From assembly GCF_014697025.1 (NCBI RefSeq), contig NZ_JACJRC010000035.1:1-46850 (forward strand): a DNA stretch of 46,850 nt, written 5' to 3'. The number at the start of each line of letters is the position of its first letter. Position 1 is the first letter of the stretch. This DNA is from Alkalinema sp. FACHB-956 (lineage in GTDB: Bacteria; Cyanobacteriota; Cyanobacteriia; Leptolyngbyales; Leptolyngbyaceae). The notes beneath the pieces were generated by a model. That model ran no database searches, was not told the DNA's origin, and was given only the letters and a program-made list of their open reading frames with translations. Below are positions 1-46,850 of the stretch, piece after piece. Position numbers and translations under genes: made by a program.

Positions 1-99
1 GCAAATAGGTCAGCAGAGATCGCCGAAAACTATGGGTACTCACCCCCCGAATCCCCAAATAATCCACCGTCTCCCGCAACGCCTTATCACAGGCCCGAG
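1..99. repeat. Terminal direct repeat, left copy (circularisation overlap)
   Basis: The first 99 bases are identical to the last 99 bases of the window. A short exact terminal overlap like this is what assemblers leave on a closed circle. One reading frame passes through the overlap without interruption, which supports a real circle of about 46,751 bp rather than a biological terminal repeat. Confidence 0.93.
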
Positions 100-415
100 T
101 CGTCAGATGCCCCCCAAACCGACCGGGAAATAGATAGCCCGACCTCGGCAACTGCGCCTGGTCTAACAGCTTGCGTAACGGCGGCGCGATCGCCACCTCG
201 CGGGTGCGTTTCGTCTTAGTATTCTGCGCCCGATAGACCAAGTGAGACTTCAGCACATCCTCCGCTTGGAGCTGCACCACCTCGCCAATTCTTGCAGCAG
301 TATAGTAAGCAATTTGAAAAATCAAGCGATGGGGTTGGGGCAACTGAGCAAACACCCGATCGAGATCGTCTGCTTGTAAGACGGCAGCTTGACCATTGCG
401 ATCGACCTTAGGCAT
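1..415 (-). CDS. Tyrosine recombinase/phage-type integrase, N-terminal part (gene crosses the contig join)
   Basis: The gene starts at the ATG at 415-413 and reads leftward through base 1 into the far end of the window, stopping at TAA 46621. The joined protein is 181 residues. This part carries the first catalytic Arg (AARIGE, about residue 42), candidate catalytic Lys residues (about 67-69) and the HSFRR box (His128, Arg131). The protein is short and is essentially only the catalytic domain, without the N-terminal core-binding domain of longer integrases. The family performs site-specific recombination; resolving plasmid multimers or mobilising a segment are both possible jobs here. Three TTGARAATC repeats lie upstream of the start. 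Confidence 0.9.
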   Translation of the reverse strand, partial: MPKVDRNGQAAVLQADDLDRVFAQLPQPHRLIFQIAYYTAARIGEVVQLQAEDVLKSHLVYRAQNTKTKRTREVAIAPPLRKLLDQAQLPRSGYLFPGRFGGHLTTRACDKALRETVDYLGIRGVSTHSFRRSLLTYL

Positions 416-694
416 CAGTTCCTATTCCAGTCTTTTACGAACTCAATTTTACTGAAAATTCAGGGGTTCTGGCCTCTGACCGGAACAAACCCCTCAAAAA
501 TCAGACTCTATTGAGAATCCATGCCCTCAATTGAGAATCTTGAAAATCTCACTCAAGCCTTGCGATCTAGATGAATCAATTCACGAAATGTTGCACTTGT
601 AGTAATGCTCAAAAAATCAATAGTAGTTACGATTACGACTGTAGTTTCTTAAACGCCATCATTGAGATTGAGATCATTTTGAAACCATAGATTA
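416..694. other. Intergenic region upstream of the integrase, with short direct repeats
   Basis: No convincing gene. TTGAGAATC occurs at 511-519 and 531-539 and the near-match TTGAAAATC at 540-548. The first two copies are 20 bp apart, about two helical turns. They lie about 100 bp upstream of the integrase start and could be regulator or recombinase sites. Function is not established. Confidence 0.4.
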
Positions 695-1894
695 TCATCC
701 TAAAATCTTCGGATACCCAATCGGCACAAACTTTGCCAGGTTATTAATCACTAAATCCCCAACCCGCACCGCTACCCCCGTTGGTTGACCATTGACTAAA
801 AAACAAGAAAATTGCTGACTATAGGTTTTTCCCTCCAGTTCCAGCACAGGCATCTCAACATACTGCTGATACACCTTAGGAAACACTGCGTATTCGGGGG
901 CAGGATTAAACAACGTTGCTTGCTCAGTCCCTTTCACGATTTCCACTTCACTCCCCTCCCGGCCAAACGTGGGCTTGGCGACATAGGGCGGTTTCAACGC
1001 ATCAGGCGTCATGTAGGTGGGCAGAAAATGACGCTGGACTGTCTGAGACAACGCTGAATCGTTCTGCTGACCGTACAACTCAGTACTGAGGGCCAACAAC
1101 GCTTTGTTCTGAAGCACCATGCAATTTACAGGGTTGATTAACGCAAGCTTGCGATCGAACACTAACGGCTCCAGCGCTGCCCATAGAGAATCCCCCGTTT
1201 GCGGATCTCGGTCTTCAATCATCCATTCCGTCGGATAGACCCGATAGAGGATATCGATCGGCTCGTCTTCATCGTCATAGGCGGCTGTTTCATCCATCGA
1301 AATCGATTCGATCGGGCAGAACCAAGCTGGATGCTGGGAAAGAGACGCGAGATATTCTGCGGTGCCCACGTCTTCGGGTGCATCCCCGATCGCCGCAAAG
1401 ATAACATTGCAGTTCTCCAAATCCTTGCCGATCGCCGCCGCCGCCAGCTTGAGGTAATCATTCAAGCCATCCCGAAGTATCTGTTCTGAGTGGGCATTGG
1501 GATCGTCATACCCAAAGTGCCGAGCCACTAACCCATTCATCTTGAAGGTTTCCACGATAAACGTCGCAACCTCCGCATTGCACTCTAGGAGGTAGATGCC
1601 CTCTGGGGTCACAGCAAAATCACACCGCGCAATGAAGGGGGGTTGAGCCGTCGATCGCAACAGATCAAACGTCTCTGGAAAGTAGCCATACGCCAACAAC
1701 TGCTCATCACTGAACCCCTGCATCACTGAACCCGCACTGAGCAATACCTGCCAGACCGCCTGCGCCGCCTGCTGTATTGCCTCGATCAGAGATGGCTCTA
1801 CAGGAATCACCCCGTAATAGGCGTAGTCCTGCGGCTCATACCAACTAAAACTGTCCCGATACTGCTCAAAAAACGCACGACGTTCATTACCCAT
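695..1894 (-). CDS. Glutathionylspermidine synthase family protein (ATP-grasp ligase)
   Basis: The 399-residue protein has the signatures of the C-terminal synthetase domain of glutathionylspermidine synthase: an LLECNAEVATF box near residue 105, a VLQNKALLAL segment, and a VAKPTFGREGS segment like the ATP-grasp loop. The family joins an amine to a carboxylate using ATP; in E. coli the substrates are glutathione and spermidine, but bacterial homologues often act on other substrates. The frame is open upstream to a TTG at 1921. I chose the ATG at 1894 because it overlaps the upstream stop as TGATG, a usual translational-coupling arrangement. It probably forms an operon with the membrane-anchored protein before it. 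The substrate is unknown. Confidence 0.8.
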   Translation of the reverse strand: MGNERRAFFEQYRDSFSWYEPQDYAYYGVIPVEPSLIEAIQQAAQAVWQVLLSAGSVMQGFSDEQLLAYGYFPETFDLLRSTAQPPFIARCDFAVTPEGIYLLECNAEVATFIVETFKMNGLVARHFGYDDPNAHSEQILRDGLNDYLKLAAAAIGKDLENCNVIFAAIGDAPEDVGTAEYLASLSQHPAWFCPIESISMDETAAYDDEDEPIDILYRVYPTEWMIEDRDPQTGDSLWAALEPLVFDRKLALINPVNCMVLQNKALLALSTELYGQQNDSALSQTVQRHFLPTYMTPDALKPPYVAKPTFGREGSEVEIVKGTEQATLFNPAPEYAVFPKVYQQYVEMPVLELEGKTYSQQFSCFLVNGQPTGVAVRVGDLVINNLAKFVPIGYPKILG

Positions 1895-3072
1895 CAACCA
1901 CCACCACTCGATCTGCTCCAACCAAATCCACTCGATCGCGAAGGACTGCTACGGGTATGGGAGCGGACAAAGGTTCCGTCACTGCGCGTATGCCCTTTAA
2001 CTTCCACTGAGCCGCCGCCTGCACTAGAAGTCATCACGGGAGGCGGGGCCTTGGGATATCGACGTAAGCGAGATTCGCGATAGCGTTGAACCACGGGAGA
2101 GCTGCTGATATTGGAGGCAGTGGTCACTGCTGGAACAACCGGGATATCTGCTGAAGCGATGCTGATGTCTTCCTCCGCTGTGAATGCATCCACGGGAAAG
2201 TCTTCTACTAACAGAGCCACCTCATCACTGCAAATACCAGGTAATTCAGCTTGTGCAGCCTTACAGTTTTTTAAGTTCGCGATCGCAGACTTAGCGGATT
2301 GTAGATTGCGTTGCGCGATCGGCAGAAATTTCGAGGCATCTTCTGAAACCGTTGTATTGCCGGGAATTTCCCGCAACAGCAGCACAATCCGACTCCATTG
2401 GGTCGCGGCATTCAGCAGATCGGCCATCTCTAGGGGGAACTTATCCTTAGTGTTGTTCGCAACGGTCTTCGCAGTTGTTAACACCGTTTCCATCTTCCGC
2501 ACGGACTGCTTCTCTCGCACGAGCCACTGGTCTACCTGGGCTTTCTTGGGACGTAGTGCCTTCAGACCCTGCTGGGCTTGAGCGTAATTTGGACTCTGGG
2601 CGGGTATTTTTTCTAGGAGTCGAATGGCCTGCCCCCACTTATCGGCGGCATTCTTCAACCGTTCCTCAGGATGGGGAGGATTATTTGCAATCTCTAAGGC
2701 TTGATTATCCAGGTCTACAGCTTTCTGGAGGTTTTTAGAAATATCACTTTCTTCGCTAATTCGTTGATTTAGTTTTTCCGCCAAGGGACGAAGCTGTTTC
2801 AGTTGCTCCTGGGCTTGCGGGTATCCCATCAGTGGAAGATTGGGTATAGCTTCCAGTAGTTGAATATTGCTTTGTAGGCGCTGCTGCTGGGCCTTGAGGT
2901 TGTCTAAATTATTGTTCTTGCTGACATCTCCGACCTCTGCTAACAGGCGGGGCGTTTGGTCAAGCGCTTGTTTTTGGGCGGCTAAGGATTGCACCCATCG
3001 CGTGGCATGGGGGAAGCCAACAATACCCAACAGTGTCAATATCCCTGCTATGAGAAGGGGTTTGGGTTTCAT
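1894..3072 (-). CDS. Membrane-anchored coiled-coil protein with basic Ser/Gly-rich tail
   Basis: A 392-residue protein. Residues about 5-22 form a hydrophobic N-terminal anchor or uncleaved signal. Residues about 28-280 are helical, rich in Gln, Leu and Lys, with two similar segments (each near an AIPNLP/KIPAQSP-type turn followed by YAQAQ) that suggest degenerate TPR-like repeats. The tail carries VKGHTRSDGTFVRSHTRS, a motif I know from cyanobacterial exported or envelope proteins, then Ser/Gly-rich sequence. The stop overlaps the ATP-grasp gene start by one base, so the two are probably co-translated. The function is not recognised; a periplasm-facing membrane role is the best inference. 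Confidence 0.75.
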   Translation of the reverse strand: MKPKPLLIAGILTLLGIVGFPHATRWVQSLAAQKQALDQTPRLLAEVGDVSKNNNLDNLKAQQQRLQSNIQLLEAIPNLPLMGYPQAQEQLKQLRPLAEKLNQRISEESDISKNLQKAVDLDNQALEIANNPPHPEERLKNAADKWGQAIRLLEKIPAQSPNYAQAQQGLKALRPKKAQVDQWLVREKQSVRKMETVLTTAKTVANNTKDKFPLEMADLLNAATQWSRIVLLLREIPGNTTVSEDASKFLPIAQRNLQSAKSAIANLKNCKAAQAELPGICSDEVALLVEDFPVDAFTAEEDISIASADIPVVPAVTTASNISSSPVVQRYRESRLRRYPKAPPPVMTSSAGGGSVEVKGHTRSDGTFVRSHTRSSPSRSSGFGWSRSSGGG

Positions 3073-3187
3073 AGTTTAGTTTGCGGTGAACGAATAACAT
3101 GGGGGATTAAAGAATAGATACACCGCTAGCGGTTATTCTTCCTTAAGAAGAAGAACTCATATTCTAATCATAAAAATCACTTCGAGG

Positions 3188-3310
3188 TTATTCTTCCCCA
3201 GCTCCTAGAACCAACAACTTCACCCGTGCTAACTGCGTCCGGAGCTTGGCCCATTGCCGGAAACTCTCCGCCTTTTGCTGTGTACCCCATCGAACAGGGT
3301 AATGGTTTGT
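3188..3310 (-). pseudogene. Possible remnant of a coding sequence (C-terminal fragment)
   Basis: Between the WD40 gene and the coiled-coil gene a short minus-strand frame reads as credible protein ending in ARVKLLVLGAGEE and a TAA at 3190-3188. It contains a WGTQQKAESFRQWAKL stretch but has no start codon. It resembles the end of a lost gene. I cannot assign the family. Confidence 0.25.
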
Positions 3311-3316
3311 ATTTGC

Positions 3317-6300
3317 TCATTTGGCTATAGAATCACACAGTTTCTTGTCCTCGGGGGAGACGTTGGGATTGCTTTGTAGGTAGTCGTGGAGCCAGTGGCA
3401 GCTTCGGGTCATGAGGTTATCGAGATCCAGATTCCACAAAATGACTGTCTTGTCCGCACTGCCACTCGCAATTGTCTTGCCATCAGGGCTGAAACTCGCG
3501 CTAGACAACGAATCGCGATGACCTGGAAGAGTTGTGAGGATTTGTCCATCTATACTCCATAGTTTGATGGTTTTGTCTCGACTCGCACTAGCAATTACAT
3601 GCCCATCTCGGTTGAAACCAACACTTTGAACTCCATCACTGTGGAGCATTGTTTTTAGTAGCTGACCATCTATACTCCATAATCTCACGGTTGCATCCCA
3701 ACTACCACTGACAAGCATCCTGCCGTTCGGACTGAAGTTCACGCTGTATACATCGCCAGTATGACCTTGGAGAGTTTTGAGTAACTGTCCTTCGCGAGTC
3801 CACAGCTTTATCGTCTTATCTTTACTCCCACTAGCGATGATCCTGCCATCCGGACTGAAGTTCATGCTGTATACATCGCCAGTATGGCCTTGGAGAGTTT
3901 TGAGTAACTGTCCTTCGCGAGTCCACAGCTTTATCGTCTTATCTTTACTCCCACTAGCGATGATCCTGCCGTCCGGACTGAAGTTCACGCTGTATACATC
4001 GTCAGTATGACCTTGGAGAGTTTTGAGTAACTGTCCTTCGCGAGTCCACAGCTTTATCGTCTTATCTTTACTCCCACTAGCGATGATCCTACCGTCTGGA
4101 CTGAAGCTTACGCTAGTAACGTTTTTGCTATGACCTTGGAGGGCTTCAGGTCCACGTCTTTGTAAGATCCACAGTCTCACAGTCTTATCTCGACTTGCAC
4201 TAGCAATCATACTCCCGTCTGGACTGAAACTTACACTCATAATAGGAGCGAGATGTCCTTTCAGGGTTTTCAATAGGTTTCCTTCTACACTCCATATTTT
4301 GACTGTCCTGTCCCAACTCCCACTAGCAATTATGTTCCCATTTGGACTAAAGCTAACACTCTCAATCCCATCGCTATGCCCTTTAAGAGCCTTCAGGAAC
4401 TGACCACTCTCCACACGCCATAATCTGACTGTTTTTTCTTGCTGTCCACTAGCACGGGCAATCAGCCTTCCATTCGGGCTGAAACTTATACTGTTGACCT
4501 CATCATCATGCCCTTTAAGAGCCTTCAGGAACTTACCGTTCTCCACACGCCACAACCTGACTGTCATATCATTGCTTCCACTAGCAATCAGTTGGCTATC
4601 GGGACTGAAACTCACACTTTTGACCCCATCTGCATGGCCTGTGAGGGTTCGTAGTAAACGCCCATCCACACTCCATATCTTGACCGTCTTGTCATTCTTC
4701 CATCCTCCACTAGCAATCATCGTGCCATTGGGACTGAAACTCACACTTTTGACCCCATCTGCATGGCCTGTGAGGGTTCGTAGTAAACGCCCATCCACAC
4801 TCCATATCTTGACTGTCTTGTCCCAACTCCCGCTAGCAATCATCGTGCTATTGGGACTGAAATTCACACTTGTAACTATGCCAGTATGACTTTCTAGCCG
4901 GTTTTTCTCCTGTATTCCATACACAATTTCACGCAATGTTCCAATGAGCATCATCCGCAGATCGGGGTTAGTATCCTGTCCTAAGTTTTTCAATGTCTTT
5001 GCTGCATGGGTTGCTTCTAGTAATGCATCTAAACCCATGCCATCGAGCCAAAGACGATCAGCATGCACTCTCTTAGCGAGAGTATCTAACTGCTGTTTCT
5101 CCCCCTGTACTTGCTGTTTTTCCTTCTGTACTGTTAGGTACTGCGACCATCCAAAAATTGCCAACGGTAGTGACAAAACCAATAACACCGCTGCCAAGAC
5201 CATTGCTGTCCGTTGTAGTCGTTTCGCCCAGTTCACCGGCCAATGGCGCTGAATCCACCCTAAGTCAAACACCTGCCGATAAATCCGGTTCCGCATCCGC
5301 AGTACTCGACCCTCTCGCCACACCACCCCCGACATCTTCAGGTGAGACTTGATAATCGACTGCTCCTCATCCAGCACATCCCTCCCCTTCCACACATCCC
5401 GATAGACCGTCAATACCTGCTCAATATCCGGTGCCCGCTTGGTCAACATATCCCGCACAAATTGCAGATTGTTGTCCTGCTCACTTCTCGCCCCCAAAAA
5501 CGTCTCCGTCACCAACTGCTCGATCTCCACCGGATCAAACCCCTGTATCAACCCATCCCGATAGGCCGCCGCAATCACCGCACAGAGCCGCTGGGTCAAA
5601 TAGGGGTGCCCATTCGTCCAGTCCAACACCTCCTGCAATACCCGCCTCGCCTCCGCTTCAGGCAATCCAAATCCCTCTGCCAAGGGCAACGCCTCCGCCA
5701 ACGTAAAATCTGTCAAATCCACCCGACGGCCAATATTAAACGGCGTTCGCTTTGCATCCTGAATTAAATCCCCCGGCGTCGCCACTCCAATCAGCACAAA
5801 CGATAACTGCCGAAACGCTGGAACCTGTGCCCGTGCTACATATAGATACCGAATCGCCGCAAAAAAGTCGTCCGTAAACTCCAATGTCAGCGTCGAATCA
5901 ATCTCATCTACAAACACCACTACGGGTTCCGCCACTTCCGCCAACAGCACCCGCTCACAAAACAACGTCAACCGCTGCGACAAGCCCAGATGTTCGTGGG
6001 CCTGCCACCACTCCACCCCATCTGTGTCCAGCATCAGTTGATCCGTCAGCTTCACCACCAGACCCAGATACCACTGCTCAGCCGTCACCTTCGAGCCGAG
6101 ATCCTGCAAATCCACGATCGCCGATCTCACCCCTTCCTCTTCCAGAGTCTGCGCTGTCCGCACCATTAAACTTGACTTCCCCATCTGCCGAGGCGTCAAC
6201 ACATAGGCAAACACACCCTCTTGACACAGCGCCAGCAGATCCCTATCCGCCGCCCGAGGAATATATACTCCCTCCTCATTGGCCTGAACCGTTCCCCCGA

Positions 6301-6325
6301 CAGTATAGATGTTGCTGTCAGCCAT
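3317..6325 (-). CDS. AAA-like NTPase with transmembrane helix and twelve WD40 repeats
   Basis: A 1002-residue protein. Residues about 1-300 are an AAA-like (STAND-type) NTPase with Walker A TPRQMGKSS (44-52) and Walker B VVVFVDEID (135-143). A DNA-binding-like helical part follows, then a membrane helix near 374-394, a coiled coil, and twelve WD40 repeats from about 479 to the end. The frame is open further upstream, but the ATG at 6325 has a GGAG seven bases before it and overlaps the upstream TIR-AAA gene by eight bases, so I use that start. WD40 arrays on STAND NTPases usually sense ligands. Three repeats are nearly identical in DNA, a sign of recent expansion. The likely role is a membrane-linked sensor or effector partnered with the TIR protein. 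Confidence 0.88.
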   Translation of the reverse strand: MADSNIYTVGGTVQANEEGVYIPRAADRDLLALCQEGVFAYVLTPRQMGKSSLMVRTAQTLEEEGVRSAIVDLQDLGSKVTAEQWYLGLVVKLTDQLMLDTDGVEWWQAHEHLGLSQRLTLFCERVLLAEVAEPVVVFVDEIDSTLTLEFTDDFFAAIRYLYVARAQVPAFRQLSFVLIGVATPGDLIQDAKRTPFNIGRRVDLTDFTLAEALPLAEGFGLPEAEARRVLQEVLDWTNGHPYLTQRLCAVIAAAYRDGLIQGFDPVEIEQLVTETFLGARSEQDNNLQFVRDMLTKRAPDIEQVLTVYRDVWKGRDVLDEEQSIIKSHLKMSGVVWREGRVLRMRNRIYRQVFDLGWIQRHWPVNWAKRLQRTAMVLAAVLLVLSLPLAIFGWSQYLTVQKEKQQVQGEKQQLDTLAKRVHADRLWLDGMGLDALLEATHAAKTLKNLGQDTNPDLRMMLIGTLREIVYGIQEKNRLESHTGIVTSVNFSPNSTMIASGSWDKTVKIWSVDGRLLRTLTGHADGVKSVSFSPNGTMIASGGWKNDKTVKIWSVDGRLLRTLTGHADGVKSVSFSPDSQLIASGSNDMTVRLWRVENGKFLKALKGHDDEVNSISFSPNGRLIARASGQQEKTVRLWRVESGQFLKALKGHSDGIESVSFSPNGNIIASGSWDRTVKIWSVEGNLLKTLKGHLAPIMSVSFSPDGSMIASASRDKTVRLWILQRRGPEALQGHSKNVTSVSFSPDGRIIASGSKDKTIKLWTREGQLLKTLQGHTDDVYSVNFSPDGRIIASGSKDKTIKLWTREGQLLKTLQGHTGDVYSMNFSPDGRIIASGSKDKTIKLWTREGQLLKTLQGHTGDVYSVNFSPNGRMLVSGSWDATVRLWSIDGQLLKTMLHSDGVQSVGFNRDGHVIASASRDKTIKLWSIDGQILTTLPGHRDSLSSASFSPDGKTIASGSADKTVILWNLDLDNLMTRSCHWLHDYLQSNPNVSPEDKKLCDSIAK
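3765..4133 (-). repeat. Three tandem 123-bp WD40-coding repeats, nearly identical
   Basis: Copies at 3765-3887, 3888-4010 and 4011-4133 each encode one 41-residue WD40 blade and differ at only a few bases. The other blades of the same protein are much more divergent, so these three arose by recent tandem duplication or gene conversion. Confidence 0.9.
4601..4813 (-). repeat. 84-bp identical duplicated WD40 segment (129 bp apart)
   Basis: Bases 4601-4684 and 4730-4813 are identical by eye. They are corresponding parts of adjacent WD40 blades and form a second patch of recent homogenisation in the same array. Confidence 0.85.
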
Positions 6326-7859
6326 GCAAGTGCTCCTGGAAAAAGGCTGCATAAAGTTGACAACGCGGTACAACACGTTGTCCATCCCGGCGTACTAATC
6401 CTGCTCCCCGCAACCGGAAAAACAGCCGTTCATCTTGACAGGTCTGCTTGTTCAGCACTTGTAGCAGTCCGTGCACCAGTTCCTGCTTGTCGTGCATCCG
6501 AAACAGGTGATAGCGCAAATGATCCCCAAACGGCCCCCGCTCATGGGCAGCCTGTTCAAATAAATGGTCGATCGTGATTTGCTGCGTTGCCACCAAATAC
6601 AGCGCCCGCCGTGTCAGGTAGGGATGCCCTCCTAACAACTCCATCAACTGCCCGACCTGAGTTAAGCTCAGCGGAGATCCATGGCGCTGATTGAGTACCA
6701 TCACCTGCTCAGCATTAAAATCTGTGAGTTCCAGCACCTGCCCCACGTTAAACGGCGACTGGTTGAGGTTATCAATCAACTGGTACGGCTCCGTCGAAGT
6801 CACCAGCGCCAAATCCAACTGCTTCCACACTGGCATTGTGGCGCGGCTATTATGCCAACTTCGCAACATGCTAAAGAAGTCTGATCTAAACTCGGTGTCA
6901 AAAATGCATTCCACCTCATCCATCGCTAAGACCATCGGCACGCCTAATTCCTTCAGTAGGTAGCGCTGCACATAGCGAGTACAGTTTTGGCAATGCCCTA
7001 AGGCATCATTCCACAGCTCCTGCACCCGATCGTCCATCTCCAATACATCGGTGAGCCACACACAGAACTGCCGAAAGAATTGATTAGCATCGGTTAAAGC
7101 CGTTTTGTCAAAGAGTTGAAAATCCAGAAAGGCAACTCGCTTATTCATCGCTCCCGCCGCCCCGATTGTTCGCAAGAGTAGCGAACTCTTCCCCATTTGA
7201 CGCGGTCCTTTGATAGTGATGGTTACCCCTTGGCGTTGAATCGTCTTCAATGCGATTTCATCAGCTTCCCGCTCAACATAGAATGCTGATTCTGGAGCCA
7301 TTGTTCCTTCTGGCATTTCCAGTGTTGGTATCGGTTGAGCAAAGGGTTGGGGTTGGGGAATCGGAGAAGGCACACTGGCTTGAATTAAATCTGCCTTCGC
7401 TTGGGCTGTCTCAATGGAGAGTGAGTTGCCCGCGATCGCCCGCCGTAACTCTGCTAGTAGTCGTTCGGTATCCTGTGGATCCTGCCAAAAAGCCCAATTA
7501 ATTTCGTTTAAATAAGCACTTAAGGGATACTGAAACGGTTCCTGATAGGCCACCCGTACAGGTAGAAGCTTAGGCTTACCATGCTGCTTCCCCAGATGAT
7601 ATGCCGTCTCAATTTCCCCCTTCACCATCTCACTACTGACTGAGTAGCCAGACAGCAAGGGAATGAAATAGTCTGCCTGTCGCAGTTCAGCTTCAATCTG
7701 TGCGGCCCACTGTGTCCCAACCGTCATCGTCTGGTCAATAAAGACTGAATAGTCTTGGCTGAAAGCACGAAAAACTTCTAGTGCAACAGGTTCATCCGGT
7801 GTTACTCCCCGTTTGTAACTGATGAAGATCCGGATAGTTGAGCGCGATGACGTTTCCAT
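6318..7859 (-). CDS. TIR domain-AAA-like NTPase fusion
   Basis: A 513-residue protein. Residues about 8-140 are a TIR domain starting at IFISYKR, with a SSEMVKGEIE stretch whose Glu82 is the probable NADase glutamate. A Pro/Gln linker follows (160-185), then an AAA-like NTPase of the same family as the downstream protein, with Walker A KGPRQMGKSS (218-226) and a Walker B-like VLAMDEVE. A C-terminal winged-helix-like part ends the protein. Many bacterial TIR domains cleave NAD or make cyclic ADP-ribose signals in anti-phage immunity. The gene overlaps the AAA-WD40 gene by eight bases, so the pair is likely one unit: WD40 sensor plus TIR effector. That division of labour is inference. Confidence 0.88.
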   Translation of the reverse strand: METSSRSTIRIFISYKRGVTPDEPVALEVFRAFSQDYSVFIDQTMTVGTQWAAQIEAELRQADYFIPLLSGYSVSSEMVKGEIETAYHLGKQHGKPKLLPVRVAYQEPFQYPLSAYLNEINWAFWQDPQDTERLLAELRRAIAGNSLSIETAQAKADLIQASVPSPIPQPQPFAQPIPTLEMPEGTMAPESAFYVEREADEIALKTIQRQGVTITIKGPRQMGKSSLLLRTIGAAGAMNKRVAFLDFQLFDKTALTDANQFFRQFCVWLTDVLEMDDRVQELWNDALGHCQNCTRYVQRYLLKELGVPMVLAMDEVECIFDTEFRSDFFSMLRSWHNSRATMPVWKQLDLALVTSTEPYQLIDNLNQSPFNVGQVLELTDFNAEQVMVLNQRHGSPLSLTQVGQLMELLGGHPYLTRRALYLVATQQITIDHLFEQAAHERGPFGDHLRYHLFRMHDKQELVHGLLQVLNKQTCQDERLFFRLRGAGLVRRDGQRVVPRCQLYAAFFQEHLHG

Positions 7860-8121
7860 TAGACCTTGAGATGCGGCAGTTCCCTATTTTTTCAGCCTAA
7901 GTCATCTATCGATTTTCTGTACCCTGATAACGTTTCTTATTGTTGCGTTACTCAATGCAGCCTAAACAATACCGGTTGATTAGGAAAGTAGACGGGGGAG
8001 CGCTTGATTTAGGTTATGTGGGCATCATCGACGAGGATGGATAAACTGACTCGGCTAAGAGCACATTCGTCAGATTGGTGGGAGTACGTCTTAATTCTTG
8101 GCCCAACTACTAACAGTGGGC
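7860..8121. other. Intergenic region between the ATPase operon end and the TIR-AAA gene
   Basis: This stretch should hold the promoter of the TIR-AAA gene, but I see no clear -35/-10 pair. On the plus strand a 29-codon frame (ATG 7955 to TAA 8044) contains a YRLIRKVDGGALDLG stretch that reads like real protein. It may be a truncated relic. Confidence 0.3.
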
Positions 8122-8122
8122 C
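8100..8122 (-). terminator. Hairpin at the end of the small-membrane-protein operon
   Basis: GGCCCA (8100-8105) pairs with TGGGCC (8117-8122) around an 11-base loop, starting at the stop codon of the ATPase gene. No U-run follows, so it may be an mRNA 3'-end stabiliser rather than a strong intrinsic terminator. Confidence 0.4.
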
Positions 8123-9624
8123 TACTCGCCATACTTAGCTTTTAAGCTCTCAAGCCACCGCTTACCCTCTCCAAATTTGCGGCCACCGGCACCAAACTCA
8201 AAGACATCACGAATGGTTGCAGTGGGTGAGAGGTTCAAAGCTTGCAACGCAGCCCACAGAGCCTGTTCTCGATCGGCTTCCAGCCATTGCCCCACGGCTT
8301 TGGCATCCTCCTTTTGGCCCTTGGTAATCAGCAAATTGATTGCATTGATTAATGCGGTTTTTAGCTCATCTGAGGAGGGTTCATAGGCATCGTTGTCATC
8401 AAATGACGGCTCCTCAATGTCCGTGCTGAGTAAGGATTCTAGGAATTGCCGATCGACGGTTTGGGGTGGGGGACTAGAGGTCGTGGCTACAAGTTCGATC
8501 GGATCACCATTGTTATCCAACTCGGGAACCGAAGCTGGGAACCATTCACCGTTGGAGTATACCAGGGCAGGGCGTTTGACCCCTTCTAAAGCGTGGGTGA
8601 GACGGTCGCGCAGTCCTTTGTTTTGTTGAACCCCGAGCTTGAGCATACTGGTGTCTTTCATGGCTTTCCCGATGCCTTCACGACCCGGAAAAATCAGCGT
8701 CATTTCATCGCGGGTTTCAGCATTGCTGCCAAAGACCTCGGAGTTCATATTGGTGGATACTTGGCAGAGCCGACGGCGGATTTTTCGGGTAACAGATTCG
8801 TAATTAAGCTTCCACTCCTCAACGGTCTTAGCGACCTTTCGGCCTTGGGACTGGAGGCGTTTTAGCGTTGCTTTACCTTCCTCTAAGACAATCAGCCGAG
8901 CAGGAAAATCACGTTTGCCCAGACGATACTGTGCAATATCTTGCGTGATGAATTTATTATCCTCCGCCATTCGCGTCACCATTTGTGCATAGTCATAGAG
9001 GACTTCACAGCCTGCCCAGTCTGCCTCAGACCCATAGATATCAAAGACGGTGATGGAGGCATTAAGAATATGCTTACCAAGGTACTTAACCAGGACGGAC
9101 TTACCGCCTCCCATCTTGGCAACCACCCCTAAAATGGGATGCCGATCGGCGTCTCTTAGGTCATGCCAATCAAAAAAGGGGATTTCTTGGGTCGTTGATA
9201 ATACCGATGCTGGAGCCGTCGATACACCTTGAGAAGCCTCCGGGGGGGGGCCTGAGGGCTCGGAGCCATTCCCCGTCGGGTTCACAGTCTCAGCCGCAAC
9301 GTCCACCACATAATCCGCCATCCACGGATTCTCGGCATAGAACTCTTCAGCTGCTTGGAACTGTGCCTTGAGCTGTTCCCCTTGCAGTCTGGCATCGGCA
9401 TAGATTTGACGGTTTCTGATGGCGATCTGTGCGTCAATATCGTCGAGGTAGGCATGTCTCCGCTGTTGTTCCACCTGGTACAACAAAGCGGAGGACAACG
9501 CCATCGATGAAGCTGCTGCTGCTAACCGTAATGGCAGTAACTGAGTGCCCCCGATCGACGCGATCGCGGCTGTCAAAATGGATCCTCCCATCAGAAGACC
9601 CATGGTCATAGGACGTTGGGCCAT
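8122..9624 (-). CDS. Membrane-anchored P-loop ATPase (HerA/FtsK/VirD4-like)
   Basis: A 500-residue protein. Two hydrophobic N-terminal segments (about 6-25 and 30-48) are followed by a helical region (52-95), a Pro/Ser-rich linker (112-148) and a P-loop domain. Walker A is AKMGGGKS (169-176), with Ala in place of the usual first Gly; Walker B is LIVLEE. The fold suggests a DNA-pumping or coupling ATPase, as in FtsK, TraB or VirD4, but I cannot place it in a named family. The C-terminal 130 residues are acidic, then helical. It is the last gene of the overlapping small-protein operon, with start TAATG and a GGAGG ribosome site. The likely job is powering DNA or protein movement by a membrane complex built from the other products. 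Confidence 0.72.
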   Translation of the reverse strand: MAQRPMTMGLLMGGSILTAAIASIGGTQLLPLRLAAAASSMALSSALLYQVEQQRRHAYLDDIDAQIAIRNRQIYADARLQGEQLKAQFQAAEEFYAENPWMADYVVDVAAETVNPTGNGSEPSGPPPEASQGVSTAPASVLSTTQEIPFFDWHDLRDADRHPILGVVAKMGGGKSVLVKYLGKHILNASITVFDIYGSEADWAGCEVLYDYAQMVTRMAEDNKFITQDIAQYRLGKRDFPARLIVLEEGKATLKRLQSQGRKVAKTVEEWKLNYESVTRKIRRRLCQVSTNMNSEVFGSNAETRDEMTLIFPGREGIGKAMKDTSMLKLGVQQNKGLRDRLTHALEGVKRPALVYSNGEWFPASVPELDNNGDPIELVATTSSPPPQTVDRQFLESLLSTDIEEPSFDDNDAYEPSSDELKTALINAINLLITKGQKEDAKAVGQWLEADREQALWAALQALNLSPTATIRDVFEFGAGGRKFGEGKRWLESLKAKYGE

Positions 9625-9947
9625 TAGGAACCTCCGAGCAGTAAGTCCCAGTGGGCCAACAACACAGCCGCCAAGCTCGCCAGACTCATGACCCAGAATT
9701 GGGCATCCCGGTACGCGATCGCAACGATCGTCAATGCTAACAACCCAAACGTGCCAACAATCCAGCAGAAGGGCGCAAATAGCGGAATAGTACGACTCAG
9801 CAGAAAGAGGAATAACCCCGAAGAAAGCACCATCAGAATTCGTGCAATTTGGTGCATTGCGTCAATTGTTGTGAAGCCAGGATGCTGCTGGTGCTGAAAT
9901 TGATAATCCTGAAATTCGGAATACTCATCATTAAACAGTGGAAACAT
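9624..9947 (-). CDS. Small membrane protein, three predicted helices
   Basis: A 107-residue protein with a polar N-terminus rich in Gln, Phe and His (1-30), then hydrophobic segments near 34-50, 56-78 and 84-103. The stop and the ATPase start overlap as TAATG, so translation is coupled. A GAGG lies nine bases before its ATG. It is a natural membrane partner for the ATPase. I recognise no family. Confidence 0.72.
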   Translation of the reverse strand: MFPLFNDEYSEFQDYQFQHQQHPGFTTIDAMHQIARILMVLSSGLFLFLLSRTIPLFAPFCWIVGTFGLLALTIVAIAYRDAQFWVMSLASLAAVLLAHWDLLLGGS

Positions 9948-9992
9948 TTCCTACAACCTCTTAGCAAGAAACAAGAAACAAATGGAGCAATC

Positions 9993-10715
9993 TTAGCGAC
10001 CAAACCAATTCACCATACGATCGAACCAGCCAATCCCACGGCCATGAGCCCCTTGTGTCCCATGGGTCAGGAGTTCCATTCTGCGTTTTTGCTGGTTGGC
10101 TTGCAGATTGTCTACCATCATCTTGGTGCGCGCGATCGGAATACGTTCCTGCTCCTTGCGCTCTGCACGGCGATGTTTCATGGCGATGAGTTGCAAGGTG
10201 GTTTGGAAATTCAACTCGCCCAGTGCTTGCTGGGATTGTTGTTCCGCACGCATAATGCCAATTTTGCGGTGAGCTTCCTGATTGAGGTGCTGAAGGTGGC
10301 TGCGATAGCCTTGGTCAGCCAGCCATGCATCCAATACTGCCTTGTCGATTTGCTTGGCGGCAGTGGTGCCCGCTTTGAGGATCCTCTGAACAAACTGTTC
10401 ATATTCAAGCTGGCCTTGAATCAGGGCTTCAAAGTGCTGCTCTAAAATCGGAAGAATCTGCTGTAAGTCTTTCATGCGCTTGGCGCGATCGGCAAATTCG
10501 GCCAACTCAAGATCGCTCATTTCACCAATGCGAGCTAAGTCAATGCCAAATAGGCGATTTACGGATCTCAGCGCTGCACCTCCGTGGGAGGCCACATGGG
10601 AATGAATGTTGTGGTTTCCCCGCCCGCCGCCTGATTGCTGGGCATATCGACCAGGGTTAGGCGTGGTGGGAATAACTGTGGGTAGTCTGCCGGGACTGTG
10701 AATTAGGTTGGGCAT
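9993..10715 (-). CDS. Hypothetical coiled-coil protein of the membrane operon
   Basis: A 240-residue soluble protein: a Gly/Pro/His-rich N-terminus (1-50), a long Gln-, Ala- and Arg-rich helical region (60-215) likely to form coiled coils, and a C-terminal amphipathic end (GIGWFDRMVNWFGR) that could touch the membrane. The start overlaps the preceding gene by 59 bases. AGGAG eight bases before the ATG supports it, so the overlap looks genuine. No membrane helix is visible. It may be a cytoplasmic scaffold for the membrane complex, which is inference from position only. Confidence 0.68.
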   Translation of the reverse strand: MPNLIHSPGRLPTVIPTTPNPGRYAQQSGGGRGNHNIHSHVASHGGAALRSVNRLFGIDLARIGEMSDLELAEFADRAKRMKDLQQILPILEQHFEALIQGQLEYEQFVQRILKAGTTAAKQIDKAVLDAWLADQGYRSHLQHLNQEAHRKIGIMRAEQQSQQALGELNFQTTLQLIAMKHRRAERKEQERIPIARTKMMVDNLQANQQKRRMELLTHGTQGAHGRGIGWFDRMVNWFGR

Positions 10716-11004
10716 AGTGAGAACTCCTGAAAGAGATGAGAATTAAGCCGAGACCCAGTAAGCAAATGAACAGCGACGCCACTCGCACCCAGGCTTCGGT
10801 GGTGGTGTCTTTGGGAACCGGTAAACCATAGATGTTGTTGAGCGCGTCAATGAGGCCATCATCGTCGCCGCTGTAGTGAAAGGTGGTTCTGTCAGGCCGA
10901 ATATCAATTTGACAACTCACATGCACGGGGCGCGGGGCGATTGGGAAAGGGGCGATCGGGGGCGCGGTAACCAGAGGTTGCTCCACTAGCGGAGTCTCAT
11001 TCAC
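10657..11004 (-). CDS. Small single-pass membrane protein
   Basis: A 115-residue protein with a Pro-rich N-terminus, a central stretch with DIRPDRTTFHYSGDDDGLID, and one hydrophobic helix near residues 73-93, then a polar tail. It begins with GTG in a GTGA overlap with the upstream stop, and a GGGAG sits just before it. No family is recognised. The compact overlaps on both sides place it firmly in the operon. Confidence 0.68.
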   Translation of the reverse strand: MNETPLVEQPLVTAPPIAPFPIAPRPVHVSCQIDIRPDRTTFHYSGDDDGLIDALNNIYGLPVPKDTTTEAWVRVASLFICLLGLGLILISFRSSHYAQPNSQSRQTTHSYSHHA

Positions 11005-11333
11005 GGTTTACTCTCCCTTTGGTGGCGTAATTGGTTGATGGCCTGGAGCCGCAATTGCCCTCGGGTAATGCCTTCTGCCGTTTCGGTTTCCCAGTGATTC
11101 ACCACACACCAAGGATCGCCATAACAAGGAGACTTGGGAGACTGAGACTCTTTGACCGCTGTATTCCACACATCACGCGCGATCGCACTAAGAACAACGT
11201 TGGTATCTTGGTTGTCTTCCGCCTTGTGAGCACCGGGGATAGAAGCCATTCCACCCACGATCGTCACGCAGGCACAACCGATACAGAGCCAAGTGGTTCC
11301 TCCCCAATCCAAAGGGTTAAATTTAGCTTGCAT
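11001..11333 (-). CDS. Small membrane or exported protein
   Basis: A 110-residue protein with one hydrophobic segment (about 13-33) near the N-terminus, then a polar domain containing two Cys (CYGDPWC). Two close Cys after an N-terminal anchor suggest that the domain faces the oxidising side of the membrane. The start overlaps the end of the 45-residue gene by 11 bases, and the stop overlaps the next gene as GTGA. No family is recognised. Confidence 0.68.
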   Translation of the reverse strand: MQAKFNPLDWGGTTWLCIGCACVTIVGGMASIPGAHKAEDNQDTNVVLSAIARDVWNTAVKESQSPKSPCYGDPWCVVNHWETETAEGITRGQLRLQAINQLRHQRESKP

Positions 11334-11460
11334 AGGTCACCTCATAGATGGCGAAAAGGGTGCCCATTGCAGGAATGATGAACGGAGAGAGAGAGTAGGT
11401 AATCATGGCAAGTCCCGCCATGCAAACAACTGCGCATGTTTTACGAATGAGGCTTTCCAT
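11323..11460 (-). CDS. Very small two-helix membrane protein (45 residues)
   Basis: ATG 11460 to TAA 11323 encodes a 45-residue, strongly hydrophobic peptide with two short helices around a LSPFIIP turn. AAGGA eight bases before the ATG is a good ribosome site. The gene fills the only gap in an otherwise overlapping array: its start lies 20 bases inside the preceding gene and its end 11 bases inside the next one. Size, hydrophobicity and placement all argue that it is real. No family is recognised. Confidence 0.65.
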   Translation of the reverse strand: MESLIRKTCAVVCMAGLAMITYSLSPFIIPAMGTLFAIYEVTYAS

Positions 11461-11725
11461 CAGTGATTTCCTTCACGACTTTGATAGCAGTAATCACCAA
11501 GGGAATCGCAGCGATCGGACTGAGCGGAAGCACTAAACTCAGGACAGCGTAGCTTAGACATCCTAGTAAAGCGCCTGCGGTGGTGATTCCCCTGGCCCGG
11601 TGATGAACTTGCAGCGAGATCAATCCATGGAGCTGACCGATCGCTTCTAGGCGGGGCGTCAGATCTGGAACCCTGAAAGGATCCCGGCCAAAGGGCGTTG
11701 ATTGGCCTCCCGATCGGCTTCCCAC
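11441..11725 (-). CDS. Small membrane protein (about 94 residues)
   Basis: The frame opens with a GTG at 11725 and overlaps the previous gene by 67 bases. The true start may be later, since no strong ribosome site marks this one. The first half is polar and basic; the second half (about 48-85) is a long hydrophobic stretch, probably two helices around a PLSPIAAIP turn, then a basic end. The similar LSP turn in the 45-residue neighbour hints that the two may be related or pack together. The function is unknown. Confidence 0.6.
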   Translation of the reverse strand: MGSRSGGQSTPFGRDPFRVPDLTPRLEAIGQLHGLISLQVHHRARGITTAGALLGCLSYAVLSLVLPLSPIAAIPLVITAIKVVKEITDGKPHS

Positions 11726-12393
11726 TGTTCTTCATCAATCCAGGCTTGAATTTCGTCCACAGTCAGGTCAGTCCCTAACGCTGTAAAACGGGAACCGAAG
11801 TCCGTCCAAAGGGTTTCAGCGGTTGCTTGAGAACTCCCCAGAAACTGGTCGTATAGTTCGCCTTTAAGGGATTCAAGTTCCGCATCCAGAACAACAGCAT
11901 CCGCAATGTGGGTAAGAGGTTCGTGCAGACCTCCAATCATGGCTGCAAATTCGTGGAGTCCTCCAGCCACATTAGACATAAAGCTGTTGGCATAGCTGTG
12001 GAGATAATTGTCGGAATCGGTTCTGCCTTGTTGTTGGGCAGCAGAGATGGCCGATCGACTCATTTTCTGTTGAGCCTCCACCATTGCGCCTTGGGTCTTT
12101 TGTTGTTGGCGTTGGCGAAGTTGAGCAGTGGTCAGTTTGCCCTCACGAGAGCTTTGCGCGTTGCCACTTCCCGAACTTCCGCAGGGCTGACCACTTCCCG
12201 ATTTTCGTCCGGGGGCTTTGGTCTTGGTCCGTTTGGAAGTGGCGGAAGTGCGTAATTCATCGGCTTGCTCAATGAGTGCTGTCAGCTCCGCAGAGTCATC
12301 TTCATAGCGATCTTTCAGCTCAATGTCCAGACTGGCGGAGACTTCCACGAGGAGTTCCATTCCATAAAGTTCTGTCAGTTCTTCGATCGTCAT
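11659..12393 (-). CDS. Hypothetical soluble protein with low-complexity linker
   Basis: A 244-residue protein with an acidic N-terminal helical part (1-55), a basic Ser/Gly/Gln-rich linker (55-120), and a C-terminal domain with DAELESLKGELYDQF and TVDEIQAWIDEEQWEAD helices. There is no membrane helix. It starts in an ATGA overlap with the previous gene. It may be a regulator or assembly factor of the operon; I recognise no family. Confidence 0.68.
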   Translation of the reverse strand: MTIEELTELYGMELLVEVSASLDIELKDRYEDDSAELTALIEQADELRTSATSKRTKTKAPGRKSGSGQPCGSSGSGNAQSSREGKLTTAQLRQRQQQKTQGAMVEAQQKMSRSAISAAQQQGRTDSDNYLHSYANSFMSNVAGGLHEFAAMIGGLHEPLTHIADAVVLDAELESLKGELYDQFLGSSQATAETLWTDFGSRFTALGTDLTVDEIQAWIDEEQWEADREANQRPLAGILSGFQI

Positions 12394-12683
12394 GGTTCAA
12401 CTCCATATTGTTTGAAAGCGAGATTGAGCAAAACGGGCTGAGTTCGCAGTTTGGCGTAGAGTTGTCGGCTATGGATCCCTGGAGCTAAGGCCAGAAAGCG
12501 GCGCATTCTTTGGATTTCCAAGAGTTCTGTTTCAGTCAGGGGGCTACGGATGGGGATCCCCAAGGCTTTGAGATCGCGAAGCAATCGTTTTCGATCTCGA
12601 TCTCCTAGCTGGTGCCGCGCTCCGGACGTGGTGTAGACAACGGTTTCACCACACTGCCATTGGGCTAGGCAAATCGTATTCAT
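12390..12683 (-). CDS. Small basic protein, first gene of the membrane-protein operon
   Basis: A 97-residue protein, rich in Arg and Leu, with possible helices at DRDRKRLLRDLKALG and ELLEIQRMRRFLAL. It might bind nucleic acid. Its ATG lies about 66 bases downstream of the expected transcription start of the promoter described here, and its stop overlaps the next gene as ATGA. No family is recognised. Confidence 0.62.
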   Translation of the reverse strand: MNTICLAQWQCGETVVYTTSGARHQLGDRDRKRLLRDLKALGIPIRSPLTETELLEIQRMRRFLALAPGIHSRQLYAKLRTQPVLLNLAFKQYGVEP

Positions 12684-12750
12684 GGGTATTGGATGTTCTA
12701 GGGTGGCACCACATTGGTACGGACTAAAGTTCCAGGGTGGTACGGGTTGA

Positions 12751-12783
12751 TTTAGATGTTAACATCTAAAAAGTAACTGTCAA
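12751..12783 (-). promoter_or_regulatory. Promoter of the membrane-protein operon, -10 inside a perfect 20-bp palindrome
   Basis: On the minus strand a consensus -35 TTGACA (12783-12778) is followed after 16 bases by TAACAT (12761-12756). That -10 lies inside a perfect palindrome, TTTAGATGTT plus its reverse complement (12751-12770). A protein bound there would block the polymerase. The divergent RHH protein is the obvious candidate repressor. Confidence 0.6.
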
Positions 12784-12801
12784 GATGTTAGAAAGATGTT
12801 A
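12783..12801 (+). promoter_or_regulatory. Tandem AGATGTTA boxes (candidate operator half-sites)
   Basis: AGATGTTA occurs at 12783-12790 and 12794-12801, 11 bp apart and so on the same helical face. A third copy is the left arm of the nearby palindrome (12754-12761). RHH proteins usually bind arrays of short repeats like this. Confidence 0.5.
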
Positions 12802-12814
12802 ATTAGTGACAGTC

Positions 12815-12842
12815 TTGCTAAAAATTACGAACCATCTACTAT
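12815..12842 (+). promoter_or_regulatory. Promoter of the divergent RHH gene
   Basis: TTGCTA (12815-12820), a 16-base spacer and TACTAT (12837-12842) precede the ATG at 12858, with GAGGGG as ribosome site. The AGATGTTA boxes lie just upstream of the -35, so one protein could control both directions. Confidence 0.5.
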
Positions 12843-12857
12843 GAGGGGTGCTACTCA

Positions 12858-13091
12858 ATGGATACCGAACAGATGGCGAAACGTATTAATGTCACGCTTT
12901 CTGACCCTTACCACGCCGATCTTCAGCGCTGGGCAGAAACGAGGGGGGAACCCCTGGCCACGTTTGCAACCTACCTGCTGAAATTAGCGATCGATGAGGC
13001 GAGACGGGCAGGGGAAATCCCTCCTGAACCTGTGCCCGAGAAAACTACGGGTAAAACCACAAAAAGTAAGGGGCGATCAACGAAGCGCTAA
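12858..13091 (+). CDS. Ribbon-helix-helix (CopG/Arc-like) DNA-binding protein
   Basis: A 77-residue protein. RINVTLSDPYHADLQRWA is a typical RHH strand followed by helix 1, and a second helix (LATFATYLLKLAIDEA) follows. The tail is Lys/Thr/Pro-rich and basic. RHH proteins dimerise and insert the strand into the major groove at short repeats. It is divergent from the membrane-protein operon across a region with a palindrome and AGATGTTA boxes, so it probably represses that operon and itself. A copy-number role is an alternative. Confidence 0.75.
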   Translation: MDTEQMAKRINVTLSDPYHADLQRWAETRGEPLATFATYLLKLAIDEARRAGEIPPEPVPEKTTGKTTKSKGRSTKR

Positions 13092-13321
13092 GGGGTGAGT
13101 GGCTCTGGAAAGCTCTCTAGATAGCGCGATGGCTTACTTCGGTCTGTGGAGTCTATTGCCAGCTTCTGCCCCACATTAATTGGTTCAAAAACGTTCCAAT
13201 GGAATCATTGAAAATACCTCACTTGATGGGTTTTCAGTGGTGCACTGATGGGGAGACACAATACTGATCGCTGAGGGTGAAAGATTGGCGATCGATGTTT
13301 CCACCCCATCAACAACGCAAA

Positions 13322-13522
13322 CTAGAACGCAGCGACACGAGCGGAATCGCTATACAACCAACAGCATTGACTTACTTTGAGCGGCTGCACCCCCAAGAAA
13401 GCCTTCCATCGCGCCAGCGTCGAGCGGGGGACTTGGTAACGTAGTCTGCGATGTAGAAAGTGCCGTAAGTCCCCAATCGACCACCGATGCTTTGAATAGG
13501 AGTCTGCACAAAGGATTGACAT
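13322..13522 (-). CDS. Possible small helix-turn-helix protein
   Basis: ATG 13522 gives a 66-residue protein. The stretch WSIGDLRHFLHRRL followed by VPRSTLARWKAFLGV looks like a MerR-type or transposon helix-turn-helix; the C-terminus ends abruptly after YSDSARVAAF and may be truncated. An upstream ATG (13564) would add 14 residues. It sits alone in the 580-base gap between two plus-strand RHH genes; I see no other gene in the gap. Confidence 0.4.
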   Translation of the reverse strand: MSILCADSYSKHRWSIGDLRHFLHRRLRYQVPRSTLARWKAFLGVQPLKVSQCCWLYSDSARVAAF

Positions 13523-13671
13523 GGTTGCGTGAGATAAATGGTGAGACCGCAGGATTAGTCCCATGGGATAGTCCCGTTATTTGTCCCACAGGTGGGCAAA
13601 AACATGACAACATGTAAGGTACATGTACTGAGTAAGTACTTTAACTGTTTGGAGGTTCAAAGGGATAAACT

Positions 13672-13881
13672 ATGTATATAAAACTGTTTTGTGCCTCCCC
13701 TGAAATGCCTTCGGAAAAGCCTCGGCTCACCATTTATCTCGACGCGGCCACCAAGGCTGAATTAGAGGTGTTAGCAGCCCTTAACGATCGCCCCGTCAGC
13801 AATTACGTGTTGCATTTGGTGAAACGAGAAATCCAGCAAGCTAAGGCATCAGGAGTTCTCACAGACAAGACTCAGCAGTGA
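13672..13881 (+). CDS. Ribbon-helix-helix-like small protein
   Basis: A 69-residue protein. The segment PRLTIYLDAATKAELEVLA is an RHH strand plus helix 1, followed by a second helix NYVLHLVKREIQQA. AGGGA seven bases before the ATG at 13672 supports this start; an internal Met at residue 12 lacks a ribosome site. It has the same architecture as the RHH protein about 600 bases upstream but low identity. It is likely a plasmid transcriptional regulator. The target is unknown. Confidence 0.65.
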   Translation: MYIKLFCASPEMPSEKPRLTIYLDAATKAELEVLAALNDRPVSNYVLHLVKREIQQAKASGVLTDKTQQ

Positions 13882-13964
13882 GGATGTACGCTAAACCCTG
13901 CGATCAAAAGATGAAGCAAGCCAAGTAAAAAAAGATTTTTTCAAGCAAACAAGGTGAACGACTC

Positions 13965-14552
13965 ATGACGATCGCCGTACAAAAATTGACGCTCAAAGAG
14001 TATCTGGCCTACGAAGACGGCACAGGGCATCGCTACGAATTAGTGGATGGAGAATTGGTTCAGATGCCTTTAGGGACTGGCAAGCACAGTGATATAAGTG
14101 ACTTCTTAACGGATGAATTCCGAGATGAAATCAACCGAACCGAACTGGATTGGATCGCAAAAGCCATGAAAATTGGGCTGCAATCCCCCAGAGGCAGCCG
14201 TTGGGAAACCTCCAGAATCCCAGATGTGGTGGTTTTGCCCTTAGAACAATGGGAATCAATGGCCGATCGTGAAGGATTCATTCCCCTGAATGAACCCCAG
14301 CCCATCCTGGTTGTCGAAGTCGTTAGTCCCTCCACTGTGGCGATCGACTATCGCGCCAAACACAGCGAATACGCGGTTTTAGACATTCCAGAATACTGGA
14401 TTGCTGATCCCATCGAGCAAAAAGTAACCGTCTGCACCTTGAAAGATGGCGCATACAGCGATCAAGTCTTCACAGGCACGCAGGTGATTACCTCCCAAAC
14501 TTTTCCTGGATTAAACCTGACTGCCGAACAAGTCTTGAGGGCGAAAAGATGA
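13965..14552 (+). CDS. Uma2 family (DUF820) endonuclease-like protein
   Basis: A 195-residue protein with the usual Uma2 order: LTLKEYLAYED, GHRYELVDGELVQM, RIPDVVVL, PILVVEVVSPST, KHSEYAVLDIPEYWIADP. These form the PD-(D/E)XK nuclease core (Asp in IPDVV, Glu in VVEVVS). The family is greatly expanded in cyanobacteria and often mobile; its biological role is not settled. AAGGTG lies eight bases before the ATG. It overlaps the next gene as ATGA, so the two are co-translated. Confidence 0.85.
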   Translation: MTIAVQKLTLKEYLAYEDGTGHRYELVDGELVQMPLGTGKHSDISDFLTDEFRDEINRTELDWIAKAMKIGLQSPRGSRWETSRIPDVVVLPLEQWESMADREGFIPLNEPQPILVVEVVSPSTVAIDYRAKHSEYAVLDIPEYWIADPIEQKVTVCTLKDGAYSDQVFTGTQVITSQTFPGLNLTAEQVLRAKR

Positions 14553-14860
14553 GCTTCACTACAGAGAAAGTTCAAGCCGCTGTCGATTCCATCTTGGAAA
14601 CCCTACAAGAAGGCACCAGCTCACTACACAGTGAGGCCCTAGCTGCCTTCAAAAGTGGCAACCACGATCGGGTTAAACGGCTAGCCAGCACTAACCTTGC
14701 GGATAGCTATTGCCGCTCCTTAGGCTATTTAGGATCCGCTTTAAAGCTCACGCCAAACACCGACACAATCTTGGCGGAAGCTGCAAGAGCCGCCGCAGAC
14801 TTCGCCAAAGAACGCGAGCTGCATCGGTTGAGCCAAGCAATTCATACCGCATTGAACTAA
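14549..14860 (+). CDS. Small helical protein coupled to a Uma2 nuclease
   Basis: A 103-residue all-helical protein (for example VQAAVDSILETLQEG and ILAEAARAAADFAKERE). It starts in an ATGA overlap with the Uma2 gene, so it is probably its partner, perhaps an inhibitor or adaptor. It has no membrane segment, and I recognise no family. Confidence 0.6.
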   Translation: MSFTTEKVQAAVDSILETLQEGTSSLHSEALAAFKSGNHDRVKRLASTNLADSYCRSLGYLGSALKLTPNTDTILAEAARAAADFAKERELHRLSQAIHTALN

Positions 14861-14902
14861 TGGGGAAATTGCAAACCTGAAAACCTGCCTTCTACCAGCA
14901 CA

Positions 14903-14928
14903 ACTCCTAAGTAAAACTCCTAAGTAAA
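14903..14928. repeat. Tandem 13-bp repeat before the second Uma2 gene
   Basis: ACTCCTAAGTAAA occurs twice in perfect tandem, at 14903-14915 and 14916-14928, a few bases before the Uma2 start at 14941. It may be a replication-slippage product or may affect translation initiation. Confidence 0.7.
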
Positions 14929-14940
14929 GAGTGAAGCTCT

Positions 14941-15573
14941 ATGACCATCGCAGTAGAACGCCCAACCCAGCTCAAGCCCTTCACTTTTGAGGAATTTCTA
15001 GCTCAATATGGCGATGACGATCGCTATGAACTCATTGATGGAGAGATATTTGATTTGGAAGCCACAGGCCCCCATGAAGAAGTTGCCGCGTTCATCGATC
15101 GCAAGCTAAATGTCCAAATCGACCATTCTGAACTCCCCTACTTCATTCCCCAACGCTGCTTGATTAAGCCTTTGGGCGATTGGACTGGACTCCGCCCTGA
15201 TCTCGTCGTACTCGATAAAACCCAGTTAAGTGCTGAACCCCTCTGGCCTAAAGAAGCCATCATCACGCTGGGTCACTCAGTCAAATTAGTCGTTGAAGTG
15301 GTCAGCAGCAATTGGCAAAATGACTATGCTCGGAAAGTCGATGAATACGCCATTTTAGGCATTCCAGAATATTGGATCGTAGATTATGCCGCGCTGGGCG
15401 GATTGGAATTCATCGGTCGCCCCAAACAACCCACCCTGACCATTTGCATCCTCGGTAACGATGGCTATTACGAAAAACAGCGATTACGAGGTGACGATCG
15501 CATTTGTTCCAGCATCTTCCCAAGCCTGAACCTCACCGCAGCCCAAGTCTTAAGCACAGGGAGTGGATGCTAG
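14941..15573 (+). CDS. Uma2 family (DUF820) endonuclease-like protein, second copy
   Basis: A 210-residue protein with FTFEEFLAQYGDDDRYELIDGE, RPDLVVLD, KLVVEVVSSNWQNDYARK and EYAILGIPEYWIVD. The PD-(D/E)XK positions are present, including Asp in RPDLVV and Glu in VVEVVS. It is clearly diverged from the copy at 13.97 kb, so this is not a fresh duplication. No partner gene follows. The role is unknown, as for the family. Confidence 0.83.
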   Translation: MTIAVERPTQLKPFTFEEFLAQYGDDDRYELIDGEIFDLEATGPHEEVAAFIDRKLNVQIDHSELPYFIPQRCLIKPLGDWTGLRPDLVVLDKTQLSAEPLWPKEAIITLGHSVKLVVEVVSSNWQNDYARKVDEYAILGIPEYWIVDYAALGGLEFIGRPKQPTLTICILGNDGYYEKQRLRGDDRICSSIFPSLNLTAAQVLSTGSGC

Positions 15574-15689
15574 TCACTGTTATGAGAAGATTGCGCAGAA
15601 TTAATCGCTATTATCGCGGTTACTGATCTATGATCTGAAAACTTCCCAAGGGAATTCGATCCCTCCAGAAGCGTGAGGCACAGATTCCC

Positions 15690-15851
15690 TCACAAACCAA
15701 GTTTTTCACTGACCTCAAGGAGGAATGCCAATGAAACAGCCCCGAATAAGCTAAAAACCCCAGCGATAAAAATCACTGAGGCTTCGAGCTTATTCAAATC
15801 ATCGAAATGCTTGGGCGGGATGACTAACTCGTTTTGCTTGGCGGCTTGCAG
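15690..15851 (-). CDS. Candidate small membrane peptide (53 residues, CTG start) near the replication gene
   Basis: No ATG is available, but a CTG at 15851-15849 has AAGGA seven bases before it, and the frame runs to TGA 15690. The product is 53 residues with one hydrophobic helix (VIFIAGVFSLFGAVSLAFLL) and charged flanks. A strong minus-strand promoter and a 25-base hairpin in the leader lie just upstream. A short hydrophobic peptide with a structured leader recalls type I toxins, but it could equally be the end of a lost gene. A shorter TTG start (15797) is possible. Confidence 0.35.
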   Translation of the reverse strand: MQAAKQNELVIPPKHFDDLNKLEASVIFIAGVFSLFGAVSLAFLLEVSEKLGL

Positions 15852-15869
15852 TTAGAAATCCTTCCGAGA

Positions 15870-15894
15870 CCCAAAGTGGCGTAGCCTCTTTGGG
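15870..15894 (-). promoter_or_regulatory. Leader hairpin: perfect nested stem
   Basis: CCCAAAG pairs with CTTTGGG, and inside it GGC pairs with GCC around a three-base loop, with one opposed A-A pair between the two stems (minus-strand reading). It would form in the 5' leader of the minus-strand transcript, just before the AAGGA ribosome site. The GGCGTAGCC core resembles dispersed cyanobacterial repeats. Confidence 0.5.
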
Positions 15895-15911
15895 GGCTTT
15901 GCCTTGCTCTA

Positions 15912-15941
15912 ATTATAGGCATGGCAATGGTTGCCGTGCAA
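15912..15941 (-). promoter_or_regulatory. Minus-strand promoter facing away from the replication gene
   Basis: TTGCAC (15941-15936), an 18-base spacer and a consensus TATAAT (15917-15912). It would start RNA near 15905 and read through the leader hairpin into the 53-residue frame. Divergent transcription so close to a rep gene may also matter for replication control. Confidence 0.5.
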
Positions 15942-16013
15942 CTTTTTTTGCTTACAACCAGCTTTCCCAAGCATTTCCATCGGGTGAAGTGTGGTCTCAG
16001 TTTTCCTAAAACC

Positions 16014-16095
16014 GTTGCTACAAGAGCCTTCTAGGATCCAACCTCACAGTCCAAAAAGGTAAGATTTTTCCTAACTTTTTTGAACTTGTAGCAAC
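16014..16095. repeat. 11-bp inverted repeat upstream of the replication gene
   Basis: GTTGCTACAAG (16014-16024) and its exact reverse complement (16085-16095) flank a 60-base AT-rich stretch with a smaller imperfect palindrome near 16050-16078. It ends about 55 bases before the rep start. It is a candidate origin element or leader structure controlling rep expression. Confidence 0.5.
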
Positions 16096-16150
16096 CCAAA
16101 ATCTGACCGCGCTTACCCTTGTCCACTTTTTGCCAGGGAAGCGATTTGTC

Positions 16151-19100
16151 ATGTCATTAACGATTACGACCCCCGTTCTCACCGCTGCTTCGACCAAGCA
16201 CACCGCCTTCGATCGGGAATTCATCCAAGGCTCTGCCATCCATCCCAGCCTCTACGCCGCCACGGTGCAGGTTGTGGGGGACCTAGAACAGGATGCCGGT
16301 GGTGATGCCGCCACACCCATCCACGATGCCCTGAACTGGCGCTATGTCCGGTTTGGCCACACAGTGAACACCACCCTGCTGGCCGCCCTCTTCCTGAATG
16401 AAGATGGATCCTACTGGCAGGCCAAACTATCTGAACCCAAACAAGACCGCAAAACGGGCAAAACACGTAAATACGAAACGCCTGTTGGTAACGGCGCACG
16501 GGCCTACCTCCCCAGCGTGCCACCTGAGATCCGGCAGAAAGTCAACCAACGCCAGCAGATAGAATGCCCTACGGAAGGCTCGTTCTGGGACTTCATCGCC
16601 CAGCATCCCGAAATCCCGATCGTCCTGACCGAAGGGGGCAAAAAATCCCTCGCGGCCCTCTCCCAAGGGTTTGTGGCGATCGCGCTCTATGGGATCAATG
16701 CAGGCGTGAACAAGTATGAAACGATCGGGGGGGAACGCATTCGTCGTCTTCAGCCAGAACTGATCCCCGATTTACAACGGTTTGCTGGGACAGGCAGGCC
16801 GTTCACCCTCGCCTTCGACCAAGATACGAAGCCCAAGACCCGCCATAAGGTGGCTAGCGCATTGGCCGATTTATCTTGGCACTTGGAACAGCAAGGCTGC
16901 ACGGTCAGGATTGCCACCTGGGAGGGTCAAAGCGGCCAATGCAAAGGCTTGGACGACCTGATCGTAAATGCTGGGGCTGAAGCATGGCAAAACGCCTACC
17001 AACAGGCCATCCCAGCCCGCGAATGGCGCATTATGCAGCAGCTTGCTGCCCAAATCAAACGCCAGCCAGATTTAGCGATCGGCACCCAAGAATTCTCAGA
17101 AGTCGCCCCAAACCTTCCCAAGGCAGGCATTCTCGCCCTCTATGGTGGCAAGGGGACCGGGAAATCAGAGGCCATCAAACAGATCCTGACTGGACAGTCC
17201 TGGCTCTCCGTCACGCCACTGGTCAGCCTGGGGCGCGACCAAGGCGAAGCCTGGGGCGGAGTATTCATCAACGACGGCGATATCATTGGATCCCAACTCC
17301 TCAAAGACGGGCAACCCGTGCATGGCGCATCGGTCTGCATCCCCTCCCTCACCAAGGTCAACCGGATCGAGGCAGACGTTCTCGTGCTAGACGAACTCAC
17401 CGCCACCCTGGAGTTCCTCCTTGGCTCCAAACTGGCCAATAAAAACGGTCTGCGTCCTGTGCTACTCGATGAATTCATCCGGCGGGTGCAGAGATCGGAA
17501 CAGGTGATTCTGGCCGATGCCGATTTGACCGAAGAAGCGATCGCCTACATTGAGGCGATACGGGGTGAGCGGGCTTATTTAGTGCGCAGCGATCGTCAAG
17601 CCCTGACCTATCCAACCTGGATCCTAGAAGGAACCCAACCCCAAGCGATCGCGGCCCTGACGGAACGCTTTCAAACCCTGCCAACTCAGCAACTGATTTA
17701 CCTCAACTGCGACAGTAAGACGCTGGCCGATAGTCTGGCTAAACTTTTACAAGCACAGGGCATTTCCAGCTTGCTGATCACCAGCGATACCAGCGGCTGC
17801 GCAACGGAAGCAGAATTTCTCGCTAGCCAAGGTCGAATGCTGCCAACCCTCATCCGGCAAGGTATTCGCGCCATCATCACCAGCCCGACCGTCACCCAAG
17901 GCTTCAACATCAAGGCCCACACAGAGCTGATTGATTCCGTTTGGGGCTTCTACAAAGGCGGCAGCATCACCGCCCATGCCATGGCGCAAGCCCTCGACAG
18001 AGTGCGCTCCAACGACGTACCCCGCTTTGTCCACGTTGCCAAAAAGGGCAGCGCCTACAGCAAACTGAGCAAAGCCCAAGCGATCGCGCCATTCTTGAAG
18101 GAATTCAAGCAAATCAGTACCGCTGCTGCTCGCCTGGTGCGGCACCAGCTCAATCCGATGACCCTGAACACCGTGGATGGCCTGGATTGGCAATCCCAGA
18201 ACCTGAAACTCTTGGCTTCCCTGGAAGTGCGCCGCAATCGGGGGATGGTAGCATTACGGGATACATTGGTCGCCTTACTGCGGCAGGAAGGCAAGCAAGT
18301 GCAATCGCTACGGCCTACCGTTCCCACTGCGGCCACCAAAGCTGCTAGTCGAGAACTCAAAGCCGCCCAACAGCAGGTGACCCAAGCACAGGCCCAAGCG
18401 GTCGCCCAGGCAACCCCGATCGATGACGCGGAAGCTAAACGTCTGTCAGAGCAAACCACACCCCTCACGCCAGAGCAACTCCTCAGCCTGACCCAATGGC
18501 AGCTTGCCCGCTTTTATCGTCTCGACAACCTGACGGCAACCGATGTGCTGTTTGATAAAAAAGGCGTCACCCAACACCACATCCGCAACCTAGAGGCAGC
18601 GCTCTCACAGGCAAAAGCAGAAGAACGCACCGCCCACAGCATCCACCAGAACCCTGACACCCCCCAAGATTGGGACAAAGCCGCTGTGCATCGCTGGATG
18701 ATGGAACAGTGCGGCATCCTGCCGCTGGTGGTACAAATTGTGCGCCAGGAAGTCACCCAGTTCACGCCGGAGATTACCGCACCGATCTCGCAGTTTGTTC
18801 GTAACCATGCCACCGAATTTCGCATTGGGTTTGGTTATGCCAAGCTCGATAAAATGTCTGACCAGCAAATCGTAGGCATTCTGCTGGGGCACTACGGCAT
18901 TCGCAGCAAACGTCACCGACGACGGAACGCCTACAGTGTTGACCAAGCCCATTTGGAGGCGCTTCTCAATGTCCTGAAACGCAGGCAGCAAGCCGATCCA
19001 CAGGGAGCGAAAAAAGAGAGTAATCCAGAGGTCTGGATCTCTCTAGAAAGCCCAATGGAAGAAGAAAGAGAGGAAGATGGACAAAAGCTAAAAACGTCAG

Positions 19101-19165
19101 ATCTCAGCAAAAGGATTGTCGGATCTGACCAGTCCCGTGGAACTGAAGCGCCAGTTTCTGCTTGA
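16151..19165 (+). CDS. Plasmid replication protein, CyRepA1 type (Toprim-like plus helicase domains)
   Basis: A 1004-residue protein. A DUF3854/Toprim-like segment starts at VLTEGGKKS (about 159-166), with FTLAFDQDT as the acidic motif. A helicase-like P-loop domain follows: GGKGTGKS (332-339), VLVLDELTA (about 411-419), and a motif VI-like QALDRVR region near 620. The C-terminal third is Gln/Ala-rich, then basic. This order matches cyanobacterial plasmid initiators called CyRepA1, which combine priming/nicking-like and unwinding functions. The frame is open from a TTG at 16130; I use the ATG at 16151, with AGGGAAG nine bases before it. The origin is probably in the repeat-rich region upstream. 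Confidence 0.85.
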   Translation: MSLTITTPVLTAASTKHTAFDREFIQGSAIHPSLYAATVQVVGDLEQDAGGDAATPIHDALNWRYVRFGHTVNTTLLAALFLNEDGSYWQAKLSEPKQDRKTGKTRKYETPVGNGARAYLPSVPPEIRQKVNQRQQIECPTEGSFWDFIAQHPEIPIVLTEGGKKSLAALSQGFVAIALYGINAGVNKYETIGGERIRRLQPELIPDLQRFAGTGRPFTLAFDQDTKPKTRHKVASALADLSWHLEQQGCTVRIATWEGQSGQCKGLDDLIVNAGAEAWQNAYQQAIPAREWRIMQQLAAQIKRQPDLAIGTQEFSEVAPNLPKAGILALYGGKGTGKSEAIKQILTGQSWLSVTPLVSLGRDQGEAWGGVFINDGDIIGSQLLKDGQPVHGASVCIPSLTKVNRIEADVLVLDELTATLEFLLGSKLANKNGLRPVLLDEFIRRVQRSEQVILADADLTEEAIAYIEAIRGERAYLVRSDRQALTYPTWILEGTQPQAIAALTERFQTLPTQQLIYLNCDSKTLADSLAKLLQAQGISSLLITSDTSGCATEAEFLASQGRMLPTLIRQGIRAIITSPTVTQGFNIKAHTELIDSVWGFYKGGSITAHAMAQALDRVRSNDVPRFVHVAKKGSAYSKLSKAQAIAPFLKEFKQISTAAARLVRHQLNPMTLNTVDGLDWQSQNLKLLASLEVRRNRGMVALRDTLVALLRQEGKQVQSLRPTVPTAATKAASRELKAAQQQVTQAQAQAVAQATPIDDAEAKRLSEQTTPLTPEQLLSLTQWQLARFYRLDNLTATDVLFDKKGVTQHHIRNLEAALSQAKAEERTAHSIHQNPDTPQDWDKAAVHRWMMEQCGILPLVVQIVRQEVTQFTPEITAPISQFVRNHATEFRIGFGYAKLDKMSDQQIVGILLGHYGIRSKRHRRRNAYSVDQAHLEALLNVLKRRQQADPQGAKKESNPEVWISLESPMEEEREEDGQKLKTSDLSKRIVGSDQSRGTEAPVSA

Positions 19166-19304
19166 ATTTAATTGAATCCAAGAAAGTCGCAAAGTCAAAG
19201 CTGTTTCAAGGGTTCATCATAGCTAGCTGGCATACTGGATTCTGGTTCTATAGCCATGAAGGCTTTCACCTTGTACCGCCATCCTATGGTAGGAGAAAGC
19301 AGCA

Positions 19305-20096
19305 TTAGCAGCACCGCTGGAATCTGAAACGGCTGAGATCTTGGGTTGTTTGGATTGCTGATCGGATCAACGTGAGCGTGGGATTCTGTCTTGCCAGTTC
19401 AGCGGATCGGCCTTGACCGATCGCTTCCATAGCTGTGAGGTAAATCCTAGACATTAGATCGGTTGGTGAATGCGATTGTTCGTCGTAGTCCCAACTGTTG
19501 GCGTCAAGATCATCCTCTTCGATCGTTGCAGTGCTTTCCTGGCATGCATTAGCTGCCGCCTTGAGCTGCTCAGGTGTGAATTTTGCAATCACTAATTCCT
19601 GGTTATCAGGCAGATTCCTGATTTGCTGTATTAACTGTTCAAACTTCTTCGAGTTGTGTTGTTTCGATTCGATCAGGTGGATATCAATGAGTTTTTGAAG
19701 AACTTTGCCCTGGGTGAGGTTGAGTAATTCTGCCAAGAATCGAATGAGATTGCGGCAAGTGGGTGTGAGTGACCAGCCCGTACGCTTTTTGGGGGGCGAT
19801 GGGCAATCATTCACCTCCATTAGCTTTGGCTGTGCGTCATCAAATCCTCTCAATAACTGGCGATATTGACGCCTGTAACGCCTTGGGTTCAACAGCAATT
19901 GCAACACAGTCACCCGCAACAAGCGTTCCACGAACTCTCCTTTGGAGAGCGACAACTCCTGGGCTTGCTGTTCGATATAGGAGTTATACACCTCCTCTAC
20001 AGCGATCTGAAAGGACTCCTTGTTTTCGAGGTCAGTCCCAGATGGACCTCGCTGGCTCTGTTTGCCCGTTGTCGTTTCTTCTACTAGCTGTTTCAT
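19305..20096 (-). CDS. Hypothetical plasmid protein with two RHH-like segments
   Basis: A 263-residue soluble protein. Two segments look RHH-like: one around LSLSKGEFVERLLRVTV (about 48-65), and GWSLTPTCRNLIRFLAELL (about 108-126) followed by helix GKVLQKLIDIHL. A basic stretch (RRYRRQYRQ) lies between them, and an acidic part (EEDDLDANSWDYDE) follows later. This suggests a DNA-binding plasmid protein. It converges with the rep gene and has a 12-bp inverted repeat about 190 bases upstream of its start. Confidence 0.6.
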   Translation of the reverse strand: MKQLVEETTTGKQSQRGPSGTDLENKESFQIAVEEVYNSYIEQQAQELSLSKGEFVERLLRVTVLQLLLNPRRYRRQYRQLLRGFDDAQPKLMEVNDCPSPPKKRTGWSLTPTCRNLIRFLAELLNLTQGKVLQKLIDIHLIESKQHNSKKFEQLIQQIRNLPDNQELVIAKFTPEQLKAAANACQESTATIEEDDLDANSWDYDEQSHSPTDLMSRIYLTAMEAIGQGRSAELARQNPTLTLIRSAIQTTQDLSRFRFQRCC

Positions 20097-20573
20097 ATCT
20101 GGTTTTTATTGCAAATGCGGCTGATTTTAGGACATGCGCAAAGTGATAGGGCCAGCTAAGTAGGATGAAAATGCCTGAAAGCCTTGTCATATAAGGTTTC
20201 TACAACTTAATGCCAATGGATGACCGTTGCTTGGAATGCTGAGATTCCTTGGTGAATACGTGAAGGGTAGAAGCCTTCTGATCACAGATCACAAGACTTA
20301 GCAGTCTTCTGATGCAATGCCTTCATTTATCGGCCTTTAGGTCTTGTGATCTACAGTTTTTGGGGCTATTTTTTCAACTAAAAATCGGCTTTTTTCAGAT
20401 ATTTTTCTGGTTTAGTTTGTGCTTTTATTTCTTAATATTTCTTATATTTTTGATCAGTGGTAGTTGCAGTAAATAATTAGCTCTTGTGATCCTGAAATGT
20501 GCTCGAAAAGCCCCTAGCCAAGCCGATTGAAGGGCCATAGAATGCAATTGTCCTGAGAACACGAGTGCCCAAA
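20097..20573. other. AT-rich intergenic region with a 12-bp inverted repeat
   Basis: No convincing gene. AGATCACAAGAC (20286-20297) and its exact reverse complement (20341-20352) flank a 43-base loop containing further short repeats (CTTCTGATCA at 20276 and CTTCTGATGC nearby). Bases 20355-20470 are T-rich. It lies between a minus-strand gene and a plus-strand RHH gene, so it should hold both promoters and possibly operator sites. Confidence 0.45.
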
Positions 20574-20831
20574 ATGAAAACAAAACGAAAAGGGTTGCGA
20601 CGATCGAACTTATGTAAGGGGAAAAAGTGCATGCGACATGTTCCAATTAATCCCTATGAGGAACTGAAAAAACGTTGCACCGTGAGTATCACTCCCACAG
20701 GTCTCAAGGGACTAGATGCGCTATGTGCAAAGCTCCAAATTTGTCGCAGCGAGTTTCTAGAACAACTGGGGCGTGGCTTGATTTCTCTCGATTCTAGGCA
20801 TTTGCTTAACCTAGAAGAAACGCTGGATTGA
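20574..20831 (+). CDS. Small RHH-like DNA-binding protein with basic N-terminus
   Basis: About 85 residues: a very basic N-terminus (KTKRKGLRRSNLCKGKK), then a RHH-like core, CTVSITPTGLKGLDALC plus helix CRSEFLEQLGRGLI. Starts at GTG 20565 and ATG 20574 are both possible, and no strong ribosome site decides. Small proteins with an SLTP/SITPTG strand of this kind are frequent next to cyanobacterial plasmid recombinase or replication genes. It is likely a regulator of the downstream recombinase or of its own gene. Confidence 0.62.
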   Translation: MKTKRKGLRRSNLCKGKKCMRHVPINPYEELKKRCTVSITPTGLKGLDALCAKLQICRSEFLEQLGRGLISLDSRHLLNLEETLD

Positions 20832-21219
20832 GAAGGGATAAGCATTGAGAGAGTGCGTAAGAGCTAGATCAGAAGAATGTACTAGATTGCGCTGAATTTT
20901 CTTCATTGATCGCATCTTAATAATCGATTGGCTATGCCTCTCTAGCATTTATTTACGACTTGTAATTTATTACGATTTTGATTTTATTTATTACTGCTCA
21001 TGTCGTAAATAAGAGCTAATTGATTACTGAGATAGGCTTTGAAGAATCGCCTAAAAGCAAGGATTTCGCAATAGAAAACGTTTCTTTTGGGTGTACACTA
21101 ATTCCAGTGAAATAAATCTTGTGCAACTAACTTAAAATCTTGAAAAGATTGCCCTTCAAAAAGTTAGCTCTTACGCACAATCTAGGTTTCGAACAAAAAT
21201 TTTTCCTTGAGTGATCAAT
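20832..21219. other. Repeat-rich region before the large recombinase gene
   Basis: AT-rich and without a gene. TTATTTACGAC (20949-20959) and its reverse complement (21002-21012) form an inverted repeat. GTGCGTAAGAGCTA (20853-20866) and its exact reverse complement (21165-21178) enclose the region. TAAGAGCTA appears three times (20858-20866 and 21010-21018 on plus; inverted within 21165-21178). Such nested repeats beside a tyrosine recombinase are candidate recombination (att-like) or operator sites. Confidence 0.5.
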
Positions 21220-23223
21220 ATGAAATCTAACTTGAGCTTGTGGGATGCAGTGCAAGATTATTTGCTGCATCTCAGTGAATTCAAAGACCCAAAGAGCTGT
21301 CGATCGACTGCGAATCAATTGCGATCGGCAATGCTGAGGTTTGTTGCCTTGGGCTTGGGGTCAGAGCGCGAAAATCCTCGAGCAAAGATGTCGAATCACG
21401 AGAGTCAAGCCGCGATCGATTTTCTCGATCGGCTACCCGTTGATCAGGTGGCGAAGGTGCCTCGGGCTTTGCACACAGGTTTTTCCCAGCTGAGAGCCTC
21501 TGAGGCCAGCCAGAAAAATTACGCTAGCTACATTGGCGGCTTCATGGCGTGGTCTAAAGATCAGCCTTGGCATCCTGGCTTACCCCAAGCCTTTGAGAAG
21601 CGGTGCCCAAAGATGATGGCGCGGGGCAAAAGCAGGAAAATTGCCAATAAAATCACCCATCGATCTGGCAAATACAAGAAATATGCACTAGATCAAAAAG
21701 ACATGTCGCCTGAACTGCTGGCAGACTTGAAACAATTTGAAGCATTTCTCAGCGATCCTCACCATCCGGAGCGCTTGACAGGTGTCCCGCCCCTCAAACC
21801 GAGTTCTGCGAAGGCGTATCTCAAGAATCTGAGATTGATGCTGGGATTTCGGGTTCGGCACGATTCAGATCCGATCGAAGCTTCGCGAATCCAGCTTTCA
21901 GATCTGGTTCCGATCTTGTCGTCGTCGGTGCTGGATGATCTCAGTCGGCCATTGCAGCGGCAACTCCAGCAGCAAGCCCGTGAGACGTTTTCGCGCTGGT
22001 GGCATGGCTATTTGGTGTTTTTGGCGGATGCGATGGAATCTCGCAGCCCGCGAACGACCATGAATAAATTGCTGGCTTTGATGGCGTTGGCAAAATTTCT
22101 GTACCGAAAAGAGGTGTTGTTTGAAACTGATTACGGCTCTATTTTTGTGATGCAGGTGATTAACCAACTGCTGAAGCAGGCGATGCATGAGGTCGGGCGT
22201 TGGCGATCGCGCAAACAAACGGTCAGTAAATTCAGCGAAAAGTGGCTAGATTACGATCCAGAGCAGGAAACCATCTTGGATGCAATTTATAGGCGCATTG
22301 TGGAGCCGCTACGCTTGGAACTGGCTGTGCGTGACCAATATGGGCAATATCGCCAGCCGAGGGCGATCGCCAAAAGTCTAGCGCACTTTTTGCTGTGGCA
22401 TCGTATGACAACTTACCCGGCGCGGCGACCTGGCGAAATTCGCCAACTGAAGGTGGCGCTCTTTTGTCCAGTGGAGAAGCCCCCTGAAGTTCCAGCGGAT
22501 GGCTATTATTTCCCGCTGCTGCCGAACCAGTACCGGGAGGTCGATGCCAGCGGGAATCCAACGGATAACTGCCTGTATCGCATTTACTCCCATGACAGTG
22601 GGGGACAGCTTCAGGGCAAATACATGCTCCAAATTTGTGGCTCAAAAACCCATGAGAAGTATGGGATGCAAGAGTTCCCGATCGACGATGAGATGTTTGA
22701 GGATCAAACGACGCTGTATGGCCGTTATCACGACTATCTTTGTGGGCGCTGGGTCGTGGGCGGAAACAAGCATGATTTGCGCTATACCTGGTGGCGGTCT
22801 GAATGGTACGGACAGCGGGGCCGATGGGTCTCGAAGGGGCGGCAGGAGTTTAATCCGGAGGTGTTTGCTTTACCGAATCCGGAGGGGGTGGGGATGATTG
22901 TGCCGTGGGGCTATCTGTTTCCGGGGCCTCTGACAGGAAAATGCATGTCTGAGGCGAACTTTGGCAGATTTTTTTCCAATCCGGCGATGCGGCTGACGAA
23001 CAAAAAGATTACGCCCCACATGCTCCGGAAGGTGTGGGCTACTTGGGCGATCGAGGCTGGTTTGACGGAGCGGGAGGTGCTGGCGGTGGCTTACCTGATG
23101 GGGCATTCCACAGCGACGTTCCATGCAGACTATGCCCGCCCAACGTCTGAGGTGCAGCGGCGATTTCTGGATGGTTTGCTGCGGCAGCGGGCGAAAAATC
23201 GGGCCAATCCTCCAGATTGTTGA
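21220..23223 (+). CDS. Large tyrosine recombinase (about 667 residues)
   Basis: The C-terminal third holds the full tyrosine recombinase set: ARRPGEIRQL (catalytic Arg near residue 402), GSKTHEKYG (Lys near 472), PHMLRKVW (His/Arg near 600), MGHS (His near 629) and HADYARP (nucleophilic Tyr near 638). The N-terminal 380 residues are helical and basic and unlike common integrase arm domains, making it about twice the usual integrase length. Starts at GTG 21211 or ATG 21220 are possible. The preceding region is rich in inverted repeats that could be its sites. Its relation to the small integrase across the join is remote. Target specificity is unknown. Confidence 0.8.
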   Translation: MKSNLSLWDAVQDYLLHLSEFKDPKSCRSTANQLRSAMLRFVALGLGSERENPRAKMSNHESQAAIDFLDRLPVDQVAKVPRALHTGFSQLRASEASQKNYASYIGGFMAWSKDQPWHPGLPQAFEKRCPKMMARGKSRKIANKITHRSGKYKKYALDQKDMSPELLADLKQFEAFLSDPHHPERLTGVPPLKPSSAKAYLKNLRLMLGFRVRHDSDPIEASRIQLSDLVPILSSSVLDDLSRPLQRQLQQQARETFSRWWHGYLVFLADAMESRSPRTTMNKLLALMALAKFLYRKEVLFETDYGSIFVMQVINQLLKQAMHEVGRWRSRKQTVSKFSEKWLDYDPEQETILDAIYRRIVEPLRLELAVRDQYGQYRQPRAIAKSLAHFLLWHRMTTYPARRPGEIRQLKVALFCPVEKPPEVPADGYYFPLLPNQYREVDASGNPTDNCLYRIYSHDSGGQLQGKYMLQICGSKTHEKYGMQEFPIDDEMFEDQTTLYGRYHDYLCGRWVVGGNKHDLRYTWWRSEWYGQRGRWVSKGRQEFNPEVFALPNPEGVGMIVPWGYLFPGPLTGKCMSEANFGRFFSNPAMRLTNKKITPHMLRKVWATWAIEAGLTEREVLAVAYLMGHSTATFHADYARPTSEVQRRFLDGLLRQRAKNRANPPDC

Positions 23224-23244
23224 GAGGGTGGGGGAGATTAGGGG

Positions 23245-23289
23245 CGTGAGGTGCGCGGAATTTGCAGAAAAAATTTCGCGCACCTCACG
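23245..23289. terminator. Strong hairpin between convergent genes
   Basis: CGTGAGGTGCGCG (23245-23257) pairs perfectly with 23277-23289, extended by two more A-T pairs after one mismatch, around a 13-base loop. It lies between the recombinase end and the oppositely oriented FGE gene, where a bidirectional terminator is expected. No long U-run follows on either strand. A GA-rich stretch (23290-23345) separates it from the FGE gene. Confidence 0.55.
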
Positions 23290-23340
23290 CGAGGGCAAAG
23301 GGCAAAAGAGACCAGAGCAGAGGGCAAGAGGACAAGAGGG

Positions 23341-24456
23341 CTAAGGGCTAGGGAAGAGTCTTGGGGCTGAACAGACAACACGAAAACCGAGGATGAAGTT
23401 GCGCGCACCCGCAACAGTGAGGTTGCGAGAGGCAGAGCGACAACGCATAGGAAGGCTGCTCCAGGAGCCGCCGCGCAGTACATATGATCTATCTTCGCCC
23501 ACGTCTTGATCCACCCATGCACTGCCATCGATAGTCGCACCTTCATAACTGTCATGCCAGTGGTCGGCACACCATTCCCAGACGTTGCCGTGCATCTCGC
23601 ACAACCCAAAGGCATTGGCAATGCCAAACTGATCGACGGGGGTGGTTTCTTTTCGGTATTCCCCTTTGGGGCCATCGTTGTAGGTGTAGTTGCCGTCGTA
23701 GTTGGCGAGGTCGGTGGTAATGGTCTCCCCAAAGTGAAACGGGGTCATGGTTTCGGCACGGCAGGCATATTCCCACTCCGCTTCGCTAGGCAGGCGGTAG
23801 GGGCGGCCTGTGTGGGCAGAGACGCGGGCACAGAACTCAACGGCATCGTGCCAGGACACCTGCTCCACAGGGCGGTGATCCCCTTTGAAATGAGCGGGAT
23901 CGGGGTCGAGTTCCTGGTTGATGGGGGATAGGCCTGCGACCCATCGCCATTGGGCTTGGGTAACCGGATAGCGTCCCATGAAGAAGCTGGGCACGGTGAC
24001 CTCGTGTTGTGGACCTTCCCTATCCATCCGCTCAGGTTCATCCTCTGGGGAACCCATCAGGAAGCTGCCCCCTGGGATTAGTACCATCTCCAGGGTGGTG
24101 GTGTCACCTAGGGGTTCGGAGTAGTATTGGGCGGTGCCGGGGATGCGTTTTTGGATGAGGGTTCCGTAGGTTTCTTGACTAACGGATTCAGAGTGGACAT
24201 AAGAGTAAGCATAATTGCTCAGTACCGCGCGAAAGTTTCTTTTGTTCACGGGTTGGCCCAACTTTTGCCCTAGGACTCGAAATAATTTAGAGCCTTCTTC
24301 GCGAATGTGACCGAGACTGTACCCTAATCCCATCTCCTCATAGGTATAATTTTCCCAAGCACGACGAAAAATATCTTGGTGTAAGTTGCTCAAAGGTTCG
24401 CCCGTGGCTTGATGAAAGAATTCATTCATCAGCCTTAGCGCTTCATCACACTCCAT
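23341..24456 (-). CDS. HTH (VMAP-associated)-FGE domain protein, DGR-type variable protein A
   Basis: A 371-residue protein. Residues 1-85 match the helix-turn-helix found at the N-termini of vWA-MoxR-associated conflict proteins (EALRLMNEFF, YTYEEMGLGYS, VNKRNFRAVL). Residues about 122-371 are a formylglycine-generating-enzyme/C-type-lectin-like fold (IPGGSFLMGSPEDE, RLPSEAEWEYACR, MHGNVWEW, VLRGGSW, GFRVV). The two catalytic Cys of true FGEs do not seem to align, so this is probably a binding domain. It is closely related to the C-terminus of the 892-residue gene upstream, but its last 25-codon window is saturated with codon position 1 and 2 changes, as in DGR targets. Likely role: variable ligand-recognition subunit of the conflict system. 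Confidence 0.85.
   Translation of the reverse strand: MECDEALRLMNEFFHQATGEPLSNLHQDIFRRAWENYTYEEMGLGYSLGHIREEGSKLFRVLGQKLGQPVNKRNFRAVLSNYAYSYVHSESVSQETYGTLIQKRIPGTAQYYSEPLGDTTTLEMVLIPGGSFLMGSPEDEPERMDREGPQHEVTVPSFFMGRYPVTQAQWRWVAGLSPINQELDPDPAHFKGDHRPVEQVSWHDAVEFCARVSAHTGRPYRLPSEAEWEYACRAETMTPFHFGETITTDLANYDGNYTYNDGPKGEYRKETTPVDQFGIANAFGLCEMHGNVWEWCADHWHDSYEGATIDGSAWVDQDVGEDRSYVLRGGSWSSLPMRCRSASRNLTVAGARNFILGFRVVCSAPRLFPSP
23386..23460 (-). other. Variable region (VR) of FGE protein A
   Basis: This 75-base window lies in the C-terminal lectin-like loop region. Compared with the paralogous window at 25342-25416, 14 of 25 codons differ, and the remaining 11 are identical at every base. Of 23 substitutions, 22 fall at codon positions 1 or 2. 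This fits copying from a template rich in AAC/AAT codons with adenine mutagenesis. Confidence 0.75.
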
Positions 24457-24559
24457 ATCATCCGCTAAGTATTTTCTTCTCCTTAATCTAACTATTCAGT
24501 AAACAGTCTGCACTTTGAACTGGTAGACCGAATCAAGATGTAATCAGATATCATTACCT

Positions 24560-25292
24560 GGTGCCCAGGCTCTGCCTGGGACACCCCATCCCCGAGGCTC
24601 CGGCCTCCCCATCCCGATCGCGCCTACGTCCGATGACAATCCCGCATTTTGGGGCAAGCTAATCGGTAACGGAATGCTGACCATCCTCACCATGGCCCGA
24701 TCGCGCTACCGATTTATTGAACAAGCTCCCCATTTCTTGACCTGTACCGTTGTGAATTGGATTGATTTGTTTAGTCAGCCAGAGTTGGCGCAAATTATCC
24801 TCAACTCATTGGATTTTTTACAACAACAGCAACGGTTGGCGCTCCATGGTTACGTGATTATGGAAAACCATTTGCATTTGATTGCGTCATCCAAAAACTT
24901 ATCCAAAGAAATCGCTTGCTTTAAATCATTTACGGCCCGATCGATTGTGGATTGCCTGGAACAGCGGCGATCGTCTCCGTTGTTGGCGCAATTGCAGGCC
25001 CATAAGCTGCCGCATAAGACGGGTCAGCGGTATCAGGTGTGGCAGGAAGGGTCCCATCCGCAAGCGATCGTTAGTGAGGCGATGCTAGTGCAGAAGTTGG
25101 ACTACCTTCACAATAATCCTCTGCGGCGGGGCTATGTGGATGATCCGGCCCATTGGCGCTATTCCAGCTATCGCAATTATGTTGGGCAGGCGGGGTTGTT
25201 GGCGGTGGAGGTGCTGGGGTGAGTGGGGATCTATGGGTAAGAGTGAGGCGGAGCCTCGGTAGGGTGCGTGTCCCAGGCGGAGCCTGGGCACG
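24560..25292. mobile_element. REP-type mobile unit: RAYT gene between inverted hairpin pairs
   Basis: On the left, CCCAGGC/GCCTGGG (24564-24580) and GAGGC/GCCTC (24594-24607) form two hairpins. On the right the same two appear inverted and in mirror order: GAGGC-GGA-GCCTC (25245-25257) and CCCAGGC-GGA-GCCTGGG (25272-25288). The reverse complement of the right end aligns well with the left end. Between them lies a single RAYT gene. No target duplication is obvious. It separates the two FGE paralogues. Confidence 0.75.
24674..25222 (+). CDS. REP-associated tyrosine transposase (RAYT, IS200-like Y1 family)
   Basis: About 182 residues; family members usually start near the later Met (24692, MARSRYRF). 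HUH motif ENHLHLI (about 71-77) and the KLDYLHNNP segment (Tyr near 143) with PAHWRYSSYRNY mark the IS200-like/RAYT family, which handles single-stranded REP hairpins. It is oriented against the neighbouring conflict genes and carries its own flanking hairpins. It looks intact. Confidence 0.88.
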   Translation: MLTILTMARSRYRFIEQAPHFLTCTVVNWIDLFSQPELAQIILNSLDFLQQQQRLALHGYVIMENHLHLIASSKNLSKEIACFKSFTARSIVDCLEQRRSSPLLAQLQAHKLPHKTGQRYQVWQEGSHPQAIVSEAMLVQKLDYLHNNPLRRGYVDDPAHWRYSSYRNYVGQAGLLAVEVLG

Positions 25293-25296
25293 AGGG

Positions 25297-27975
25297 CTAA
25301 GGGCGAGGGAAGAGCCCTGGGGCTGAACAGACAACACGAAAACTGCCGTTGTTGCCGCGCGCACCCGCAAGATCATTGCTGCGAGAGGCAGAGCGACAAA
25401 CCCTAGGATCGTTGTCCCAGGAGCCGCCGCGCAGTACATATAAATCATCTTCCCCCGCGTTTTGATCCACCCACGCATTACCATCGATAGGCGCACCTTC
25501 GTAGTTGATATGCCAGTGGTCAGCACACCATTCCCAGACATTGCCATGCATGTCGCACAGCCCAAAGGCATTGGCGATACCAAATTGATCGACGGGGGTA
25601 GTTCCTCTTCGGTATTCGCCCTTGGGGCCATCGTTATAGGTGTAGTTGCCGTCGTAATTAGCGAGGTCGGTGGTAATCATCTCCCCAAAGTGGAAAGGAG
25701 TCGTGGTTCCAGCACGGCAGGCATATTCCCACTCTGCTTCGCTGGGCAGGCGGTAGGGACGGCCTGTGTGGGCAGAGAGGCGGGCACAGAACTCGACCGC
25801 GTCGTGCCAGGATACCTTCTCTACAGGGCGGTGATCCCCTTTGAAATGAGCGGGATCGGGGTCGAGTTCCTGCTTGATGGGGGGTAAGCCTGCGACCCAT
25901 CGCCATTGGGATTGGGTAACCGGATAACGTCCCATGAAGAAGCTGGGCACGGTGACCTCGTGTTGTGGACCTTCCCTATCCATCCGCTCAGGTTCATCTT
26001 CTGGGGATCCCATTAGGAACCTACCACCGGGAATTGCCACCATCTCCAGGACAACCTCCGGAGCCAGTTCTTCCACAAAGCGATAGGCTTGCTGGGCTTG
26101 ATTCCAGACAACCCGCTCCCGGCCTTCCTGGCGCAACGTCGCAATGGTGAACTCAAAGGGCATCAGCTCCGGCAACGGGGTTTCTGGTTCTTCTTCTGGT
26201 TCTTCTTCTGGTTCCTCTTCCAGTTCCGCGTCTTCCTCCTCCAACTGCACCCAGGTAAACTCCAGCCGCTGCAACGGCGGAAACTGCACCAACGGCCCTG
26301 GCGGTGGCACCGGAGGCCGCGCTTCCATCGCCCTCACCAACTCCGCATACGCGCCCCCCAACCGCTTCACCGCCTGCTTCGTCACTGTGGCAAACTTCAC
26401 CAAATCCGCCACATCCCCCCCTTGCAACTCCCGCTCCAACCGCAACAACGCCGTAAAACTGTAGAGACTCCGCCCAATCTTTTGCCCCACATACTGCGAC
26501 ACCCGATCGAGCAACTGTTCCGCCTCCCCCGGATCAGCCAAATCCAGCAACCGTTCCCGCACCCCCGCCACGAATTCATAGGCGGGTTCCGTTGCCTGCT
26601 CTGCCGCCGCTGCCCCAGCCTCCTGCCGAATCAACCCACTCATAAACACTTCCGCCAAATGCAACGGCGTAGACTCCCGCAGCATCGTCGCCTGAATCAA
26701 ATAAATAATCGGCAACTGCACCGGAACGATCGCCATCAAGATCGCCAACCGCCGCGCCAATAACGACGCCGTTGTATTAAATCGATCGACCAACTGCTCC
26801 GCCGTCCAATCCCCCGCAGGCGTCGCTTCCGTCTGCACCCAGTCCTTCCAGCCCTCATCAAACCAAACCCCCGCCACCCGCTGCTCCCCAAACCCCGCCA
26901 CCATCTTGGCCCACAACCCCAAAGACCCCGGCTCCAACGTCACGATCGGCAGCTTCAAACCGCGATCGGTCTGGCTATCAGACCAAACCGGCACCTCATG
27001 CAACAGCAACTCACGATTGGCGGCCCCCGGCGTCAGACTGCTCAGCTTCACCGCCACCCCCGATCGCAGCGCCGTCCTGCCCCACAACCGTCCCGGCAAG
27101 AACTGCATAATCGCGATCGGCCCCCGCAGCGCCCACAGCTCTAAACACGCCTCCTGGATCACGCCCTGCTGCCATGCCTCCGAAACACAATCACTCAGCA
27201 CCAAAATCAACCGTCGCCCCGCCGGATCAATCAATTCCTTCAGGCTACGAGGCTTCTGTGGACGGGATCCAGGCAGATGGGTAAATAACTGCACCACATT
27301 CGTCGTCCCATTCGCCGCTTTGGTTTGTTCTTTAGCAGTCTGCGATGCCGTATCTTGGACAACCTTGAGATGCCACACATTCACCGATCGAAACGCACCT
27401 TGATGTTCCAGTAATTGCTTAAACGATTGCAGCGTATCCTGCCAAATAAAACTAGAGGGCGTGTATTCCATCACCAGCGCCACTTCCAACCAATTTTCCG
27501 GCTCCGGCTGCACCACCGTCATACAGAACTGCTGTTCCGCCGTTTGTTCCGCCGTTGCCTCCTCATCTAGCACCCGCCGCCGATAGGAATCTACCCTGCG
27601 CCGTAAGGGCCGCAACGATCGCCCGATCGCGAGGGTTTGCCGCAACGCTGGAGCCGTCGGCGTCTTAAACGGGAGTCCTGGAGCCGCTGGATTTGACTGA
27701 TTGGGCTGATTGGGGCTTTGGGCAGGCTGTCCTTGGGCATACAACCCCAGTTCCGGCGGGGGTTGCGGGGGTGACGCTTCTCCTGTCACCGTTTCCGTCC
27801 GAATCTTGGGTGTAGCAGCGGCCTCCGTCGATCGATCTGCGCGATCGGATTGGCCCTCAACATACCGCGCCAACCACAGCGCATCCGCAATATTTTCCGC
27901 ATCCCAATCAATTTGGGCGTGGCGCAGCCGAGCAATCAACTGCTCAAAAACGGATCGATCGGGCTGCTGGGTCAT
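25297..27975 (-). CDS. SAV_2336 N-terminal/vWA-like-FGE fusion, DGR-type variable protein B
   Basis: An 892-residue protein. The N-terminus (FEQLIARLRHAQIDWDAENI) and the LRPLRRRVDSYRRRVLDEEATAE stretch identify the SAV_2336 family. Residues about 155-345 look like a degenerate vWA domain (WLEVALVMEYTPSS, RLILVLSDCVSEAW). A helical part follows, then an acidic EEEPEEEP linker (about 597-620) and an FGE/lectin-like domain (about 640-892). The start overlaps the MoxR stop as ATGA, so it is co-translated with the ATPase. Its last 25-codon window differs from that of protein A in the DGR pattern. In VMAP ternary systems this component links ATPase signalling to recognition; here recognition would be through the diversified FGE domain. 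Confidence 0.87.
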   Translation of the reverse strand: MTQQPDRSVFEQLIARLRHAQIDWDAENIADALWLARYVEGQSDRADRSTEAAATPKIRTETVTGEASPPQPPPELGLYAQGQPAQSPNQPNQSNPAAPGLPFKTPTAPALRQTLAIGRSLRPLRRRVDSYRRRVLDEEATAEQTAEQQFCMTVVQPEPENWLEVALVMEYTPSSFIWQDTLQSFKQLLEHQGAFRSVNVWHLKVVQDTASQTAKEQTKAANGTTNVVQLFTHLPGSRPQKPRSLKELIDPAGRRLILVLSDCVSEAWQQGVIQEACLELWALRGPIAIMQFLPGRLWGRTALRSGVAVKLSSLTPGAANRELLLHEVPVWSDSQTDRGLKLPIVTLEPGSLGLWAKMVAGFGEQRVAGVWFDEGWKDWVQTEATPAGDWTAEQLVDRFNTTASLLARRLAILMAIVPVQLPIIYLIQATMLRESTPLHLAEVFMSGLIRQEAGAAAAEQATEPAYEFVAGVRERLLDLADPGEAEQLLDRVSQYVGQKIGRSLYSFTALLRLERELQGGDVADLVKFATVTKQAVKRLGGAYAELVRAMEARPPVPPPGPLVQFPPLQRLEFTWVQLEEEDAELEEEPEEEPEEEPETPLPELMPFEFTIATLRQEGRERVVWNQAQQAYRFVEELAPEVVLEMVAIPGGRFLMGSPEDEPERMDREGPQHEVTVPSFFMGRYPVTQSQWRWVAGLPPIKQELDPDPAHFKGDHRPVEKVSWHDAVEFCARLSAHTGRPYRLPSEAEWEYACRAGTTTPFHFGEMITTDLANYDGNYTYNDGPKGEYRRGTTPVDQFGIANAFGLCDMHGNVWEWCADHWHINYEGAPIDGNAWVDQNAGEDDLYVLRGGSWDNDPRVCRSASRSNDLAGARGNNGSFRVVCSAPGLFPRP
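25342..25416 (-). other. Variable region (VR) of FGE protein B
   Basis: This is the equivalent of 23386-23460. Several variable codons here are AAC or AAT, so B may lie closer to the template than A. The flanking bases (GTACTGCGCGGCGGCTCC on one side and TTTCGTGTTGTCTGTTCAGC on the other, coding strand) match exactly between A and B. Confidence 0.75.
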
Positions 27976-29060
27976 TCTGCACCTGGGCCAGATAATGATT
28001 TCAGCAATCCGTTCAGCAATCGATCGCGCAATTTATCCCGCGCTTCTTCCGTGGGTATGTCTTTTTGCAACAGTAAATAGATTGCATTCAGCAACTGATC
28101 CGTTGCCACTTCTTGACCCGCTTTATCCCGGATGTCCAGAAACTTCTTAATAATCGATTCTGCATCTTGCAACACGCTAGGAAACGACTGTTTTAAATGC
28201 GCTTCCACAATGCGAGCTAGCTCTTTTTCATCCGGTTCTCGCATGGCAAGACGAATACAACGCCGCAAAAACGGAGGCGGAAACTCCCGTTCTCCGTTAC
28301 TGGTTAAGATCACAAAGGGAAATGTTGTACATTGCACATGACCGGCTTCAATCTCAACCTGGAGGGGTTGATTGTCGCCTTCGCTGGTATAGGCCGTATT
28401 GATCCGCACCCGAGGGGCTACTTCCTTAATGCGCTCTAGCTCTGAAATCCGAAATCGTCCTTCCTCAAAGACGTGCAGCAGATCATTCGGCAAATCAATA
28501 TCGCTTTTATCAATTTCATCAATCAACAAAATCCTCGGCTGCTTCGGCGAACCGGTGGGCAAAAGCGCTGTCCCCAACGGCCCCAAGCGAATGTACTTGC
28601 CGATGTCTTCCACGGAATTTCGTGTTTTCGTTCCTGTTTTCGGTTTCTGCTGGGAATCCTGCAACCGCCCGATCGCATCGTAGCTATAGAGGCCATCTTT
28701 GAGCGTGGTGCGCGTCGTAATCGGCCAGTATAGCACTTCCCCCAGTTTCAACTCATTAGCCACTGCATAGGCCAGCGAAGTTTTGCCCGTGCCCGGTTTG
28801 CCCGTAATCAGCAACGGTCGCCGCAGATATAACGCCGCATTGACCATCTCAATCTCTTCCGGTCGCGGTTGAAAGGTTGCGCCCTTGTGTTGCTGCCGCG
28901 TCGCCTCATCCTGAAAAACGCGCCAACTGGGCGGATCGGGCAATCGCTCTAGCCCATCATGGGGAATCCCCGTGCCTTGAAAGATTTTCCAAGTCGCACC
29001 CGTTTCTCCCGCAGCAGCACTGGGGTTTTCTAAAGGCTGACGATCGTCGGTTCCAGTCAT
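27972..29060 (-). CDS. MoxR-type AAA+ ATPase of the VMAP conflict operon
   Basis: A 362-residue protein. Walker A is ITGKPGTGKTS (GKPGTGKT at 87-94), Walker B ILLIDEIDK (176-184) and sensor 1 VILTSNGEREFPPPFLRR (about 238-255), with conserved arginines that fit the finger positions. MoxR ATPases remodel or activate vWA-domain partners. It is followed by the SAV_2336-FGE gene in an ATGA overlap and preceded by the trypsin-VMAP gene six bases away. This order is the core of the vWA-MoxR-VMAP conflict systems. Confidence 0.9.
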   Translation of the reverse strand: MTGTDDRQPLENPSAAAGETGATWKIFQGTGIPHDGLERLPDPPSWRVFQDEATRQQHKGATFQPRPEEIEMVNAALYLRRPLLITGKPGTGKTSLAYAVANELKLGEVLYWPITTRTTLKDGLYSYDAIGRLQDSQQKPKTGTKTRNSVEDIGKYIRLGPLGTALLPTGSPKQPRILLIDEIDKSDIDLPNDLLHVFEEGRFRISELERIKEVAPRVRINTAYTSEGDNQPLQVEIEAGHVQCTTFPFVILTSNGEREFPPPFLRRCIRLAMREPDEKELARIVEAHLKQSFPSVLQDAESIIKKFLDIRDKAGQEVATDQLLNAIYLLLQKDIPTEEARDKLRDRLLNGLLKSLSGPGAE

Positions 29061-29066
29061 AGCGAG

Positions 29067-30974
29067 CTATTGGGAAGAAGGATGTTGATAAGGACTTTTA
29101 CTGGTGGGTGGCACTCGCTTAGGATTTTCCCACACAAACGCGAGGTGATGCCCCAATTCAAGGGATTGTGCGATGTTTTCCAGGTCATCATCGCGTTCCA
29201 ATGCTTCTCGACGGATCGTGGTTACGCGATCGAGGAGTTTGCCTAACAGGATACTCCGACAGTTGCCGGGTAGATGATTGCTAGAACAAGGCTGATGTAA
29301 ACAGCAGCCAGACGGCCCTGGCTCATCACCGGTTTCACCTAAGCAGCCCAAAACCTGTTGGCAAAACTGGTGCCCCCAAGCCTGATTGGGATGGTCTTTA
29401 CGAACCCATAGCGCGATCGGGGTTCCCGTCCCAATCAAAACGCCTAACTCTTTCTCATCAGCGCTTGGCGGATAGGGTAATAGCAGTCCCAGCTTTTCAT
29501 TCGGTTTGAGTTCCCGCTGCATTTGCTTGAGATTCTCGCTTCCTGTCACGAAGGCTGGCCCTGTCTGGAGACTCAGCGATGTCTCAAGCTGTTGCCACTT
29601 GGCTGCCCATGTGCCAAGAAATCGAGGGGATTCTAAGCGATCCTGCGATCGTAAGGAAACCCGATAACTGGCCACTAGTGCTTCCGGGATGGCAAAATCG
29701 CAGGGAATGGGCTGCTGTTCAATGCGCTGATTCATTAACACCATGGGTAGGAGAAGCTCAATCGTCAGCGCTCGCAAATCAACCCGTGCCCCCACCTGAT
29801 CGAGGTAGTCGGCAAATAAACTGGGAAGTTGGCGATCGGGAATTCCAGTTTCAGGATCGAGATTCTCATCCTCCGGGGTCTGTCTGAGGTTTTGGAACGT
29901 CAGGGCCTCGGAGCCTTGTCCTGTTGTTGCATCATATTGGTTAAAATCACGAATAAACCAAGCATTGACGGTGTAATGCTTCTCCTGGCTCTCATGGGCT
30001 TTGACACTAATCAATAAACCAGGATATTTGGATTTAACCGATTGACGATTGAGCTTTTGGTTTTGCTGATCCTGGAGCTTTGTTCGCAGTGTATTTAAAT
30101 TCTGGGTATAGCGTTGTGCCCACTGTTCCAACCGCGTTCTGACGTTATCTGATAGAGCTTGATTCAGCAAACAAGCTGCAAACTGCACCAGCATGGGTTC
30201 CTCAATCTCGCCGTCTGCCATCCCAGCCAAATCGTCTAATCGTGCCGATAGTGCTGTTTGGTAGGGAGAAGGAGTTCCCTCGCGACGGCAAACTTCGTAG
30301 GCAATTTGAATCTGCTCCGTCAAGCTGTTGTGTTCCGGTTCAAGTAAATCCAGTAGGGTTCGCTTCTGGATCAATTTCAGGGGCTTATTCAGCTTCTGCG
30401 TCGGAATCATGAACCCGACCTTAGCGGCTTCTCGCCTTTTGTCCCGCGCTACAATCATGCCCACAAAGGCGCTGACCGATGGACACCACACTGGCGCACC
30501 ACTAAACCCTTCCTCAACCGCTAATCCAGGTTGCTTTGTATCCTCGATCTGTTCCCAATCCCCAGGGGCGATCGTGCCTCGACTTTCTGCGATTAAATTG
30601 CGTCCCGCCTGATCCCCCTTTGGGAAGCCAAACGCCTGAAGTCCCACCGGACTCTCCGTTCTGATAAATGTCTCCAAGCCGATCGGTGGGATAGCTAGAA
30701 CGGTGTCCAACCGTAAAACCGCATAATCACTCCCATAGTCTCCCTGCAACTCGTGCCCAATGACCTCTGCTGTGTAAAGTTGCTCACCAGGGCTGAAGGG
30801 AAATGCCAGCGATAGGGTCGAGCCGATCGGGTTGTCTTGAGGGACCCCACAGGCATTCACAACGTGGGCACAGGTCAACACGTAGCGATCGGCCACCAAA
30901 AAGCCAACGCCAACCACTTGGTTCAGCGCTGAATAAATTCGAGCGATCGCCTTTTTTCCGTCTTCAAACGTCAT
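29067..30974 (-). CDS. Trypsin-like protease-VMAP protein
   Basis: A 635-residue protein. Residues 1-190 are a trypsin-like serine protease with the complete triad: TCAHVV (His37), DYAVLRLD (Asp83) and GFSGAP (Ser158). Residues about 225-300 are a helical linker. The rest matches the VMAP C-terminal module, including a repeated LLLP-type strand pattern and a Cys-rich stretch (CCLHQPC). The frame is open to 31007, but ATG 30974 forms an ATGA overlap with the Trypco1 stop, so I use it. Proposed role: central adaptor carrying a protease effector, gated by MoxR and the sensor subunits. Confidence 0.85.
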   Translation of the reverse strand: MTFEDGKKAIARIYSALNQVVGVGFLVADRYVLTCAHVVNACGVPQDNPIGSTLSLAFPFSPGEQLYTAEVIGHELQGDYGSDYAVLRLDTVLAIPPIGLETFIRTESPVGLQAFGFPKGDQAGRNLIAESRGTIAPGDWEQIEDTKQPGLAVEEGFSGAPVWCPSVSAFVGMIVARDKRREAAKVGFMIPTQKLNKPLKLIQKRTLLDLLEPEHNSLTEQIQIAYEVCRREGTPSPYQTALSARLDDLAGMADGEIEEPMLVQFAACLLNQALSDNVRTRLEQWAQRYTQNLNTLRTKLQDQQNQKLNRQSVKSKYPGLLISVKAHESQEKHYTVNAWFIRDFNQYDATTGQGSEALTFQNLRQTPEDENLDPETGIPDRQLPSLFADYLDQVGARVDLRALTIELLLPMVLMNQRIEQQPIPCDFAIPEALVASYRVSLRSQDRLESPRFLGTWAAKWQQLETSLSLQTGPAFVTGSENLKQMQRELKPNEKLGLLLPYPPSADEKELGVLIGTGTPIALWVRKDHPNQAWGHQFCQQVLGCLGETGDEPGPSGCCLHQPCSSNHLPGNCRSILLGKLLDRVTTIRREALERDDDLENIAQSLELGHHLAFVWENPKRVPPTSKSPYQHPSSQ

Positions 30975-31333
30975 GCTGATTTTCCAGCCGTCTGGCTCTG
31001 ATTCCACTTCAGTTTGACTTCAAAGGTCACTTCTCCCCCTACGGAGCTAATGATAGCCCCTGCTTCAGCACTGAGTTTTAACCCAAACGTCACCTCAATT
31101 TCATCGGCAGGCGTGGTCATCCCAGATCTCAACTTGTTCAGTACCGTCGAAGCTACCGGCTTGACTCGATCCAAGGCTTGCTCTAAAGACACTTGCGCCT
31201 GATACACCAGTTTTCCAGTACTGACCGAAGCCACGGGTTGAATAGCACTCCCTTCCGGTTCGTCCACTTCCACCAGGACTGAGGAACCGTCTTCGAGGGT
31301 AAACTGGGCGATCGCTTTTTCCATGGGAGTCAT
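30971..31333 (-). CDS. Trypsin-co-occurring domain 1 (Trypco1) protein
   Basis: A 120-residue beta-rich protein. The FGLKLSAEAGAIISSVGGEV segment is typical of the Trypco1 family, which is found beside trypsin-like conflict proteins. It is the first gene of the operon; its stop overlaps the protease-VMAP start as ATGA. An alternative start is Met4. It is likely a small regulator, pseudosubstrate or sensor of the protease; the exact role is unknown for the family as far as I know. Confidence 0.8.
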   Translation of the reverse strand: MTPMEKAIAQFTLEDGSSVLVEVDEPEGSAIQPVASVSTGKLVYQAQVSLEQALDRVKPVASTVLNKLRSGMTTPADEIEVTFGLKLSAEAGAIISSVGGEVTFEVKLKWNQSQTAGKSA

Positions 31334-31417
31334 TCCGTAGGCTGACTAATATTCCTTCACCACTATCAACTATAGTTCCGCAGAATTGACAAGCCTTCTG
31401 ATGGTTTCTGGCTGTGG

Positions 31418-31840
31418 CTAATCGCTGTCGGCTTGTTCGGCCAGTTCTGAAACGACACTGTTAATCTCTGTTTCTAATTGCTCGATCGTCGGTAGTTGGT
31501 CTTCCAACTGCTTCGGCAAGCGATGGGTCGAAATCGCGATCGGTTAATTGACATTTCTAAGGGCGTACTCAGAGATCGTTTTCTTCTTGTCTCGGCATAG
31601 GATGATCCCGATCGTCGGGTTATCGCTAGGATGCCGCAGCAAATCATCGATCGCCGCCACATAGAAATTCATCTTGCCGGAATACTCCGGTTTGAAATCC
31701 GTCATCTTCAGATCGATCGCCACATAACACCGTAGTTTGAGGTGATAGAAGAGCAGATCAACAAAAAATCACGGATATGGGTAATGAGTGCGGTTTCTAA
31801 ATCCCGTTCCAGAGCATCTTTGCCCAGCGATAGTTGCTAA
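31418..31840 (-). pseudogene. Broken DUF1016/YhcG-type PD-(D/E)XK nuclease
   Basis: The minus strand reads as a YhcG-like nuclease: LSLGKDALERDLETALITHIRDFL, then DLLFYHLKLRCYVAIDLK, EYSGKMNFY, DDLLRHPSDNPTIGI and the usual C-terminal LPTIEQLE. Between the first two blocks about 25 residues of the family are missing, with a frame change. Later an in-frame TAA replaces the residue before PIAIS. The N-terminal domain is absent. It is therefore a decayed relic. The rest of the gap up to 31960 holds nothing I recognise beyond the toxin-antitoxin promoter region. Confidence 0.75.
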
Positions 31841-31960
31841 AGTGTCACCAGACATAGAAGAATCGGCCCTCCTCCCAACCACAACTTTCGCAGAGATTTC
31901 CCGATCGCATATAAATACAGCCTAGAATAAAGCATCGAATTCGACTCCGAATTAAGTGCT

Positions 31961-32305
31961 ATGATTCCTCTGCAAAATATTCAGTCCCTGACCGACTTCA
32001 AGCGCAATGCCAGCAATTATGTAGAGCAGGTGCAATCAACCCATACCCCACTCATCCTCACCGTCAATGGCAAAGCAGCAGTGGTGGTGCAAGATGCAAC
32101 ATCCTTCCAGGCTCAGGTCGATCGCCTGCAAGCCCTAGAAGCAGAATTACAGGAACTCAAGCGAGTGGCCCTCCGGCAGGATCTGGCAGTGGGGCTACAA
32201 CAGCTTCAGCAAGGGCAAACCACTGAATATACCGAAGCAACGTTGCATCAACTCTTTGATGACATCAAGATGCAAGGTAGATCGGAGCTAGGTCGATCGG
32301 TATGA
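31961..32305 (+). CDS. Phd/YefM-type antitoxin
   Basis: A 114-residue protein. The N-terminal domain (LTDFKRNASNYVEQVQSTHTP, LILTVNGKAAVVVQD) is the Phd/YefM DNA-binding fold, and the helical tail would wrap the toxin. It overlaps the toxin gene as ATGA. The pair should repress its own promoter and stabilise the plasmid. Confidence 0.85.
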   Translation: MIPLQNIQSLTDFKRNASNYVEQVQSTHTPLILTVNGKAAVVVQDATSFQAQVDRLQALEAELQELKRVALRQDLAVGLQQLQQGQTTEYTEATLHQLFDDIKMQGRSELGRSV

Positions 32306-32607
32306 GGGTTGAGTTGCGATTGACGGAGCAAGCTCAACAAGACTTGCGGGATATTTGGCGGGGCTGGGCGGAATATAGCGGGTTAGAGCTTGCCGATCGT
32401 CGTTTGGATGAAATTGAAACAAAGTTTCGCCTACTCTTGCAGTTTCCCAATGCAGGGCGTATTCGGGATGAGCTTCAACCCGGCATCAGAAGCTATCCAG
32501 CGGGAGAAGTGGTGATTTTCTATCGTGTGGCAGCATCTGTCCTGGAAGTTGTGAGGGTACTGCATGGCAGACGGGATGTGGAAGCCGTCTTGCAGGAAGA
32601 GAGCTAA
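32302..32607 (+). CDS. ParE/RelE-superfamily toxin
   Basis: A 101-residue protein. LTEQAQQDLRDIWRGWAE, RLDEIETKFRLLLQFPNAGRIRDEL, SYPAGEVVIFYRV and VVRVLHGRRDVE follow the ParE/RelE fold, and the final RVLHGRRD is the usual C-terminal motif. ParE members target gyrase and RelE members cut ribosome-bound mRNA; the sequence looks more like ParE. It is translated with the antitoxin. Confidence 0.85.
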   Translation: MRVELRLTEQAQQDLRDIWRGWAEYSGLELADRRLDEIETKFRLLLQFPNAGRIRDELQPGIRSYPAGEVVIFYRVAASVLEVVRVLHGRRDVEAVLQEES

Positions 32608-32664
32608 ATCCCGATCTCTGTTTGGCAATGGGTTGCCAAATCGTAAAGGTGATATGCAGCCAAC

Positions 32665-32892
32665 CTAGCTGGCTTTGCGTTCCATCCCAAAGGCAACCAG
32701 GGGACGACAATCCGTGAAACTCACCGCATCCTCATCCAGGAAACTCGCGATCGCCATCTCGATCACCGCCTCGATCGGGTAGTCCATTTCCGCAGCATAG
32801 GCAATGAGTGCCGCCTTAATTTTTTCCGGGACTGCCTCCAGAACAGTCTGAGCAGCCGTTGCAGAAAAATGATCCGTGTGGGTGTTTTGCAT
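32665..32892 (-). CDS. Small hypothetical protein, RHH/antitoxin-like
   Basis: A 75-residue protein. VPEKIKAALIAYAAEMDYPIEAVIEMAIASFLDED resembles the two-helix part of small RHH or antitoxin-like proteins in cyanobacteria. It sits five bases downstream of the GIY-YIG gene, so the two may be one unit. No toxin partner is obvious. Confidence 0.55.
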   Translation of the reverse strand: MQNTHTDHFSATAAQTVLEAVPEKIKAALIAYAAEMDYPIEAVIEMAIASFLDEDAVSFTDCRPLVAFGMERKAS

Positions 32893-32897
32893 AGGGA

Positions 32898-33269
32898 TTA
32901 ATCCTCTAGCTGCCTGATAACGATGTTATAGCTTGGGCGAGAAAGCTGAATCATCGTCGCTTCAATATCCAGCATATTCTGCCAAGCCCGAAACCTGAGA
33001 ATATCTGCCACGACTCGAACATCATCCGGGTCTAAGCGATCGATAAAGGCCCAGGCCAGGGCTTTATGGCCAGAGCGTAACCGGCGCTGGATATTGGTGG
33101 CTTTACCGATGTAGAGCAAGCCGTCCGTTCGATGCCGAAAGCCATAAATCCCGGTACGAGCTGGCACCGTTTCAAACTGACGAGTCAGAACGTGGCAAGT
33201 ATCGAAGGGAACCGATTGAAAGCGATCGAGGATTCGTTCAGCTTCCTCTCGCACAAAATTAATCGACAC
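32898..33269 (-). CDS. GIY-YIG nuclease-domain protein
   Basis: A 123-residue protein. GIYGFRHRTDGLLYIGKATNIQRRLRSGH is the GIY-YIG motif with the catalytic Arg, and a later Glu (DIEATMIQ) fits the metal-binding position. The remaining sequence is short, so this is a minimal single-domain member. Stand-alone GIY-YIG proteins cut or nick DNA; the role here is unknown. Confidence 0.8.
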   Translation of the reverse strand: MSINFVREEAERILDRFQSVPFDTCHVLTRQFETVPARTGIYGFRHRTDGLLYIGKATNIQRRLRSGHKALAWAFIDRLDPDDVRVVADILRFRAWQNMLDIEATMIQLSRPSYNIVIRQLED

Positions 33270-33305
33270 GCAAACGCCTCAAAGCCTTCTATCAAAGGTA
33301 TTTCA

Positions 33306-33788
33306 TTATTTTCCAGATTCTGGATTCTGGTAACTGGATTCCAGAAAGCTAAGTTTTTCGCGCATCTGCTCGATCGATTTCACCTCTGTCCAATCCACCG
33401 GCATCGCCTTTAACAACTCGATCGCGGCCTGTACCCAAACCTCTTTAGGGATCTTTTGTCCATGCTTCCGTTTACCCTGCTTGAGCAAGTCGTCTAGCCA
33501 GTCATTCAACTCGATCGGGAGCCGGAGGGTGATTTTTTCGAGTTCTCTGGATTCTGCTAAAAATCCAGTTTCTGGTTTCCAGTTTCTGGTTTCCAGTTTC
33601 TGGTTTCTGGATTCTGGATTCTGGATACCAGATTCAATCTCTTCACCGCTGGCAGTCTGAGAGTCTTCCTGGTTTCCAATTTCTGGAGTCTGGTTTCCAG
33701 TTTCTGTTTTCTGGAAAATTCCCTTATCTAATGGAGCAACGGCTAAGGGATTTGTCCCCAGAACGGATTTCCTTTTAGAACTGGTCAT
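33306..33788 (-). CDS. ParA partner protein (ParB-like) with repeat-encoded disordered region
   Basis: A 160-residue protein. The C-terminal half (EKITLRLPIELNDWLDDLL, PKEVWVQAAIELLKAM) looks like an RHH-type or related DNA-binding domain. The N-terminal half is low-complexity, rich in Glu, Thr, Asn and Gln (ETGNQTPEIGNQ and similar), because it is encoded by 7- and 14-bp DNA repeats. It starts in an ATGA overlap with parA. Partition operons of this type use a small DNA-binding partner to link parS-like repeats to ParA. Confidence 0.72.
   Translation of the reverse strand: MTSSKRKSVLGTNPLAVAPLDKGIFQKTETGNQTPEIGNQEDSQTASGEEIESGIQNPESRNQKLETRNWKPETGFLAESRELEKITLRLPIELNDWLDDLLKQGKRKHGQKIPKEVWVQAAIELLKAMPVDWTEVKSIEQMREKLSFLESSYQNPESGK
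33565..33627. repeat. Tandem CCAGTTTCTGGTTT repeats inside the ParA-partner gene
   Basis: Three perfect 14-bp copies (33565-33578, 33579-33592, 33593-33606) are followed by 7-bp CTGGATT units. Each 14-mer contains the small palindrome CCAG-TTT-CTGG. Related CCAGAAAC/CCAGATTC units also appear at 33314-33345, 33633-33640 and 33672-33715 and upstream of parA. This is a candidate centromere (parS) spread over coding sequence. Confidence 0.7.
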
Positions 33789-34543
33789 AGTGCCATCACC
33801 TCATTCACCAACGATTGATAAGCTTTTGCCCCACTGCCACTCGGGTCATATTCAAAAATCGATTGCCCATGGCTGGGAGCTTCACGCAGCTTGACGGTTT
33901 CAGGAATTAGCGTCTCAAACATCCGATCGCCAAAATGGTCTGTTAAGGAAGCCAAGACTTCTTTGCTGAGATTGTTGCGTCCGTCGTAGCGAGTGGCTAG
34001 CGCTCCAGCAACTTCGATCGGGTGGTCAAGATACTCGCGGACCAAGGTCAAAGCGCGTTCGATGCCTTGAATTCCCAATAACCCGAGGTAACTCATATCC
34101 ACCGGGATAATGACTTTCTCGGCGGCCATCAATGCATTCACGGCAAATACCCCAACGTTGGGGGGGCAGTCGATCAAGATGAAGTCATATTGCTTCTCTA
34201 TGGGTGCGATCGCTTTTCGGAGCAATAGTTCTCGCCCTGGTAACCCTGAGATGGGAATCTCTTCTTCCGCTAACAGAATGTTGGAGGGGACAACATCAAC
34301 CCCGGATGAAGTGGGTACGATCGTCTCCTGAATGGAAGATTGCCGTTGCAGTACGTCTTTAAGTTGGGGGCCAAGCTGCCAAATTTGGATACCGAGGGAT
34401 GCAGCGGAGTTCCCTTGGGGGTCGATGTCGATGAGGAGAACTCGTTGCTGATGAAATTTGACTAGGCCAGCGGCGAGGTTGTAGGTAGTCGTTGATTTGC
34501 CTACCCCTCCTTTCATGTTGAAGATTGCAAGTTTATGAGCCAT
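33785..34543 (-). CDS. parA: ParA-type partition ATPase
   Basis: A 252-residue protein. The deviant Walker A KGGVGKST is at 11-18, then VLLIDIDPQGN and FILIDCPPN. The length and the absence of an N-terminal DNA-binding domain fit the short (type Ib-like) ParAs. It would form ATP-dependent patterns on the nucleoid that move the plasmid through its partner protein. The partner gene follows in an ATGA overlap. A repeat array lies 50-140 bases upstream of the start, as expected for parS or an operator. Confidence 0.92.
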   Translation of the reverse strand: MAHKLAIFNMKGGVGKSTTTYNLAAGLVKFHQQRVLLIDIDPQGNSAASLGIQIWQLGPQLKDVLQRQSSIQETIVPTSSGVDVVPSNILLAEEEIPISGLPGRELLLRKAIAPIEKQYDFILIDCPPNVGVFAVNALMAAEKVIIPVDMSYLGLLGIQGIERALTLVREYLDHPIEVAGALATRYDGRNNLSKEVLASLTDHFGDRMFETLIPETVKLREAPSHGQSIFEYDPSGSGAKAYQSLVNEVMAL

Positions 34544-34595
34544 AGGGGAATGCGCTGACAGGGGCTATGACCGATCGGACATCGCATTCAATATA

Positions 34596-34679
34596 CAGAA
34601 ACCAGAAACCAGATTCAAGATTACAGTATATGGATTCAAGATTCTGGAGTATGGATTCAAGAAACCAGAAACCAGATTC
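34596..34679. repeat. parS-like repeat array upstream of parA
   Basis: AGAAACCAGAAACCAGATTC is repeated exactly at 34597-34616 and 34660-34679 (63 bp apart). Between them TATGGATTCAAGA occurs twice, at 34629-34641 and 34650-34662 (21 bp apart). The spacings are near whole helical turns. The units match the repeats inside the partner gene. Confidence 0.7.
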
Positions 34680-34702
34680 CAGGTGAAAGAGATGTCTGTT
34701 TC

Positions 34703-34816
34703 TCAATAGCTCCAAGTGGCGTGGTCTAGGGGGGATTGCTTCAGGTATTCGCGGGACTGCTGCCATGTCGGGAGGTACTGATCCATGTAAGCTCGAAAGC
34801 GATCGGTGTGGTGACG
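34703..34816 (-). pseudogene. C-terminal remnant of a YgjP-like metallopeptidase gene
   Basis: A minus-strand frame ending at TGA 34705-34703 reads HHTDRFRAYMDQYLPTWQQS and then REYLK, like the end of YgjP/DUF45 metallopeptidases, in which a His near a D-R-F-type stretch precedes a LPDW motif. The rest of the gene is missing. YgjP-like genes often accompany restriction systems, so it may be debris from one. Confidence 0.4.
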
Positions 34817-34946
34817 AGTAGTGCTCTTGCGTACAGGACAGAGAAAAATAACCCTAAGCTGGTAGGTTTCTGCTCAAAGCTTTCGATGATGCCTGATTAT
34901 TCTCCATCCTTTCAGAAATAGGACTATCCACAGAAGCAATTTCCCT

Positions 34947-35055
34947 CTAGTGGTTTGTCATCCATAAAATGAAGGATAGAAGTTCTTTTAAACTCAAGTA
35001 AAACAACCGTTTGAAACTTCTTTAACCCCTCAAAATAAACTGGACAGACCACTAG
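34947..35055. mobile_element. MITE-like element at the end of the DUF499 gene
   Basis: CTAGTGGTTTGTC (34947-34959) and GACAGACCACTAG (35043-35055) are inverted repeats with one mismatch, and weaker pairing continues inward. The element is about 109 bp, has no gene, and its TA-containing ends suggest an IS630/mariner-type TA insertion. Its right end supplies the TAG stop codon of the DUF499 gene. Confidence 0.6.
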
Positions 35056-38000
35056 TCTTCTTCAAAGTCATAGCTAGTGAACTTGAGGGTTCGGCAGTTT
35101 TCAGTGACGGTGCGAACGACAGCGTCTGGAACGCCATCAGGGGTTTTGACCTGGATTTCTACAGTTACCTCAATGTCTGCATTGAGGCTGCTGAGGTGCT
35201 GCAATACTTCGTCGGCAATCTGCCCTACATCCTTGATTAATCGGGTGGGGTTGACCTTGACTGCTCCATAAAAGCGATTTACTTGCTTAGTAGGAGGTGG
35301 GGAAACAGGTTTTGTCCCACCTCCAGGAGGATCGGTGCGATCGCCCTTCCCCTCCACACCCGGATCGGAACCAGGCTGGTTCTTCTTCTCGTCTTCTGCC
35401 TGTTTTCTCGCTGCTTCGTCTGCGTCCAGTTGTCGTTGGGCAACCTCTGGTTTGACAAGCAAATTCTGGCTACTGAGGGTCGCAGTAAAGGGATCGTTGG
35501 GTCCAGCTTTTAGTCCTAAATATCGTCCTTTGGCCTCTTCCCAGCCAGTGGCGTAGGCAAAGTTTTCAGACCAGAGGAGAGCGGTTACTCCTTGCTGAAT
35601 CGCTTGCAGTAATACCTGCTCATTGCTGAGACGGGGGAGGTACAGGTAATTGCTTAGATACGACCACAGGCGTTTTGTGTCGATGTGATCGGAATCCCGC
35701 CATAAGTAGGGATCAAGGGCTTCCATCCGAAGGCGGTTCGCAGCGTAAGTGACAATTAGATATTCCTCATGCACTGCCTTGCGACTGGCTCGTAGCACTG
35801 GGGAGTCTTGCCCTTGGAGTCGTACTTCTGTCCAGTCGGTCTGTTGTTTGGGGTCACTGGCATTCGTTCGGTGAGTGGGGACGAGCATCCATTGGTAGGC
35901 TTCCTTCAGCAGATTGTCTACCAGATCATTAGTCTGTTCCCGTTTTGTGTTTGCCTGCTTGCCCTGGAATGGGTCAAGGTTGAGTAGTTCCTTATCTCGC
36001 ACGATCGAATCCCAGGCGAGAAACTGGCAAACGTTTTGCTCCAGCAGCGCCAGCTTGGACTTATCGGGAGCCAGAAACAGAAGCAGGTTTTTGCAATAGC
36101 GGGGGCTGGCTCCTTTAGTGGTGAGAATTTGATCGCACTGCTGACGGGCAGGGGTATCGGTTGACTTGCTGATATGGGGATGCTGTGGTCCCAGGACGAC
36201 CAGACGTACACCCATCGATTCATCATCCGGGATGTCAGCCGTTGAATCTGGGGCAATATGGACCCCAGCAAATTCTCCTCGCTGTTTGTCGAGCTTTAGC
36301 CGACGGACAATTTCTTCCCAGATCTTTTCTGGATCCTCCCCAATTTGGGTTGCTCGGTCTTGAGCTGTGCGAGTGACGTTCGGCTGAGTTGAGATCCAAT
36401 AGCGATCGCCATCGATGTATATATAACTTGCCTGATCAGTCAGTCGTCGGAGGGCATCGCCAAAGATAGGGACGGATTCTCCCGGCTGCACACAGCCCAA
36501 TTTGATACGACGATCCTGTAAGCCTCGGTTGGCGGCTCGTAAAGTAGGGGCAGAGCCAAGATAAATGGTACGGGTGACACGGCGGCAGGCAGAGTAGCGA
36601 CCCAAGTTTGGGTTCTGGTTGTCGAGGGAGACAGGGAGAGAGTTCGTGCCATCGACATCTTTTTCAATCACCGGCACCCAGTTATCATCCAGGTAGCGGG
36701 TAAGTTCGGACTGCACTTGCGCGTCATCCATTGCGACGCTGGCTGGCATAATCAGCAGGTTCTTGTCTCCCCGATCCCAGAGGGAATGGATCACCTTTGC
36801 CATCAGTCGCAACACGCCACGAGTCCGCTGAAATTTGTCGAGCGTTGACCAGTCAGAGTACAGCCGATCGAACAGTTCAGGGTGAATGGGATACGCTTCT
36901 TCCAAGCGGCGTTTGTAGCTGGCTTCGCGGCATTCGGAAGGAAACTCTGCTGCCTGAGATTGGTACATCTCATAGAAGGCACGGATCACCGCATCACGAG
37001 CGACGTAGGAATTGGAGTCGATCGGCTGAAACAAGCGACGACGGACAATTTCAAAGCTTTCTTCTGCGCTGGCGGGTCGCCAGGGAGACTCCACCCGACC
37101 GATCGCATTCTTGAGCCGATCTAAAGCATCCTGACCGCGATCGCCGCCAATCTCGATATCGGAGGAGGGAATACTGGCTACTAATAACGTGCGATCTGCG
37201 TTTTTAGCTGACTCGCTCAGGGTTTGGGCGAAGGTGAAGTGGGTATCGAAGCTACCTGCTGGCAGGTCATTCTCGAAGTGAAGCTGTCGGGCGTAGGACA
37301 CCCACTCATCAATCAGGATCAGACAGGGTGAATACTTGTTGAACAGGAGTTTAAGGGTATCGCCAGGATTGGTAGAGGTTTCATCCGCTTGGCGCACCAT
37401 CTCATAACCTTCTTTACCGCCAAGCTGCCATGCAATTTCACCCCAGAGCGTCCGAACAACCGTACCGTCTTTTTTGGTGTGGGTTTGACCAGGGGAGATC
37501 TTATTTCCTACCAGCACGACGGTTTTGACATCTTGGGGAGGTTCAGGTACGTTTGCCGCTTCAAAGACAGGCTCCAGTCCCGGTAGCTGATTGGCGGAAA
37601 CGCCAAAGAACAGATGGTAGAGGGCAAGCATGGCGTGGGTTTTGCCACCACCAAAGTTGGTCTGAAGCTCGATCACGGGGTCGCCTTTATCGCCGCTCAA
37701 ACGCAGTAATGCCCCAGTGAGAAGCTGTTTGAGTCCTTCGGTGAGATAGGTACGCCGGAAGAATTCGGTGGGGTCGCGGTATTCGTCTGATCCTTCGTCT
37801 AAAAAGACTTGCCAAAGGTCAGCGGCGAATTCTGCTTGTTGATAGCGTCCAGAGGCAACGTCTTGGTGGGGCATCACCACTTCGCGCCAGGGCTTGAGTC
37901 CTCCGGTGGGTGTGCCTTCCATTGGGGCAACGGCAGCACGGCGAGTTTCCCGACGCGCCTGTTCTTCGTAACGCTGCCGCATTAGCTCGCTTCGCTGCTT

Positions 38001-38405
38001 CTCAACAGTGTCGGATTGCTCGGCTGCGCCCACCGAATTCAGAAGGCGAACAATGCTATCAAGAGCACGGTAAGCATCTTCAGTGGATACGGCTGTAGAA
38101 CCATGTGCCCAAGTATTACGGGTGTTGCGAAGTTCACTAATGAGGGTGCGCTCAGTTTGCCCTAAGGTTTGCTTGAAGACCTCATCCCATTTGCCCCACA
38201 TCAACTTCAGTTGAGCCGCAATATCCTCTTTGAGAATGTCTTCAGGCTTACGACGAAGGGTGTTATCTGGGTCAATATGGGGAACGGATGCCAGCAACCA
38301 CCGATCTCTGTAGACCGCTTTCATCTCACGCTCAATATAGGGATACAAGCCTTCCTTGAGCAGATTTAACGCTCTACCGACCCGTTCGTGATTGCTAATG
38401 GACAT
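35052..38405 (-). CDS. Swt1-HEPN-DUF499 ATPase (HmaC-like component)
   Basis: A 1117-residue protein. The N-terminal 130 residues are a Swt1-type HEPN domain with a perfect RNxxxH ribonuclease motif, RNTWAH (96-101). A DUF499 P-loop ATPase follows: NFGGGKTHA (about 248-256) and CLILIDEWVSYARQL (about 350-364). Near the C-terminus is a Lys/Asp/Gly-rich linker, then a small beta domain. Start ATG 38405 follows the methylase stop almost directly. The last codons run into a MITE that provides the TAG, so the original C-terminus may have differed slightly. It is the ATPase of a helicase-methylase-ATPase defence operon; the HEPN motif suggests RNA cleavage as the toxic output. Confidence 0.85.
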   Translation of the reverse strand: MSISNHERVGRALNLLKEGLYPYIEREMKAVYRDRWLLASVPHIDPDNTLRRKPEDILKEDIAAQLKLMWGKWDEVFKQTLGQTERTLISELRNTRNTWAHGSTAVSTEDAYRALDSIVRLLNSVGAAEQSDTVEKQRSELMRQRYEEQARRETRRAAVAPMEGTPTGGLKPWREVVMPHQDVASGRYQQAEFAADLWQVFLDEGSDEYRDPTEFFRRTYLTEGLKQLLTGALLRLSGDKGDPVIELQTNFGGGKTHAMLALYHLFFGVSANQLPGLEPVFEAANVPEPPQDVKTVVLVGNKISPGQTHTKKDGTVVRTLWGEIAWQLGGKEGYEMVRQADETSTNPGDTLKLLFNKYSPCLILIDEWVSYARQLHFENDLPAGSFDTHFTFAQTLSESAKNADRTLLVASIPSSDIEIGGDRGQDALDRLKNAIGRVESPWRPASAEESFEIVRRRLFQPIDSNSYVARDAVIRAFYEMYQSQAAEFPSECREASYKRRLEEAYPIHPELFDRLYSDWSTLDKFQRTRGVLRLMAKVIHSLWDRGDKNLLIMPASVAMDDAQVQSELTRYLDDNWVPVIEKDVDGTNSLPVSLDNQNPNLGRYSACRRVTRTIYLGSAPTLRAANRGLQDRRIKLGCVQPGESVPIFGDALRRLTDQASYIYIDGDRYWISTQPNVTRTAQDRATQIGEDPEKIWEEIVRRLKLDKQRGEFAGVHIAPDSTADIPDDESMGVRLVVLGPQHPHISKSTDTPARQQCDQILTTKGASPRYCKNLLLFLAPDKSKLALLEQNVCQFLAWDSIVRDKELLNLDPFQGKQANTKREQTNDLVDNLLKEAYQWMLVPTHRTNASDPKQQTDWTEVRLQGQDSPVLRASRKAVHEEYLIVTYAANRLRMEALDPYLWRDSDHIDTKRLWSYLSNYLYLPRLSNEQVLLQAIQQGVTALLWSENFAYATGWEEAKGRYLGLKAGPNDPFTATLSSQNLLVKPEVAQRQLDADEAARKQAEDEKKNQPGSDPGVEGKGDRTDPPGGGTKPVSPPPTKQVNRFYGAVKVNPTRLIKDVGQIADEVLQHLSSLNADIEVTVEIQVKTPDGVPDAVVRTVTENCRTLKFTSYDFEED

Positions 38406-38408
38406 AAC

Positions 38409-41318
38409 CTAAATCCCTAGTTCAATTTGAGTGGGCGTTGAGTTTTGTTTTTCCGTTGCCAGTCGAGCAATTTCAGACCAGGAGATGACTAGGCTGTTGT
38501 AGGCGATCGCTTCCTGCGTCCAACCTTTGCGATCGCAAATGCTGTAGAGCCGGTAGGCGAGATCCCGTGCCACTTCTCCTAAGTTGCCCAATTGCGCTAG
38601 TAGATGAGCCGCACCCGTTTCTCCGTTCTGATCGAGTGCCCGAATGAGATGCTGAGTTGCTTCCCAAACGGGAATTCGATTGTCTTTGGCAGGATTCCAA
38701 TCTTTGGGGAGGGCATCGCGGGGGACGAGTTGCACTTTCCCAGCTTTGGCAGTGAGGATTCCGGCTTCTGTCATGCCTTTGATGCTGGTATTTTTGGCTT
38801 TGGAAAGAGTTTCTGCGTCGCCAAATTGCCCTTCGCTGAACTGGTATTGTTCAAACCATGCCAGTGCCCAACGAGTATCGGTATCGAATTCGCCTTCTTG
38901 CTCAGCCAGAAATTCATCGAGGGTCTGGTTGATGAGTTGCAGGGCAGTGCGTATCCGCATGGGTGAACCATCCGATTCCAGTACTTTGGCATAGCGGGAG
39001 AAAATTGCCATACCTGGACCAATACTTGACTGTGCTAAGTCCACTGGAGCAATGTTGCCCTGCTGAAGTTTCTTAATAGCATCGGGTAACTCTTGCTTTA
39101 GTTCATCCACAAAGCGACGGCGAGTAGTGGATGGAGCATTTTCAGGACGGGGACGACAAACAAGGACAATAGAAGAAGCCAGAGCATTGGAACCAAAATC
39201 ACGCATTCTCCCGCTTCTTTCTGTTCGTATAGGTAACGTTCCAGTAATTGAAAATCCTTCCCTAAGAAGTCCCTCAAGCATTGTTTCCCAACCTGTAGAC
39301 GAAACTAGGAGAGAGGCTTTTCCTTCTTCTTGCTCTGTTTCCGCTTGTTTAAAGGCGTAGTAAATGGTAAATGGGTAATCGAAATGTTGAACCTTCCTTA
39401 TCCGCAGAAATACACTTCCCAAACCTTTTTCAAAAAACTCTTGTGCCTCTTTACGTCCACCGTGCCGAACCTGATCTGCTACTAATTCTTGGGTTTTAGG
39501 AACAAGAAGCGTACTGAATAAATTTGGATAAATACCACCTAGAAAACGACGAAGCCAAACATAGAAAAAATCAGATAAATCAGCATATGGAATGTTATCG
39601 TAATACGGTGGATCAGTAGAAACAATTATTGGTTCAGACGAATCTAAAAGTCTTGAATCTTGTTGTTCTACCTTTGCATCATTATCTGAAAAAGAGTTGT
39701 TCAGCACCTTTTCTATCAACTCCCACTGACGACTAAAATTTCCTGAAGAATCACTAAAAGGATTTCCTTCAGCAAAGTCCCATGACATTGAAAGAGCATG
39801 GCGTGAGAAGGTAGGAGCAATTTTTAAGTGTTCTGGATTTGCTTGCCAATGACAAAGTGCAGACGAGAGATCTGTTGCTTTACTTAGTCCCAGTCCCAAA
39901 TAAGTTACGACAGCATCAGCATAGGCTGTTGAGCCTACCCCTCCGTTTTCAAAAGGAAGGCTATCATCAGGCAAAATCTTGCAGGCATCATGCGTAATTT
40001 TTTCTCGAACTTCACCCAGTAAAGAACCAAAAGTAGATAAAGCAGTGAGCTGGCGTTCCGTAAATAATTCATAATGCTTCATCATCCCGTAAACAGGAGG
40101 AGTCATATGGCGCGAGTTCTGAATGATTTCGGTTTCGGGCTTCCACTCCGCTTGTGCTTGATTAGCAATTTCTTCGTGCTTACCGGAAGGTGACAAGAAG
40201 ACTCTCCCACTATCGCCCTCTGCAACAATTGCTATTAGTTGAACTCGCATTTGTTTGTTCCTGCCCTCTCCTCGCAGGTATTCAAAGGGAACTGGTGTTT
40301 GGCAAGCAAGACAAACAGCCCCTCGGCGAGTCATTGTTCCTGTTGACTCAGGATTTTTACCAGAAATTGCTTCAAATGTGACAATAGGAGGAGTTTGACT
40401 ACGATCAATAACAGGTTTTATATGAGCTTCACTACCCTTCCTATTTGAAAGGGCAAATGATCTAATCAAGGGCATTTGACAGCCACACGCTGGGTTAGGA
40501 CACTTTGCCGTTCTTGCCCATAACCAAGCAATTACTGTTGCCGATCCTCCTCCCTTGTCCGATGGTAGCGCCACTTCAGGATACAGATGTCCAATTCGTT
40601 TCTCTGCCTCATCCCGTATCCATTTGCCGTAGTAGCACAAATCTTCCGCTACCCCTTGCAATCCTTTCCACTGATTGACCTTTAGTTTCTGTTGTGATTC
40701 CGGATTTACTGGGGGTAGATCCTTAAACTTAGGCGGAATCTCAGTCAAAGCTTTATTAATCAATACAGCAACAGGATTTAAGTCGCTGGCATGAGCCTTT
40801 AATCCCAATCGCTGTGCTTCCAATGGAATCGAACCACCTCCGGCAAACGGGTCATAAACCGGAGGTGCATTTTCAGCCAAATAATGCCGTACTGCTTCTG
40901 GCGCTGTTGGGGGTTCATCTCCTCGATTCCACGCAATGCTGCGGGCAATCTCTCGCTGTGCCGCAATCAACACACCCGAATTTGGGTTATTGATGTCATC
41001 CCAAGACACCAAGCCCCGAATGACTTGCTTCGTGTTGCCCTTTTTATCCGTTTCGATGGTGATCCGCCCCAAAATATCAAACAATCGCTGTCGTTCAGCA
41101 ATTTGCGCTTCTTCAGTCGGAAACTTATCAGGATGGCTTGATGGATCATCCACCAACGACGCAAACAACACTGCCCGACAAGCCGCCAACGGTCGCCGCG
41201 CCCACCAGAGATGCAACGTACTGGGATGTCCATGCCGAATCGACTTCTCTCTCGCCGATTCCATATTGATTGCTTCTAGCGGTAGGGCAACTTCAATTAG
41301 CTTTTTGCGGTAGGTCAT
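38409..41318 (-). CDS. DUF1156 adenine-specific DNA methylase (HmaB-like component)
   Basis: A 969-residue protein. The DUF1156 N-terminus is clear (KKLIEVALPLEAINMESARE, LHLWWARRPLAACRAVLFA). SAM-binding motif DPFAGGGSIPLEAQ (156-169) and catalytic TDPPYYDN (DPPY near 569) show an N6-adenine or N4-cytosine type methylase. A zinc-like Cys group (CPNPACGC; later CLAC) lies between them. It should mark host DNA so that the helicase/ATPase can tell self from non-self. It lies between a Uma2 gene and the DUF499 ATPase. Confidence 0.9.
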   Translation of the reverse strand: MTYRKKLIEVALPLEAINMESAREKSIRHGHPSTLHLWWARRPLAACRAVLFASLVDDPSSHPDKFPTEEAQIAERQRLFDILGRITIETDKKGNTKQVIRGLVSWDDINNPNSGVLIAAQREIARSIAWNRGDEPPTAPEAVRHYLAENAPPVYDPFAGGGSIPLEAQRLGLKAHASDLNPVAVLINKALTEIPPKFKDLPPVNPESQQKLKVNQWKGLQGVAEDLCYYGKWIRDEAEKRIGHLYPEVALPSDKGGGSATVIAWLWARTAKCPNPACGCQMPLIRSFALSNRKGSEAHIKPVIDRSQTPPIVTFEAISGKNPESTGTMTRRGAVCLACQTPVPFEYLRGEGRNKQMRVQLIAIVAEGDSGRVFLSPSGKHEEIANQAQAEWKPETEIIQNSRHMTPPVYGMMKHYELFTERQLTALSTFGSLLGEVREKITHDACKILPDDSLPFENGGVGSTAYADAVVTYLGLGLSKATDLSSALCHWQANPEHLKIAPTFSRHALSMSWDFAEGNPFSDSSGNFSRQWELIEKVLNNSFSDNDAKVEQQDSRLLDSSEPIIVSTDPPYYDNIPYADLSDFFYVWLRRFLGGIYPNLFSTLLVPKTQELVADQVRHGGRKEAQEFFEKGLGSVFLRIRKVQHFDYPFTIYYAFKQAETEQEEGKASLLVSSTGWETMLEGLLREGFSITGTLPIRTERSGRMRDFGSNALASSIVLVCRPRPENAPSTTRRRFVDELKQELPDAIKKLQQGNIAPVDLAQSSIGPGMAIFSRYAKVLESDGSPMRIRTALQLINQTLDEFLAEQEGEFDTDTRWALAWFEQYQFSEGQFGDAETLSKAKNTSIKGMTEAGILTAKAGKVQLVPRDALPKDWNPAKDNRIPVWEATQHLIRALDQNGETGAAHLLAQLGNLGEVARDLAYRLYSICDRKGWTQEAIAYNSLVISWSEIARLATEKQNSTPTQIELGI

Positions 41319-41328
41319 TGAATTTTAG

Positions 41329-41356
41329 ATTTAAGATTTTGGATTTAAGATTTTGG
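41329..41356. repeat. Tandem 14-bp repeat before the methylase gene
   Basis: ATTTAAGATTTTGG occurs twice in perfect tandem (41329-41342, 41343-41356) in the short gap between Uma2 and DUF1156 genes. Similar ATTTTAGATTTTGG-like spacers are common in cyanobacterial intergenic DNA. Confidence 0.75.
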
Positions 41357-41358
41357 GA

Positions 41359-41997
41359 CTACTGAATCTGTTCTCGTACCCATTGGCGAAATGCCTTCAG
41401 TACCTTATTTCTGCCCAATGTTTTACTCTCCCTCAAATAATGAGGAATCACTTGTTTCAGATCTAAACCTGGGAAATTCGGGCTTTCTAGCACTTCCTGG
41501 TATTTCCCAAAATCCAACACATTGATTTGCAGATTCCCCTGATCAAATCGCCAGAGTTCAGGCACCTGCAATGCCTCATAAATACTGGGATGAGTCCGAG
41601 AGGTAACATCAATCTCGATCGCCAAATCCGGCGGTGGATCAACACTTAAATCAATTCGCTTCTTGCCGCGAATTGCCGCCTCATTCTGAATATAAAAACA
41701 CTGGTCAGGCTCTAGCCCTTGAGCCATAGGCTTTTTGAAGGTTGTTGAACCCAAACTACGAAACTCAATATCCAACTCTTCTAACAATGCCTTGATCAAA
41801 TCCCCAATAATTTCCTTATCATCCTCATGCTCCGGTAACGGCATCATAATCTCCAGCAGTCCATTGTCATACGCCAATCGAGACCCGCGATGGTCTCCCA
41901 ATTCATCCAGGATGGTTTCAAATTCCTGCCAAGTAACATCCTCTAATATGACTCGCTGCCCCGGTGGTACATTGATTCGCTGTAACTCTAGTAGCAT
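41359..41997 (-). CDS. Uma2 family (DUF820) endonuclease-like protein in the defence operon
   Basis: A 212-residue protein from ATG 41997, chosen because AAGGGAG lies seven bases before it (the frame is open to 42027). It carries TWQEFETILDEL, LAYDNGLLEIMMP, PPDLAIEIDVTSRTHPS and EALQVPELWRFD; Asp in PPDL and Glu in IEIDV fit the nuclease core. It belongs to a different subgroup from the two copies at 14-15 kb. It sits between the helicase and methylase genes on the same strand, either as a passenger or as an extra effector. Confidence 0.8.
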   Translation of the reverse strand: MLLELQRINVPPGQRVILEDVTWQEFETILDELGDHRGSRLAYDNGLLEIMMPLPEHEDDKEIIGDLIKALLEELDIEFRSLGSTTFKKPMAQGLEPDQCFYIQNEAAIRGKKRIDLSVDPPPDLAIEIDVTSRTHPSIYEALQVPELWRFDQGNLQINVLDFGKYQEVLESPNFPGLDLKQVIPHYLRESKTLGRNKVLKAFRQWVREQIQ

Positions 41998-42051
41998 GGT
42001 TTTACTCCCTTCAATAAAATTTTCCACCCAACTTTCGGATATATAAAACCA

Positions 42052-42276
42052 TTATCGAAGGACTTCCCAATCCTCTAATGCCGTTGCGAGTTCAAATGGC
42101 TCATCATAGTAATAGAGACTGTTCTGAAGAGAATTTACCGCTCCATGTTGCTGAGAGCTAGAGACAGATTTTTTCAAGATAATCACTTCCACCGCCTCCC
42201 CCGCTTGAAACGGCAACCCTTCCAGAACTAACGTGCCATTCTCAGACAAAACCGCTTCAACCTTATGAGCCTGCAT
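42052..42276 (-). CDS. Small antitoxin-like protein paired with Uma2
   Basis: A 74-residue protein. The beta-rich start VEAVLSENGTLVLEGLPFQAGEAVEVIIL resembles small AbrB-like or DUF2281-like antitoxin proteins common in cyanobacteria. The tail FELATALEDWEVLR is a typical ending in such proteins. It lies just before the Uma2 gene, suggesting a two-gene insert within the operon. Whether it acts on the Uma2 protein is inference. Confidence 0.6.
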   Translation of the reverse strand: MQAHKVEAVLSENGTLVLEGLPFQAGEAVEVIILKKSVSSSQQHGAVNSLQNSLYYYDEPFELATALEDWEVLR

Positions 42277-42312
42277 CGCAGTAACCTCCCCCCTGAACTA
42301 CCGCATGATTCG

Positions 42313-45300
42313 TCATTCTGGATTCCTCCCCTGTCCCCATAACTCCTTCCAGTTATAGTTCACACTGTCTGCCTTAAAGTCTGGCTCCTTCTGGAAGGGG
42401 TTCAGCACATACCGCACCACACACCCATTATCTCCAACGTTATAAGTCCCCTTCGTACTGGAAACCTTAAACGCATCCCCTTCAGGAAAATCCGCCGACT
42501 CTGGCACCTGCACCAACGCCAGCACAAAGTTTTCTGGCTTATTCAGTGCGGTCAAGATTTCATTCTTCGTAACCGTAACCGTTTCTGCCCCCTTAATCCG
42601 TCCCTTCACCTCAATAAACTTCACCCGTCCCGGTTGCTCTCCATTTCCCGGAACCCGCGATTCAACATCATAGCCGCACTTCTCTCGACTGACATCTTTT
42701 GGGTCATGCCCCAACGCCCGCTCCGCTGCCATCACCGTCTGCATTGCCAACATCTCAACCCGCTTCGTCTCCCTGGCAAACAAATCAGCCTCCGATCGCC
42801 GCTTGCCCTGCGCCCGTTGCAGAAATCCGATCGGGATAACCAACGCCCCACCCACCACCACCGGCGGCAGGGGAGACAGCTTCCGTTCCTGCTCCAATTC
42901 CGTCAACCGTCGCTGGAGGCGAGACTCCAATTCATCAGCTCTGGCTCTGGCTTTCGCTGAGTTGATCTTGGCGTTGACCTTACCTGCCGCTTCCTGCTGC
43001 TTCAACTGCTCCGCCTGCTGATCCCAGTAATAGATCTCCTTAGTCAGCCGCTCCTTGACTGCCTTCATCGTCTTGGCAACCAAATCCTCTTTGCGCTGCT
43101 TCACCTCTCGCAAATGCTCCGGCATCAAATGAGCGATCGCATACTTCGTTGCCTGGGGTTCCAGATTATTCTTCAGCCAATCCTGCTCCAAAACTGGGGT
43201 AATGAACGGTTTCTCCTCTTCACGCAACGGTCGGTAGTTGAGATAGGGTGCATACCCAGCATTCTGAGTATTGCCCTCCCCATCAATTTCCACATACTGC
43301 ATCCGTCGCGACACCACCCGGCGCTTACCGCTGCTGTCGGTACTGGCATCCTGGATCGAATGCTCCAGATAAACCAGCGCCCGTACCTGTTCACCAAAAT
43401 CATTCTCATCCACCAGCACCGCTCCTTGCTTCAGCAAGTCTCGATGCCGTTCCAGCGTAATCTCCGTCACCGCTTCCAGCAGAGGATGCCCCGGACAGAT
43501 AAAGGCAGCTGGGGGCTTGCCGGGGACATTAATCAGTCCCTTCTCAAAACAAATCCGCTCGTAGCTCCGCAGAATCGGTTCCCTCACTCCAATCTGCCGA
43601 TCCTGGCTACGAATAATTGCCGGAACGTGGGTAATCTCATACCGCTTAGGTTCCCGCTGCTTGGCAGTTCCTCCCAAATTGGCAAACGCCTCCAGGAAGA
43701 ATGCCGCAATAAAGTGGGGCTGGAGCCGCCGAGCCTCTGCCCGCTCCATGTCTTCTCGAATCTGCTGCACTCTGGAGGCATCCATCGTGTCTCGCGCCAG
43801 TGCCCGCTCTTCCAACAGTTCGCGCAACCGTTGCTGATCCAGACGGTCTGCCACCACTTGATTCAGCTTTGCCCGAATATCAGGGCGATCGCCGTATCGA
43901 ATGGCTTCAATCAAAAGGTCGCGTAGGTCTTTGCCTGCGATCGCCTTACCCAATACATCAAAGACTTTACCGCCCAATGCCTTCTGTTCGAGATCCAGCT
44001 TGCCGAGCAGCGTCAGGTACACCTCACCCTCACGGGTTTCCTCTGCTACCAGGTTCCAAAGATGGCACACTTCCGTTTGTCCAATCCGGTGAATCCGTCC
44101 AAACCGTTGTTCTAGCCGATTCGGGTTCCAGGGCAGGTCGTAGTTCACCATCAAATGCGCCCGTTGCAAATTTATCCCTTCTCCAGCCGCATCCGTTGCC
44201 AGCAGCACTTGAACCGTCACATCCTGCTTGAAGGACTCCTCTGCCTTCTTGCGTTGTTCGCGTCCCATACCACCATGGATCATGACAACGGCTTCAGAGC
44301 GACCAATGAGCGTCCGAATGCGATCGGCAAGGTAATTGAGCGTGTCGCGGTGTTCGGTAAAAATCACCAGCTTGCGGCGATGCCCATGTGCGTCAAACAG
44401 CTCTGCCTCGTTTTGCAAGAGGTTGGAGAGTTCCTCCCACTTCTTATCCTTACCGCTGCGTTTCACCTTCAGCGCCAACTGCTCAATCTGATTCAGTTGC
44501 TCAATTTCAGCTTGTAGTTCAGCCACCGTCCGCGCTGCCGTCGCCTGGTCCACCACTTCCTCTTCGGTAGACTCCCGCTCATCCTCTGGCACATCATCAA
44601 AGTCGTCTTCCCAGTCCTCCGGGTCGATCGTGCGCCCAAAATCAAGACGGGCACCCAGTCCTTGCTTGAAGGCTTCCTCATCTTGAAGTCGTTTCTGCAA
44701 CCGCTCCCGGCGACGATGGATTGACTGATAAATTGCTTCTGGAGAAGATGCCAACCGCCGTTGAAGAATGGTCAACGCAAAGCCAACCGTACCCTTGCGC
44801 CCATTGTTCTCCAAATTTTCTGCCCGATCGAACTCGTTTCGCACATACTCCGTGACCTTGTGATAAAGCTGCTGCTCCAGGTCTGAAAGACGGTAGCCAA
44901 CGGTATACGCTTTACGTTCTGGGAACAGGGGCTTGCCGTCAAACTTGAGCAAGTCTTCCTTCACCAACCGTCGCATCAAGTCCGAAGTATCGGTCGTGTT
45001 GGTGCCCCCTCGGAACCGACCCTCAAAGCGATCGCCATCCAGCAATGCCATAAACAGTTGAAAGTCTTCCTCTTTCCCGTTGTGGGGTGTTGCCGTCATC
45101 AACAACAGGTGACGAGTAATGTCCCCCAGCAGCTTGCCCAGTTTGTACCGCTTCGTCTCTTTGACCTCACCCCCAAAAAAAGAGGCGGACATCTTATGTG
45201 CCTCGTCGCAGATCACCAAGTCCCAATCGGTCTGTGCCAGCTTCGCCTGCAAATCGTCATTTCGACTCAGCTTGTCCAAACGCACAATAAGTAAGGGAAT

Positions 45301-45894
45301 TTCGGTAAAGGCATTCCCCGTTCGCGCCGCCTCAATGCGATCGTTCGTCAGAATTTCAAACGGCAGATGGAATTTCTGGAATAGTTCATCCTGCCACTGA
45401 GCCGCCAAACTGCCAGGACAAACCACCAGGCATCGGTGCAGATCCCCCCGGATTAGCAACTCCCGCATCAACAACCCAGCCATAATCGTCTTTCCGGCTC
45501 CAGGGTCATCCGCCAGCAAAAACCGTAAAGGTTGCCGGGGAATCATCTCCCCATAGACTGCCGTGATCTGGTGTGGCAAAGGTTCAACCAGCGACGTATG
45601 AACTGCTAACAGTGGATCGAAGAGGTGCGCCAGTCGAATTCGATGTGCCTCTGACACCAAACGCAGTACGGCTCCATCCCCATCAAAACTCCAGGGTTGC
45701 CCAGTGGTGACAATCTCCAAGTCAGGTTCGCGATCGCGCAAAACCAGTTCATGACCCAGATTGCCAGTGGCATCCTTATAAACCAGTTCAATCACATCAT
45801 CGCTATGCTGGGTCACATCCACGATAATGACATGGTGATTCGGCAGAATCCCTTTAACCGTCGTGCCGCGAACCAAGTCCTCAAGCTGAACCAT
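42313..45894 (-). CDS. SNF2-type helicase with C-terminal DUF3883 nuclease-like domain (HmaA/DrmD-like)
   Basis: A 1193-residue protein. Walker A is LADDPGAGKT (about 127-136), the Walker B box CDEAH (229-233), then LMTATPHNGK, and the second RecA lobe holds LLATDAAGEGINLQRA and QRFGRIHRIGQ (near 600-625). The C-terminus has GYDVESR, KFIEVKGR and a following Lys/Thr/Asn pattern: DUF3883, a PD-(D/E)XK-related domain that in many defence helicases may recognise or cut DNA. A good CCAGGAG ribosome site precedes ATG 45894. It is the first intact gene of the defence operon, after a broken XRE regulator whose end overlaps its start. Confidence 0.9.
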   Translation of the reverse strand: MVQLEDLVRGTTVKGILPNHHVIIVDVTQHSDDVIELVYKDATGNLGHELVLRDREPDLEIVTTGQPWSFDGDGAVLRLVSEAHRIRLAHLFDPLLAVHTSLVEPLPHQITAVYGEMIPRQPLRFLLADDPGAGKTIMAGLLMRELLIRGDLHRCLVVCPGSLAAQWQDELFQKFHLPFEILTNDRIEAARTGNAFTEIPLLIVRLDKLSRNDDLQAKLAQTDWDLVICDEAHKMSASFFGGEVKETKRYKLGKLLGDITRHLLLMTATPHNGKEEDFQLFMALLDGDRFEGRFRGGTNTTDTSDLMRRLVKEDLLKFDGKPLFPERKAYTVGYRLSDLEQQLYHKVTEYVRNEFDRAENLENNGRKGTVGFALTILQRRLASSPEAIYQSIHRRRERLQKRLQDEEAFKQGLGARLDFGRTIDPEDWEDDFDDVPEDERESTEEEVVDQATAARTVAELQAEIEQLNQIEQLALKVKRSGKDKKWEELSNLLQNEAELFDAHGHRRKLVIFTEHRDTLNYLADRIRTLIGRSEAVVMIHGGMGREQRKKAEESFKQDVTVQVLLATDAAGEGINLQRAHLMVNYDLPWNPNRLEQRFGRIHRIGQTEVCHLWNLVAEETREGEVYLTLLGKLDLEQKALGGKVFDVLGKAIAGKDLRDLLIEAIRYGDRPDIRAKLNQVVADRLDQQRLRELLEERALARDTMDASRVQQIREDMERAEARRLQPHFIAAFFLEAFANLGGTAKQREPKRYEITHVPAIIRSQDRQIGVREPILRSYERICFEKGLINVPGKPPAAFICPGHPLLEAVTEITLERHRDLLKQGAVLVDENDFGEQVRALVYLEHSIQDASTDSSGKRRVVSRRMQYVEIDGEGNTQNAGYAPYLNYRPLREEEKPFITPVLEQDWLKNNLEPQATKYAIAHLMPEHLREVKQRKEDLVAKTMKAVKERLTKEIYYWDQQAEQLKQQEAAGKVNAKINSAKARARADELESRLQRRLTELEQERKLSPLPPVVVGGALVIPIGFLQRAQGKRRSEADLFARETKRVEMLAMQTVMAAERALGHDPKDVSREKCGYDVESRVPGNGEQPGRVKFIEVKGRIKGAETVTVTKNEILTALNKPENFVLALVQVPESADFPEGDAFKVSSTKGTYNVGDNGCVVRYVLNPFQKEPDFKADSVNYNWKELWGQGRNPE

Positions 45895-46189
45895 ACGACG
45901 GTGCTCCTGGAGATAGGGGATCAGATGTATACCGTTCTAACAAAGCCTTGCCTGTTTCTCCAAACTCTTGGGCTAACTGCTGTAGCTGCCTAAATAATAG
46001 CGAGGAAGGCTGCATTCTCCCGTTCTCCCATCGGTTTACGGTTTCGTAAGACACACCAACCCGTAGCCCAAACTGCTCCTACGTCAATCCAGAAAATTGG
46101 TTCAACTCTTGGATGAAGCGACCCGATTCTGGCTGTTTGAGTAAGTAGGGCTTTTGCAAAGAAGTTGGGCAGGATATGACGTACATCAT
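45881..46189 (-). pseudogene. XRE-type regulator with an in-frame amber stop
   Basis: ATG 46189 (GGGAG ten bases upstream) to TGA 45881 spans 103 codons. The product would be an XRE helix-turn-helix protein: RFIQELNQFSGLT, EQFGLRVGVSYETVNRWENG, PSSLLFRQLQQLAQEFGE. Codon 37 is TAG (46081-46079) where family members have Gln, a single C-to-T change. The end overlaps the helicase start by 14 bases. As it stands the regulator would be cut before its recognition helix, so operon control may be lost, unless the amber codon is read through or is a sequencing error. Confidence 0.75.
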
Positions 46190-46620
46190 ATTTATGGTTC
46201 TCCCTTCTATGTCAAATACAGCAGCATCTTAACCACCTGAGGTAAGGAAATTTTTCTTAACCATTTCCTTATCTCGCCTTGGTGGGATAACCAAAGCGGT
46301 TGGAAAAGATTACTGAACAATTTGTGCTTAATCATCCAACCCTTGATTTGATGCAATTGGCTAGAAGTCTTCCCCCATTGCATCACTGCACATTGGCTTC
46401 GAGCGATTAATCCACAAAATGAATACATTCATCTTTTCACTGGTACATCAGTTGAATCGACAACTTATCTTTTCCTCTGCTGGGAGTGTCTGAAGCAGGA
46501 TAAATCTCGATACAGATTGTGCTGTTCATCCTCATGAGTTTGTCTAAGCCCACTCACGCTTAAAAAGTCACATGACTTAGAAATGTAGTTCCCGATGGGA
46601 GACTAGATGGCGTGTATGTC
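46190..46620. other. Regulatory region between integrase and defence operon
   Basis: TAAGGAAAT (46243-46251) and ATTTCCTTA (46263-46271) form a 9-bp inverted repeat with an 11-base spacer, about 55-80 bases before the XRE start; it is a good candidate XRE operator. AAGTCACATGACTT (46565-46578), near the integrase stop, is a palindrome. A 73-codon frame (46207-46428) lacks a ribosome site and recognisable sequence, so I do not call it. Confidence 0.45.
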
Positions 46621-46850
46621 TTACTCCCAGGCAGATCGCAGCGCCTCATCAGCTTCCAATTTGCCGACCTCCAAGTACTTCGCCAAATTGCCAATGTCTT
46701 GATGCTGCGTAATCTGCTGAAGTGTCCGCAGACTATGGCCCTTCTCAAAATGCAAATAGGTCAGCAGAGATCGCCGAAAACTATGGGTACTCACCCCCCG
46801 AATCCCCAAATAATCCACCGTCTCCCGCAACGCCTTATCACAGGCCCGAG
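46621..46850 (-). CDS. Tyrosine recombinase/phage-type integrase, C-terminal part (continues at base 415-1)
   Basis: This segment carries the end of the 181-residue recombinase, including the last part of the 99-base overlap. It holds TQHQD (His155) and KYLEV (nucleophilic Tyr164), completing the R-K-HxxR-H-Y set seen in the other part. The stop is TAA at 46623-46621. Confidence 0.9.
   Translation of the reverse strand, partial: RACDKALRETVDYLGIRGVSTHSFRRSLLTYLHFEKGHSLRTLQQITQHQDIGNLAKYLEVGKLEADEALRSAWE
46752..46850. repeat. Terminal direct repeat, right copy
   Basis: Identical to bases 1-99. See the left copy for the argument that this marks a circular molecule. Confidence 0.93.

Follow-up and report, generated by a model that had tools for sequence, protein, structure and literature searches.

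Nine overlapping genes on a plasmid of the cyanobacterium Alkalinema sp. FACHB-956 may encode a hitherto overlooked machine for moving plasmid DNA across or between cells, since related operons are present on many cyanobacterial plasmids. We suggest, at evenly balanced confidence, that this operon encodes a DNA-translocation machine that works independently of a relaxase and of a type IV secretion system (T4SS), by analogy with TraB/Spd of Streptomyces. An earlier note made from the sequence alone had proposed an undescribed system at this place, and the plasmid module with its FtsK-superfamily ATPase has indeed turned out to be real, conserved and apparently undescribed: no paper was recognised as describing it in the open-licence literature, a search outside of which most subscription journals lie.

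The nine-gene operon and its upstream region

The window, i.e. the whole stretch of 46,850 nucleotides that was analysed, is a circular contig, which we take to be a plasmid of some 46.75 kb. Nine overlapping minus-strand open reading frames (g1 to g9) run from 12683 to 8122, with the ATPase gene in the last position:

8122..9624, minus strand: g9, 500 aa; N-terminal helix, predicted FtsK/HerA-superfamily P-loop ATPase core, C-terminal region
9624..9947, minus strand: g8, 107 aa; three predicted membrane helices; core gene immediately upstream of the ATPase gene
9993..10715, minus strand: g7, 240 aa; soluble, predicted all-helical; core gene
10657..11004, minus strand: g6, 115 aa; GTG start; one predicted membrane helix (73-91); no convincing homologue
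11001..11333, minus strand: g5, 110 aa; one predicted N-terminal membrane helix (14-32); no homologue found
11323..11460, minus strand: g4, 45 aa; one predicted membrane helix (11-29); no homologue found
11441..11725, minus strand: g3, 94 aa; GTG start uncertain; one predicted membrane helix (50-68); no homologue found
11659..12393, minus strand: g2, 244 aa; soluble; lies where sister operons have their adaptor gene
12390..12683, minus strand: g1, 97 aa; first gene of the operon; in certain sister operons this position is taken by small HTH-like genes
12754..12801, three copies minus, one plus strand: TAACATCT, four copies between g1 and the divergent ribbon-helix-helix (RHH) gene
12858..13091, plus strand: RHH gene, 77 aa; divergent; PF07878, E 7e-9

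All nine genes of the earlier note are present, and recomputation of the junctions from g1 to g9 reproduced its overlaps of 1-67 bases and its single gap: overlaps of 4, 67, 20, 11, 4 and 59 bases, a gap of 45 bases and an overlap of 1 base. The fixed-stoichiometry complex that had been deduced from this packing does not follow from it, as gene overlap in an operon suggests coupled translation rather than stoichiometry. The proposal of at least five small membrane proteins, one of only 45 residues, agrees with our predictions: at a Kyte-Doolittle 19-residue mean above 1.5, one membrane helix is predicted in each of g3, g4, g5 and g6 and three in g8, and none in g1, g2 and g7.

Homology searches yielded convincing homologues for g7, g8 and g9 only, and conservation of the operon could thus not be extended to g1-g6. 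A similarity of 18 residues in g6 (E 0.03) was discarded. The assignment of g1-g6 as genes therefore rests on position, start context and hydropathy: a purine-rich stretch is visible by eye shortly 5' of most starts in the operon, weakly at g1 and g3, and a codon-based coding-potential caller omitted g3 and g4. A chance arrangement or an assembly artefact can be ruled out because the gene order is repeated in other genomes.

The 77-aa RHH protein is probably a regulator; 37 of 67 modules have an RHH-like gene upstream of them on the other strand. The only four copies of TAACATCT in the window all cluster in front of g1, and it is this clustering that is striking rather than the copy number, which is reached in 4 of 100 shuffles. 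In addition, AACATCT occurs four times in the 174-bp gap, as in 2% of shuffles. The TAACATCT cluster is a probable candidate for an operator or recognition site. In Streptomyces, the C-terminal winged helix of TraB reads 8-bp clt repeats; our repeat search detected no clear clt-like array besides the TAACATCT cluster.

Homology of g1 and g2 to the HTH-like and adaptor genes of the sister operons found no support with hhalign, and we regard them as positional analogues only. Among six modules of one genus, g7 is 94-99% and the ATPase 82-93% identical; the adaptors share 57-97% identity in their C-terminal parts and 3-37% in their N-terminal parts in 13 of 15 pairs (shuffled baseline: mean 12, maximum 33). 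We infer that these exchanged N-terminal parts serve plasmid-specific recognition.

The ATPase and its relation to conjugation proteins

The earlier note had described g9 as a P-loop ATPase anchored by two helices. The ATPase and a hydrophobic N-terminal segment at residues 6-24 (Kyte-Doolittle) stand, and a second helix from residue 29 is plausible, being modelled by AF2 with low confidence. The ATPase core spans residues 148-377 approximately, with ten-residue means in the AF2 model of 86-94 over 151-370 except for 64-71 at 291-310, and the C-terminal region is modelled as helical at low confidence. The closest solved fold is that of TcpA of pCW3 (Foldseek E 6e-6; Z 15.5, rmsd 3.3, 202 aligned), and further matches are EssC (Z 12.9), FtsK (12.9), HerA (10.7) and TrwK/VirB4 (10.4); packaging ATPases were also found, and there is no TraB entry among the fold matches listed, which does not count against a relationship to TraB. 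G174, K175, E249 and R280 are invariant in 32 aligned family members. The modelled core fold and the conserved Walker A/B residues place g9 in the FtsK/HerA ATPase superfamily.

With g9 alone as the query, no matches were obtained in genome contigs, viral contigs, plasmids, phages or PDB sequences, and the family was recovered only via a whole-genome search of relatives and the use of additional members as queries. The curated cut-offs of PF01580 (FtsK_SpoIIIE) and PF01935 are not reached by g9, a point against translocation; PF01580 is not listed for g9, and two relatives stay below its cut-off (18.3 of 24 for L052, 13.8 of 24 for L053). A profile search of PDB sequences was topped by midasin, which we set aside as reflecting P-loop repeats; below it were DUF87/HerA and FtsK entries among many other P-loop proteins. 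Among 65 family members, the N-terminal membrane segment is above the threshold of 1.6 in 36, weaker in 17 and absent from 12, the latter including proteins whose P-loop the search pattern missed. An HTH-like tail pattern is present in nine of the 65, g9 not being one of them. By hhalign, the family profile aligns with an FtsK_SpoIIIE protein encoded on Brevibacterium pAP13 (probability 97%, E 1e-10, 171 columns). The gene for this protein belongs to an actinobacterial Tcp-like conjugation operon that also contains genes for TcpC (PF12642) and for an AAA_10 ATPase.

These fold and profile matches of the TcpA type raise the question whether g9 is the coupling protein of a known type of conjugation, equipped with a new module and served in trans by a T4SS and a relaxase. 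Like g9, TcpA of Clostridium perfringens pCW3 (PDB 6o1w-6o1z) is N-terminally anchored, FtsK-like and plasmid-borne. However, TcpA works for a T4SS and together with the relaxase TcpM (PMC12857230), whereas no such partners were recognised with g9. A single relaxase gene (PF03432) is present in the host genome, on another contig (C15), and could act in trans; the relaxase profiles PF08751 and PF03389 have no match there, and PF01076, which gave no match in the control genomes, is left out of account. The VirB4-type profiles PF03135, PF12846 and PF19044, each of which gives matches in control genomes, found nothing anywhere in the host genome, and the VirB4-type partner of TcpA-type conjugation was thus not detected with these three profiles. 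Moreover, the operon has membrane genes of its own. We consider conjugation in trans highly improbable. The same gene content, without VirB4-type matches and with one relaxase elsewhere, agrees with intercellular transfer of double-stranded DNA in the TraB/Spd manner, which uses neither a relaxase nor a T4SS.

Conservation of the core module and its genomic contexts

The order g7-g8-g9 is repeated in six other stretches. The g7 protein, helical in a low-confidence single-sequence structure model, is 47-49% identical to six homologues, and g8 has homologues at the equivalent position (blastp E 1e-6 to 7e-6; hhalign probability 88%, E 3e-6). Of 26 loci retrieved because of a g7 match, 25 have the ATPase gene downstream on the same strand, and the single g7-ATPase spacing of 5.8 kb is due to an insertion within the ATPase gene. 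Thus, g7 is not scattered without the ATPase, and the co-conservation considered in the earlier note holds in this direction. In the reverse direction the two genes are less strictly linked: a recognisable g7 is missing for roughly half of the ATPase relatives. A polytopic membrane gene lies at most 1.6 kb upstream of the ATPase gene in 39 of 59 stretches as compared to 13 of 217 control genes (at least 300 aa, same stretches); the 59 are those with enough upstream sequence, six more being too short, and many are related and non-independent. The remaining 20 have no called polytopic gene near the ATPase, and both these and the relatives without g7 speak against translocation. The recurring core consists of g7, a polytopic membrane protein and the ATPase. 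For most polytopic proteins of different groups hhalign did not support homology, so they are positional analogues only, nor did it support a phage-borne 225-aa protein as a homologue of g7.

The ATPase family is diverse and mostly located on cyanobacterial plasmids. One of these is pDU1 of Nostoc PCC 7524, whose protein, annotated just as an ATP-binding protein, belongs to the family by tblastn and HMM; four small ORFs lie upstream, and no g7 was recognised there. Other plasmid proteins with a similar annotation belong here too. Four of the 21 plasmid rows with the family are typed as mobilizable, an observation that speaks against translocation. Sister operons of three lineages encode proteins with wall-acting domains, i.e. 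an SH3_3 protein, an M23 peptidase and a protein combining NlpC/P60 with GH108. The peptidase gene and the NlpC/P60-GH108 gene each lie two genes downstream of the ATPase gene. Such peptidoglycan-acting proteins point to contact with the cell wall and favour translocation. The restriction of such domains to these lineages, and their absence from the window operon, weigh against translocation.

None of the nine proteins matched a secretion, phage or partition family above the curated cut-offs in Pfam and NCBIfam, or convincingly in PHROGs, and the operon is thus without a recognised counterpart among known systems of these kinds. PADLOC gave no match for the four proteins run (g9, g8, g7 and g2), and the pairing of HerA with an effector partner that marks HerA-type anti-phage defence was not seen among them; two relatives did give PADLOC matches (L056: HerA and mad8, E 6e-7 and 1e-8; L043: mad8, E 2e-4).

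The module also occurs in two IMG/VR virus records, and a phage would need no conjugation, which speaks against translocation. In the 75.7-kb record a minor tail protein gene adjoins the module; the proteins of the 50-kb record are the same as those of a 6.26-Mb contig, and the portal family PF04860 was found in neither. The module might be phage-derived or phage-like and act in DNA packaging, in inovirus-like extrusion or in superinfection exclusion. Inoviruses have the order gVIII-gVI-gI, with small coat proteins, a three-helix protein and the pI/Zot ATPase, to which the operon bears a superficial likeness, and the packaging ATPases among the fold matches of g9 fit as well. Yet no Zot family is listed for g9 in Pfam at E values up to 1 and the PHROGs rows are weak, three ATPases had no match in 50,697 phage records, and the nine member plasmids opened range from 6 to 292 kb. 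A phage function is therefore improbable in our view.

Translocation, segregation and the biology of cyanobacterial plasmids

If the operon is a translocation machine, g9 would assemble into a hexamer anchored in the membrane, the membrane or periplasmic part would consist of g8 and the single-helix proteins, and g7 would couple the motor with the membrane parts. Plasmid recognition and control of the operon would fall to its first genes and to the divergent RHH protein. Such a machine would pump the plasmid's own DNA, probably in double-stranded form, across the inner membrane and the cell wall and into another cell. In this it would work like TraB/Spd and need neither a relaxase nor a type IV secretion channel. 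The participation of g3-g6 is a positional claim because these proteins have no homologues.

Streptomyces TraB with its Spd proteins and the Tra proteins of AICEs rely on a single FtsK-like motor and require no T4SS, and AICEs combine a recombinase, Rep and an FtsK-type Tra (PMC3218068, PMC12857230). The operon resembles TraB/Spd in having one FtsK-like motor with an N-terminal anchor together with small membrane proteins, and its layout would suit Spd-type proteins encoded together with their motor; it differs in its diderm cyanobacterial hosts, in a motor below the PF01580 cut-off and in the additional core gene g7. No better analogy is available than this one, which the earlier note had already drawn. 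Among solved structures, TcpA gives the best fold match. TdtA of Thermus thermophilus is, like g9, an FtsK-HerA ATPase on a mobile element; it is membrane-associated and required for DNA donation, its operon partners include a NurA-family nuclease, and uptake needs the competence apparatus of the recipient. Unlike for g9, the consulted part of this report mentions no operon of small membrane proteins (PMC5365140).

Plasmid positioning or segregation, in which a membrane-anchored FtsK-like motor pulls the plasmid copies through the closing septum, is the main rival explanation; we regard it as unlikely, although several observations fit it. FtsK activates XerCD for dimer resolution; the motor might possibly activate the plasmid's tyrosine recombinase in this manner, with the exchanged adaptor part binding a centromere. 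Integrase-like genes occur in 34 of 75 stretches (a raw count with no control), ParM-like genes in seven, heading the module operon in five, which fits segregation as well as translocation and so speaks against the latter; the upstream RHH-like genes, the exchanged adaptor parts and even plasmid-like prophages can be accommodated. However, a ParA-like or ParM-like gene is already present in 20 of the 75 stretches, among them the window plasmid itself (ParA, 33785-34543, outside the operon), and therefore the module is not a simple substitute for partition genes. Pfam detected no actin-like or ParA ATPase among g1-g9 as expected for ParMRC or ParABS. Moreover, segregation has no need for the wall hydrolases and SH3 domains of the sister operons, and the best fold match of g9 is a conjugation coupling protein.

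Returning to DNA translocation, we tentatively propose a wider idea: many cyanobacterial plasmids that are classed as immobile may carry a self-contained transfer machine, independent of relaxase and T4SS, in which an FtsK/TcpA-like motor has membrane and wall-acting proteins of its own and plasmid recognition lies in an exchangeable part. To our knowledge, no TraB/Spd-like system has been known in diderm bacteria, with TdtA of Thermus as the nearest precedent. If the proposal is true, this would be the first such system in diderms, plasmids would spread between the cells of a trichome and between strains, and mobility typing and vector design in cyanobacteria would change. Should the operon serve segregation, it would represent partition by an FtsK-type motor anchored in the membrane, which is likewise unusual. 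The module is a concrete, testable machine on accessible plasmids such as pDU1.

The nine-gene operon and its conserved core

The earlier note had described nine tightly packed minus-strand genes, at least five of them for small membrane proteins, and both the open reading frames (g1 to g9, running from 12683 down to 8122) and their packing were confirmed: the recomputed overlaps are 4, 67, 20, 11, 4 and 59 bases, followed by a gap of 45 and an overlap of 1. Five products carry predicted helices, g3, g4, g5 and g6 one each and g8 three. The two-helix anchor proposed for the FtsK/HerA-superfamily ATPase g9 holds in so far as at least one membrane helix is predicted. The coding-potential caller passed over g3 and g4, and among the neighbourhoods compared convincing homologues were found only for the soluble protein g7, the polytopic membrane protein g8 and g9, the counterparts of which we call the module.

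A profile search with g7 gave 31 places, 30 of them outside the window, and 26 of these were compared. The g7 homologues are not scattered without the ATPase: in 25 of the 26 loci an ATPase gene follows downstream of g7 and on its strand, L086 being the sole exception. The ATPase is reduced to a fragment at the contig end in L079, and in L074 (9489-15494) its gene is split by an insertion with a recombinase-like gene and other genes, which explains the 5.8 kb between g7 and the ATPase at this locus. Counting all 34 distinct g7 loci, seven of which (the window and six loci from a single genus) were reached by routes other than g7, the ATPase is present in 33. Of 59 ATPases, 39 have a gene for a polytopic membrane protein in the 1.6 kb upstream; among control genes this holds for 13 of 217. 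A small gene encoding a single helix is no more than 4.5 kb away from 30 of the 59 ATPases, a figure without a control. The reverse linkage is loose: about one in two ATPase relatives lacks a recognisable g7, and in hhalign comparisons the polytopic proteins mostly showed no relationship from one group to another.

The motor and its adaptor

The AF2 model of g9 (8-row alignment, mean pLDDT 66) is confident in the core and weak at both ends. TcpA, the coupling protein of pCW3, ranked first in both fold comparisons (Foldseek E 6e-6; Z 15.5, rmsd 3.3, 202 aligned). Next by Z score came two entries whose title is just 'ATPase' (13.3 and 13.2), then EssC and FtsK (12.9), HerA (10.7) and TrwK/VirB4 (10.4). 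The family profile also matched the FtsK_SpoIIIE protein of the Brevibacterium plasmid pAP13 (probability 97%, E 1e-10), the gene of which belongs to a run that includes genes for TcpC and AAA_10; pAP13 is typed mobilizable. By analogy, the module would work like TcpA or like TraB with the small Spd membrane proteins of Streptomyces. However, we file it under neither system, since g9 does not score above the cut-off of the TraB-type FtsK_SpoIIIE family and, unlike in the TcpA system, three VirB4-type profiles found no match in the host genome; for the clt feature of TraB, a repeat search gave no clear array apart from one cluster of four short copies between g1 and the RHH gene. No account of the module was recognised among the papers listed in searches of open-licence literature.

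In six modules of one genus, g7 is 94-99% and the ATPase 82-93% identical, and the adaptors, encoded early in these sister operons (g2 is the positional analogue in the window), are divergent. Their C-terminal parts are 57-97% identical; the N-terminal parts, which we judge by eye to be HTH domains, share 3-37% in 13 of 15 pairs (shuffling baseline: mean 12, maximum 33) and 76 and 100% in the remaining two. The pairs at 33 and 37% may be related. Other members have a two-gene adaptor distinct from the fused form, and one genome (G020) has four modules, each on a contig of its own: the fused adaptor is present in two of them (N-termini 16% identical) and the two-gene form in the other two. We infer that the adaptor directs each machine to the plasmid that encodes it; an adaptor acting as an autoregulator would be expected to give the same pattern of N-terminal exchange.

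Plasmids that carry the module

The window is an entire contig of 46,850 bases, the first and last 99 of which are identical, and we therefore interpret it as circular, a plasmid of about 46.75 kb. Accessory conflict systems are also encoded on it, and an RHH gene is divergent from the operon. DUF3854 is the domain found in CyRepA, a Rep protein of cyanobacteria (PMC10079941). A 670-aa protein matches tyrosine integrases weakly (E 4e-5, below the cut-off). On another contig, the host genome encodes a PF03432 relaxase (G000:C15:59140-59505).

Features of the window plasmid
3317-7859: two large proteins side by side (in their scanned set, AAA_35 in two members, WD40 repeats in one); the 513-aa protein looks TIR-like at its N-terminus, by eye only
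13965-14552 and 14941-15573: probably the genes of two further Uma2 matches in the scanned set
16130-19165: DUF3854 protein (PF12965, E 5e-40)
20268-21183: inverted-repeat cluster upstream of the integrase-like gene, e. g. 20848-20866 with 21165-21183
25297-31007: FGE-sulfatase-domain protein, AAA/MoxR-like ATPase and trypsin-VMAP protein genes side by side, a trio that looks like a vWA-MoxR-type conflict system
33785-34543: ParA gene
35052-45894: Hma defence genes (PADLOC), HmaC 35052-38405, HmaB 38409-41318, HmaA 42313-45894
41359-42027: Uma2-family putative nuclease (PF05685)

With the own genome counted throughout, g9 matched 22 of 194 genomes at E values up to 0.001; in the phylum sample of 386 genomes, the ATPase profile, for which four candidates were scored in each, matched at least 24 and the g7 profile 20. 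tblastn with g7 and with two family ATPases other than g9 found plasmids of Nostoc, Allocoleopsis, Calothrix, Annamia, Tolypothrix, Moorena and Pseudanabaena, and gave weaker matches to actinobacterial FtsK/SpoIIIE proteins. Mobility typing of the plasmid matches from two tblastn searches returned mobilizable in 4 of 21 rows. All nine cyanobacterial member plasmids examined, including pDU1 (6.4 kb), are typed non-mobilizable; pn2 has an MPF_T label too.

Translocation or segregation

Several sister operons, but not that of the window, encode proteins that may act on the cell wall. An SH3_3 domain is present in a one-helix protein, and the second gene after the ATPase encodes an M23 peptidase in L031 and, in L105 (11320-12501), a protein of 393 residues that combines NlpC/P60 with GH108. 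The latter, which we take to resemble the wall hydrolases with two domains in conjugation systems of Gram-positive bacteria, shows a short hydrophobic segment on inspection by eye, although this does not pass the helix threshold. GIY-YIG-type domains were found in L031 and L055, with a weak match in L067. Each of these domains was found in one or two members among 110 accessory-protein representatives, and they are thus occasional rather than universal.

Segregation of the plasmid is a serious alternative function of the module, because a ParM-like gene comes first in five operons and the module adjoins a minor tail protein gene in the virus record L067 (IMG/VR 3300032236_001802), which also has QueC, GTP cyclohydrolase and ParB-like genes. 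However, ParA-like or ParM-like genes already stand alongside the module in 20 of 75 stretches, and this coexistence, the wall-acting partners and the lack of a VirB4-type match in the host make us lean towards translocation out of the cell. The best-supported model is a machine that translocates DNA through the envelope, in which a membrane-anchored ATPase hexamer would drive the DNA across and a plasmid-specific adaptor would direct the hexamer to its DNA. This model predicts that DNA would be transferred between cells.
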